Virus record (IMG/VR): IMGVR_UViG_3300049825_000986
Location: 1 to 37,933 of that record
DNA: 37,933 bases
From: a virus
Strand: one strand, 5' to 3'
Part shown: positions 1 to 37,933 of the stretch, piece after piece
Position numbering within the stretch: position 1 is the first letter of the stretch
Layout of the letters: each line of letters begins with the position of its first letter
Program-made: the position numbers and the translations under genes
Notes under the pieces: generated by a model
What the model was told of the DNA's origin: nothing
The model's input: the letters and a program-made list of their open reading frames with translations, nothing else
Databases searched by the model: none

Positions 1-1
1 T

Positions 2-100
2 TGGTTTAAGCTCAACAAAAAATTAGCCGAATATAAAAAGGTTAAGCAAAAAAACAAATCTAATAATTTAGGTAAGAGTGCCGGAACAAATAATCATTGA
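2..100 (+). CDS. C-terminal end of a gene upstream of the tape measure (partial)
   Basis: An open frame enters from the left edge and ends at TGA 98-100, giving a Lys/Asn-rich tail of 32 residues. It overlaps the GTG start of the tape measure gene by 23 nt. In tailed phages the position just before the tape measure usually holds the tail assembly chaperones, often a frameshifted pair, so this may be the end of such a gene. The sequence itself carries no recognisable motif, and the start is outside the window. Confidence 0.45.
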   Translation, partial: WFKLNKKLAEYKKVKQKNKSNNLGKSAGTNNH

Positions 101-3100
101 GTTCATAGGTGATGCTAGTAAGTTAGCACCTGCAGTGGATGTATTGGAGCAATTAGGTCAGATTGATGCAAAAGCTGCACAGTCTTTCCGTGCAAGTAAC
201 GCCGAACTTGCTAAAAGGGAAACTATACTTAAAAAAACGAATGCTGAAGAGCAAAAGCAGGTAAAGACAATTAATGATGTTGGTAAAAGTGTTGCAAAGC
301 TTGGCTCAACATTTAAACAAGCTTTCGAAGCAGAGATTATGACTGCAATAGATGAAGCAGGTATCTCTATAGAAGAATTTGAGGCAGCTCTTAAAAAAAA
401 TGGAATTACATTAGACTCTTATATAAAATCCCAAATAGACCTAAAAGGACAGCTTAAGCAAACGGTTAATGCAATGACCATTTTAAAAGCAAATAACGAA
501 GATGTTAGCGTACAATATGAAGAATTGAAAGAAAAAGCTGGCGGTTTGAAAAAAGCGATTAATGATGTCAACAAAGAAGTTAAAGAATCAGGGAGTGATA
601 CCAAAGGGCTTTCCAAACTAATAGAACTTACAAGAGGTATTGCAGGTGGTTACGCTGTACTATCTGCAGGAGCTGCAATATTTGGTGACGAGAATAAAAA
701 TGTAGAAGAAACGATAGCACAAGTAAATTCTGCTATGGCTGTTATGCAAGGGCTACAAGAAATTGGTATAATATTAAATAAAACAGAATATCAATCTTTA
801 GGTGCAATTGTTGGGTTACAAAGAGTGCAAGTAATTCAAACTAATTTACAAACAGCTGCGGAAAGTAAAAGTGTTATTGTTAGATGGTTGGCAGTTGCTG
901 CACAAAGAGCCTTGAATGTAGCAATGAGTGCAAACCCAATAGGAATTTTAATAGTTGGTATTGCAGCTGTAGCTGCTGGATTAGCTCTTTTTGGAACTAA
1001 TGCTAGAGAAAGCGCAAGAGCTCAGGCAGAGCTAAATTCTACTCTTAAAGACTTGGGAGAGTATTTGGATGAAGATTTGAAAAGAATAGAAAACTTCAAT
1101 GCAAAAATGGTTGCATTTGGTTTAGTAAGAGGTGAAGGATATAATTTTTTTATTAAAAAGGAAGAAGAATTATATAATGCAGAGCTTGTTAGAATTCAAG
1201 AGAGTATTAATAATGCAAATAAATTATTAGATGATGAAAAAAAGATCAATAAACTAAGTGAAGAAGATTTTAAAAAACTTTTGGAAAGCAAACAAAAAGC
1301 AGAAGAAAAAAAACAAGCTATTATTGATAAAGCTGACATTAGAAAATATGAAATACAAAGAGAACAATATGAAAGAGATATAAAAAGTTTTACCGCATAC
1401 CAAGATGCAAAAGTATTTATTGCACGAAAAGGGAGTATTGCAGAATTGGAAGCACAAATCAATGCTTCAAAAGCAAGAAGAGATGCAGAACTAAATCTAA
1501 ACCCAGATTTAACACCTGGAGAAAGAGCAAAAATTATTGCTCAAACAAACAGGGAAATACTTGAATTAGACAATGCAATAACAGTTAAGAGACTTCAAAA
1601 TATTAAATTTCTTAAAGATGCTGCATTATTAAATGCAAAAGCTGGATCTATTGCAGAATTACAAATAAAAAAAGATGCTGTTATTGCAAGTAGAAATGTT
1701 GAATTAGCAGCATTAGGTATATCTACTGAACAGCAAAAAGCAATTAGAGCTTCTAGTGCTCGAGAAATTAAAGAAATAGATGCTCAATTACAACAGAGAA
1801 GAATTCAGTTACAAATTGATAGTAATGATGCTTTGTTATCAAAAGCAAAAGAGGGTAGTAAAGAGCAGTTTAAATTTTCTATAGAAGCCTTAAAATTACA
1901 GTATGAATATGATTTAAAAGAGCTCGGAATTACTGCTAATAAAAAAACTGCAATAGAAGAAAAGTACTTAAAATCTGTTAGAGATTTAACAAAGCAGTTT
2001 AATAAGCAAACTGCAGAAGATACTGTTAATACAAAATTATCTGATACCAATACCAAATTGGCCGCCTTACAAAAAGCAAGTACAAGTGCAACGAATGCAG
2101 AAGTTTTAGGTCTTAAAAAACAAGCAATTGACGAACAGGTACAATTAGAAATTATATCTGCAGAGTTTTCTATACACAATGAGCAGGCAAAACAGGCAAA
2201 ACTCAAAGAGATTATAGCTAAGGCAAATGCTGAAAAACTTGCTTTAGAAGAAGCACAAAAGATTGCAATTATAAATAATAGCCTTGAAACTACGCAACTA
2301 GAGATAGCGTTGGAGCAAAATAAACAAATAAAAATACTAAACACTGGCGGCTTCGGATTTAAAAAAAGAATCGAAGCAAGAAAAGAAATCAAACGATTAG
2401 AGATTGAGGCTATAAAAGCAGAAGAAAACGCTAACGAAGAAAAGTTTAAAAAACAACTTATAACGCTAGAAGAATATGAAAAAAAGAAACTAGAAATTTC
2501 TAAAAAATATTCCGATAAGGATTTGGAAAATACAATTGAAAAAGAGGATTTAAAAAAACAAATAAAAGAAGCATCAATAAAATTAGCACAAGATATTTCC
2601 AATGCTTACTTTGAGGTAGAACAAGCTCAAATACAAGCAAGATTAGATAGTGAATTGAAGCGTATTGATGAACAAAAAAGTAAGGAATTGGAAAATGCCA
2701 ATCTTACCGAGCAGCAAAAAGCCGACATCAATGCTAAGTATCGTGAAAAAGAAAGAGCAATTAGACGTAAAGCTGCTGAAGATGAGAAACAAGCTAAAAT
2801 TACCCAAGCTTTAATTAATGGAGCTTTAGCAATAACTAATATTCTTGCAACTATGCCAAAGTTTGATTTTGGTGTTGCATCTGCATTAGCTATAGGTGCA
2901 TCAATAGTTAGTACAGGAATTGCAGTTGCCAAAATTAAATCGACTCCAATTCCTGCGTTTAAAACTGGTACAAAAAATGCCCCATCTGGTTATGCATTGG
3001 TAGGAGAGGAAGGTCCAGAGATTGTAAAACTAAATGGTGGTGAAAAAATATATAAGTATAAAGATAGTATGCGCATCGCCGATGCCTGGCGTGGCGGTTT

Positions 3101-3353
3101 GGCTGCAAATGCAGATGAAATTCTTACAATGGGTGGTAGACTTCCAATATTTAATAATGAAGCAGTAAGCAATACTTATGTTGATAAATCGGGTAGTTTA
3201 AGTATAGATTATACAAAACTTGGTAAAGCTATTGTAAGCCAACTGCCAAAGCCTGTAATTAATAATATAATAATGGATGAAAATGGATTTTCGAAATACA
3301 TTATAGATAATGGTAACAAAACAACTATTAAAAACGAAAGATATACATTTTAA
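78..3353 (+). CDS. Tape measure protein
   Basis: 1091 residues, the longest protein here. Most of it is charged, Lys/Glu/Ala/Gln-rich helix typical of coiled coil. Hydrophobic stretches lie near residues 185-205, 285-310 and 915-965. The C-terminal part contains SGYALVGEEGPEIVKLNGGE, the signature found near the end of many phage tape measures. Tape measures set tail length and line the tail tube until DNA ejection; at the usual ~0.15 nm per residue this one predicts a tail of roughly 160 nm. Three related segments with a ~70-residue period begin near residues 449, 519 and 589 (A-x-x-GS-x-AE/EQ). The start is GTG, chosen because the protein begins with the usual EIIIEF-like strand and no ATG is near. 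It abuts the next gene with a TAATG overlap. Confidence 0.93.
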   Translation: MPEQIIIEFIGDASKLAPAVDVLEQLGQIDAKAAQSFRASNAELAKRETILKKTNAEEQKQVKTINDVGKSVAKLGSTFKQAFEAEIMTAIDEAGISIEEFEAALKKNGITLDSYIKSQIDLKGQLKQTVNAMTILKANNEDVSVQYEELKEKAGGLKKAINDVNKEVKESGSDTKGLSKLIELTRGIAGGYAVLSAGAAIFGDENKNVEETIAQVNSAMAVMQGLQEIGIILNKTEYQSLGAIVGLQRVQVIQTNLQTAAESKSVIVRWLAVAAQRALNVAMSANPIGILIVGIAAVAAGLALFGTNARESARAQAELNSTLKDLGEYLDEDLKRIENFNAKMVAFGLVRGEGYNFFIKKEEELYNAELVRIQESINNANKLLDDEKKINKLSEEDFKKLLESKQKAEEKKQAIIDKADIRKYEIQREQYERDIKSFTAYQDAKVFIARKGSIAELEAQINASKARRDAELNLNPDLTPGERAKIIAQTNREILELDNAITVKRLQNIKFLKDAALLNAKAGSIAELQIKKDAVIASRNVELAALGISTEQQKAIRASSAREIKEIDAQLQQRRIQLQIDSNDALLSKAKEGSKEQFKFSIEALKLQYEYDLKELGITANKKTAIEEKYLKSVRDLTKQFNKQTAEDTVNTKLSDTNTKLAALQKASTSATNAEVLGLKKQAIDEQVQLEIISAEFSIHNEQAKQAKLKEIIAKANAEKLALEEAQKIAIINNSLETTQLEIALEQNKQIKILNTGGFGFKKRIEARKEIKRLEIEAIKAEENANEEKFKKQLITLEEYEKKKLEISKKYSDKDLENTIEKEDLKKQIKEASIKLAQDISNAYFEVEQAQIQARLDSELKRIDEQKSKELENANLTEQQKADINAKYREKERAIRRKAAEDEKQAKITQALINGALAITNILATMPKFDFGVASALAIGASIVSTGIAVAKIKSTPIPAFKTGTKNAPSGYALVGEEGPEIVKLNGGEKIYKYKDSMRIADAWRGGLAANADEILTMGGRLPIFNNEAVSNTYVDKSGSLSIDYTKLGKAIVSQLPKPVINNIIMDENGFSKYIIDNGNKTTIKNERYTF

Positions 3354-5635
3354 TGAATTGGATCTTTACCATATTAGACCGAAATAACGTTGCTCATCTA
3401 ATTGATGAACCTATAGGCTTTTCTGATTGTGAAATTGAGATTAAACGAGATTTGGAAACACACGGTATTTTCTTTGATTACCAAAAAAATGATTTTTCTT
3501 TTGATGGTACTGCTATGCAATTAATTAGGAAAGAATATGATGACTATGGTGTGGAAGGCAATATGCAGTTAATTATAGAATGGAGTTGTAATAATGAGTT
3601 AGTCGAGCTATATAGAGGAAAATTATTGTTTGCTGATTATAATTATACCTGTGGGGATGAATGCTTTGTTAAACTTCCTATGGAAACCAGCAGCGACATA
3701 CTAAACTTAAAAAATAAAAAGGATCAAAAGGTAAATTTATTAACAGATAAAGCTTTCGATGGTACTACTTCTTTAGTGCCTTATAATAAACTTGGTTTTG
3801 AAATGTCTTTACCAAGCAAAGCCATATTATTGCAAAACAAAAGCTTAAATGAAACATTAAATATTACTCCAGTTTTAGGGCAATATCCTGGCTTTGTGCC
3901 AAGTGGAGCAAGTTGGGCACAAGGAGGTTTTGGAATGGTTGATTTTGGGTTTACAAAAACTATATCTAGTGAAATTGGTAACTATTTTACAAATTCTCAA
4001 CCAAGGTTTAATGATTTGGATATTGCAGATTCCAACGGGTTTGTAGTGTCTGGAATAAGTGCATTTGTAAAAATGTATCCGCCGTATTGCGATACTATTT
4101 ATAACCTACAGCCAGGCACACCTAATTATGGTGTTGCAACCTATCCTTATAAACTAGACATACAATTAGCTGGCACTTTAAAAAACTTGAATTGTAGAAG
4201 CCTTGGTGGTTGTGTCTTTTTTATTTACAAAAAAAATAGTGCTGGAATTTTATCGGAAGTATACAGGCAAGTTGTTTTGGATTTACCCCTTACAACTAAT
4301 AATGATATACCTTTTAATATAAATTACATAGATAATAATTTTCCACTAGATAATGGCGATCAAATATTTAGTTTTCTTTCTTTAACATATTTAAAATATG
4401 CAACTGCAATTACTAATAATTTAGATGCATTTCAAATTGAATGCGCCGCTAATAACTACTTTAAATTAACTAATTTAAGTGTTACCGAACCTACTTTAAG
4501 TAAAGTTTTTATGGTTAATGAAGCTTTTAGTAGAATAACTGAAGCTATAACAAACGATGCGGTAAGAGTGTATAGTGATTATTTTGGACGAACTGATGCA
4601 CAGCCTTATACAAGTATACAAGATGGCTGTGGAAGCTTAGAAGTGATTACAAAAGGCTTGTATTTAAGAAGGCAGGAAAATAGAATACCTAACCAGCCTT
4701 TTACAATGAATGTAAGTTTACAAGATATGTTAGAGGGACTGGAACCAATACATCATATCGGCATAGGTTTTGAAAATGACCCTAATAGAGTAGGCTATAA
4801 CCTTCTTAGAATAGAAAATTGGAAATATTTTTATAAACAAACCGTTGTGCTTAGTTGTGTTGGAGTTAACAAGATTGATAATGAGGTTATCAAAAGTGAA
4901 CATTATTCTACTTTTAAAATTGGTTACGAAAAATGGGAAGCCGAAGAATACAATGGCTTGGATGAATTTTTAACCAAACGTAATTTTAGAACTACTTTAA
5001 GTCAAATTAAGAATGAGCTTTCTAAATTGAGTAAATTTATAACAAGTGGTTATGCCATAGAGATTACTAAGCGAAAATTTAGCGCAGATAGTAAGGATTG
5101 GCGTTATGACAATGATACTTTTTTGATTTGCTGCAAAAGAAATAATTCAAACGATATTATAGTTGAACTTGGCAATATTCTCAATCCACAAAATATTATA
5201 GATCCTGACACCATTTATAATTACAGAATATCCCCAATTCGTAATGCTTTGCGTTGGATGAACAAAATATTTGCAAGTTATAATAACATCAACCCTACTA
5301 ACAATATTATATTTATGGACGGCGATGGCAATTATTTTGCCAGTGGCGAAATGGCATCTTCTGATTGCAAGTTTGAAAATCAAGAAGTTTTCGAAAGCCA
5401 AAACATAGATAATTCACTCTATGGAGATCCTAATAAAGCTGCACCAATATTAAAACCTGAAAGAGACACTTTTCAATATCCATTAAGTGTTAAGGAATTT
5501 AGAGAATTATTAAGCAATCCTTATGGAGTTATAGAGTATAATAACACATGTATAAATAGCGAAGGATGGATAGATACGATAAAATATAAACCAAGCATTG
5601 GAACAGCAACTTTCAAATTAATTCCTAAATATTAA
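3353..5635 (+). CDS. Distal tail / baseplate protein (putative)
   Basis: 760 residues starting MNWIFTILD; its ATG overlaps the tape measure stop (TAATG). The protein is mixed alpha/beta with many aromatic residues and no signal peptide or membrane segment. The position directly after the tape measure is that of the distal tail or baseplate hub proteins, which join tail tube to host-binding proteins. Similar large proteins sit here in other Bacteroidota siphophages and prophages. I see no catalytic motif. The role is inferred from position and size, not from a recognised domain. Confidence 0.6.
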   Translation: MNWIFTILDRNNVAHLIDEPIGFSDCEIEIKRDLETHGIFFDYQKNDFSFDGTAMQLIRKEYDDYGVEGNMQLIIEWSCNNELVELYRGKLLFADYNYTCGDECFVKLPMETSSDILNLKNKKDQKVNLLTDKAFDGTTSLVPYNKLGFEMSLPSKAILLQNKSLNETLNITPVLGQYPGFVPSGASWAQGGFGMVDFGFTKTISSEIGNYFTNSQPRFNDLDIADSNGFVVSGISAFVKMYPPYCDTIYNLQPGTPNYGVATYPYKLDIQLAGTLKNLNCRSLGGCVFFIYKKNSAGILSEVYRQVVLDLPLTTNNDIPFNINYIDNNFPLDNGDQIFSFLSLTYLKYATAITNNLDAFQIECAANNYFKLTNLSVTEPTLSKVFMVNEAFSRITEAITNDAVRVYSDYFGRTDAQPYTSIQDGCGSLEVITKGLYLRRQENRIPNQPFTMNVSLQDMLEGLEPIHHIGIGFENDPNRVGYNLLRIENWKYFYKQTVVLSCVGVNKIDNEVIKSEHYSTFKIGYEKWEAEEYNGLDEFLTKRNFRTTLSQIKNELSKLSKFITSGYAIEITKRKFSADSKDWRYDNDTFLICCKRNNSNDIIVELGNILNPQNIIDPDTIYNYRISPIRNALRWMNKIFASYNNINPTNNIIFMDGDGNYFASGEMASSDCKFENQEVFESQNIDNSLYGDPNKAAPILKPERDTFQYPLSVKEFRELLSNPYGVIEYNNTCINSEGWIDTIKYKPSIGTATFKLIPKY

Positions 5636-5638
5636 ATT

Positions 5639-7147
5639 ATGGCAGTACAATTAATCAATAAAAAATTCAGCTTTTTACAATTTGGTTTTGATACCAATAC
5701 TGTAGCTACTTGTGGTTGTGATAATTGCTATTTACCTGTATTAGAAGATGCGGATATTGCTTTTCAAGTTCTGCTAAAAACTACTACAGCACTAGAAGCA
5801 ACTAATATAATGCTTTTAACTGAAGATAAATTTAACCTCTGCTTACTAAACAATGCAACTGTAACAGATAGTAGCACATTTAATGCTGCAATTAAACACA
5901 ACTATGTAGCTGAAAACATACACTTTGCACGTCATCAAATAAGTCCAACAGAGATAGTATTATACTGGCCACACGGTATTTTTGATTTAGTGAGTTTTGT
6001 ATTAATTGAAGAAGTATTTAGATTAGGAATAAAAATCGAAATAACTACAGGTGTGTTTATTGAATTCCCATCTAATAGGTTGTACAGAACAGATGACAAG
6101 TGCTTTACAAGTAGGCTTACTTACAGTTGTGATGAAGATAGCTATGGGTTTGTTTATTGTAATGTTGATTATCCTAATAGTGTTAGGCTTCCTTTTCATT
6201 TAACCAAGCCAAATTGGAATGACGATGAAAATATTTATGTAAGAAGTGATGGAAGTATTAAAATAACTAAATCAGTTACACAAAAAGAATATGAATGTTT
6301 TACTGATTGGTTAAACGAAGATTTTCACGAAAAATTTAAAATTGCATTATCCCATGATGATGTACAAGTTAATGCAGCAAAGTATACTGGCGGTATTCGT
6401 AAAAACGGAAAGTATGAGCCTAATTATGAAGAAACAAATATGGAAAATTTAGCTCCAGCATCTTTTAAAGTTTTTGCTACTCCATATTTAGTGAAAAATG
6501 ATAATTGCCAAGTATGTGAGCCTTTTATTAGCAATACCTGTGGTATCATTAACAGCTTAATTGGGTTAACTACAGATGATCCGGGAACTACTTGGAATAC
6601 AACTATTAGCTCTTGTACTTTCTCTAATGTATTGGTTGCTGGAGCAAACCAAACAGTAGATATATTAATTCGCGAAGGTGGAACAACTGGCGCATTTGTA
6701 AGCTCTGGCATAATTACATTTGATTATACCGGAGTATTAACTTCAACACCAAATCCATTTGTAATAAGTAATATACCAGATGCTTGGCTTAGCGTTGAAA
6801 TAAAAGCAATAAATACTTGTGGCACTCTCTATGTTGTTACAAGAAACAATCCAACAAATTGTAATGCACCTACTAATCTTGTATTAGTATCTAATGTACC
6901 ATCTACTGTTAATAATAACAATAACGATATTACGTTGCATTTTACACCTGCATCGGGTATTACTATGTACAATTTTGAGTTAGAAGATACAATTGCAGCC
7001 TCAATTATTTTCACTGGCAATATTGCACAAAATGGAAATCCGTCTACAATATTTTTAGCAAACTTAGCACCATCTAACTATCAGTATAGAATAAGAAGCA
7101 TTTGCGGTGGTGGTATTTATAGCGCATTTATAAGTATTAATTTATAA
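5639..7147 (+). CDS. Tail-tip / baseplate protein with fibronectin-III-like C-terminus
   Basis: 502 residues, three bases after the previous gene and so co-transcribed. The first ~280 residues are a mixed domain with several Cys (CGCDNC near residue 25, NCQVC near residue 285). The last ~220 residues are Thr/Ser/Asn-rich beta sequence. The end, from NAPTNLVLVSN to a YQYRIRSIC strand, reads like a fibronectin type III or Ig-like sandwich, a fold common on phage tail tips where it helps surface adhesion. Function is inferred from position and the beta-rich C-terminus. A host-recognition role is possible but unproven. Confidence 0.5.
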   Translation: MAVQLINKKFSFLQFGFDTNTVATCGCDNCYLPVLEDADIAFQVLLKTTTALEATNIMLLTEDKFNLCLLNNATVTDSSTFNAAIKHNYVAENIHFARHQISPTEIVLYWPHGIFDLVSFVLIEEVFRLGIKIEITTGVFIEFPSNRLYRTDDKCFTSRLTYSCDEDSYGFVYCNVDYPNSVRLPFHLTKPNWNDDENIYVRSDGSIKITKSVTQKEYECFTDWLNEDFHEKFKIALSHDDVQVNAAKYTGGIRKNGKYEPNYEETNMENLAPASFKVFATPYLVKNDNCQVCEPFISNTCGIINSLIGLTTDDPGTTWNTTISSCTFSNVLVAGANQTVDILIREGGTTGAFVSSGIITFDYTGVLTSTPNPFVISNIPDAWLSVEIKAINTCGTLYVVTRNNPTNCNAPTNLVLVSNVPSTVNNNNNDITLHFTPASGITMYNFELEDTIAASIIFTGNIAQNGNPSTIFLANLAPSNYQYRIRSICGGGIYSAFISINL

Positions 7148-7183
7148 ATGAAAAAAAACGAAACAAACTTTTAAGATTAAGAA

Positions 7184-8959
7184 ATGACAACATTCACACC
7201 AGAGCAATTAAAAACTTTTTTTTCTGGAAATTATTTTCACAAAACCTATAATGCAACTAAAGAAATTGCAGATGGGTTACGATTACACGCCGATGGTATT
7301 TACCCGAAAGCATTAATTGAAGAGCGCCGACCAAGCGAAGGATTGGCTGTAAAAGCGTATAGGCAAAAAATTTGGAAACCAATTACAAAAAGTACTGTAG
7401 GGCGTGTCATCTTAGCATTTCAAAAAATAAGAAAATCTGCAGATTGGTCCATAAAGTTTGACTCTACAAAATTGCCATCTAGTATAATTGAACAAGAAAG
7501 CCCAGCTAATTATTTAGAAAAAAATTTTCCCAAACATAACAGTTTAACAAATTGGGCTTTTAGTATTTTATTAAAAAGTTGGCTAATAGATAGCAATGGT
7601 TGCATTGCAGTTTTTCCAGAGCCATTTAAAAATAATATTCCTAACAGTTATCAAAATCCAATACCCTACATATTCGATGCTGATTGTATTATTGATTACA
7701 AAGAAGGAGAGTATTATGTACTTAAATCTACTGACAAAGTTATTTATGGAACAGATAAAAAAAGTTGGGGGGATGTTTATTATATATTGGATAAAAATTC
7801 AGTTTTTCGGTTTGAACAAATAGATAGTATTAGATCATTTAAATTGGCCTGGGAATATGTCCACAATCTTAATGAGGTGCAAGTAATACCAATGAAAGGG
7901 GTTTTTAAAAAAAATCAAGACAATCAAACAATTTATGAAAGCGTATTGCAAAATATGGTACCGTTCTTAGATGAAGCTGTACGTGAGTATAGCGATGTAC
8001 AAGCCGAGGTTGTAAAAAATATTCATTCAAAAGAATGGGAGTTTGTTACCGACGATTGCCAAAAATGTAAAGGCAAGGGAACTTATACTGCAACTGGATT
8101 AACCAATACAAGTGTAACTTGTGAATTGTGCAACGGATCTGGTGGAAAAACGAGAGGTCCATATTCTACTTTACAAATTAAAGCGCCTATGGCTGGCGAA
8201 ATTTCGGTACCAACTCCGCCAATGGGTTATGTACAAAAAGATACCAGCATTATAGAAATACAAGACAAGAGGGTAGAAAAACACAAGCTAGATGCATTAG
8301 CTAGTGTTAATATGCAATTTTTAGAACAAATACCTTTGAACCAAAGTGGTGTAGCAAAAGAAGTGGATCAAGATGGATTAAATACTACAGTAAACTTTGT
8401 TGCCGAAAACATAGTTTATATGATGGATAGGTTTGCATACTTATCCATTGAGCAACGCTACAATACAGTAGTTTCCGACAAGCAAACAAGAATGGATTTG
8501 CTACCTACAATTGCAGTTCCAGACAAGTTAGATTTATTGAGTGCATCCTATTTAGAAACACAACTGAAGAATGCTAAGGATGCAAAAGCTAATCCTGTTA
8601 TTATTGTAGCTATGGAAAAGGAATATGCAAATAAAAAATTTGCAAATGACCCACAAGTAAGAGATATGGTAAGCTTAATTCTTTCTTTAGATCCCTTAGC
8701 TGGAGTTAGCGAAGATGATAAATTAAGCAGATTAGGCAATAAAGGTATTACAATGGAAACTTATGTAATGAGTTGCAATTTGCAAGAATTTATAAACCGT
8801 GCAATTGATGAAAAAGGAGATGCTTTTTATACTTTAAAAACAAAGGACCAAAAGATAATTATTAGAGAATTTGCTAAACAACAAATTGAAGAAGAAAACA
8901 CAACTTCAAAAATAATCGATTTGGCTAACGCCGAAAACGATCCGCTAACCAAGCAATAA
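7184..8959 (+). CDS. Portal protein with a four-cysteine zinc insertion
   Basis: 591 residues. It lies directly before the MuF minor head protein, the usual place of the portal, which forms the dodecameric ring through which DNA enters and leaves the capsid. The N-terminal half (FFSGNYFHKTYNATKEIADGL and onward) and the helical C-terminal half with MDRFAYLSIEQRYN fit a Bacteroidota portal-like family. Residues 292-320 carry two CxxCxGxG units (C292/C295 and C313/C316) as in the DnaJ zinc-binding region, probably a structural zinc site in a surface insertion. The C-terminus is acidic. The assignment rests on size and context; no signature was confirmed by search. Confidence 0.7.
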   Translation: MTTFTPEQLKTFFSGNYFHKTYNATKEIADGLRLHADGIYPKALIEERRPSEGLAVKAYRQKIWKPITKSTVGRVILAFQKIRKSADWSIKFDSTKLPSSIIEQESPANYLEKNFPKHNSLTNWAFSILLKSWLIDSNGCIAVFPEPFKNNIPNSYQNPIPYIFDADCIIDYKEGEYYVLKSTDKVIYGTDKKSWGDVYYILDKNSVFRFEQIDSIRSFKLAWEYVHNLNEVQVIPMKGVFKKNQDNQTIYESVLQNMVPFLDEAVREYSDVQAEVVKNIHSKEWEFVTDDCQKCKGKGTYTATGLTNTSVTCELCNGSGGKTRGPYSTLQIKAPMAGEISVPTPPMGYVQKDTSIIEIQDKRVEKHKLDALASVNMQFLEQIPLNQSGVAKEVDQDGLNTTVNFVAENIVYMMDRFAYLSIEQRYNTVVSDKQTRMDLLPTIAVPDKLDLLSASYLETQLKNAKDAKANPVIIVAMEKEYANKKFANDPQVRDMVSLILSLDPLAGVSEDDKLSRLGNKGITMETYVMSCNLQEFINRAIDEKGDAFYTLKTKDQKIIIREFAKQQIEEENTTSKIIDLANAENDPLTKQ

Positions 8960-9065
8960 AACGAGCAGGAATTTTAAAAATAATTGTCAAAAGTTCTAAT
9001 CTGGAATTACTGGGCTTATACATAGCCAACAAAAATAAAACAAATATTATTATGCAGCAAAAGCT

Positions 9066-10676
9066 TTGGCAGATTTTAAAAAACTTATTTCCTTAATTAC
9101 TTCAACTGTTGATGGGTTTAATAACACTATTCCTGGCATTCAAAAAAAGATGCTAGATGAACTATTGTTATTAACAAAAAAGTTGGATATTAAAGGGGAA
9201 AATATTGCCATTTCTGGAGCAAATATTAAATTACTTACGCAGCTTCAAAGCAAGTTGCAAAACATTATACTTAACCCAAATTATGTAAATGGCGTTAAAG
9301 AATATGTAAATTCATTTAATGATGTTGTAAATATTCAGCACGATTATTTTACAGAAATAACCGAAAAATTTAAACCACCAAAGTTAAGCAGTGAGCTTAA
9401 AAAACAAGCTATAATAGGAGTAGTTAACAACCTCACAGAAAATGGATTAAATGCTAATGTTATTGATAAAGTAAAAGATATTTTGCGAAAGTCAATAACA
9501 ACTGGCGGTAGTTACTCCAGTCTTAGCCAATCCTTAACCAATTTTATAATTGATAATAAAAGTGGGGAAGGGCAATTAGTAAAGTACACGAAGCAAATTA
9601 CCACAGATGCATTAAATCAATTTAGTGGCCAGTACACCCAATTAATAAGTAGTGATCTAGGATATGAATGGTTTCGATATTCTGGTTCCAATATTGAAAC
9701 TACACGCCCTTTTTGCCTGGCTTGTACCGAAAGAAAATATTTTCATATAAGCGAACTTCCAAATGTTTTAAAAGGAAAATTTCAAGAATTTGTAAAGTAT
9801 AATGGTGCTGTAAACCCTAAAACCGATTTACCTTATGGCTTTATTCCTAATACCGATGTAAGCAATTTTATGATTAACCGTGGTGGTTATAATTGTGGTC
9901 ATCAATGGCGACCAGTTAGTGAGGACCTTGTACCAATGGAACACCAATATAGGGTAAAAAGTACTTTGGATTACCACAATTGGGCATTGGCAAATAATAG
10001 GGAAGTTGAACCTATAAAAGCACAAGAAACAAAAGATGTAAAAGTTGAACCTACAATTAAAGAAAAGGTACTAGAAAAAAATAAAGATATTTTAAAAAAG
10101 ATAGAGGCAAAAGGTTATGTAATGGATAATGAATTGTTAGATAGTTTGGGTGATGAAATAAGTTTTACAACAATGCGGAAGAGTGGTGCTCATTATTTAC
10201 ATAGTACAAAAACTATTTCTATTGGAAGTAATCCTGATCGGATGAAAAGTGAATATTTCAAACAAACAGTTTTACCTCACGAGATTGGTCATGCTATTCA
10301 TAGTGCCAAAGGAATAATAGAAAAAGGTGTTGTTAGTGAGGACTTTGCAAATCACTTTGCAAAATTAAAAACAAAAATTTCAGGCAAAGAAAAAGAGATT
10401 AACGAATTAATCTATTCCAAAATAAAAGAAAATCGAAACAATGAAAACAACTTAGAGCAACTTTATGTAATCTATGACATACTTGGTAGCTTAACTAAAG
10501 GTAGATATGGCGGGGGTCATACAAAATCTTACTATAATAGACCTACTGGTGGACAAGTAGAAATATTCGCTCATTCAGTAAGCTTATTTAAGGTTAAAAA
10601 CGATTTTGAAAGCATTTCCACTGAAATTGCTGATGTTATTAGAGAAATGAAAGCTTATATATCAAAAGTCTTGTAA
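9066..10676 (+). CDS. MuF-type minor head protein fused to a zinc metallopeptidase (zincin) domain
   Basis: 536 residues. Residues ~90-295 match the MuF/SPP1 gp7 head-morphogenesis fold: a helical part, then YSGSNIETTRPFCLAC (C217) and GGYNCGHQWRP (C277), the conserved Arg/Cys and N-C-x-H elements. After a Lys/Glu linker (~310-345) comes a second domain with HEIGH (H405, E406, H409), an HExxH zinc site, and E499 in EIFAHS as possible third ligand. MuF proteins enter the capsid, and some phages fuse them to toxin or effector domains delivered with the DNA, so a delivered peptidase is plausible. The only fitting start is TTG at 9066; the 105 bases before it have stops in this frame, so the N-terminus is uncertain. 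The 3' end overlaps the convergent gene by 15 nt. Confidence 0.8.
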   Translation: MADFKKLISLITSTVDGFNNTIPGIQKKMLDELLLLTKKLDIKGENIAISGANIKLLTQLQSKLQNIILNPNYVNGVKEYVNSFNDVVNIQHDYFTEITEKFKPPKLSSELKKQAIIGVVNNLTENGLNANVIDKVKDILRKSITTGGSYSSLSQSLTNFIIDNKSGEGQLVKYTKQITTDALNQFSGQYTQLISSDLGYEWFRYSGSNIETTRPFCLACTERKYFHISELPNVLKGKFQEFVKYNGAVNPKTDLPYGFIPNTDVSNFMINRGGYNCGHQWRPVSEDLVPMEHQYRVKSTLDYHNWALANNREVEPIKAQETKDVKVEPTIKEKVLEKNKDILKKIEAKGYVMDNELLDSLGDEISFTTMRKSGAHYLHSTKTISIGSNPDRMKSEYFKQTVLPHEIGHAIHSAKGIIEKGVVSEDFANHFAKLKTKISGKEKEINELIYSKIKENRNNENNLEQLYVIYDILGSLTKGRYGGGHTKSYYNRPTGGQVEIFAHSVSLFKVKNDFESISTEIADVIREMKAYISKVL

Positions 10677-10865
10677 CGCATAGGTAACATTACCAGTATA
10701 TTCACCATCAATAACTTCATCAATCCAAATAATTTTTTTATTTTCCTCGATTGCTTTTGGTACTAATTCTTTTTCAATAAAATCAAAGCCAAAAGTAGAA
10801 GCGCCGCCATATAAATCAGCTTCAGTTTGATTTCTTGTTCTTAAATATAAATCCAAAGTGTTCAT
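10662..10865 (-). CDS. Small hypothetical protein, last gene of the minus-strand island
   Basis: 67 residues starting MNTLDLYLRTRNQTEADLY. The ATG at 10865 is preferred over the longer frame from 10925 because it begins 2 nt after the stop of the upstream 54-residue gene, whereas the longer frame would overlap that gene by 58 nt. The middle is Lys/Glu-rich with an IIWIDEVIDG strand. No family recognised. It converges with the MuF-peptidase gene and overlaps its stop. A role as partner or immunity protein for the peptidase domain is only a guess from position. Confidence 0.6.
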   Translation of the reverse strand: MNTLDLYLRTRNQTEADLYGGASTFGFDFIEKELVPKAIEENKKIIWIDEVIDGEYTGNVTYALQDF

Positions 10866-10867
10866 AA

Positions 10868-11032
10868 TTACATTTTTAAAAATCCTTCTAATATTTTTTC
10901 GTAGTCCATTATTTGGTGCACCCATACCATTTCACCACTTTCATCATCTATTTCAAAATTTGGTTCACATACACATTCCGCATCTTCAATATGCTTTTCT
11001 TTTTCACTTTCTGGAATAATGTGTATTGCCAT
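10868..11032 (-). CDS. Small acidic hypothetical protein (54 aa)
   Basis: Starts MAIHIIPESEKEKHIEDAEC and ends FLKM. It is acidic and has a C-V-C pair near residue 20 followed by an acidic strand-turn segment and VWVHQ. Small proteins beginning with an HIIPE segment and carrying a Cys pair recur in Bacteroidota prophages, from memory, so I treat it as a real gene despite its length. It fits tightly: stop 2 nt before the next gene's ATG and start 1 nt after the stop of the gene upstream. Function unknown. Confidence 0.7.
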   Translation of the reverse strand: MAIHIIPESEKEKHIEDAECVCEPNFEIDDESGEMVWVHQIMDYEKILEGFLKM

Positions 11033-11033
11033 A

Positions 11034-11237
11034 TTACGAAGTTAGTTTAAAAAGCATATTCTTTTCTTTGCTTAACTCAAAATCATAGTGCACATCTGAA
11101 TTTAAGCCACAAACGACTTTGTACATTACTTCTTTTCTATAAACTTCAATGCAATAAACCAATCTTGGTAACTGTTCTGTGTCGGTAACCAAATATACAG
11201 TTTCCCCAATATCAAATTCATTAATAATTGTTTTCAT
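11034..11237 (-). CDS. Small hypothetical protein (67 aa)
   Basis: Starts MKTIINEFDIGETVYLVTD and is rich in beta-forming residues (LVYCIEVYRKEVMYKVVCG), which suggests a small SH3-like or OB-like barrel; that is a reading of the pattern only. Its ATG overlaps the stop of the upstream gene by 4 nt (ATGA type), so the two are translationally coupled. Proteins of this size and layout are common hypothetical proteins in Bacteroidota phages. No function known. Confidence 0.65.
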   Translation of the reverse strand: MKTIINEFDIGETVYLVTDTEQLPRLVYCIEVYRKEVMYKVVCGLNSDVHYDFELSKEKNMLFKLTS

Positions 11238-11416
11238 TTTTCTTGTAATTTTTTTCCTCTTCTAAGTAATAAGTATATAGTTTGTTCTAAACTATACTGG
11301 CAATTGCACTTTTTCTTTTGTTCTGCCTGAGCATCTATAACTATATCATAAATATCCTTAGGAATGCCCCTTAATTGTAAATGTTTAGGCTTATAATTTT
11401 CTTTAGTTATATCCAT
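11234..11416 (-). CDS. Small helical protein, possibly ribbon-helix-helix-like
   Basis: 60 residues starting MDITKENYKPKHLQLRGIP. The centre (IPKDIYDIVIDAQAEQKKK, then YSLEQTIYLLLRRGKK) looks like a strand followed by two helices, as in small RHH-type regulators, but no DNA-binding residues can be proven. The ATG at 11416 is chosen over the TTG at 11425 because a promoter -7 box ends only 6 nt upstream of it; the transcript would then be leaderless or nearly so. First gene of the four-gene minus-strand operon. Confidence 0.6.
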   Translation of the reverse strand: MDITKENYKPKHLQLRGIPKDIYDIVIDAQAEQKKKCNCQYSLEQTIYLLLRRGKKLQEK

Positions 11417-11422
11417 TTGATA

Positions 11423-11454
11423 CAAATATAAATTTATTAATAGTAAAATACAAA
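11423..11454 (-). promoter_or_regulatory. Bacteroidota-type promoter of the minus-strand island
   Basis: On the minus strand TTTG (11454-11451), exactly 20 nt of spacer, then TATATTTG (11430-11423) match the Bacteroidota -33/-7 consensus TTTG-N19-21-TAnnTTTG perfectly. It points into the gene starting at 11416, so the start codon would lie at or within a few bases of the transcription start. This gives the island expression independent of the plus-strand head operon, which is typical of accessory genes active in the prophage. Confidence 0.75.
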
Positions 11455-11489
11455 GATTTTAAATAAAATTTGTGTAAAATTTACAAAAA

Positions 11490-11894
11490 ATGGCAAAAAA
11501 GCTTAAAGTTACCCAACCAGTTACAATTGATGGTCAAAATTTAGCCTATGATGGCGATATAAAACCATTAACTACTTCAAGTATTGTGGAGCTAGGTGCA
11601 AAAAAAGAATTTGAAAAATTTAATGAGCAGTTACCCGAGCATCTTAAATACACTTTTGAAGTAGTAGACGAAGATGGTGTAGAGGCTGCTTCAAATGTAG
11701 ATGTAGCTAAAATAACTTCAGAATTAGCCGACAAGGAAGCAGAAGTTACTAAAGCTAATGAGGCTGTAGTTGCTAAGGATAAAGCTATTGCCGACAAGGA
11801 AGCAGAAGTTGCTAAAGCTAATGAGCAAATTGCCAATCTAACAAAGCAGTTAGACGAAGCAAAAAAAGCTGCAGCAAAAACAGTCGTTAAATAA
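11490..11894 (+). CDS. Small coiled-coil head-region protein
   Basis: 134 residues. The first half (MAKKLKVTQPVTIDGQ to about residue 75) is a small mixed domain. The second half is a Lys/Glu/Ala coiled coil containing a duplicated 12-residue unit (ADKEAEVTKANE and ADKEAEVAKANE). It sits between the MuF protein and the scaffold-like protein, so a part in head assembly is possible, for example as an assembly or decoration factor. First plus-strand gene after the antisense island. No family recognised. Confidence 0.6.
   Translation: MAKKLKVTQPVTIDGQNLAYDGDIKPLTTSSIVELGAKKEFEKFNEQLPEHLKYTFEVVDEDGVEAASNVDVAKITSELADKEAEVTKANEAVVAKDKAIADKEAEVAKANEQIANLTKQLDEAKKAAAKTVVK
11727..11825 (+). repeat. 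36-bp direct repeat inside the coiled-coil gene
   Basis: Positions 11727-11762 and 11790-11825 are identical at 35 of 36 bases (ACT against GCT in one codon). The near identity at DNA level shows a recent in-frame duplication that lengthens the coiled coil by a whole number of heptad-like units. Confidence 0.85.
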
Positions 11895-11916
11895 TTAGTA
11901 ACCCAATCACTAAAAT

Positions 11917-12798
11917 ATGATTCATAATTTAGGCCAGTTGCTACAGCACTTGGCAACAAAATCTGGAGTATTAGCAAATGATCCCAACTTAATAAATGTA
12001 TTAAGCAATGCTGAACTCACTAAAATAACTTTGCATAGCGATTTAGTTAGGCAAATTGATGAAAATCTATTATCTATCGATGTTGCAAAGGACAATCACC
12101 CGGTATTATCTACCCATTATAAAAGTCAAGCATTAAATGCTTTGGATAAAAGACTTTTAGCAATAGTGGGGGAATCTAATTTGCTTAATGAAGAGGAATT
12201 AACGGAGTTTAAAAAACCAACTAATAGCTACAAAAAGCTTGATACCGTTTTTGAAAAACTTAAAGCGGTTAAACCTGAGCCGTCTGGTGATGCTAAGCCA
12301 AATGAGGCTTTAAAAAAGCAAGTGGATGAGTTAGTTGTAAAGATTGCAGAAGGTGTTAAAGAAAGAGAAACATTAGTAGCAACACATAATGAATCTTTAC
12401 AAAAAGTAAAAACTGGTTACACATTCAGAGAAAAATTAGGCACTAGAAAAACTATTTTAGATGCACTTTCTCAAGAGACAAGAACGACTAGCCTTATGGC
12501 TGTTATTGATAAAGCATTGCAAGAAAAAGACGCAGTGCTCACTTATGATGAAAATGGCAATGCACAATTGCAAAAAAAAGACGGTACAAAACTATTAGCT
12601 GCCAACAATACTCCAATTTCGTTAGACGATCTTATTGATGGTGCTTTAGCTACCGAAAAATTATTAGTGGTTGCGCCAGAGCAATCAACCAATCCAACGC
12701 CTACACCAATTACGGTGCCTGGCGGTAATCCGACCGTAATTGACGGTACCAACCAATCTGTAGCAGATTATAATTTAGCTCAATTAGGGGTTAATTAA
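11917..12798 (+). CDS. Scaffold-like protein before the capsid gene (putative)
   Basis: 293 residues. Helical N-terminal region, a Lys/Glu-rich middle with KLKAVKPEPSGDAK and a coiled-coil stretch (residues ~125-165), then a Pro/Thr/Asn-rich C-terminal part (TNPTPTPITVPGGN). Long helical, charged proteins just upstream of the major capsid gene are usually scaffolding proteins, which shape the procapsid and are removed later. No protease motif is visible here. Assigned from position and composition. Confidence 0.55.
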   Translation: MIHNLGQLLQHLATKSGVLANDPNLINVLSNAELTKITLHSDLVRQIDENLLSIDVAKDNHPVLSTHYKSQALNALDKRLLAIVGESNLLNEEELTEFKKPTNSYKKLDTVFEKLKAVKPEPSGDAKPNEALKKQVDELVVKIAEGVKERETLVATHNESLQKVKTGYTFREKLGTRKTILDALSQETRTTSLMAVIDKALQEKDAVLTYDENGNAQLQKKDGTKLLAANNTPISLDDLIDGALATEKLLVVAPEQSTNPTPTPITVPGGNPTVIDGTNQSVADYNLAQLGVN

Positions 12799-12831
12799 AG
12801 CTACAGCAAACCTTTTTTATTATTTAAAAAA

Positions 12832-13989
12832 ATGGCAGATGGTTATAACGTGCCCATATTAAGGCACATAAGTCAGGTTAATAAAATTAATCCTGCTAAA
12901 AAAATAGCACCACTAGGAATGCTTAGTGCTGTATTATCTAATCAAGATAACAGTGCACAATTAATTAACTCCGACCGTGATGAAAGCGGTCATAGAAAAG
13001 AGTTAAAAGTAAAGTATCGTAAAAGAGTTTTGGAAAGTGCTGTAAGCGATGGCCCAGCAGATTGTAATGGTGGTGCAACTCCAGTTTACAACGAATTTGG
13101 CTTTCCAGCAATGTTGCAAAATACGTATCAATTATTTGTTCCTATCAATTTACTTCGTCAATACGAAAAAGATTGTAGCGACCATATTACTTTGAATGGT
13201 GCTGTTCCTGTTGATATTAAGAAGCAGACCAACGTAATGAAAGAAATGTATGAAATGCTTGTAGAAGGTGGCCAAGCCATTTTAAAGCGTATTAACACTC
13301 GTTTAGTTACAAGTATGGCTACACAATTTGGCGTTAATACAGTAAGCGGTAACAATGCTGCAAGAGCATTATCATTTCAATTGGGTACTACAGGTATGCA
13401 AGATGCAATGGTGCAATTAATTAACGACTGGAGAGAAAACGAATTAGACGATGCTGTTTTTATGGTTGGTAATGGTGCATTTTCAAACTATGATCTTATT
13501 AAAAGGATTATGAGTAATATGCCAAACGACCAAGGTGTTAATCAAGCGGCTTTGGCTAACCTTATGCCTAAAGTATACTTTGATAAAGATACTAGAGCTG
13601 TTTGGGGTGCTAACCAAGTTGGTGTATTTGAAAAGGGTAGTGTACACTTCTTAACGTACAACGATTACCAAGGTAATTTCCGTCAATCTGTTGCTAATAG
13701 TGATTTCTTCACAATGGCTTTACCTATTAATGAATATGTAGGTACTATGTATAACCCAATGCCAAATGAAAACTTGAATAAGCTTTTATTTGATGTGCAA
13801 GTGAAAGAATTTGATTGTGCTCAAGAGTTACTTATTAATGGTGTGCTTACTAATACTGGCGGTCCTGGTGTTTTAATTTCACTAAACAAAAAGTGGAATT
13901 TGTTCACTAAGCCTACAAGCTTGTATGAAACTGCAGATCCATTATTTGGAACAAATGGAACACTTCGTTATACTATTACAGGTACTTAA
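12832..13989 (+). CDS. Major capsid protein (putative)
   Basis: 385 residues starting MADGYNVPILRHISQVNK. It follows the scaffold-like gene, precedes the connector genes, and is followed by a strong hairpin, as expected for the most highly expressed structural gene. The sequence is compact, without membrane segments, and has mixed alpha/beta character (FSNYDLIKRIMSNMPNDQ; NEYVGTMYNPMPNENLN) consistent with an HK97-fold subunit, although the fold cannot be proven by eye. The leader is A-rich with no Shine-Dalgarno sequence. Confidence 0.7.
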   Translation: MADGYNVPILRHISQVNKINPAKKIAPLGMLSAVLSNQDNSAQLINSDRDESGHRKELKVKYRKRVLESAVSDGPADCNGGATPVYNEFGFPAMLQNTYQLFVPINLLRQYEKDCSDHITLNGAVPVDIKKQTNVMKEMYEMLVEGGQAILKRINTRLVTSMATQFGVNTVSGNNAARALSFQLGTTGMQDAMVQLINDWRENELDDAVFMVGNGAFSNYDLIKRIMSNMPNDQGVNQAALANLMPKVYFDKDTRAVWGANQVGVFEKGSVHFLTYNDYQGNFRQSVANSDFFTMALPINEYVGTMYNPMPNENLNKLLFDVQVKEFDCAQELLINGVLTNTGGPGVLISLNKKWNLFTKPTSLYETADPLFGTNGTLRYTITGT

Positions 13990-13995
13990 TTTATA

Positions 13996-14028
13996 AAATG
14001 TAACCTATGTTACCCATAGGTTACATTT
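13996..14028 (+). terminator. Perfect 14-bp hairpin after the capsid gene
   Basis: Arms 13996-14009 and 14015-14028 are fully complementary with a 5-nt loop (TTACC), followed by a T-rich stretch interrupted by A (TATTTTCTT). It starts 6 nt after the capsid stop codon. It probably acts as a partial terminator or as a 3' stabiliser that raises capsid mRNA over the downstream connector genes. The ATG at 14007 lies inside it, one reason to start the next gene at 14040. Confidence 0.7.
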
Positions 14029-14039
14029 ATTTTCTTACT

Positions 14040-14567
14040 ATGGATTTAGAATGCTTTATTAATCATATTGGAATTAAAAGCTGTGGAAATACTCCCAGTA
14101 CCAGTGGCTCTTTTATAAATGAATTGCCAGGTATTACTTTTAAAATGATTGATAGTATTACCGACATAGAGCAACAAACTTTTGTTCAATTTTGGAATGA
14201 TATACAAAAAACCGCCTTAAGAAAATTTACAAAAGAAGTAACCAGTCGTTTTACTAAGAAGTATGAAGGCTTTTGTTGCAGTGGTGATGAGTGTCAAATC
14301 GATTTTATAGTATGTACCAATATTGATTTATTTGAAGATGCTTGGATGTATTTGTTAGGTATAGAATTAATGATGGCAAGATTGTATTCTGATAGATTTA
14401 ATAGATATACCACAATAGACAGAAACCAAGCAACTGAGTTAAAAGATTTTTATATGGTAGAGTTTGAAAAAAGTTTGAACCACGCCATAAAGTACATACC
14501 TAAAGATTTTATTGAAAAGTGTTATGAGTGCAGAAGCACAATAGACCACGTAGAAGTATTACCGTGA
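14040..14567 (+). CDS. Head-tail connector protein (putative)
   Basis: 175 residues starting MDLECFINHIGIK. An in-frame ATG at 14007 is rejected because it lies within the hairpin after the capsid gene. The segment SGSFINELPGI followed by a helical domain resembles small neck or adaptor proteins that follow the capsid gene in Bacteroidota phages. Two Cys pairs are present (FCCSGDEC; CYEC). Position between capsid and tail-completion genes supports an adaptor role. Its stop overlaps the next start (GTGA). Confidence 0.55.
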   Translation: MDLECFINHIGIKSCGNTPSTSGSFINELPGITFKMIDSITDIEQQTFVQFWNDIQKTALRKFTKEVTSRFTKKYEGFCCSGDECQIDFIVCTNIDLFEDAWMYLLGIELMMARLYSDRFNRYTTIDRNQATELKDFYMVEFEKSLNHAIKYIPKDFIEKCYECRSTIDHVEVLP

Positions 14568-15013
14568 TAAGAGTAAAAACAAATATTAGTGTCGTTTCTT
14601 CAAGTCTACTGAATAAAATTGCAGTGCTTAAAAATCCACAGCAGTTTCTTAGGCCAGTAGCTATTGATGCATTAGCACTAATGACAGAAAGAATACACGA
14701 AGAAGGTAAAGCTGCCGACGGAAGCCCAATTGGTACTTATAGTAATAACTATTTAAAGCTAAGGCAAGGCAAATACAAACGAAATGGCGATACTAAAATT
14801 ACGGTTAGTCTTACACGACAGCTAGAAAATACCTGGAGTGTAATAGCTACTACCAATGGCTGGGGAATTGGGTTTACTAATGTAACTAATGCACAAAAAT
14901 TAAAATGGGTAGAGGAACAAAAAAGTAAAAAGATTGGTGCTTTAACTACTAAGGAAAAAGAATATGCAATTACCAAATTAGAAAAAGTGATAAAAGAAGC
15001 ATTAAGTAAATGA
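14564..15013 (+). CDS. Phage virion morphogenesis / tail completion protein
   Basis: 149 residues from GTG 14564, which overlaps the previous stop by 4 nt; the longer GTG at 14528 would overlap it by 40 nt. A helical N-terminus, a segment AADGSPIGTYSNNYLKLRQGK, then SLTRQLENTWSV and a mixed domain match the pattern of the Mu gpG / HK97 gp10-like family, which closes the head-to-tail junction. The end is Lys-rich. It overlaps the next start (ATGA). Confidence 0.65.
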   Translation: MIRVKTNISVVSSSLLNKIAVLKNPQQFLRPVAIDALALMTERIHEEGKAADGSPIGTYSNNYLKLRQGKYKRNGDTKITVSLTRQLENTWSVIATTNGWGIGFTNVTNAQKLKWVEEQKSKKIGALTTKEKEYAITKLEKVIKEALSK

Positions 15014-15606
15014 GTTATTTAAAAAAAATAGTAACACTTATTAATGATGGTTTAAACGAAGGTTTTTTAAACCAAAAGCTTTTTGTAAATAATAAAATAA
15101 TTGGTATTGCTCAACTTTTACCACGTAGAGAAAACGACAAATTAGAGTTACTTCCTTGCTATGTAAGTAATAATGGAGATGCGCAATATGTTGGACCAGA
15201 TGCGGATTATGATTACTTGGCTTACCATAGATGTTTAGGTATTACCGTAGCTAAAGCAAATGTAAATACTGGTTACGGAGATGCCAAAGGATATGATGCC
15301 AATAGTACAAGAATGAGTTATGTTGTTTTTTGTTGTAAAAATAAAATTGAAAAAAGTAACGATGAAATTGCCTTATTTATACAAGCGAATTTTATAGAAG
15401 CTTTGGAAAAAGAAAATTTACAAGACTTACAATTAAAAGCCTGTAATATAAAAATTACAGATATAGTCTTAAATGACTTGCAGGTGTTTAATGAAGAATT
15501 TCAAGGAGTGGAGTACTTTTTAAAACCTGAACAATTTCTATTAAAGGTGAATTACACCATTGAAAGTGCTTTTGATAAAAAGTGCTTTAAAAATTGTTGT
15601 GAATAA
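15010..15606 (+). CDS. Tail terminator-like protein (putative)
   Basis: 198 residues, ATGA overlap with the tail completion gene. Mixed alpha/beta, starting MSYLKKIVTLINDGLNEG, without membrane or signal segments. In siphophages the gene between the gp10-like protein and the major tail protein is normally the tail terminator, which caps the tube. I do not recognise a sequence signature. Position is the main support. Confidence 0.5.
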   Translation: MSYLKKIVTLINDGLNEGFLNQKLFVNNKIIGIAQLLPRRENDKLELLPCYVSNNGDAQYVGPDADYDYLAYHRCLGITVAKANVNTGYGDAKGYDANSTRMSYVVFCCKNKIEKSNDEIALFIQANFIEALEKENLQDLQLKACNIKITDIVLNDLQVFNEEFQGVEYFLKPEQFLLKVNYTIESAFDKKCFKNCCE

Positions 15607-15628
15607 AAATTAAAAAAAATTATTTATT

Positions 15629-16237
15629 ATGCCTATAGTAAATCCTTGTGCAGGAGATATATTAGACCCAAAATGCGACCCTTGTTTTGGCGAAGTAGAA
15701 CACGGTAGAATCCGTGGAGGTGCTTATGTACATCATACATACAAAGCCGAATTCGAAGCTAAAATTATTGATTTACAAACTGCAGTTAATGCTGTACCTC
15801 AAGTTCCAGCTACAATTACAGCAGCTAGAACAGCTTTAAAAACTGCTTGGGATGCTGGAGTTACTGACAAAGTAATTTACGTGATTCCAGAAACTACAGG
15901 AACTTTCGACGGTGGTGCACCTGTTGAAGGTCCTGGTTATGGCGACCGTACTAGTCGTTTTATTGGCTTTACTTTTGGTTTGGCTTACAAAGATCCAAGC
16001 TTTAAGGCCAACACTGGTTTTTACAATACTATTAGTCGTTCTACTGGATGGCATTTTATATGGAGAACAGAAACGCTTACTAGAATTAGTAACAACCCTG
16101 TAACCATTGTTCATAAATCACCTGTTCAGGAAGATATGAATAGTGAAGTAGTATGGGAAGTTGAAATTAAGTGGAATGGTAAGGACCAACCAATTAGTTA
16201 TACTGAAATGATAGAATTGTTTGTTTGCCCAAACTAG
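15629..16237 (+). CDS. Major tail protein, short form (probable)
   Basis: 202 residues starting MPIVNPCAGDILDPKCDPCFGE. It follows the tail-terminator-like gene and precedes the fibre, the normal slot of the tail tube subunit. The body is beta-rich (RFIGFTFGLAYKDPSFKAN; WHFIWRTETLTRI; SEVVWEVEIKWNGK), consistent with a tube-forming beta-barrel. The last codons before TAG are TGC CCA AAC, which contain the slippery heptamer C CCA AAC; a -1 shift there would extend the protein by 31 residues (see the separate entry). No sheath gene is visible, so a siphovirus-type tail is likely. Confidence 0.65.
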   Translation: MPIVNPCAGDILDPKCDPCFGEVEHGRIRGGAYVHHTYKAEFEAKIIDLQTAVNAVPQVPATITAARTALKTAWDAGVTDKVIYVIPETTGTFDGGAPVEGPGYGDRTSRFIGFTFGLAYKDPSFKANTGFYNTISRSTGWHFIWRTETLTRISNNPVTIVHKSPVQEDMNSEVVWEVEIKWNGKDQPISYTEMIELFVCPN

Positions 16238-16329
16238 GAGGGGGTTCACCATCCCCATCTGGTTTAATTATCACTGAAATTTCAGAACCGATAATACAAG
16301 AAAATGGTGGTTATTTTATTCAAGAATAA
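16228..16329 (+). other. Programmed -1 ribosomal frameshift site and C-terminal extension of the major tail protein
   Basis: The heptamer C CCA AAC (16228-16234) fits X XXY YYZ and sits directly before TAG 16235-16237. After slipping, ribosomes read CCC AAA CTA GGA and continue to TAA 16327-16329, adding 31 residues: a linker with GGGSPSPSG, then a short domain ending IIQENGGYFIQE. A GGGG/CCCC hairpin (16241-16244 with 16253-16256) begins 6 nt after the heptamer, the usual spacing for a stimulatory structure. The extended product would be join(15629..16234,16234..16329), 233 residues. The extension has no start codon of its own near its 5' end. Tail proteins of some phages are known to be made in two lengths this way. 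Confidence 0.75.
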
Positions 16330-16338
16330 ACTTATAAA

Positions 16339-17742
16339 ATGTCTGATTTAAAATTTAGCCAAATGGCTGGAGTTGGAGCTATAACTGGTAATGAACTACT
16401 ACCATTGGTACAATCTGGAGGGAATGTTAAGGCAAATTTAAACCAATTAAAAAGATGGGCTTCCACACTTGGAAACCCATCTGCTATTTACAATGGCGCA
16501 TTGCCACCAAATGATTTTTTCGGGTGGGCTGAATTTTCTGGATACCATACTCTTGTCGGTAAAACCATTAGCCTGGGCTCAAATTCTTTTCCGCAATTAG
16601 ACCAAAATAGTGCTATTTATCCTATAAATCCTTTAAACTCTTTAGCTTGTGATTATGAACTAGAGTTAATTTTCAAAGCTTTTAATGGGCTGAAGTTAGG
16701 ATTAGGCACTATAGGAAATCAAGCACTTAGCCCTGTTAGTAGCGTAGGTTATGCAACATTTTCAACAACACCTGCAACGAGTGGTATAATTTTGGATAAT
16801 AGCATAATTGGAAGTGATTACGATAACACCTCATTAGGCTTCAACTATCAAGATGGCGATCTTTGTAAATTAACTTACAGGCAAGACAACGAAAAGTATG
16901 TAGTTGTTTTAGAAAATTTAATTAATAATACAAAGGTAGAAATTGGTGAAATTAATCCTTATGGTGATTTCACTATAACACAAGATTTTCAAAGCACTAG
17001 TGGTCAAGTATGTATAAGCCACTGTTCTGGACAATTTGAAATATTAAGCTTTAATTATGTAGAATTATTCACATCAAGCATTTGCTTTGTGGGAAATTCT
17101 ATTACAGAAGGTTATGGAAGTGGTACAAGTAACGATTTCATTCAGCAATTGGAATCTATATATGGAATAAAGTTTAAAAAGTATGCTAAAGCAGGTGTCA
17201 CTTCTACAGAAATTAAGAATAACTTAAGGCATATAATTGCGGGCAATTTTAACACAGTAGTATTAAATGGCATCTATTACAATGATGGCTTTGCTGGTAT
17301 ATCAATAGCTCAAACAAAAGCAAATATTACATCCATAATAACAAGCTTAAAAGCAGCAAATACTAAAGTAATTTTATGCACCACGCCATACAATGCATAT
17401 GCAAGTAATCACAATACAATTAGAGATTGGATGATTGCCACTTACAGTACACTTCCAATGATTAGGATAGATTTAGCAATTAATAGTACAAATTTTACAA
17501 CTTTAACAGCGGATGGGGCACACCCTAATACGGATGGGTATTATGAGATTGCAAGTTTGTTTGTTATTTATTTTGACAACAACCCTTTTGTACATCAATA
17601 TGAATACGGCAATATTGTTTATAATAAAGACATTACACAAATTCCTGTTGGTATGTGGCAGGTTTTAAAAAATTTACCCGATGGAAAAGTTTTTATTGCA
17701 GCAAATGATGCTGGAGTAATTAAAAAAGTTGAGTTATTGTAA
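16339..17742 (+). CDS. Tail fibre / spike with SGNH (GDSL-like) hydrolase domain
   Basis: 467 residues. The N-terminus (SDLKFSQMAGVGAITGNELL, then LPLVQSGGN) is a virion-attachment motif seen at the start of many phage fibres. Residues ~80-240 form a beta-rich carbohydrate-binding-like domain. From ~245 an SGNH hydrolase follows: CFVGNSITEG with nucleophile S254, N315 in YYND, and the D392-GA-H395 pair of block V. Such enzymes remove acetyl or similar ester groups from surface polysaccharides, so this protein probably binds and modifies the host capsule or O-antigen during adsorption. It lies between the tail protein and the lysis genes. The last ~40 residues form a short Lys/Ile-rich tail. 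Confidence 0.75.
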   Translation: MSDLKFSQMAGVGAITGNELLPLVQSGGNVKANLNQLKRWASTLGNPSAIYNGALPPNDFFGWAEFSGYHTLVGKTISLGSNSFPQLDQNSAIYPINPLNSLACDYELELIFKAFNGLKLGLGTIGNQALSPVSSVGYATFSTTPATSGIILDNSIIGSDYDNTSLGFNYQDGDLCKLTYRQDNEKYVVVLENLINNTKVEIGEINPYGDFTITQDFQSTSGQVCISHCSGQFEILSFNYVELFTSSICFVGNSITEGYGSGTSNDFIQQLESIYGIKFKKYAKAGVTSTEIKNNLRHIIAGNFNTVVLNGIYYNDGFAGISIAQTKANITSIITSLKAANTKVILCTTPYNAYASNHNTIRDWMIATYSTLPMIRIDLAINSTNFTTLTADGAHPNTDGYYEIASLFVIYFDNNPFVHQYEYGNIVYNKDITQIPVGMWQVLKNLPDGKVFIAANDAGVIKKVELL

Positions 17743-17777
17743 AGACACAAACACAACTTAAAAACCAAACAAAAATT

Positions 17778-18077
17778 ATGATTTTTTTTAAAATAAAAGT
17801 CCACTTTTTACAAACAGTTGGTACCGGTTTCGAAATACCAGGCTGGGCAGAAAAAGTATCTGTTTTAGCAATACTAGCAGGGTTGGTTTATTACTTTAGC
17901 AAGCAACTTGACCAAATGAAGGAGCTAAGAGAGGAAGACAGAAAAGAGTTTGAGTTGAAACGGGAAGCCGATCGTAAAGAAATGGTTGCAATGCACGATA
18001 AGGCAATTGAAAGCATTAATAACAATACCAATGTTATGCAACGATTAATTGATAAAATTGATAACCAAAAAAATTAA
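17778..18077 (+). CDS. Holin-like protein with one membrane segment
   Basis: 99 residues. One clear transmembrane helix (VSVLAILAGLVYYFS, about residues 32-48) is preceded by a short N-terminal part and followed by a highly charged helix (EEDRKEFELKREADRKE) likely to form a coiled coil in the cytoplasm. It starts the lysis block, 2 nt before the spanin-like gene. Size, topology and position suggest the holin or a holin accessory that controls endolysin release. Sequence alone does not separate these two. Confidence 0.6.
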   Translation: MIFFKIKVHFLQTVGTGFEIPGWAEKVSVLAILAGLVYYFSKQLDQMKELREEDRKEFELKREADRKEMVAMHDKAIESINNNTNVMQRLIDKIDNQKN

Positions 18078-18079
18078 TT

Positions 18080-18658
18080 ATGGAAAACACCATTGCTCAT
18101 AAAAGCTATCATAATAAAATTATTGTTTTAATTGCAATTCTGTTTGCTTTACTTTTCTTATGCAGCTGCTCAAGGCCTAAATTTACCAAGTCAAATGATA
18201 TTGTAAAAATTGATAGTATTTACATTAAGCAAATAGAAAGAGTAGAAGTATTTACAAAAGATACTATAATTACAACTCAATTGGATAGTGTACTTATTTT
18301 GGATACATTGTTTTTGCCAAAAGATTGTCCAACTGTAAAAGATAAATCTATTGAGCGGTACTCAAATAGTGGTAATACCAAGGCAACTATTAATTTAAAA
18401 AATGGCTTACTTTCTGTAAGGTGTGATAGCGATAGCTTAAAGATTTTAGTTACCAATTTAAGGCGTGAAATAAGCTTTACTAATAACGAGTTGTCCAAAG
18501 CCAAATTACACAATACCACTATTACTGTAGAAAAACCAGTACCGAAAATAAAGTATAAAATACCTTGGTGGGCCTGGTTGTGCCTAGCTTATACTTTGAC
18601 ATCATTATTTTACATTTTCAGAAAACCTATTATTTTACTTTTAAAAAAATTATTATGA
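18080..18658 (+). CDS. Unimolecular spanin (u-spanin) candidate
   Basis: 192 residues. The N-terminus has a basic stretch, a hydrophobic core (IIVLIAILFALLFL) and a lipobox-like L-C-S-C, so the mature protein would be a lipoprotein anchored in the outer membrane. The C-terminus holds a second hydrophobic helix (WWAWLCLAYTLTSLFYIF, about residues 160-177) followed by a basic tail, fitting an inner-membrane anchor. The middle, about 130 residues, is a periplasmic linker with a coiled-coil-like part. A single protein tied to both membranes is the u-spanin design, which fuses the two membranes in the last step of lysis. It overlaps the endolysin start by 4 nt. Confidence 0.6.
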   Translation: MENTIAHKSYHNKIIVLIAILFALLFLCSCSRPKFTKSNDIVKIDSIYIKQIERVEVFTKDTIITTQLDSVLILDTLFLPKDCPTVKDKSIERYSNSGNTKATINLKNGLLSVRCDSDSLKILVTNLRREISFTNNELSKAKLHNTTITVEKPVPKIKYKIPWWAWLCLAYTLTSLFYIFRKPIILLLKKLL

Positions 18659-19077
18659 TTACAAGCCAAGAAGCACTTAAAAAATATGGTGCACCCGAAA
18701 AAGAAAGTTCGATGGTGGTGTGGGATATTCCGGCAGATATTAACGGTTCAATTCCAACCTTGCCTAATAGATTGTATTGTAATAAAGATATGATTCAACC
18801 ATTAGAAAAAGCATTTAGAGCTATAATAGCTGCTAAATTACAAGGCGAAGTAAAAACTTTTGATGGGTGCTTTAATATTAGGAGCAAAAGAGGACAAAGT
18901 ACGCAAAGTTTACATAGTTGGGGTATTGCTATTGATATTAATGCTGCTTGGAATGGATTTGGTGCAAAGCCTACAATGAGCAATGCTCTAGTGCAATGCT
19001 TTACCTATAATGGTTTTGATTGGGGTGGTACTTGGAGTAAACCAGACGGTATGCACTTCCAGTTGAAAAGTATTTAA
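18655..19077 (+). CDS. Endolysin, M15-family peptidase
   Basis: 140 residues from ATG 18655 (ATGA overlap with the spanin gene); the longer frame from 18565 would overlap it by 94 nt. The zinc site of the M15/VanY-type D-Ala-D-Ala or L-Ala-D-Glu peptidases is clear: SLHSWGIAIDIN with H87 and D94, and the second His in DGMHFQ (H134). It cleaves the peptide part of peptidoglycan. There is no signal peptide, so export should depend on the holin-like protein. Length is normal for a single-domain phage endolysin. Confidence 0.85.
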   Translation: MITSQEALKKYGAPEKESSMVVWDIPADINGSIPTLPNRLYCNKDMIQPLEKAFRAIIAAKLQGEVKTFDGCFNIRSKRGQSTQSLHSWGIAIDINAAWNGFGAKPTMSNALVQCFTYNGFDWGGTWSKPDGMHFQLKSI

Positions 19078-19083
19078 TTTTCT

Positions 19084-19452
19084 ATGAAACAAATAAAACA
19101 TCTAATAGTATTGCTGATTACAGCTCTAACTATTAGCGTTGGTACAGCTTCGGCTAGTCCACCGATAACCGAAAAAAGTAAAGTAGAATTTCTTACAGTA
19201 TTTGCAAAACAAACTGTTGTAGATTATACCTATCATTTACAACCTGTTTTTAAAGCACCAATTAAATTAAAGCAAGACATTAGTTGCAAATTTAGTTGCT
19301 ATAAAAAAGATGTAGAAGCTAGTAAAGGTTATAAAATGCATTATATATTCCAAAACCAATTACTTAAGCACTACACTTATTACCAAGGAATAAAAAGAAA
19401 CTCAAAAAAACTGAAAAGCGATAAATTTATTAGCCGTCATAGGCGTTCGTAA
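19084..19452 (+). CDS. Small secreted hypothetical protein
   Basis: 122 residues with a good Sec signal peptide: basic MKQIKH, hydrophobic core to about residue 20, cleavage likely after ASA near residue 25. The mature part is basic, with two Cys (CKFSC) and a Lys/Arg-rich tail ending SRHRRS. It follows the endolysin by 6 nt and ends the late operon. It may help lysis or act in the periplasm; no family recognised. Confidence 0.55.
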   Translation: MKQIKHLIVLLITALTISVGTASASPPITEKSKVEFLTVFAKQTVVDYTYHLQPVFKAPIKLKQDISCKFSCYKKDVEASKGYKMHYIFQNQLLKHYTYYQGIKRNSKKLKSDKFISRHRRS

Positions 19453-19475
19453 AATTTCAGAATATAAAATATAAG

Positions 19476-19535
19476 TCCCTCACGAAATAAATTAATTAAA
19501 TTGGGTTAGTTAGTTTGATAGTGGGGGATTTTTTT
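19476..19535 (+). terminator. Terminator-like hairpin at the end of the late operon
   Basis: TCCCTCAC (19476-19483) pairs with GTGGGGGA (19521-19528) including one G-T pair, around a 37-nt loop, and seven T follow at 19529-19535. The loop is long, so efficiency is uncertain, but the position after the last late gene and the T run fit rho-independent termination. The right arm overlaps the last codons of the convergent minus-strand gene. Confidence 0.5.
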
Positions 19536-19815
19536 GTAAATAATCATCTATCTCTTTCTGTAGTAACTCATACCACTTCGCCTGATCGCTATAAAGAGCT
19601 TTGCTAGTATAGTTGCTGCTCACAAAATGCCAGGTGTTTTGTTTTCTGAATTTATATTTGTCGAAATAAAGCACCTTTTTTCCTCTAGTTAACTGGAATG
19701 TTTGTTTTACACGATTCTCATATATGCAAATTACTTTAAAGGTAAATTTACCTTCAGTATAATCTTTTCGTACCGTAATCGTAAATTCCTTTCTCAAAAT
19801 TTCTTTTTTAAACAA
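19510..19815 (-). CDS. Accessory minus-strand protein next to the attachment site
   Basis: Up to 101 residues, mostly beta-strand-forming and basic (FTITVRKDYTEGKFTFKVIC; KKVLYFDKYKFRKQNTWHF) with a helical end (WYELLQKEIDDYLQKN). There is no ATG; the possible starts are TTG 19815 and TTG 19797, and the promoter position favours 19797 (95 residues). It is transcribed alone, against the late operon, beside the attachment site, where lysogenic-conversion genes are typically found. No family recognised. Confidence 0.5.
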   Translation of the reverse strand: MFKKEILRKEFTITVRKDYTEGKFTFKVICIYENRVKQTFQLTRGKKVLYFDKYKFRKQNTWHFVSSNYTSKALYSDQAKWYELLQKEIDDYLQKNPPLSN

Positions 19816-19817
19816 TT

Positions 19818-19849
19818 TAAAAGTAATTTACATTGTTTAGATAAGCAAA
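19818..19849 (-). promoter_or_regulatory. Bacteroidota-type promoter of the accessory gene
   Basis: On the minus strand TTTG (19849-19846), 20 nt spacer, then TACTTTTA (19825-19818), one base off TAnnTTTG. It points into the minus-strand gene ending at 19510. Being only 2 nt upstream of TTG 19815, it suggests that translation begins at the later TTG or on a leaderless message. Confidence 0.5.
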
Positions 19850-19895
19850 ATAATTTAATACTGGAATTATAAAACTTAAAATGCTGATAATCAAC

Positions 19896-19923
19896 AGCGG
19901 TTCGAATCCGCTCAGCTCCACTT
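19896..19923 (+). other. Attachment-site core: 3' end of a tmRNA (ssrA) gene
   Basis: A complete T arm, AGCGG-TTCGAAT-CCGCT (19896-19912), is followed by CAGCTCC and discriminator A (19913-19920), i.e. the 3' half of an acceptor stem. CAGCTCCA pairs with GGGGCUG, the conserved 5' end of tmRNA, and is not a usual tRNA acceptor, so the source is most likely ssrA; a tRNA is the alternative. No anticodon arm or rest of the gene is present upstream. A 3' gene fragment about 150 nt from the integrase gene is the standard look of an attP core (or attR), which restores the host gene after integration. Confidence 0.7.
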
Positions 19924-19947
19924 AAGCCCTTTACCAGAGGGCTTTTT
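19924..19947 (+). terminator. Rho-independent terminator after the tmRNA fragment
   Basis: AAGCCCT (19924-19930) and AGGGCTT (19938-19944) form a perfect 7-bp stem with a 7-nt loop, ending in a run of five T (19943-19947). It lies directly behind the tmRNA 3' end and probably serves as the terminator of the host gene after integration, as well as insulating the integrase from late transcription. Confidence 0.75.
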
Positions 19948-20013
19948 CGTGTACTTTCCTTTCTGGCACTAAATTTACTGTTTATAATTGTTCATAGTTG
20001 TTTTTGAAAATAC

Positions 20014-20050
20014 TACATTTGTGTGGGTAATTTGTGTGGGAATGTGGGAA
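20014..20050 (+). promoter_or_regulatory. Direct repeats and -7 box upstream of the integrase
   Basis: TTTGTGTGGG occurs at 20018-20027 and again at 20031-20040, followed by a shorter copy TGTGGGAA at 20043-20050 (13- and ~12-nt spacing, near one helical turn). Such repeats are candidates for integrase arm-binding sites. TACATTTG (20014-20021) matches the Bacteroidota -7 box, but the region 20 nt upstream (GTTC) is a poor -33 box, so the promoter call is weak. Overlap of the two would allow integrase to regulate itself. Confidence 0.45.
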
Positions 20051-20066
20051 TTTTAAAAACTTTATT

Positions 20067-21176
20067 ATGGTAAATATTTTGATTGAATTAGACCGAAAAG
20101 CCGACAAGAATAACCTACAAAAGGTATTTATTAGAATAACGGAAAATAAAAAAAGTAAGTATATTGGGCTGCCCATTAAGGTTCATAAATCGCAATTCGA
20201 TAAAGGAAAAATTATTAAGCATCCATTGTCTTATGATTATAATAAACTAATTGAACTACGTGTACTAGAATTGCAACAAGTTTCCATTAAAGCCGAATTG
20301 GACAATAAAAAAAATGTATTAGACATATTGAGTGGAAAAGCGGAAAAGCAACTTATTTTTAATTTATTTGCAGTAGAAGTGCTACGACGATTGGATGCTG
20401 GAAAAAAATTGAGTACTGTTAAAACTTGGGCTAGTCAACTTAATCAAATTAACCTCGACTTTCCAGGATTAAAGCTGCAAGAAATTACAACGGATTGGTT
20501 GTACAATTATGAATTGCGGTTGCGAAAAAAAGGCTTGATTAACGGCGGGATTAGAAAACGAATGCAATTCATAGCCAAAATTATAAATGAAGCAGAACGG
20601 CAGGAACTACTAAGAATTTCACCTTTTAAAGTATATCGTAAACCAACGGAGCAACCAGCACAAAAACAATGGCTAACCCACGAAGAGTTAAAGGTAATTA
20701 TTGACTTGTCAAATGATGACAATTTTAGTAAATTACACTTAGTGGCTAACTGGTTTATCTTTTGTTGCTATACTGGTTTGCGCTATAGCGACATTGAAAA
20801 CTTTGATTATAATAAATCTATTAATGAGGGCAGAATTATCTTATATACGCAAAAAACTGGCGAAGTGGTAAGCATTAAAATTAACGATCGGTTAAAAAAT
20901 ATATTGGAAAAAGTTTGTCCAAACGGAATAGCTATGAAAGTAATTACCAATCAAAAAGGTAATGAACACCTTAAGGCCATTGCAGCACATTGTGGTATAA
21001 ATAAGCCGTTGAGTTGGCACGTTGCTAGGCATACTTTTGCAACACATTGTAGTATAGCTGGTATAGCACAGGAAGTAACGCAAAAATTACTTGGCCACAG
21101 TAATATTAAAACTACTGCCATTTATTATAAAATCGTAAATACTAGAATAGATAGCGAAATTGATAAACTAGGGTAG
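20067..21176 (+). CDS. int: Tyrosine recombinase / phage integrase
   Basis: 369 residues from ATG 20067; the longer frame from GTG 20034 runs into the upstream repeats. Domains: N-terminal arm-binding domain (~1-90), SAM-like core-binding domain (~100-185, TVKTWASQLNQ), catalytic domain (~200-360). All catalytic residues are visible: R239 in YTGLRYSD, Lys in YTQKTGE, H318 and R321 in HVARHTF, H344 in LLGHSN, and Tyr at 353 in AIYYK. It should integrate and excise the phage at the tmRNA-end site about 150 nt upstream. Its stop overlaps the convergent HTH gene by 9 nt. Confidence 0.95.
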   Translation: MVNILIELDRKADKNNLQKVFIRITENKKSKYIGLPIKVHKSQFDKGKIIKHPLSYDYNKLIELRVLELQQVSIKAELDNKKNVLDILSGKAEKQLIFNLFAVEVLRRLDAGKKLSTVKTWASQLNQINLDFPGLKLQEITTDWLYNYELRLRKKGLINGGIRKRMQFIAKIINEAERQELLRISPFKVYRKPTEQPAQKQWLTHEELKVIIDLSNDDNFSKLHLVANWFIFCCYTGLRYSDIENFDYNKSINEGRIILYTQKTGEVVSIKINDRLKNILEKVCPNGIAMKVITNQKGNEHLKAIAAHCGINKPLSWHVARHTFATHCSIAGIAQEVTQKLLGHSNIKTTAIYYKIVNTRIDSEIDKLG

Positions 21177-21461
21177 CTTTTTTTTAATTTCATCAAGTTT
21201 TTTAAAAACTAGGCTCAAGCTAAGTTCTTCCGAAATTGTTTTTGGTCCAATATTCAAAAACAACCAGTTTGCAGAATAATCAGCTTTTTTGCAGAGTAAT
21301 AAACATTGATCAACGGTAGGTTTATTAGCGCCTTCCATTATCTTCCAAAGGCTCATATAGCTAATACCTACATAAGCTGCAACCTCTTTCATATTAATTA
21401 GTTCATTATCTGCCATAAGCAGTTTTATTCCAGCAATAAAGTTTTTTTGATACTGCAGCAT
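21168..21461 (-). CDS. Small helix-turn-helix protein
   Basis: 97 residues. After an N-terminal helix, MKEVAAYVGISYMSLWKIMEG is a good helix-turn-helix of the Cro/C1 type. The rest is helical and ends in a Lys-rich tail. It is convergent with the integrase and lies in the lysogeny block, so it may be a second regulator of prophage genes or of integrase. It probably shares a transcript with the beta-barrel gene 9 nt upstream. Confidence 0.65.
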   Translation of the reverse strand: MLQYQKNFIAGIKLLMADNELINMKEVAAYVGISYMSLWKIMEGANKPTVDQCLLLCKKADYSANWLFLNIGPKTISEELSLSLVFKKLDEIKKKLP

Positions 21462-21470
21462 TACATTAAC

Positions 21471-22040
21471 CTAAAATTTATAACCTATTTTAAAAACAGA
21501 ATAATTATCTGTTGTGGAAATTTTTATTTCTTCTACTCTGTAAGTAACGTTGTACACTACTGCTCTCGTTATAGTGTTGAATTGCACATTACGAAAACTA
21601 TAAGAGATAAAAAAACCGTTACTTTTATTTTTTGGAGAAAAGCAAAATCCTGTTTCTATTCCATACATATTCTCACCCAATGCTCGCTGATAAATATTGT
21701 CAGAGGCATTAACTTTAGTAACGTGCTCATACTCCCAATTAAACTTACCTGCTAAAAGTCCTAGGAAAATATTTGATTTTTTTAATGGGAAAAAATATTT
21801 TATTTCTCCAAATACTGGAATAGCTTCATTTGTTTTTAAGTCATCAATTCTATAGCTTTCAACACCACCTACAATGCCTATATTTTTATTAAACATCAAT
21901 CCAATATCTCCACCAAAGCCAATATACTTACCTTTTATTGTAGTGATGTTGGCATTACCAGTAATTCTAATTTTTTGCGCATTTGCATAATTGAATAATG
22001 TAAAAACCACATATAGTAATATTAATTTGTTCTTTAACAT
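21471..22040 (-). CDS. Outer-membrane beta-barrel protein (lysogenic conversion candidate)
   Basis: 189 residues. Signal peptide MLKNKLILLYVVFTLFNYANAQ (cleavage after ANA, near residue 21), then alternating strands typical of an 8-stranded barrel (GKYIGFGGDIGLMF; NIFLGLLAGKFNWEYEHV; GFFISYSFRNVQF) and a terminal strand ending GYKF, the aromatic C-terminal signal used by the BAM machinery. It lies between the repressor and the integrase on the lysogeny transcript, so it should be made by the prophage. A surface protein made by a lysogen could block superinfection or change the host surface, but this is inference. Confidence 0.7.
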   Translation of the reverse strand: MLKNKLILLYVVFTLFNYANAQKIRITGNANITTIKGKYIGFGGDIGLMFNKNIGIVGGVESYRIDDLKTNEAIPVFGEIKYFFPLKKSNIFLGLLAGKFNWEYEHVTKVNASDNIYQRALGENMYGIETGFCFSPKNKSNGFFISYSFRNVQFNTITRAVVYNVTYRVEEIKISTTDNYSVFKIGYKF

Positions 22041-22101
22041 ATAATTATATTTTAAGGTGTATAATTTGATTGTTTTTTTTCGTCTTAGCTCTTACCAAAA
22101 C

Positions 22102-22109
22102 CAAAACTA
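22102..22109 (-). promoter_or_regulatory. Possible -7 box upstream of the beta-barrel gene
   Basis: TAGTTTTG on the minus strand (22109-22102) matches TAnnTTTG, about 60 nt before the barrel start. The -33 position holds a TTTA-like sequence rather than TTTG, so the promoter is only tentative. If real, the barrel gene could be transcribed apart from the repressor. Confidence 0.3.
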
Positions 22110-22129
22110 AATGGCCAAAATAAAAAAAA

Positions 22130-22597
22130 CTAAACTTTTTGTTTCTTTGAAAGTTCGGAAAAAAGCCTGTCAACTTCCGTATTCACTTCTTTTGAAAATT
22201 CGGAAATCTCTGCAACTAAAGAAGTTCCAAAAACTTTAGCCCTAACTTCGGCATCTTTAATATCACGAACATTAGCCCTAGCCATTAACTGGGTTAATTG
22301 CTCTTGCATAGTACTAATCTGCTTATTAATATCTACTTCTATAGTAAGCACCTCGTCTTTTTTGTACCCATATTTTACATCCTTTTCATTAACCACATTA
22401 GTCATTTGGTCTTCAAGTGGAACATTTTCCCTAATAAATATTTGTAATTTTTCAAAATCCTCTGCTTTTGGGACTATATTTCTCTGCTCCCATTTAGCTA
22501 GCCTATCTTTTGGAACACCTAATTTTTCCGCAAATTGCTGTTGACTTAATCCCCTTGAAAGCCTTATCTGTTTTATATTTAATCCATTTATTAACAT
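22130..22597 (-). CDS. Phage repressor, HTH_3 family without peptidase domain
   Basis: 155 residues. Residues ~5-60 form a Cro/C1-type HTH (INGLNIKQIRLSRGLSQQQF, then AEKLGVPKDRLAKWEQ). The rest is a helical, charged region (QISTMQEQLTQLMARAN) that can dimerise as a coiled coil. There is no S24/LexA-type peptidase domain (no Ser-Lys dyad region and too short), so RecA-driven self-cleavage is not expected and induction must follow another path. It is divergent from the early operon, with a shared control region of ~95 nt that holds an operator palindrome. Confidence 0.75.
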   Translation of the reverse strand: MLINGLNIKQIRLSRGLSQQQFAEKLGVPKDRLAKWEQRNIVPKAEDFEKLQIFIRENVPLEDQMTNVVNEKDVKYGYKKDEVLTIEVDINKQISTMQEQLTQLMARANVRDIKDAEVRAKVFGTSLVAEISEFSKEVNTEVDRLFSELSKKQKV

Positions 22598-22636
22598 ATA
22601 TGTGGAAAACTTTCAATGAAATAATTACATAAAAAT

Positions 22637-22682
22637 TTTGCTATATGGACAAATGTCCATTATCTTTGGTCTATCAAAGTTA
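22637..22682 (+). promoter_or_regulatory. Early promoter with operator in the spacer; genetic switch region
   Basis: Rightward: TTTG (22637-22640), 20 nt, TATCTTTG (22661-22668), a perfect Bacteroidota promoter. Within the spacer lies TGGACA-AA-TGTCCA (22646-22659), a perfect 6-bp palindrome suited to binding a dimeric HTH repressor and blocking the promoter. Leftward: TAACTTTG on the minus strand (22682-22675) is a second perfect -7 box facing the first at 6 nt distance, though its -33 box is poor. The two boxes form an inverted repeat CTTTG-N6-CAAAG (22664-22679). Use of the two could be mutually exclusive. Confidence 0.7.
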
Positions 22683-22691
22683 CATAATAAA

Positions 22692-22901
22692 ATGATAAAA
22701 GAAACAATTTTAGAAAAAATTAATAACCCTATTGACAGAACTGAAATAGCTAGACTATTAGGAAAGGGTGAAAATGCTATTTACTTAGCAATTCACAGAA
22801 GGGCAAAAATACTGACCAGTTTAGATTTTATGAGGGCTATATGTAAGGTAACAAACCTTACACAGGAAGAGATTTTAGAACCTGAAACTGTTGATGTATA
22901 A
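22692..22901 (+). CDS. Cro-like early regulator (putative)
   Basis: 69 residues from ATG 22692; the longer frame from TTG 22638 starts inside the promoter and is rejected. Helical, with DRTEIARLLGKGENAIYLAI as a plausible helix-turn-helix and a second helical part ending in EEILEPETVDV. As the first gene behind the early promoter and opposite the repressor it occupies the cro position. Its stop overlaps the next start (TAATGA). Confidence 0.6.
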   Translation: MIKETILEKINNPIDRTEIARLLGKGENAIYLAIHRRAKILTSLDFMRAICKVTNLTQEEILEPETVDV

Positions 22902-23098
22902 TGAATTGGAAAGCGCAAAATATCATTAGTAAAGAAATTGGAATTAGCCGTACTAGCTTGTATTTATTGGCTAAAAACGGCATAATTGAAAAAAGGTATA
23001 TAGGGAAAAAAGTGCTGTTCGATTATGATGTGTTGCAAGAGTTGATTAACAAAAATGCATTGACAGATTTTAAATTAAACCAAAAAAAAGTAGCCTAA
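22901..23098 (+). CDS. Small winged-helix / excisionase-like protein
   Basis: 65 residues. ISKEIGISRTSLYLLAKNGI followed by IEKRYIGKKVLFDYDVLQEL is the layout of MerR/excisionase-type winged-helix proteins: helix-turn-helix, a wing with a basic strand, then a closing helix. It could be a recombination directionality factor for the integrase or an early regulator. Translationally coupled to the Cro-like gene. Confidence 0.6.
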   Translation: MNWKAQNIISKEIGISRTSLYLLAKNGIIEKRYIGKKVLFDYDVLQELINKNALTDFKLNQKKVA

Positions 23099-23147
23099 CT
23101 ACTAATTAGACTACTCATAATTTTTTAACTAAAAAAAATATACTTGA

Positions 23148-23399
23148 ATGGCAAATATACGAACTATTTCAATTACAGAAAAATCATTGACCAATTACCA
23201 AATGTGGCAATGGAATACCTACGGCTACATATTAGCTGCAAATGGTTACGATAAACTAGTTCCCCAAATTATAGCAACGGATAAAGATGTTACAATGCTT
23301 CCATCGGAGCATGAGGAACACGACTATGAGTTAATACATAAAGAATTGCAAGAAGAACAATTAATTATTAACCACGAATTGTTATCTGAAAAAATTTAA
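23148..23399 (+). CDS. Small hypothetical early protein (83 aa)
   Basis: Starts MANIRTISITEKSLTNYQMW; ends in an acidic helix (HKELQEEQLIINHELLSE). No motif recognised. Its leader carries a 24-bp sequence (23117-23140) that recurs exactly before the annealing-protein gene, a T-rich then A-rich tract typical of Bacteroidota translation starts without Shine-Dalgarno. Confidence 0.5.
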   Translation: MANIRTISITEKSLTNYQMWQWNTYGYILAANGYDKLVPQIIATDKDVTMLPSEHEEHDYELIHKELQEEQLIINHELLSEKI

Positions 23400-23411
23400 A
23401 CCCCCATAAAA

Positions 23412-23765
23412 ATGATACAAGAATTTAAGTTCAATTGCAATCTATTTGGCGAAAGGTTTGATGTAAAATATTTAGCTGAGTTTGATTATACAGATACAAC
23501 ACACGATGTTAAAAAAACATCGCTCAAAGCAATAGCTCCGATGTATAGTAGCACCAATGTATTGTGGCACTTAAACCAAGCAGCAGATGTATTAAATGAG
23601 GCTAAACGTATAATACATGAACGTGTACAACACGATGTGATACTTTTTATTACAAAAAAAGTACACTTTCAAGAGCAGGTTAGTGTTTACACTAATAAAG
23701 CATTATTAGGTTGGGGTGAGGATAGTTCCATAACAGAACAAAATTTTAAAAAAAACAATCCTTAA
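23412..23765 (+). CDS. Hypothetical early protein (117 aa)
   Basis: Mixed alpha/beta protein without signal or membrane segments, starting MIQEFKFNCNLFGERFDVKY. A central helix (NQAADVLNEAKRIIHERVQH) is flanked by strands. It follows the previous gene by 12 nt and belongs to the early operon. No family recognised. Confidence 0.5.
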   Translation: MIQEFKFNCNLFGERFDVKYLAEFDYTDTTHDVKKTSLKAIAPMYSSTNVLWHLNQAADVLNEAKRIIHERVQHDVILFITKKVHFQEQVSVYTNKALLGWGEDSSITEQNFKKNNP

Positions 23766-23770
23766 TACTT

Positions 23771-23929
23771 ATGAAAACCATTTTTCCACCAAACATACCA
23801 GCAATGCCTATGATTAGCATATTAGAAAAATATGCAAAAGCAAATGGTTTGCTCTTCAAAAGAACAGATTTTAATACCATAAAAAATGTGTATTTAATCT
23901 ACAATTTAGATGCTAAAATTTTAAATTAA
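23771..23929 (+). CDS. Very small early protein (52 aa)
   Basis: Starts MKTIFPPNIPAMPMISILEK and ends NLDAKILN. It begins 5 nt after the previous stop and ends 5 nt before the next start, tight spacing that supports a real gene. One amphipathic helix, then a strand. Function unknown. Confidence 0.45.
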   Translation: MKTIFPPNIPAMPMISILEKYAKANGLLFKRTDFNTIKNVYLIYNLDAKILN

Positions 23930-23934
23930 AAGAT

Positions 23935-24057
23935 ATGCATTTAATAATAATAATATTTTTTATAATAGTATTTATCTCGTTAGAGTGGAATTATACGGAG
24001 AAAGAAATTAAACGTAACGCTAGACTTAGAAAGCGTTATGGAAGAAAGAGGGTTTAA
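23935..24057 (+). CDS. Single-pass small membrane protein (40 aa)
   Basis: MHLIIIIFFIIVFISLEW is a clear transmembrane helix, followed by a strongly basic cytoplasmic tail (KEIKRNARLRKRYGRKRV). Tiny one-helix proteins with basic tails occur in phage early regions and can act on host membrane proteins. It is followed by a terminator-like hairpin. Confidence 0.45.
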   Translation: MHLIIIIFFIIVFISLEWNYTEKEIKRNARLRKRYGRKRV

Positions 24058-24079
24058 TGGTTATGATATAGTTGATTAT

Positions 24080-24111
24080 AAAGGCTCTTATGTCTATTCG
24101 GGCCTTTTTTT
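24080..24111 (+). terminator. Terminator-like hairpin in the early region
   Basis: AAAGGCTC (24080-24087) pairs with GGGCCTTT (24100-24107), 8 bp with one G-T pair and a 12-nt loop, followed by a continuous T run to 24111. It would end or reduce transcription of the first early genes, so later genes may need antitermination or another promoter. Confidence 0.65.
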
Positions 24112-24383
24112 AAAATGAAAACGCAATCCGAAAACGAAAGCAACACAAAGCTAAACTGTAAAGTGGTAAGTACAGGTGTTGTAAGTAGGCAATAAATGAA
24201 GCCCTACATAAGTCGAATACCAAACGATACTCATATAGGGAGCTGGTAAAATGCTTTAGTAGCCAGCGGCAAACGAAAGTAAAGCTAGGAAGCCGAGTAA
24301 GGCACACAAGGCAACGACAAAGCGCATAGCCATTCAAAGATTACAATTAGTAATGGTTGTAATAGTTTGCAAAATTACTAGGC
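24112..24383 (+). other. Gene-poor stretch; candidate structured RNA
   Basis: Together with its flanks, 386 nt separate 24057 from the next real start at 24444. There is no convincing gene. The stretch is less AT-rich than its surroundings and purine-rich on the plus strand (24260-24325). It can form several hairpins: CCCTA (24204-24208) with TAGGG, GCTGG with CCAGC around 24241-24266, and ATTACAA (24340-24346) with TTGTAAT (24357-24363). Only 26- and 17-residue frames start here on the plus strand. Location between two hairpins in the early operon suits a regulatory or antiterminator RNA, but no known RNA family was recognised. Confidence 0.4.
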
Positions 24384-24405
24384 TGGTATACCCGAATGTA
24401 TACCA
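24384..24405 (+). promoter_or_regulatory. Perfect 8-bp palindrome before the recombination genes
   Basis: TGGTATAC (24384-24391) and GTATACCA (24398-24405) are perfect inverted copies around CCGAAT. No T run follows, so it is more like an operator or an mRNA hairpin than a terminator. It lies 38 nt upstream of the next gene and could be the binding site for one of the early HTH proteins. Confidence 0.5.
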
Positions 24406-24443
24406 TTTTAAATAATAATTTTTTAACTAAAAAAAATAATAAT

Positions 24444-25253
24444 ATGAAGGAAATTACAACCAATAAGCTATCTCCAGAAATACTAGAAAAAGTAGTTTTA
24501 AATGGAGACCTAAGCGTTTTAGATCCAAAACAAAAAATGGACTACTACTCTTTGTTTTGCCAAAGAATCGGGCTAGATCCTATTACTAAACCATTTCAGA
24601 TATTAAAATTAGATGGAAAAGAAATAATGTATGCAGACAGGGGGTGCGCAGCCCAGCTTAATAAAATTCATAAAATAAGCCATCAAATTGTAAGTAGTGA
24701 AGTTCAAGTAATAGATGGCAATAATTACTACAGGGTAACCTCTAGGGCATCTAATGAAGATAAGCAATTTTTGGAAAGCATATCTGTAGTTCCATTATTT
24801 AAAGAAGGTGGTGAGTGGAAGCAATCTGCTACAGGAAAAAAGTATTTTCAAAAAAACGGTCAGATAATTAATTACATAGGCGATGAATTGGCAAACGCAA
24901 TGATGAAAGCAGAAACCAAAGCAAAGAGGAGAGCAACGTTGGATATTGTAGGATTGGGCATATTAGATGAAAGCGAAGCTTCAACAATTAGCGATGCACC
25001 TTTTGAAGTAGTTCCTAATAGAGAAAATGAACCACCACCACCGCCAATGACGGATAATGATAAGTTGTACCGAACCGCCACTGGCGACATAGAACTAATA
25101 TGTACATTAATAGCCGATGCAACCGACTACCATCTGTTAAAAACATTCCAAGCTGTGAATGATAAATTTTTCAAAAGCAATGGCGAAATGAACGATAGGT
25201 TAAAAGAAAAATATACACAATTGAAAAAACAAGCAATCGAAAAGGCTGCATAA
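24444..25253 (+). CDS. Single-strand annealing protein candidate (RecT/ERF-like)
   Basis: 269 residues from ATG 24444; the in-frame ATG at 24396 lies in the palindrome and adds only Asn-rich leader. The core has YYSLFCQRIGLDPITKPFQI, an N-terminal feature of phage annealing proteins of the RecT/Bet type, and a conserved-looking helix KAETKAKRRATLDIVGLG before a linker and a Pro run (ENEPPPPPM). Such proteins anneal complementary single strands in phage recombination. The neighbouring SMC-like ATPase supports this. The family call is tentative; I do not recognise a diagnostic motif with certainty. Confidence 0.55.
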   Translation: MKEITTNKLSPEILEKVVLNGDLSVLDPKQKMDYYSLFCQRIGLDPITKPFQILKLDGKEIMYADRGCAAQLNKIHKISHQIVSSEVQVIDGNNYYRVTSRASNEDKQFLESISVVPLFKEGGEWKQSATGKKYFQKNGQIINYIGDELANAMMKAETKAKRRATLDIVGLGILDESEASTISDAPFEVVPNRENEPPPPPMTDNDKLYRTATGDIELICTLIADATDYHLLKTFQAVNDKFFKSNGEMNDRLKEKYTQLKKQAIEKAA

Positions 25254-25270
25254 AAAACACAATTTAAATT

Positions 25271-26488
25271 ATGGCAAAAATAAAAACAATAACCGTAAGT
25301 AATCTTAAAGCAATAAGTGATTTATCAATTGACTTTAAAGGATGCACTGCAATTATTACTGGCGGTAATAATAAAGGGAAATCTTCTTTTTTAAAATCCC
25401 TTAGCGACAGGCTAAGGGGTATAAAACCTGAAAAAATTGTAAAGCAAGGTGAAAAGGATGGCTACTATGAAATGGAATTAACCACTGGCGAAAAGTTTAT
25501 GTGGTCATTTAATACCACTACAAAAGTTGGTGAAAAATTAACTTTTATTAGCGAAAGGAATATTCCAAGTGCAGTTACAAAAGAATTGAGTAAATACTAT
25601 TTTCCTGAAATATTTGATGTAGATACTTTTTTGCAAAGCACTCCAAAAAAGCAAAAAGAAACTTTACAAAAACTAAGCGATATTGATTTTAGCGAATTTG
25701 ATAAAGAGTATAGAAATGCTTTTGAGCAAAGAACTTTTTTAAATAAGCAATTAGCTGAAGATAAAGCAAAAGCGGAATTAATTAACCCATCAATAGGTGT
25801 TGAAATTACAAATACTGAAGCCCTTGAAATAGAATATGCAGGAATTGAAGCACACAATTTGCAACACAAAATACAAAGTGAAAAATTGCAAAATGCTATT
25901 GATGTTGTGGATGCCAATAGTGCCAAGATTGATGCTTTAATGTTAGAAATTCAAAAATATGGTGAAGAAAACGAAGCATTAAATATCAAAATTGAAGCTG
26001 CTAAATTATGGGTGAATGACGAAAAAAACAAACCAAAAAGCAGCGAGGTTGCACAAAATTTGAAAGCTAAAATTGAAGCTATAAAAGCAAACAACATTGC
26101 CATTGATCAAGATATTAAAATAAGAAAGGCAATTGAAAATGCAACGGCTGCGGATGTTGAGGTAAAGCGTTTAGATGCCTTAAAATTAGACACCATAAAA
26201 AATTCTACTTTACCAAATGGCTTTGGATTTAGTGAAGATGGAATTACGTATAATGGATTTGATTTTAATAGGGAGCAGCTCAGTAGTAGTGGGCTTTATA
26301 TTGCCGCTCTTAAATTGGCTGCAATGGGCTTAGGCGAAGTTAAAACATTACACTTTGATGCTTCTTTTTTAGATAAAAATTCATTAGCAGAAATTGAAGT
26401 ATGGGCCAAAGAAAATGATTTGCAATTACTAATAGAACGACCAGACTTTGAAGGTGGTGAAATAAAATATGAAATTTTAGAAAAATGA
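25271..26488 (+). CDS. SMC/RecF-like AAA ATPase
   Basis: 405 residues. N-terminal strand TITVSNLKAISDLSIDFKG and Walker A GGNNKGKSS (near residues 31-39) are typical of RecF/SbcC/RecN ATPases. The middle (~150-290) is a coiled coil. The C-terminal lobe has a signature-like QLSSSGLYIAALKLA and a Walker-B-like TLHFDASFLD. Paired with the annealing-protein candidate it probably works in recombination or repair of phage DNA. The coiled coil is short for SbcC. Its stop overlaps the next gene. Confidence 0.75.
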   Translation: MAKIKTITVSNLKAISDLSIDFKGCTAIITGGNNKGKSSFLKSLSDRLRGIKPEKIVKQGEKDGYYEMELTTGEKFMWSFNTTTKVGEKLTFISERNIPSAVTKELSKYYFPEIFDVDTFLQSTPKKQKETLQKLSDIDFSEFDKEYRNAFEQRTFLNKQLAEDKAKAELINPSIGVEITNTEALEIEYAGIEAHNLQHKIQSEKLQNAIDVVDANSAKIDALMLEIQKYGEENEALNIKIEAAKLWVNDEKNKPKSSEVAQNLKAKIEAIKANNIAIDQDIKIRKAIENATAADVEVKRLDALKLDTIKNSTLPNGFGFSEDGITYNGFDFNREQLSSSGLYIAALKLAAMGLGEVKTLHFDASFLDKNSLAEIEVWAKENDLQLLIERPDFEGGEIKYEILEK

Positions 26489-26682
26489 AAATTATGCAAG
26501 AAAAAGTAATCACATTTTTAATTGAAGATATACCCAACACAGATAAAAATAAGCAGCCTTATGGCTTTAAAGGTGATAAAGTAGAAGTAAACACCATAGA
26601 TGGTGAAGGGTACTGTAAAGTAAAAAATTTAGTAAATAAAGAATTATTTACGATTCATAAAAATAAAACCAAATTAAATTAA
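26485..26682 (+). CDS. Small hypothetical protein (65 aa)
   Basis: Starts MKIMQEKVITFLIEDIPNTD, overlapping the ATPase stop by 4 nt. Strand-rich and basic at the end (TIHKNKTKLN). Possibly a small beta-barrel. No family recognised; tight coupling in the recombination block supports its being real. An internal ATG four codons in is an alternative start. Confidence 0.5.
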   Translation: MKIMQEKVITFLIEDIPNTDKNKQPYGFKGDKVEVNTIDGEGYCKVKNLVNKELFTIHKNKTKLN

Positions 26683-26683
26683 A

Positions 26684-27184
26684 ATGGAAGAAAACATTAT
26701 TTCAATTAAAAAGGCGAAAATAGTAGATGAGCAATTCTTAGATGTGGAGTTTACTGAACGACTGCCAAACCACGCTGATAAAAAAGTAAAGCTTAGTTGT
26801 ACGGTACCTGTGCACGACGATTTAAAATTAGCATTTGCCACTTTACACAAGCATCTAGCCATATTATGCGATGAAGTAGAAGTAGGTAAAAAAGAAAAGT
26901 TTGCCAATTTAGATTTTCCTTCTTTTGGAGCTAGAAGCTTTAGCATAGGAGGAAACGACGATAGTGAAGGTGTAACGATAAGTGGTTATAAAGTTGGTAA
27001 ATATGGAATGGTTAATCTTAATACGCCATTCGTAAAATACGGAAATGACGAGTACCCTTTTACAAGTGAATTAGGCGAAAATATTCAAGCCTGTTTATAT
27101 GAAGTTTCTGAATACTTATTTAACGGGAAGAAAGCACCAGACCTTCAAATAGAAATAGCTTTTCCAGAAGAAGAAAATAAATAA
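26684..27184 (+). CDS. Hypothetical early protein (166 aa)
   Basis: Starts MEENIISIKKAKIVDEQFLD. Strands and helices alternate: a sheet in the first 50 residues, helix DDLKLAFATLHKHLAILCDE, then a second sheet with SIGGNDDSEGVTISGYKVG. It lies between recombination genes and the helicase. An ssDNA-binding role would suit the context, but no OB-fold signature can be claimed. Confidence 0.5.
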   Translation: MEENIISIKKAKIVDEQFLDVEFTERLPNHADKKVKLSCTVPVHDDLKLAFATLHKHLAILCDEVEVGKKEKFANLDFPSFGARSFSIGGNDDSEGVTISGYKVGKYGMVNLNTPFVKYGNDEYPFTSELGENIQACLYEVSEYLFNGKKAPDLQIEIAFPEEENK

Positions 27185-27189
27185 ACAAA

Positions 27190-28827
27190 ATGATTGATAT
27201 AGTAGAACATAATGGTGGTTATAAAGTAAGCTTTCAGTATAAGCCTTACTTAGTAAGTGCTATTAAGCAAATACCTGGAGCAAAGTTCAATGGTGGTGAT
27301 AAAACTTGGAACATTCCGATTGAAAGCGGAAATGCCTTAATTAATTGGAGTAAAAGTTTTCAAACTACATATAAAAAAACTACTATCGAAGTTGGTGAAA
27401 TAGACCCATTACCAAATCTATCTATTGAAATTCCTTTATTAAGAGAATTGTTCCCGTATCAAAAAACTGGTGTTGCTTATGCATTGCATAAAAAGAAAGT
27501 AATAGTAGGCGATCAGCCAGGACTTGGTAAAACTGGCCAAGCCATTGCAACAAGTATAGGAGCAGCTGCAAAATGCATATTGGTTATTTGCCCGGCAACC
27601 ATTAGAGAAAACTGGAAAAGAGAATTTAAAATATGGGCTGGCAAAGATGTTATGATATTGAATGATAGAGTTAAAAATACTTGGCACACCTTTTACAACG
27701 TAGGAATTTGTAATGTATTTATTTGCAATTATGAAAGTTTGAAAAAATATTTTGTAAAGGAAATAAACAAACCTGCGGATAAGCCATTAAGAATCAATCA
27801 TATTGTTTTTAAAGAATCTATCAATTTATTTGATATGGTAATTGTGGATGAAGTGCACCGCTGCAAGGATGGTAAAACACAACAAGCAAAATTTGTAATG
27901 GGTATTGCTAAAGGTAAGGAGTATATACTGGCTCTTACTGGAACACCAGTAGTAAACAAGCCAATTGATTTAATTCCGCAATTGCATATACTTGGAAAGC
28001 TTGATGTATTTGGCGGTTATAAAGGATTTGTAGATAGATACTGCCAAGGATTTAACCAAGCAAGTAACTTAAAAGAATTGAATTATTTGTTGCACAAAAA
28101 TTGTTTTTACCGTCGTGAAAAAACAGAGGTTTTAAAAGACTTGCCCGACAAAATGAGAAACATTTATAGGTGTGATATTACCAACAGAACAGAATACCAA
28201 TTTGCCGAAAATAAGTTTAGGGAGTTCTTAGAAAGTAAAGGGGTAGATTCCATACAAATTGATAAGAGCCTAAGAGCAGAAGCATTGGTACAAATGATGC
28301 TACTTAAAAAATTAAGCGCTATTGGCAAAGTAAATGAGGTAGTAGAACAAATACGAGAGGTTATAGAAGCTGGCGAAAAAATTGTATTGTTTGCTTGGCA
28401 TAAAGAAATTGTGTTAGCACTCAAAGCAGCTATTCCTGAAGCAGTTACCATTATAGGTGAAGATACAATGGACCAAAGGCAAAGGGCTGTAGATAGTTTT
28501 CAAAACGACCCAAAAGTGCAAGTAATTATTTGCAATATAAAAAGTGGCGGTGTAGGAATTACACTTACTGCATCTTCAAGGGTTGCATTCATTGAATTGC
28601 CTTGGCATCCTGCAGATTGCGAACAGTGTGAAGACAGGTGCCATAGGATAGGGCAAAAAGATAGTGTACAAATTACTTACTTTCTAGGACATAATACCGT
28701 TGACGAATATATATATGGAATTATTGATAAAAAAAGAGCAATAGTTAATCAGGTAACTGGTGCAGAAGATACTATAGAAACGAATGTAGTGGATGAATTT
28801 ATAAATCTATTTATGACTAAAAAATAA
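27190..28827 (+). CDS. SNF2-family helicase with HARP-like N-terminus
   Basis: 545 residues. Residues 1-60 (KVSFQYKPYLVSAIKQIPG, then AKFNGGDKTWNIPI) look like a HARP annealing-helicase domain, as in SMARCAL1. The two RecA-like lobes follow: Walker A GDQPGLGKTGQA, motif II VDEVHR, motif III ALTGTPVVN, motif V KSGGVGITLTAS, motif VI HRIGQ. All ATPase motifs are intact. Such enzymes rewind or remodel DNA at forks; in a phage it probably helps replication restart or recombination. 5 nt after the upstream gene. Confidence 0.9.
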   Translation: MIDIVEHNGGYKVSFQYKPYLVSAIKQIPGAKFNGGDKTWNIPIESGNALINWSKSFQTTYKKTTIEVGEIDPLPNLSIEIPLLRELFPYQKTGVAYALHKKKVIVGDQPGLGKTGQAIATSIGAAAKCILVICPATIRENWKREFKIWAGKDVMILNDRVKNTWHTFYNVGICNVFICNYESLKKYFVKEINKPADKPLRINHIVFKESINLFDMVIVDEVHRCKDGKTQQAKFVMGIAKGKEYILALTGTPVVNKPIDLIPQLHILGKLDVFGGYKGFVDRYCQGFNQASNLKELNYLLHKNCFYRREKTEVLKDLPDKMRNIYRCDITNRTEYQFAENKFREFLESKGVDSIQIDKSLRAEALVQMMLLKKLSAIGKVNEVVEQIREVIEAGEKIVLFAWHKEIVLALKAAIPEAVTIIGEDTMDQRQRAVDSFQNDPKVQVIICNIKSGGVGITLTASSRVAFIELPWHPADCEQCEDRCHRIGQKDSVQITYFLGHNTVDEYIYGIIDKKRAIVNQVTGAEDTIETNVVDEFINLFMTKK

Positions 28828-28835
28828 AATTAAAA

Positions 28836-29924
28836 ATGAACAAAATTATTGTAACAAGCGATGCCTTAAAAAAGTCGTTGAAAAGACTTGGTAATGCTAT
28901 ACACCCAAAACCAACTATTGCTATTTTAGATAGCATACTAATACAAACTAAAGTAAATAGTATGCGAATGATTGCTACCGATTTAGAAATTTCTATTTAC
29001 GAAAATTGTGAATGCCAATGCGATGCAGAATTTAGTTTTTTAATTCCTTTTGGATTTTTAAGCAAAGTGGTAGGCTTAAGCAAAGGAATGCCTTTAGAAA
29101 TTGAAGTTGGTGAAAAAGCAATTAAACTTGCTGCTGGCAGTGATACTTATGAAATTAAAGGAATAGTTTCCGTAGAAACTTTTCCAACATTGCAGCCGAT
29201 AGCAACTGAAAACGGCTGCGAAATTGATGCTGCTTTCATATATTATTTGAAAGCAGCACAAACTACCATAAATACTGGTGGTGACGTAAATAATAAAGTA
29301 ACTAAGGTTTTAATAGAAGTAAAAAAATCGGCCACAACTATAGCTAGTACTGACGGGCTTTACTGTGTGTTTAGTTACAAAGTAGAAAATGCCTTAGAAA
29401 ACGAAAGCAATTTATTATTGCCAGATAAAGCTATTAAAGCATTAGATGGATTGGATAAAGTGAATATAGGCTGGGATGATAAAACATTTTCTTTTCAAAG
29501 TGAAAATACAACTATTGTTGTAACTCGTCCAACATACTCATTTGTAGATTTTAGGAAAATTTTCCCATTAGATTGGCCAAGCAATTTAATAGTTGATAGA
29601 GAAATATTAATAGCCGCTTTAGAAAAGTGTTGCATTAATAGCGACCCTTATAAATTAACAACACTGGATTTAAGCAAACCAAAATCGGTTGTAATGGTTT
29701 CTAAAGATAAGGATTATAACATAAACATTCAAGCCAATCTAAATACTACCTATTCAGGATCAGTAAAAAAAGTAAGTTTTAATGCCGAAAAGATGTTAAA
29801 ACTTATGCATCAAATAAAAATGCCTACAGTTGAATTAGCTATCAATGATGAAACACGACCCATTGTATTTAGGTCCCCAGAAGATAAAAACTACGAAGCT
29901 TTATTAATGACTATAAAAAACTAA
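28836..29924 (+). CDS. dnaN: DNA polymerase III beta subunit (sliding clamp)
   Basis: 362 residues, the normal length of a bacterial clamp. Three repeated clamp-like domains can be followed: opening TSDALKKSLKRLGNAI, SILIQTKVNSMRMIATDLEI, then FLIPFGFLSKVVGL, and the end DETRPIVFRSPEDKNYEALL, which matches the clamp C-terminal pattern. It would tether the replicative polymerase; with host polymerase III it could favour phage DNA. No polymerase gene is present in the window. 8 nt after the helicase gene. Confidence 0.88.
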   Translation: MNKIIVTSDALKKSLKRLGNAIHPKPTIAILDSILIQTKVNSMRMIATDLEISIYENCECQCDAEFSFLIPFGFLSKVVGLSKGMPLEIEVGEKAIKLAAGSDTYEIKGIVSVETFPTLQPIATENGCEIDAAFIYYLKAAQTTINTGGDVNNKVTKVLIEVKKSATTIASTDGLYCVFSYKVENALENESNLLLPDKAIKALDGLDKVNIGWDDKTFSFQSENTTIVVTRPTYSFVDFRKIFPLDWPSNLIVDREILIAALEKCCINSDPYKLTTLDLSKPKSVVMVSKDKDYNINIQANLNTTYSGSVKKVSFNAEKMLKLMHQIKMPTVELAINDETRPIVFRSPEDKNYEALLMTIKN

Positions 29925-29928
29925 ATAA

Positions 29929-31290
29929 ATGACTACACAAGAAATTTTACAAAAATGCGCCATTCAAGGAAAACTAGTAAAACTACCAGATGTGCAACTA
30001 GATAGAAAAGATTATTTGGAAGTAAAAAAAGCACTAGAATTAATTGGTGGTAAATGGAAGGGCGGTAAAACTATGGGATTTTTATTTGAAACGCATCCTA
30101 CAGCATTGTTAAAAAAACTTTGCGAAGGAGAAAAAGTAAATCTTAAAAAAGAGTTTCAATTTTTTGCTACTCCAGCAGCATTAGCCGATAAGATGTGTGA
30201 GAAATTATCTAAACGGTTAAATGATGGGTATAAAATACTAGAACCTAGTGCAGGCGATGGTGCACTTGTAAAAGCTATTCAACGTTATTATGGATTTAGT
30301 GTTGAAGTAGATTGTTTTGAAAAGATGGAATTAAACTATATGAAGTTAGCTAAATTGGAAGGCGTTCATTTTGTCGGAGATGATTTTTTATTGGCTGATG
30401 ATGACGTTAATAATAATTACGATATTATTATTGCAAATCCACCTTTTAGTAAAAATCAAGATATTTTACATATCTGTAAAATGTATAATTGCCTAAGGCC
30501 CGGAGGTATTTTAGTAACACTTTCTAGTTGTAGTTGGGAAAATGATTCCCAAAAAATAAGAAAAGAGTTCACTACATTTTTAAGTGATATAGATGCTTAT
30601 GTTGAACATGTAGAAGAGGGAACTTTTAAAGAAAGTGGAACTATGGTGCCAACCAAGTTATTAACCATAGTAAAGCCAATAAGAGACGTGCTAGTGCCTG
30701 AATTAATTGCAAAAAAATTAGAAGATTATAGTACAGAACTAGGAGCTATTAATAATAACGAGCTGAACGATTCTGATGGTGGTGATTTTCTTGATATGAT
30801 GCTACTGAATGTTAAAAATGACGTTAGCAAGGCCCAAGCAAAAATTAGTGAATTTGAAACAGAATTAAATGAAAGTATACCAATTAGTGAATTTCCGGGC
30901 TGTAGTTTTTTCTGTTATCTATACGAAAATCTGATTGGCGTAGATGTAACAATAAACATCAAAAGAATTGGAGAAAGCCTAAAAGTAGCAGTACTCCCAA
31001 ATATTGTAAAAGGAATAAAACCAGTTGTATTAGAAGGAAATTTTTTAGAGCTCGACGAAGGATTTTTAGAAGCAATTTATTTGCCACTAAAAGAAGCAAC
31101 TGGCCTTAAAGTAGAATTAAGCGACTATAAAAAAAGTATAGAAGCTGCCAAAAAAGATAATGTGGAAGATAGTGGTGGGGATGATGATAAAGAAGTAAAG
31201 AAGGCTTTTGAAAAATCGTTTAAAAAACTAGACAAGAAAAAAAGTAAAGCGGTAAAAAAATTACCAACACCAATGTTTGAAGATCAATAA
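29929..31290 (+). CDS. DNA adenine methyltransferase (N6), orphan
   Basis: 453 residues. An N-terminal 75-residue segment is followed by the SAM-binding motif ILEPSAGDGALVKAI and the catalytic motif IV NPPF in IIIANPPFSKNQDI, a pattern of N6-adenine methyltransferases. The C-terminal third is an extension (~280-453) ending in a Lys/Asp-rich tail (SGGDDDKEVKKAF). No restriction partner lies nearby, so it is probably an orphan enzyme that protects phage DNA or regulates it. It directly precedes the PRTRC genes. Confidence 0.8.
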   Translation: MTTQEILQKCAIQGKLVKLPDVQLDRKDYLEVKKALELIGGKWKGGKTMGFLFETHPTALLKKLCEGEKVNLKKEFQFFATPAALADKMCEKLSKRLNDGYKILEPSAGDGALVKAIQRYYGFSVEVDCFEKMELNYMKLAKLEGVHFVGDDFLLADDDVNNNYDIIIANPPFSKNQDILHICKMYNCLRPGGILVTLSSCSWENDSQKIRKEFTTFLSDIDAYVEHVEEGTFKESGTMVPTKLLTIVKPIRDVLVPELIAKKLEDYSTELGAINNNELNDSDGGDFLDMMLLNVKNDVSKAQAKISEFETELNESIPISEFPGCSFFCYLYENLIGVDVTINIKRIGESLKVAVLPNIVKGIKPVVLEGNFLELDEGFLEAIYLPLKEATGLKVELSDYKKSIEAAKKDNVEDSGGDDDKEVKKAFEKSFKKLDKKKSKAVKKLPTPMFEDQ

Positions 31291-31301
31291 AAAAATAAAT
31301 T

Positions 31302-31523
31302 ATGGCATTACAAACCGAAAGCCTTAAAAGGCAATTCAAATTCAAAAAAAGTGGTAATTGGATTACATTAGAAGATCCTAATATTGCCTATACTCCAGAA
31401 GAAGTGTTAGTACACTATAGTGTACAATATCCAGAGTTGACTACAGCAACTTTAGACGAGCCGAAAATAGATGGTAATAAAGCAATTTATGAAATTACCA
31501 CTACTGTAGGCGATAAAGGGTAA
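31302..31523 (+). CDS. PRTRC system protein C, ubiquitin-like protein
   Basis: 73 residues. QFKFKKSGNWITLEDPNI, then YTPEEVLVHYSVQYPELTTA and a final strand pair ending TTTVGDKG fit PRTRC protein C (the prokaryotic ubiquitin-like family). The beta-grasp-like order of strands and one helix is visible, and the protein ends in Gly, as needed for adenylation by an E1. It opens the cassette that also holds E2-like and E1-like genes, so it is the probable protein tag or sulfur carrier. The name rests on recognised family pattern, not on a search. Confidence 0.8.
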   Translation: MALQTESLKRQFKFKKSGNWITLEDPNIAYTPEEVLVHYSVQYPELTTATLDEPKIDGNKAIYEITTTVGDKG

Positions 31524-31527
31524 TAAT

Positions 31528-31707
31528 ATGGAAAAAGTTAAAAAACCAAAATGTCACAAATTTTCAATACAAGAACTACACAAAAATCTAGGCGTAATAT
31601 TCCTAGAAGAGTTGCCCGAAAGGGACCAGGATGCGGCAGAAATAATAATGGAAACAAAGGAGCGGGTACAGCTGCTACCACCGTTGCAAATTCCATATTT
31701 AGACTAA
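31528..31707 (+). CDS. 59-residue frame overlapping the start of the PRTRC large protein
   Basis: Starts MEKVKKPKCHKFSIQELHKN, 4 nt after protein C, and ends LLPPLQIPYLD. Its composition (Glu/Leu/Ile/Lys-rich) looks like a genuine protein of this phage, while the overlapping frame of the next entry reads Arg/Gly/Asn/Thr-rich here, as wrong frames do. It is therefore either a separate small gene or the true N-terminus of the large protein, joined by a frameshift or separated by a sequence error near 31700. Confidence 0.5.
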   Translation: MEKVKKPKCHKFSIQELHKNLGVIFLEELPERDQDAAEIIMETKERVQLLPPLQIPYLD

Positions 31708-32738
31708 GATTAAAGTCTATACCTGGTGTAGTATGTAAGGAAAAACAATTGGGGAAAAATTTGGATAAGGAGCATAATTATGAGGTAATGTATGCCTATT
31801 TATTTAGTTGCTTTCAAAAGGCATTAGAGCTTTTGAAAAAAGAAAAATCATCCTTTAATCCCTATCATAATGGAATGAGCTTAAGCCAGTCGTTATACTA
31901 TATAACCAATGCTTTTAAAAATAATATAGTTCCTGAAGGCTTTGAATTAGATGTAAACTATAATGAGGATAATGGCTACTATTTTACTATTTGGAAGGAT
32001 GTTGCGTTTAATGAATTTTGGCACTATATAAATGTAAACGATGTGTATTGCCAACTTGTAGAAAGCAAAGAAACGGTATTGCTTAATTGCTATATGAAGG
32101 CAATAAAAATATTGACAAATTTAGGATTTAATACGTGGTGGTATGGTGGTATGATGGCTTACGAATACTTACTCGAAGATCAAATAAGTATTGAAGATTA
32201 TTTGGAAAACACTTATGAGGATGATGTGGAAGGAAAGGAATTAAAGAGAAAAGAAATTGAAGGGATAAAAGACTATTATACTAGTGGATTGCCCTATAAG
32301 TTTAGGAAGCGGTTGGAAAAAACTACGGGAAGAGGTGTTGCAGCATATAAAAATTGTTTAGAAAAACTAGATAGTAATAACCCTTTAGTTAGGTGGATGC
32401 TTTTAGTTGTGGATTTAATAAATTATAACCAACACATAGATAATTACAATTATGAAGAGGGAATGGAAGAATATAGCGACGATGGATATTTAAGATTAGA
32501 TAATATGTTTAGCATAATATGGTCTGACCGTGATATTGTGTTTGATACATCAGTAGAATGGATGGATTCGGAAGCTACCAGTTTAGGAACACAACCAGCA
32601 GTTATTAACTACTCGGTTAAAAAAAGTTGTAAAGAAATACCAATTGAAAAGTTAATAAAAAGCTTGGATTGGTTACAAAAGATAAATATTGTATTCCACA
32701 GATACCAAGACGCTTTGAAACTTATATTAAAAGATTAA
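31551..32738 (+). CDS. PRTRC-cassette large protein (possibly protein F); N-terminus uncertain
   Basis: Up to 395 residues. From about residue 54 (RLRLKSIPGVVCKEKQ) it reads as a coherent helical protein with many Tyr/Trp (FNTWWYGGMMAYEYLL; LVRWMLLVVDLINY). The first ~50 residues are unlike it and probably not translated; other in-frame starts are TTG 31749 and ATG 31788. Position between protein C and protein B suggests PRTRC system protein F, but I cannot confirm the family. The end abuts the E2-like gene with a 4-nt gap. Any biochemical role is unknown. Confidence 0.6.
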   Translation: MSQIFNTRTTQKSRRNIPRRVARKGPGCGRNNNGNKGAGTAATTVANSIFRLRLKSIPGVVCKEKQLGKNLDKEHNYEVMYAYLFSCFQKALELLKKEKSSFNPYHNGMSLSQSLYYITNAFKNNIVPEGFELDVNYNEDNGYYFTIWKDVAFNEFWHYINVNDVYCQLVESKETVLLNCYMKAIKILTNLGFNTWWYGGMMAYEYLLEDQISIEDYLENTYEDDVEGKELKRKEIEGIKDYYTSGLPYKFRKRLEKTTGRGVAAYKNCLEKLDSNNPLVRWMLLVVDLINYNQHIDNYNYEEGMEEYSDDGYLRLDNMFSIIWSDRDIVFDTSVEWMDSEATSLGTQPAVINYSVKKSCKEIPIEKLIKSLDWLQKINIVFHRYQDALKLILKD

Positions 32739-32742
32739 AACA

Positions 32743-33462
32743 ATGAATGAACTAACACATAATTTAATTACTGATTATAAACCGAAAGTTTTAATTACTG
32801 TGTATTATGGCTCTAGCGATGACTTTTACTTGGAAAGTCACCTTGTAAAAGAGGACGGAAGTATAGCTGCTGGCCGTCCATTACAGCAAGAAACGATACA
32901 AAAAATGGTAGACACTTTTTTAATAAAAGATACTAAGGAGCGGCAAATAACAGGACTAATGCCGGGCAACTTATTATATTATAAAAACTTACCTGGCGGC
33001 AGGTATAAGATGATATGGCATAGGCCAATGGAGCAAAGAGTATTACATCACGCTAGTGAGTTGAAAATACCTACTGGAAAAGCTATGGTACCGCCATTAT
33101 TATATGTAGTTAGCGAAAAGAAATTAAGCTTGTTTGCTCTTTCTAGTAATGATAGGCCCAATGAAGTAACTAAACTATATGAAGCGCCTTTCTTCAATAT
33201 ATATGATAGTGGTGGGGTATGCCTTGGTAATGCAAAAGTTAAGCAGCCGTTGAATAATTACGCTAGTATAATGCGGTATTGGGAAGATTTATTTTGGTTG
33301 AGCAATTTTACTCATATAAACGGTAAGGAAAAACTAAAGGTGGATATGAAGCAATACTGGACCAATGCGATTAAGTTAAAAAGAAAAAATGCCTTTTCCT
33401 TAGGAAATTTAATTACTATAAAAAACAAAAACTTAAAAACAATAATTAATGAACGAAAGTAA
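32743..33462 (+). CDS. PRTRC system protein B, E2-like ubiquitin-conjugating fold
   Basis: 239 residues. An N-terminal domain with GSIAAGRPLQQETIQKMV is followed by PPLLYVVSEKKLSLFAL and PFFNIYDSGGVCLGNAKV. The latter resembles the active-site stretch of ubiquitin E2 enzymes (Asn-Ile-Tyr, loop, x-V-Cys-Leu), which makes C160 the likely thioester cysteine. This is the pattern of the PRTRC-B / prokaryotic E2 group. It would accept the ubiquitin-like protein from the E1-like neighbour. It overlaps that gene by 14 nt. Confidence 0.8.
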   Translation: MNELTHNLITDYKPKVLITVYYGSSDDFYLESHLVKEDGSIAAGRPLQQETIQKMVDTFLIKDTKERQITGLMPGNLLYYKNLPGGRYKMIWHRPMEQRVLHHASELKIPTGKAMVPPLLYVVSEKKLSLFALSSNDRPNEVTKLYEAPFFNIYDSGGVCLGNAKVKQPLNNYASIMRYWEDLFWLSNFTHINGKEKLKVDMKQYWTNAIKLKRKNAFSLGNLITIKNKNLKTIINERK

Positions 33463-34216
33463 GATACATTATGGTCCTAAATATTTTATAAATCCAGCGC
33501 ATAGAATAACGATAGACTTGGTTGGGCTTGGCGGTACTGGAAGTAGAGTGCTTAATGAGTTGGCCAGAATGAATGCTGCTTTACTAGGATTAGGCAAACC
33601 TGGGTTATTTGTTAGGTGTTGGGATGCAGATATTGTAGAAGAAGCTAATGTAGGTCGTGGCACATTCAGTGCTGCAGATATTGGAGAATATAAAGCTAAC
33701 ATACTTGTAACTAGGGTTAATCGTCATTTTGGTACAGATTGGGATAGTAATTTAATGAACTACAAAGGCAATAAGGCGAGTAATATTTTGATAACCTGTG
33801 TAGACACGATAAAGGCTAGAGTAAGTATAGGAAGTACAATAGAAAAAAAACAAGGAAAAGTTGATCCGTTTGACCAGTTATATTATTGGTTAGATTTTGG
33901 TAACCTACAAAAAACTGGTCAAGTAATTCTTGGTACCAACGGCAATATAAATCAGCCAAAAATTAAAGGTGTAAAAGGGAGATTAAAAAATGTTATTGCT
34001 ACTTTCCCTCACCTCAAAAAAGTAAAGAAAGAAAGTAATGCGCCCAGCTGTAGTATGGCGGAAGCTTTGGATAAACAGGATTTATTTATTAATGGAATTT
34101 TAGCACAGTTTGGGTGTCATTTAATTTGGCAACTTCTAAAGGTCGGTTATATAAAAAATCGTGGTGCTTATGTTAATTTAGAAAATCTGATTGTAAACCC
34201 TATAAAAATAAAATAA
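33449..34216 (+). CDS. PRTRC system ThiF-family E1-like adenylating enzyme
   Basis: 255 residues. Rossmann motif GLGGTGS (26-32), acidic D59 and D61, R70 in NVGRGTF and K82 in DIGEYKA, and D119 in TCVDT are the ATP-binding and adenylation residues of the ThiF/MoeB/E1 family. C201 in PSCSMAEALDKQDLFING is a candidate catalytic Cys conserved, to my memory, in PRTRC ThiF proteins. It should adenylate the C-terminal Gly of protein C. It is shorter than eukaryotic E1 enzymes, as usual for bacterial forms. Stop and next start overlap by 1 nt. Confidence 0.88.
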   Translation: MNESKIHYGPKYFINPAHRITIDLVGLGGTGSRVLNELARMNAALLGLGKPGLFVRCWDADIVEEANVGRGTFSAADIGEYKANILVTRVNRHFGTDWDSNLMNYKGNKASNILITCVDTIKARVSIGSTIEKKQGKVDPFDQLYYWLDFGNLQKTGQVILGTNGNINQPKIKGVKGRLKNVIATFPHLKKVKKESNAPSCSMAEALDKQDLFINGILAQFGCHLIWQLLKVGYIKNRGAYVNLENLIVNPIKIK

Positions 34217-34515
34217 TGGATTTAGCCTACAATATAGCAAATACACTTTTGAATGGTGGAACGATGGTTAAGAATGGGAAGTATGGCTATAGAATTAGAG
34301 ACCGTAATATTAACCCAGTAGAAAAAGTAAGTTCTAAATATGGGTATTATTTAAAACTATATGCACTAAAAGAGGATAAAAAGCAAAAAGGTGTGTATGT
34401 GGTTAGTTTACAAAAAGTGAGGAAATTAAGTGGACATACGGCGTTTAAAAAGTGTTATAAAAAACAATTAAAAAGCAAAAAAGATGGAATACCAACAGTT
34501 ATTACAACAATATAA
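34216..34515 (+). CDS. Basic hypothetical protein after the PRTRC genes (99 aa)
   Basis: Starts MDLAYNIANTLLNGGTMVKN; very Lys-rich, with strand-turn patterns (KYGYRIRDRNINP; GYYLKLYALKEDKKQKGVYV). It is coupled to the E1-like gene (TAATG) and overlaps the next gene by 32 nt. Basic charge suggests nucleic-acid binding or a target of conjugation. No JAMM protease motif, so it is not the JAB-type protein A found in some PRTRC cassettes. Confidence 0.5.
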   Translation: MDLAYNIANTLLNGGTMVKNGKYGYRIRDRNINPVEKVSSKYGYYLKLYALKEDKKQKGVYVVSLQKVRKLSGHTAFKKCYKKQLKSKKDGIPTVITTI

Positions 34516-34729
34516 TACCTTAGTTCAATACCATAATGAGCTAAAAAGCAAGGTTGTGGAATTAAGAAAAGCACAAAAGAAATATTACTCTATTAGTAAG
34601 AATGATTTTGCACAAAAGAATGAAGCTTTAGCAATTAGTAAGAGGTTGGAAAAGGAATTAGATTTTTTTTTAAATCCCCCAGTAATTGCACAACAAAATT
34701 TATTTAATAACGAATACTTAGGAAGATAA
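34484..34729 (+). CDS. Small coiled-coil protein (81 aa)
   Basis: Starts MEYQQLLQQYNTLVQYHNEL; nearly all helix with heptad spacing of Leu/Val/Tyr, ending in PPVIAQQNLFNNEYLGR. It overlaps the upstream gene by 32 nt and lies 4 nt before the initiator. It may be a partner of the replication initiator or helicase. The QQNLFN stretch near its end resembles a clamp-binding peptide (QxxLF), which would fit the phage clamp; this is speculative. Confidence 0.5.
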   Translation: MEYQQLLQQYNTLVQYHNELKSKVVELRKAQKKYYSISKNDFAQKNEALAISKRLEKELDFFLNPPVIAQQNLFNNEYLGR

Positions 34730-34733
34730 TAAT

Positions 34734-35543
34734 ATGGCAAGACCTATAAAAGAAGGGTTGGAATATTTTCCGCTGAATGTGGATTTTTTTGACGATGATA
34801 AAATACAATTGATTGACGCTGAATTTTATGAAAAAGGGTGCTTGATAGTAATAAAATTAATGTGTAAGATTTATAAAGAAAATGGCTACTATTACCAATG
34901 GGGTGATGATCAGTGTTTGCTATTCGCTAAGAGTGCAGGTACTGGTATTGGTCCAGGATTAGTAAAGGAAGTTATAGCTGGGTTGGTTAGGCGTTCGTTT
35001 TTTGACAAACGGGTGTATGACAGGTTCGGCATTTTAACTTCATTTGGGATTCAAAAAAGATATTTTGAAGCTACAAAAAAAAGGCAAAGCGTTACAGTTT
35101 TTGAAGAATTTTTAGTTAATGTAGACATTAACTCCATTAATGACAACATTAACTTAGTTAATTACTGCAATAATACACAAAGTAAAGTAAAGGAAAGTAA
35201 AGGAAAGGAAAGTAAAGGATTCACTCACACCGATGAAGAAATTTTAAAATTTACTGAATTTGAAATTTGGTTAAAAAAATATGCTCCTAGAGTACAGCAA
35301 ATGAAGCAGCCCTTAACTATTGAAGAATATTTTAAATTGAAAAAAGTATTAGATGGAAAAGTTATGAAAGATTTACTTTTTTCAATGCAAAATTATGTTC
35401 CACTCCACAAAAAAAGTTTATCTGCTTACCGAACAATTTTAAAGTGGAGTAAAAATAATTTCTCCAATAAAAAAAATGACGAATCTCCTAAAATGGAAGA
35501 TTCGGACCCAGAAACTCTTAAAAAACTAGGACTAAAAGAATAA
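34734..35543 (+). CDS. Replication initiator / helicase loader, DUF4373-like (Lin1244/Lin1753 type)
   Basis: 269 residues. The N-terminal winged-helix-like domain (YFPLNVDFFDDDKIQLIDAE, IVIKLMCKIYKENGYYYQW) is the Lin1244/Lin1753-type domain of phage replisome organisers. A flexible linker SKVKESKGKESKG (~150-163) is encoded by repetitive DNA, and a helical C-terminal domain (~170-255) follows, probably contacting the DnaB helicase encoded 1 nt downstream. As in lambda gene O, the repeats within the gene may be origin iterons. Confidence 0.75.
   Translation: MARPIKEGLEYFPLNVDFFDDDKIQLIDAEFYEKGCLIVIKLMCKIYKENGYYYQWGDDQCLLFAKSAGTGIGPGLVKEVIAGLVRRSFFDKRVYDRFGILTSFGIQKRYFEATKKRQSVTVFEEFLVNVDINSINDNINLVNYCNNTQSKVKESKGKESKGFTHTDEEILKFTEFEIWLKKYAPRVQQMKQPLTIEEYFKLKKVLDGKVMKDLLFSMQNYVPLHKKSLSAYRTILKWSKNNFSNKKNDESPKMEDSDPETLKKLGLKE
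35179..35218 (+). repeat. Iteron-like purine repeats inside the initiator gene
   Basis: A 40-nt purine-rich tract built from GTAAAG and GGAAA units (for example GTAAAGGAAAG twice, at 35187-35197 and 35197-35207) encodes the Ser/Lys/Glu linker of the initiator. Repeats of this kind at this place in initiator genes are candidates for initiator binding sites, and an origin is plausible here. Confidence 0.5.
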
Positions 35544-35544
35544 T

Positions 35545-37053
35545 ATGGACTTAACAAACTTAAATATCGATCGAAAAACAAGAAGAAAGCCAGTTGTTGA
35601 TTTTAATGCAATTCAATATGGCAAAGTTCCACCACAAGCAAGGGAAATGGAAGAAGCTGTGCTAGGTGCTATTATGCTCGAAAAAAATGCTTTGGATAAT
35701 GTAGTGGATTTTTTAAAAGCAGAATGTTTTTATGTAGATGCACACCAAAAAGTATATGAATCCATATTGAGGCTTAATGAAAAAAACCAACCAATTGATA
35801 TAAGAACTGTAGTAGAAGAGCTTAGGAAAAGCGAAGATTTAGAGGTTGTAGGTGGTGCCTATTATATAACCAAACTAACTAATACCGTTGTAAGCACTGC
35901 CAACTTAGAAGCACACGCCAGAATTGTATTACAAAAATTTATTCAGCGAGAAATAATTCGAACTTGTGGCGAAATTTTAACAGAGGCTTTTGAAGACAGG
36001 TCCGATGCCTTAGAGTTGCTTGACTATGCAGAAAAGCAAATATTGCAAATTGGGCAAAATAATGTGAAAGGCGACATGGTAGATATGAGTGCTGTTTTAA
36101 TTAATGCTTTAAAAAACATAGAAGAAAATAAAGCAAAAGGGAGTTTAATAACTGGTGTGCCTACTGGCTTTCCAAAGTTAGATAATGCAACCAGAGGTTG
36201 GCAGCCTGGCGATTTAATTATATTAGCTGCTAGGCCATCTGTAGGTAAAACAGCTATTGCACTCAACATAGCTAATGCAGCTGCTAATTATATTAAAAAC
36301 GATTTGCAGAATAAAGGCAGCGTTGCGGTTTTTAGCTTAGAAATGAAAAGTGTAGCGATTGGAATACGTTTGTTGAGTTCGGAAAGTAAAATTCCTATGG
36401 AAAAATTACAAACTGGTCAACTTACTGACGAAGAAATGCGACAACTAATGGTAAGGGGTTTTAATCAATTGGACAGCAGCAAATTGTTTTTTGACGACAG
36501 TAGTACGATTACTTTACGATCGCTTAGCAGCAAGTGTAGAAAATTAAAAAAGAAAATTGGCTTACAGCTTATAATAATCGATTACTTACAACTAATGAGT
36601 AGCGACAATAAGTTTGGTAATAGAGAGCAAGAAATTAGCACTATTAGTAGGGGATTAAAAAATTTAGCTCAAGAATTAAATGTGCCAATTATTGCCCTTT
36701 CCCAATTAAGTAGGGAAATTACAAAAAGTATGAGTTTTGAAGTGGGACCGCCAATAACTGCATTGAGAGAATCTGGAGCAATAGAACAGGATGCAGATAT
36801 GGTGTTAATGTTATGGGGTCCAACTGAAGAAGAAATTCTTAAAGACTCAACATTAATAAATAGAAGAAAGGCTAGAATTGTGAAGCAAAGAAACGGAAAA
36901 CTAAAATTAATTGAATTGGTTTTAGAAGGCGATATACAACTGTTTAAACAGTTGGAAGAAAATGAAAATTACGATGTTGCAAAAAGTAGTTGGAAAAAAA
37001 TAGAAAAAATAGAAAAAGTTAGTATAGAAAATGAAGAGGATATGCCTTTTTAA
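35545..37053 (+). CDS. dnaB: Replicative DNA helicase DnaB
   Basis: 502 residues. N-terminal domain (PPQAREMEEAVLGAIMLEKN), linker, and a RecA-like C-terminal domain with Walker A RPSVGKTAIA, Walker B LIIIDYLQLM, the arginine-rich LSREI segment and the ESGAIEQDADMVLML motif. All motifs of an active hexameric helicase are present and the length is normal. The end is acidic (ENEEDMPF). It begins 1 nt after the initiator gene, the usual loader-helicase pairing. Confidence 0.95.
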   Translation: MDLTNLNIDRKTRRKPVVDFNAIQYGKVPPQAREMEEAVLGAIMLEKNALDNVVDFLKAECFYVDAHQKVYESILRLNEKNQPIDIRTVVEELRKSEDLEVVGGAYYITKLTNTVVSTANLEAHARIVLQKFIQREIIRTCGEILTEAFEDRSDALELLDYAEKQILQIGQNNVKGDMVDMSAVLINALKNIEENKAKGSLITGVPTGFPKLDNATRGWQPGDLIILAARPSVGKTAIALNIANAAANYIKNDLQNKGSVAVFSLEMKSVAIGIRLLSSESKIPMEKLQTGQLTDEEMRQLMVRGFNQLDSSKLFFDDSSTITLRSLSSKCRKLKKKIGLQLIIIDYLQLMSSDNKFGNREQEISTISRGLKNLAQELNVPIIALSQLSREITKSMSFEVGPPITALRESGAIEQDADMVLMLWGPTEEEILKDSTLINRRKARIVKQRNGKLKLIELVLEGDIQLFKQLEENENYDVAKSSWKKIEKIEKVSIENEEDMPF

Positions 37054-37067
37054 AAAAAAAGTACATT

Positions 37068-37184
37068 ATGGAAGCATTCCGAAAAAAAGCAATGGAAGTT
37101 CATCCCGATAAAGGCGGTACTTCTGAAATGTTTAACCGTGTCCAAACCGCATATCAACAGGGTATGTCCAACTTAGCAGGGTGA
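37068..37184 (+). CDS. Mini J-domain protein (38 aa)
   Basis: Starts MEAFRKKAMEVHPDKGGTSE. It contains helix II, the diagnostic HPD loop (residues 12-14) and helix III (MFNRVQTAYQQ) of a J domain, but lacks helix I and helix IV. The HPD loop stimulates DnaK-type chaperones; phages use this to remodel initiation complexes (as lambda P does with DnaJ). It follows DnaB by 14 nt. It could be a degenerate remnant, since the first attC-like hairpin begins about 20 nt downstream. Confidence 0.6.
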   Translation: MEAFRKKAMEVHPDKGGTSEMFNRVQTAYQQGMSNLAG

Positions 37185-37195
37185 TAGCATTTGCA

Positions 37196-37330
37196 TTTAC
37201 GTTTTTGGGCTTGCCGAAGTGGTGGAATAGAAAGCACAGATGCTCAATTTACCACAAAAGCCAATAGGAACTACAAAAGTTCAATTCAGTACTACTGCCA
37301 CCATTTTGGCAAACCCTTGTTAACGGTAGT
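37196..37330 (+). repeat. attC-like imperfect hairpin, copy 1
   Basis: Arms 37207-37225 (GGGCTTGCCGAAGTGGTGG) and 37298-37316 (CCACCATTTTGGCAAACCC) pair over 19 nt with one C-A mismatch and two G-T pairs, around a 72-nt loop. An ACGTTTT box precedes the left arm and TTGTTAACGGTAGT follows the right arm. Long imperfect arms, a ~120-nt size and terminal AAC/GTT-type boxes are the layout of integron attC sites. The boxes do not fit the classical attC consensus exactly. No integron integrase is visible. Confidence 0.55.
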
Positions 37331-37373
37331 ACGGTAATTTTATCAGGGTTTGTCGCACTAAAAAAAAATAAAA

Positions 37374-37625
37374 ATGCGTCAAGTAAAATTTAAAAAATGG
37401 ATTCCAATTGAAACAATAAAACAAGTTGGAACAAACAATGAGCAAAAAGTAGTAGGTACTGGTTGCTGGGAAAAAGAATTTTCAAGAGTTGGTAAATTCC
37501 ATCAATGGGGTTTAGCAATGGAAGATACAGGCGAAACAGTAGCAAGTTATTCTATTGGACTTATTGAAGATGAAAATGGTGTAGTTAATGAAATTATTCC
37601 TTCACATTTAATATTTATAGACTAA
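37374..37625 (+). CDS. Hypothetical phage protein (83 aa) in the cassette-like unit
   Basis: Starts MRQVKFKKWIPIETIKQVG. Strand-rich, with WEKEFSRVGKFHQWGLAMED and ending PSHLIFID. Small proteins of the pattern K-x-K-W-I-P ... FHQWG ... LP/PS-x-L-x-F occur widely in Bacteroidota prophages, from memory, with unknown function. Its stop overlaps the start of the next gene (TAATG), and the two fill the space between the hairpins. Confidence 0.65.
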   Translation: MRQVKFKKWIPIETIKQVGTNNEQKVVGTGCWEKEFSRVGKFHQWGLAMEDTGETVASYSIGLIEDENGVVNEIIPSHLIFID

Positions 37626-37816
37626 TGACAAAGAAAGAATTTTCAAAACAAGTATTTGAGTTAGTTGCAAATGCAATTGAAGAACAAAAGTCGGACAATG
37701 AAATAATTGACGATTTAGAAATATTCCTTGACACATTAGAGCCAAGAGATAGAGAACAATTTTCAAAATGGGGCTATCCAAATGTTCAAACTGATGCTTC
37801 AAAGTGTTGGGTGTAG
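37625..37816 (+). CDS. Small acidic hypothetical protein (63 aa)
   Basis: Starts MTKKEFSKQVFELVANAIEE; helical and acidic, with DNEIIDDLEIFLDTLEPRDR and ending ASKCWV. Coupled to the previous gene by TAATG. Only 7 nt separate its stop from the second attC-like hairpin region, as is common for cassette genes. No family recognised. Confidence 0.55.
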   Translation: MTKKEFSKQVFELVANAIEEQKSDNEIIDDLEIFLDTLEPRDREQFSKWGYPNVQTDASKCWV

Positions 37817-37933
37817 TATTACCGCTAACGTTTTCGGCTTGGCGATGTTGCCGAAACTGATGCCAAATTGAAAAACAAAAGTTGAAGTTACAATGTCAAG
37901 ACAAATTTAAAAACGTCACGGCAATATTGCCAA
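37817..37933 (+). repeat. attC-like imperfect hairpin, copy 2 (cut by the window edge)
   Basis: Left arm TTGGCGATGTTGCCG (37839-37853) pairs with CGGCAATATTGCCAA (37919-37933) over 15 nt with two G-T pairs, around a 65-nt loop; the window ends within the right arm. It is preceded by TTACCGCTAACGTTTTCGGC. The reverse complement of AGTATTACCGCTAAC (37815-37829) nearly matches GTTAACGGTAGTAC at the end of copy 1, so the two-gene unit has complementary ends. Confidence 0.55.

Follow-up and report, generated by a model that had tools for sequence, protein, structure and literature searches.

Tail-tube proteins extended by ribosomal frameshifting are described in a few phages of Gram-positive hosts, where the shift is mostly +1 and the added part is a whole binding domain. 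In SPP1, ribosomes that shift by +1 at the tail-tube stop (CCCUAA) yield, next to gp17.1, a longer minor form, gp17.1*, at a ratio of about 3:1, and the 87-residue FN3-type extension is not essential, as far as the accessible parts of the reports go (PMC6316719, PMC8718954). The lactococcal 936 phages produce MTP-TpeX by a +1 shift at CCC.UAG, so that subunits with a large carbohydrate-binding extension, for which host binding was shown, are mixed with short ones; among their relatives, the extension is absent, in-frame or frameshifted, and the gene region is a rearrangement hotspot (accessible parts of PMC4759559 and PMC6669499). The tsh gene of the Listeria phages PSA, A118 and A500 has a +1 shift at CCC_UGA, and in lambda G/GT, a -1 slip takes place close to the end of a tail gene, in this case one whose product is not the tail-tube protein but a chaperone that does not stay in the tail (both from the available portion of PMC5009743). 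The major tail protein of Lactobacillus phage A2 is extended by a -1 frameshift (Rodriguez et al. 2005, as cited in the accessible part of PMC7260188), and its extension is called Ig-like in that of PMC5009743. Frameshift-extended tail proteins, with a +1 shift in SPP1, 936 and Listeria phages and a -1 shift in A2, are already known, and the statement in a sequence-only reading of the DNA analyzed here that a few phages make two lengths of tail protein by frameshifting agrees with the accessible parts of these sources.

The locus described here comes from the window, i.e., the whole 37,933-nucleotide stretch of a viral record. It resembles A2 in that a -1 ribosomal frameshift would extend the major tail protein, and lambda G/GT in that slippage would occur near the end of a tail gene, and differs from A2 in host group and sequence. 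Compared with SPP1, 936 and the Listeria phages, the predicted shift is -1 instead of +1, and, compared with SPP1 and 936, the added part is a tag of 20-45 residues instead of a large domain; as in the 936 group, the extension is absent, in-frame or frameshifted among relatives and the region is prone to exchange. These comparisons hold for the accessible parts of the sources named above. What is new is the unrelated phage group, the apparent use of -1 with varied heptamers, the short tags in place of domains, and the tag exchange at the slip site. In the literature covered, from which subscription papers were mostly absent, no report of a frameshifted major tail protein in Bacteroidetes or Flavobacterium phages and no description of such tags in a like phage group was found, and the window phage group had no match in the phage collection searched.

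The gene 15629-16237 (here and below, the coordinates of the tail gene, the fibre-like gene and the recoding signals refer to the + strand) is read in the 0 frame as a protein of 202 amino acids that ends in ...ELFVCPN*, the bases at its end being TGC CCA AAC TAG GAG GGG GTT. PHROG and Pfam searches detect no family match for this protein. An AlphaFold model built from a nine-sequence alignment reaches a pLDDT of 70 (an earlier model was poor, pLDDT 59), and nearly all of the 50 structural matches listed for it are tail-tube, tail-tip or Hcp-fold proteins. The best partners are tail-tube proteins of lambda, 80alpha, SPP1, GTA and others, with a highest Z of 7.9 among all matches and, for the lambda tail tube, a Z of 7.5 and an rmsd of 4.1 over 133 aligned residues. 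Given that Z stays below 8 and that a Foldseek search with the model gives zero matches at E < 0.001, the match to the tail-tube fold is only moderate; AcrA-like efflux proteins among the top rows of the Foldseek output (TM <= 0.26) are taken as helical-hairpin noise. The tail gene is preceded by a capsid-like gene and three small genes, in this order, and followed by a GDSL domain-containing fibre-like gene, an order that we take to be the usual arrangement from head completion to tail tube, the capsid and completion roles being assigned from gene order alone, with none of these proteins named by any library. Together, fold comparison and gene order support 15629-16237 as the gene for the major tail (tube) protein.

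The fibre-like gene (16339-17742) is the first one past the extension discussed below, and its GDSL esterase/lipase domain (Pfam PF13472, E 2e-8) might provide the adsorption apparatus with a glycan deacetylase. The product of 78-3353, a gene located far upstream of that for the tail tube, is likely the tape measure protein and also matches an endolysin PHROG profile. The C-terminal part of the protein encoded by 9066-10676 weakly matches PHROG 1233 (E 7e-4); the motif GGYNCGHQ is common to this protein and to the product of gene 155-907 of the related contig L026, the C-terminal parts of the two being different by eye.

The slippery heptamer C_CCA_AAC (16228-16234) fits the pattern X_XXY_YYZ, with CCA AAC in the 0 frame and CCC AAA in the -1 frame, and, as the sequence-only reading had it, stands directly before the 0-frame stop UAG (16235-16237), which overlaps the -1 codons CTA GGA. 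The same reading had described an open -1 frame that adds 31 residues and stops just before the fibre gene, and this is indeed what is found: past the slip site, the frame 16228-16329 reads CTA GGA GGG GGT and on to a TAA at 16327-16329, 9 nt upstream of the ATG of the next gene (16339). The 31-residue extension, LGGGSPSPSGLIITEISEPIIQENGGYFIQE, consists of a Gly/Ser/Pro linker followed by a short hydrophobic end (...IIQENGGYFIQE). In the case of a simultaneous slip of two tRNAs, both Pro and Asn will have been loaded beforehand, and the junction is expected to be VCPN-LGGG; the junction proposed previously, VCPK-LGGG, is a possible alternative. A PHROGs search with the 33-residue -1 peptide gives no match, and the tag is too short for an Ig-like, FN3 or carbohydrate-binding domain, none of which is present. 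No ATG, GTG or TTG codon occurs within the window extension. Lys and Arg are likewise absent from it, so that with a VCPN junction a tryptic digest would yield a single C-terminal peptide of 48 residues. A +1 shift and stop readthrough are rejected, since both other frames end within 13 codons of the stop, which leaves -1 as the sole route to a long extension. The 101-nt gap after the 0-frame stop is long for this region, the other gaps within 12798-18080 ranging from -40 to 35 nt. A -1 frame that is open for at least 31 codons is found at about 19% of the ORF ends in the genomes compared, and the evidence from the window alone weakly exceeds chance. This frequency is compatible with an alternative in which the -1 stretch is untranslated, i.e., the tail protein ends at the UAG and the 101 nt are a spacer or the decayed remnant of an in-frame extension; the relatives of the tail gene bear on this possibility.

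The tail gene is present in 13 related viral contigs, with L027/L037 cut before the gene end; the 12 remaining contigs and the window provide nine distinct tail genes with a readable end. Five of the nine (window, L026, L029, L038 and L039) have the -1 arrangement, defined as a slip site 0-1 codon before the UAG, a helix that starts 4-6 nt past this site, and a -1 extension of 20-45 residues. L026 ends in TCA AAT TTT TAG, with A_AAU_UUU and a 45-residue -1 extension; L029 (and the identical L030) in GGG GAT TTT TAG, with G_GAU_UUU and a 24-residue extension; L038 in CCA AAC TTT TAG, with the same C_CCA_AAC as the window and 26 codons of -1 reading; and L039 in CCA AAG TTT TAG, with C_CCA_AAG and 21 codons of -1 reading. 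Both the slip sites and the extension sequences differ between these genes. In three of the nine, the extension is in frame, namely, L009, L010 (same in L011) and L016 (same in L015 and L017); for example, at the position of the window slip site, the L010 tail protein (3801-4691) continues in frame into about 95 additional residues. The remaining gene, L013, is the closest to the window (43% identity) and lacks an extension: its end contains a T_TTA_AAC heptamer, followed by 7 codons of -1 frame past the stop and no helix at the right place, which indicates that heptamers at the ends of tail genes can be incidental. The comparison of homologues that had been proposed as a check on conservation of heptamer and extension gives a mixed pattern, with both kept in five of nine, an in-frame extension in three and none in one. 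Homologues without the arrangement, the case considered beforehand to speak against it, do exist (four of the nine distinct tail genes); the -1 arrangement is not universal, and is not refuted where it is kept.

Additional relatives were not detected in single-protein scans of viral and genome contigs, in a capsid scan or in an alignment-based genome scan, and a rescan returned only the L013 contig again. Tail proteins, tags and DNA used as queries against phage and plasmid collections identified no relatives either, and three weak matches at E 9 are taken as chance.

The recurrence of the arrangement constrains several explanations other than frameshifting. A separate gene that starts inside the -1 frame is rejected, with no ATG, GTG or TTG in the extensions of 31, 45, 24, 26 and 21 codons (0 in 147 codons). 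Homopolymer runs at the slip sites do not exceed five T (L026 and L029), a length that is probably too short for polymerase slippage, which is likewise rejected. Insertion of one extra base before the stop would join the two frames, and some relatives are fused in frame, so that a continuous gene from which a base was lost in the C or A run, through a one-base contig error or a real deletion, could account for the window. However, five distinct genes, on six contigs, show the same offset frame, with an exact match between L029 and L030, and an error would need to recur at the same codon every time, which makes a lost base extremely improbable. As to the heptamers themselves, C_CCA_AAG has a high propensity to shift in E. 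coli, and in pea enation mosaic virus (PEMV), G_GAU_UUU is followed 3 nt on by a stop whose replacement with a sense codon has a strong effect on frameshifting (both according to the available portion of PMC5009743).

Downstream of the window heptamer, a hairpin GGGGGU/AUCCCC with the loop UCACC (16240-16256) is a candidate stimulator. The hairpin noted previously is thus present, with its start 5 nt after the heptamer, at 16240, rather than 6 nt; the spacer comprises 16235-16239, and the best helix pairs 16240-16245 with 16251-16256. The purine run GGAGGGGG, which had been suggested to act as a Shine-Dalgarno-like stimulator, lies downstream of the slip site, so that this role is rejected; the run forms the 5' arm of the helix and encodes the Gly linker. 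Against dinucleotide shuffles, the window hairpin gives z 0.03 at 40 nt and z -0.70 in a second test, and it is unusual in its position only, not in stability. In one helix search applied to all five genes, the helix starts 5 nt after the heptamer in the window, 6 in L026, 4 in L029 (where the G-rich core sits further in), 6 in L038 and 5 in L039; L038 and L039, whose heptamers sit one codon farther upstream of the stop, maintain the distance between helix and heptamer. The L038 helix has 13 perfect pairs around 70 nt, with a stem that spans 96 nt. Among 250 control placements at ORF ends, an equally strong helix starting 4-8 nt downstream is found in 8 for the window, 12 for L026, 8 for L029, 2 for L038 and 6 for L039, with a combined p of 5.8e-5, or 2.6e-4 when L039 is left out. 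H-type pseudoknot pairings are possible in the window (ACCA 16248-16251 with UGGU 16260-16263, a candidate stem 2 within 16248-16263 that is weak), in L026 (ACGGU/ACCGU) and in L029 (UCCGGU/ACCGGA). Given that shuffled downstream sequence matches this stem 2 in 12% of the cases for the window, 1.2% for L026 and 0.6% for L029, L026 and L029 provide a lead towards a pseudoknot, and the window a weak one; the search in L039 shows none (shuffles equal in 70%).

Hairpins next to a stop codon can also be read as transcription signals. In a pattern scan, 16240-16256 is flagged as terminator-like, and a strong hairpin also follows the stop of L013 and, in L029, that of the extension, in line with the window hairpin being an attenuator or terminator that came to lie beside the slip site by chance. 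But the sequence past the window stem, ATCTGGTTTA, is hardly T-rich, the L038 stem has no T run behind it, and the strong L029 hairpin is located past the stop of the extension, not past the 0-frame stop, so that a transcriptional role in place of a stimulatory one appears very unlikely. The L029 hairpin in question (approximately 6666-6701, GGGGAAGGGGTAAA/TTTACCCCTTC) is very stable, terminator-like in being followed by T, and directly adjoins the stop of the -1 extension.

A comparison set of 135 non-overlapping ORFs of at least 120 aa from 11 sources, with duplicate contigs left out, allows the ends of the tail genes to be compared with those of other genes. Strict heptamers (X not Y) occur in the last four codons of five of the nine tail genes vs 3 of the 126 other ORFs (Fisher 1.9e-5; 1.8e-4 without L039); these five include L013, which has no extension, whereas G_GAU_UUU of L029 falls outside the strict definition and is left out of the count. 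The full set of three features, namely any heptamer, at least 20 codons past the stop, and, 4-8 nt after the heptamer, the start of a helix of -5.5 kcal/mol or lower, is present at 4 of the 135 ORF ends, all of them tail genes (window, L026, L038 and L039). The thresholds were set after the cases had been seen, the stem and heptamer measures were likewise chosen post hoc, and L038 and L039 cannot be treated as independent, so that these p values are descriptive and do not represent blind tests. The combination of features and its recurrence in relatives exceed chance; chance alone is rejected as the explanation for the whole set of tail genes, not for the window by itself.

In all five genes, the -1 stretch and in-frame pieces have similar codon scores. 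Stop-free off-frame pieces that score as high number 199 of 1891 in the window, 37 of 191 in L026, 92 of 1134 in L029, 25 of 689 in L038 and 185 of 1005 in L039, with a combined p of 0.011, so that codon usage lends modest support to the -1 stretches being coding. A first version of this analysis, in which none of 616 off-frame pieces scored as high as the window stretch, was dropped as too lenient because off-frame pieces contain stops. Codon scores only modestly above those of stop-free off-frame stretches, and the existence of relatives without an extension (L013) or with in-frame ones (L009, L010 and L016), would also fit an untranslated spacer or remnant. On the other side, no stop interrupts the -1 frame for 21 to 45 codons in five distinct genes, whose slip sites and helices are also similarly spaced, and remnants would fall in either frame, whereas all five are in -1; an untranslated stretch is accordingly considered quite unlikely. 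Programmed -1 frameshifting that extends the major tail protein, as originally proposed from the letters, emerges as the best-supported reading, on the combined grounds of predicted fold, gene order and recurrence in relatives.

The near-identical phages L038 and L039 are informative with respect to the origin of the tags. Their tail genes are 95% identical at the DNA level, and the alignment (2205-6569 in L038 coordinates) ends 2 nt past the tail gene stop, to resume at 8947 in L038 and 9782 in L039. The segments in between (6569-8947 and 6569-9782, respectively), from the tail stop to genes past the lysis region, are wholly different. The two phages have different tags along with different fibre regions, both tags being in the -1 frame. 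Across cores, the tags of L026 and L038 are alike (1 of 3000 shuffles is as good), and so are those of L029 and L039, with the shared pattern EFxxxFxDxF (0.008 in 3000 shuffles). The window tag shows no clear match to either tag type (0.17 with L026, 0.28 with L038 and 0.019 with L039), and blastp of the downstream ORFs detects no fibre gene shared within a tag type at E 1e-4. Two genes of a lysis-like region in L039 (8391-9238) and in the window (17821-18660) share 79% DNA identity; nearly all the other DNA compared (12.6 kb of L039) has no match to the window, a sign of module exchange.

Because of the swap between L038 and L039 and the recurrence of tags across cores, the slip site marks the point at which a conserved core gives way to an exchangeable module. 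A tentative extension of this observation is that the -1 slip site acts as a frame-gated port joining the conserved tail core to an exchangeable host-contact module, such that recombination brings in a new fibre region together with its tag, read by the same backward slip. The first evidence for such a port comes from L038 and L039, with the same core and a different tag and fibre region, and from the tag types found across cores; we hold the port to be possible rather than probable. Instead of being binding domains, the exchangeable tags might be peptides to which fibres or whiskers dock.

Taken together, these observations are best compatible with programmed -1 frameshifting at the end of the tail-tube gene, which very probably adds short exchangeable tags to some tail subunits. 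From the sequence features described above, we infer that a ribosome with tRNA-Pro and tRNA-Asn would slip back by one base on C_CCA_AAC at the last two codons, in a tandem slippage from CCA AAC to CCC AAA, and that the adjoining UAG and the hairpin or pseudoknot 5 nt downstream would slow the ribosome and aid the slip. Most ribosomes would stop and produce the 202-residue protein, and a share would continue to the form with 31 extra residues; both forms probably enter the tail tube, the tag being placed on the outside of some subunits. Given that the tag sits at the start of an exchangeable fibre module, its most likely job is in adsorption, through weak cell contact or by holding a fibre or whisker protein. 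The analogy with the FN3 extension of SPP1 and with TpeX of the 936 phages, as presented in the accessible parts of PMC8718954, PMC6669499 and PMC4759559, also suggests that the tag probably serves adsorption.

Alternatively, the frameshift could be real and the extended form confined to one special ring (tip or neck) or to assembly, like lambda gpGT; lambda-type phages indeed use a -1 frameshift in the tail assembly chaperone G/GT (available portion of PMC5009743). The tail-tube fold of the protein argues against this possibility, as do the in-frame relatives, in which every subunit is extended, fitting surface decoration. The lambda G/GT gene adjoins the tape measure gene, whereas the next gene here is fibre-like. 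A special ring or an assembly-only role is thus unlikely, and decoration of the tube surface remains the preferred reading.

If the arrangement is real, recoding in this phage group would serve as a joint for exchanging host-contact parts, and L038 and L039 would be a natural pair for testing the function of tail tags. If the slip site is in fact a frame-gated port, slippage would set the dose of the tag, and tags would be swappable without a change to the tube.

Follow-up and report, generated by a model that had tools for sequence, protein, structure and literature searches.

What a phage does with a set of ubiquitin-like conjugation genes touches a question, the role of PRTRC cassettes, that has stood since bacterial ubiquitin-like operons were described in 2006. 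It is raised by a temperate phage whose IMG/VR record, IMGVR_UViG_3300049825_000986, was analysed over its full 37,933 nucleotides (the window).

Identity and extent of the cassette

The original prediction recognized genes for a ubiquitin-like (C), an E2-like (B) and an E1-like (ThiF) protein of PRTRC type; the coordinates, lengths and residues given for them all proved correct on re-checking, and the families were borne out by searches with Pfam and NCBIfam profiles. The assignments are not due to chance, as C scored 73.9 bits (threshold 25) against Prok_Ub (PF14454, E = 8.7e-21), B scored 113 bits (threshold 25) against Prok-E2_D (PF14460, E = 1.6e-32) and ThiF scored 227.2 bits (cut-off 144.75) against TIGR03736. 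C also exceeded the cut-off of TIGR03738 (PRTRC_C; 51.9 bits, cut-off 45.95), and B scored 116 bits (E = 1.6e-33) with TIGR03737, under its cut-off of 131.

Two further members, E and putatively F, were present. The three genes had been described as overlapping or lying within a few nucleotides of each other, which does not hold for C and B, separated by the ORF of F; the linkage of the genes is conserved across loci. The gene upstream, reported as a methyltransferase, does encode one, and residues 327–440 of its product form a PRTRC E domain (PF19556, E = 1.8e-14, 54.3 bits, threshold 26), so E is present in fused form. With TIGR03741 the domain scored 32.3 bits, under the cut-off of 37.95, and a syntenic homologue (L002) scored above it at 65.7 bits. 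The N-terminal part is an N6-adenine-type methyltransferase with an NPPF motif, followed by the E domain and a basic tail with KKLPTPMFEDQ at its end, and the same fusion was found at loci L012, L023, L039 and L095. Positions 29929–34216 thus hold a Bacteroidota-type PRTRC cassette, E-C-x-F-B-ThiF, within a phage replication operon (Table 1).

Table 1 Features of the cassette and its replication neighbourhood
Feature	Position	Strand	Basis or remark
SNF2-type helicase	27190..28827	+	Sequence; conserved at the upstream side of the block of phage replication genes
DnaN (beta sliding clamp)	28836..29924	+	PF00712/PF02768 and TIGR00663 matches; directly 5' of the cassette
Methyltransferase–PRTRC E fusion, 453 aa	29929..31290	+	PF19556
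PRTRC C, ubiquitin-like beta-grasp, 73 aa	31302..31523	+	PF14454, TIGR03738
x, unannotated conserved 59-aa ORF	31528..31707	+	Iterated HMM; open -1 frame
F, 395 aa, largely helical	31551..32738	+	Position of PRTRC F; AF2 model
PRTRC B, E2-like conjugating enzyme	32743..33462	+	PF14460; AF2 model
PRTRC ThiF, E1-like activating enzyme	33449..34216	+	TIGR03736
Replication initiator / replisome organiser	34734..35543	+	PF14297, E 3.7e-27; phrog_2562, E 2.6e-58
DnaB replicative helicase	35545..37053	+	TIGR00665, over cut-off

As predicted, ParB and the JAB protein A were missing: neither ParB_N nor PF14464 (JAB/JAMM, PRTRC A) matched in this record, a linear IMG/VR contig that may be incomplete. 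To call the cassette a reduced set was nevertheless misleading: E is there, a protein occupies the F position, and the JAB-less order E-C-x-F-B-ThiF is the normal Bacteroidota form. JAB was missing from 137 of 137 Bacteroidota-type loci tallied, nearly all such loci lack both JAB and ParB, and of the 92 dereplicated loci only 2 have ParB beside E.

Active sites of the E1- and E2-like proteins

ThiF carries GLGGTGS, R70, K82, D119 and Cys201, and its profile reached eukaryotic E1s in the PDB (best E = 2e-8). B bears FNIYDSGGVCLG with the catalytic Cys160; N152 precedes this cysteine by eight residues, and His191 lies downstream. R70, K82 and C201 of ThiF were invariant in all 170 loci, as were N152, C160 and G162 of B in 168 of 168, so neither of the residues singled out in the original prediction, C160 and R70, has been lost across homologues. 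By sequence, the best PDB match of B was to UBE2L3 at only E ~0.9. Its AlphaFold (AF2) model was confident (pLDDT 93.3) and resembles E2s: among PDB entries ranked by VIA-align the best 50 listed were all E2/UBC, at modest Z scores of 4.1–5.2, and a Foldseek search of the PDB with the model returned no match at E < 0.001.

C has no sequence relatives in the PDB. In this phage it terminates in VGDKG, leaving a free C-terminal glycine without processing, and the G-x-K-G end is kept in 152 of 154 loci (G70, K72 and G73 in 152–153). C ends exactly at the glycine in all 137 JAB-less loci, and in loci with JAB the ubiquitin-like C is fused to x behind GTKG. Tail and JAB occurred together in 71 loci and were both absent from 137, with no locus having a tail without JAB; in 11 loci JAB accompanies a C with three extra residues at most. 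On the ThiF tree the relation amounts to one independent pair, a single deep evolutionary split, so the correlation is consistent and not proof.

A ThiF paired with a beta-grasp protein could also mean that C is no protein tag but a sulfur carrier of the ThiS/MoaD kind, thiocarboxylated by ThiF to modify nucleotides or DNA in concert with the methyltransferase that is fused to E here. ThiF/C pairs elsewhere transport sulfur, according to the 2006 account (PMC1779556). We consider this very unlikely, since nearly all loci encode an E2-like protein whose Cys and Asn are invariant, the methyltransferase is found in few loci only, and the block showed neither a rhodanese nor a cysteine desulfurase.

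F and the overlapping ORF x

F occupies the position of PRTRC F, between C and B, in about 145 loci. The protein of this phage matched no NCBIfam model, TIGR03742 included, and was related only weakly to proteobacterial PRTRC F by profile-profile comparison (probability 73%, E = 3e-5 over 68 columns); an HMM of Bacteroidota F reaches locus L010. Its AF2 model (pLDDT 85.8) had no credible match with Foldseek and VIA-align, though the fold may be a known one.

The small ORF x was matched by an iterated HMM (E = 1.3e-10, in a small set), and its -1 frame is open in 66 of 67 dereplicated loci versus 8.8 expected. That frame codes for the N-terminus of F, whose ATG falls within a Cys codon of x. 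Some loci have T-rich stretches where x ends, and we weighed a programmed -1 frameshift leading from x into F. We rejected it because F has its own ATG within x and the T-rich stretches are missing in the clade of this phage; overlapping genes fit better.

Recurrence of the cassette in mobile elements

The same block was found in hundreds of viral contigs, with the order constant in about 170 loci. The predicted setting, a phage replication operon with these neighbours, is shared by many phages, and the linkage of C, B and ThiF is conserved. Viral contigs were scanned with alignment queries, as single sequences (ThiF or B of this phage) gave none or one locus; the C alignment was too variable for use as a query. 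Because TerL was found in only part of the records (24 of 51; among JAB-type records 4 of 20 and 9 of 27 with two queries), some of the IMG/VR records may not be phages. Burkholderia phage BgVeeders33 (OK665841), an isolated phage, carries the block, unnamed in GenBank, as E-C-x-F-B-A-ThiF near DnaB; it differs from the present phage in its JAB protein A, in a C tail behind GTKGG and in a ThiF of 36% identity. A search of the open-access literature, with subscription papers and preprints outside its scope, returned no paper joining PRTRC, phage and ubiquitin.

The cassette also resides on plasmids and integrative and conjugative elements (ICEs), and only 5 of 398 Pseudomonadota genomes have it. 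This sporadic distribution, together with the lack of a known phenotype, would suit a degenerate passenger, a plasmid or ICE cassette captured by the phage and now without function. Such an origin is hard to reconcile with active sites that are invariant over very diverged sequences, with the constant gene order and with the repeated occurrence of the cassette in phage lineages from two phyla of hosts, and we give the idea hardly any credence.

Linkage to DnaN and a clamp-like motif in E

More loci had DnaN upstream of E than any other identifiable gene (18 of 92 after dereplication, compared with 2 of 92 for the next family); in 24 loci the gap between the two is -13 to 109 nt. DnaN also directly follows ThiF in L050 and L081 and lies between C and F in L166, and is thus linked to the cassette in three arrangements. 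This adjacency may merely reflect a common replication operon.

Bacterial clamp binders have a consensus Q-L-x-L-F near the C-terminus (PMC4549789). Among 91 dereplicated E tails, 68 contained [DSTNG][LMI]F (5.9 ± 2.3 in shuffled tails) and 17 contained Q..[LM]F (0.9 expected), whereas the clamp-like motif was at or below expectation in the E domain and likewise at the ends of C, F, B and ThiF. With no motif chosen beforehand, SLF was the top tripeptide of the E tails (22 versus 0.72 expected) and Q was enriched four positions before F. Judged from these sequences, the tails of the family may be a sliding-clamp tether. The E of this phage has PTPMF, a weak match to the motif that lacks the Q and the S/D, and many motif-bearing E proteins are encoded without a DnaN gene in the vicinity.

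In JAB-type E proteins the very last residues are acidic LDLF, VDLY or VDMY, which recall SSB tails. The tail of E might accordingly imitate the SSB C-terminal tail, or fit some other hydrophobic groove, and tether the system to another replisome partner at forks without contact to DnaN. We think this unlikely, as further residues usually follow the motif in Bacteroidota E tails (SLFG...), the enriched Q precedes it and DnaN is adjacent. A clamp tether remains our preferred reading, and the clamp-like appearance of the tails and the adjacent DnaN point to DNA replication rather than defence.

Comparison with known systems

PRTRC cassettes (TIGR03735–TIGR03742; Prok_Ub, Prok-E2_D, PRTRC_E) share with this locus the ThiF, C, B and E families, the order E-C-F-B-(A)-ThiF and the residence on mobile elements. 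Here, in contrast, the cassette lies in a phage replication operon without ParB or protein A, E is fused to a methyltransferase, there is the extra ORF x, and F is too diverged for the PRTRC_F model. Operon type 6d of Iyer, Burroughs and Aravind (2006), which includes Bacteroides thetaiotaomicron, likewise comprises a ubiquitin-like protein with a conserved C-terminal Gly, an alpha-helical protein corresponding to F, an E2-like protein with a downstream His and an E1-like protein, as set out in that paper (PMC1779556). An adjacent JAB is described there and is absent here, whereas E, x, the clamp motif and DnaN linkage do not figure in its 6d description, and in the portions concerned phages are treated only for tail assembly genes (PMC1779556).

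An anti-defence role, as first proposed, is possible, and found no direct support. C would then be attached to defence proteins of the host, or to virion or replication proteins of competing phages, in the manner of Bil and CBASS type II, and the place in the operon would set only early expression. Bil (type II BUB), an E1/E2-type system of anti-phage immunity, and CBASS type II with Cap2/Cap3 apply related chemistry to a Ubl or a CD-NTase substrate; here, E1 and E2 are separate, the E2 is of another family (D), there is no JAB, cGAS or effector, and the genes sit among those for phage replication. Known bacterial E1/E2 systems do act in anti-phage immunity (PMC10097602), the occurrence of the same machinery on plasmids, ICEs and phages is typical of conflict genes, and ThiF weakly matched the generic E1-E2 models of PADLOC (E = 9e-6 over about 75 residues). 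However, no PADLOC model matched C, F, B or A, the surroundings are replication and not defence genes, and a role in conflict does not require the clamp-like motif of E, so we hold it to be doubtful. The comparison with NCBIfam 6A-MBL gave 13 bits (cut-off 320), and the PADLOC matches of the SNF2-type helicase are generic SNF2 homologues.

A model for conjugation at the replication fork

We favour, at roughly even odds (about 0.5), a clamp-tethered cascade of ubiquitin-like conjugation that belongs to the phage replication module and acts at replication forks. ThiF would adenylate C at its exposed C-terminal Gly and then form a thioester with it, probably at C201; C would be handed to B at Cys160, and B, using N152 as well, would transfer it to target lysines. 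As the translation product of C already stops at the glycine, a maturation protease would not be needed, and nothing in the cassette would reverse the tagging. E would serve as the adaptor, its putatively disordered tail, QL[SD]LF-like in most family members, linking the system to the clamp, in this phage probably its own DnaN encoded next door and, in elements without a DnaN gene, that of the host. In this phage E would also bring a DNA methyltransferase, and F and x would presumably have roles as well. Since the tails of the E family usually resemble clamp tethers, the system may tag proteins of the fork, likely candidates being the clamp, the polymerase or other replisome proteins and host factors acting there.

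By analogy only, the model resembles the modification of eukaryotic PCNA by Rad6 and Ubc9, with an E2 Asn eight residues before the Cys and a proposed action at the sliding clamp; here no E3 is known, the clamp tether is a separate adaptor, E, and the target is putative. Somewhat more tentatively, we suggest that the cassette could do in prokaryotes what PCNA-directed ubiquitin/SUMO signalling does in eukaryotes: E would tether the dedicated E1-E2-Ubl cascade to the clamp, clamp-bound replisome proteins would be covalently marked and replication of the element controlled, with the Ubl made in mature form and used irreversibly in JAB-less phages. New leads to the replisome are the clamp-binding-like motif in E and the linkage to DnaN, and such cassettes are placed here in hundreds of phage contigs, within replication operons. 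BgVeeders33 offers a tractable model that requires no metagenomic reconstruction. If the model is true, covalent tagging at the sliding clamp would be a logic common to eukaryotes and bacterial mobile elements.

Phage context and gene order

The window, a linear virus record of 37,933 bases in IMG/VR, looks by its sequence like a temperate tailed phage, with matches to tape-measure, virion-structural and portal-like proteins alongside an integrase and a CI-type repressor. All of the ORFs and residues named in the original prediction of a C/B/ThiF trio were found again, and family assignment identified C as Prok_Ub/PRTRC C, B as Prok-E2_D/PRTRC B and ThiF as PRTRC ThiF. Two members had been overlooked: a PRTRC E domain at the end of the methyltransferase (MTase) upstream of C, and a 395-aa ORF between C and B, in the place of PRTRC F. 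The complete order is DnaN - MTase-E - C - x - F - B - ThiF - (99- and 81-aa ORFs) - initiator - DnaB. The SNF2 helicase, a member of the conserved phage block, matched the PADLOC defence models ZorD, DrmD and DpdE (best 8e-44), which probably reflects generic SNF2 homology.

Coordinates of features in the window
Feature	Position	Strand	Remark
GDSL-lipase-like protein	16339-17742	+	among structural/late phage genes
Tyrosine integrase	20034-21176		
CI-type repressor	22130-22597	-	
SNF2 helicase	27190-28827	+	
MTase-E fusion	29929-31290	+	
x	31528-31707	+	conserved unannotated ORF between C and F; F frame 31551-31707
81-aa ORF	34484-34729	+	after ThiF

Distribution of the cassette

ThiF relatives were found by tblastn in 377 plasmid records and in only 5 phage records, full-length in one, the isolated Burkholderia phage BgVeeders33, which encodes E, C, x, F, B, A (the JAB protease gene) and ThiF (E, F and A confirmed with NCBIfam). 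Alignment-based scans with two different queries recovered overlapping sets of 189 and 223 IMG/VR contigs encoding relatives, and bacterial genomes yielded >500 stretches. A terminase was present in 24/51 tested records of the first IMG/VR set, and a BgVeeders33-like terminase in 9/27 JAB-type records. Only 5 of the 398 sampled Pseudomonadota genomes passed the PRTRC ThiF cut-off, and the cassette is therefore sporadic. Gene order E-C-F-B-ThiF was unvarying in about 170 loci. The closest relatives of the window, L012-L023, form a single group on the ThiF tree; the layout of L015 matches a stretch of the Flavihumibacter petaseus chromosome (L092). One Bacteroidota-type cassette with an MTase-E fusion (L095, JAUYSP010000040.1) lies on a contig binned as a Legionellaceae MAG, possibly by mis-binning.

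Conserved residues of ThiF, B and C

Counted across loci, some of them redundant, ThiF residues G26/G28/G29/G31, D59, R70, K82, D119 and C201 were conserved in 170/170 aligned sequences, B residues N152, C160 and G162 in 168/168, and a C-terminal G-x-K-G of C in 152/154, the remaining two having Ala. The sole contig with the terminal Ala, shared by L002 and L037, has GTKA in place of GTKG (L002:8682-8897). The ThiF profile extends to UBA6, UBA1, NEDD8 E1, UBA5 and Cap2. In B, Asn precedes Cys by exactly eight residues, the spacing that eukaryotic E2s show in their HPN...C. The predicted B structure (pLDDT 93.3) had no significant match in PDB with Foldseek by itself; after VIA-align, the 50 best PDB entries were all E2/UBC domains, with Z of just 4.1-5.2. 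In a viral structure library it matched three uncharacterised viral proteins (E < 0.001). His191 of B is nearly invariant; a downstream histidine in these E2-like proteins is noted by Iyer et al. 2006 (PMC1779556).

Putative C maturation and the JAB protease

C ends at glycine in 137 JAB-less loci, including the window, three seeming exceptions being regex artefacts. C carries a tail in 71 loci, every one of which has a JAB gene between B and ThiF; 11 further loci have JAB and a C with <=3 extra residues. Protein x makes up the tail in four JAB-bearing phages (L210, L223, L226 and L273), where its fusion after GTKG may be likened to ubiquitin-ribosomal protein fusions; the neighbouring, closely related loci L206, L211, L212 and L214 encode x as a separate ORF. 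This pattern would be expected if JAB cleaved after GTKG and if C had to be born mature without JAB. JAB presence switches only about three times on the tree and gives one independent pair, so the relation is consistent evidence and not statistical proof.

Overlap of x and F

Relative to x, F is read in the -1 frame in 113/113 Bacteroidota-type loci, and its ATG falls within a Cys codon of x in 45/59. From x codon 16 to the stop, 66/67 dereplicated loci keep the -1 frame open, where synonymous shuffles give 8.8 +/- 2.4; for the +1 frame of the same stretch the count was 5, with 9.2 in the shuffles. These frames are best read as dual coding, one stretch encoding both x and the basic, disordered F N-terminus. 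Phages of the JAB type carry x and F one after the other, or have x joined to C.

A clamp-binding-like motif in E

In E a domain precedes a low-complexity tail, and [DSTNG][LMI]F occurred in 68/91 dereplicated tails (shuffled mean 5.9, maximum 13), with the strict form Q..[LM]F in 17/91 against 0.9 expected. No such excess was found in the E domain itself or in the C-terminal 25 residues of C, F, B and ThiF. A motif-free search of the tails returned SLF as the top tripeptide (22 vs 0.72, p 4e-25), then LFG and DLF, with Q enriched four residues before F. Bacterial clamp binders carry a QLxLF consensus, usually close to the C-terminus (PMC4549789), and in sequence terms the E-tail motif resembles this consensus. 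Evidence independent of the motif came from a Pfam scan of 92 dereplicated neighbours upstream of E, in which DnaN appeared 18 times and any other family at most twice. DnaN is immediately upstream of E in 24 loci and immediately downstream of ThiF in two (L050 and L081); on the Sphingobacterium mizutaii chromosome (L166) it separates C from F. The tail of 17/20 DnaN-adjacent E proteins contained [DSTNG][LMI]F, against 84/332 other ORF ends from the same loci. The window E has only PTPMF near its end, a weak form; its closest relative, L012 E, has EPDLF. A further clamp-binding-like motif, QQNLF, lies near the C-terminus of the 81-aa ORF. E is fused to an MTase in L012, L023, L039 and L095, as in the window.

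Discussion

Operon type 6d, named PRTRC in TIGRFAMs, appears in Iyer et al. 2006 (PMC1779556) among mobile operons, with JAB and of unknown function; the window cassette, in contrast, lacks JAB. We found no paper in the open-access literature connecting PRTRC with both phages and ubiquitin. As far as that literature shows, five points are new. The cassette is part of a phage replication module, and this in phages infecting two host phyla; E can be fused to an MTase; a JAB-less form exists in which C is born mature; E tails carry a clamp-binding-like motif and DnaN is often adjacent; and x and F are probably dual-coded. An anti-defence role, as originally suggested, is possible, but the evidence points elsewhere. 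We infer that E may tether the cascade to the sliding clamp; if E does bind the clamp, the MTase-E fusion would be a clamp-tethered DNA methyltransferase.
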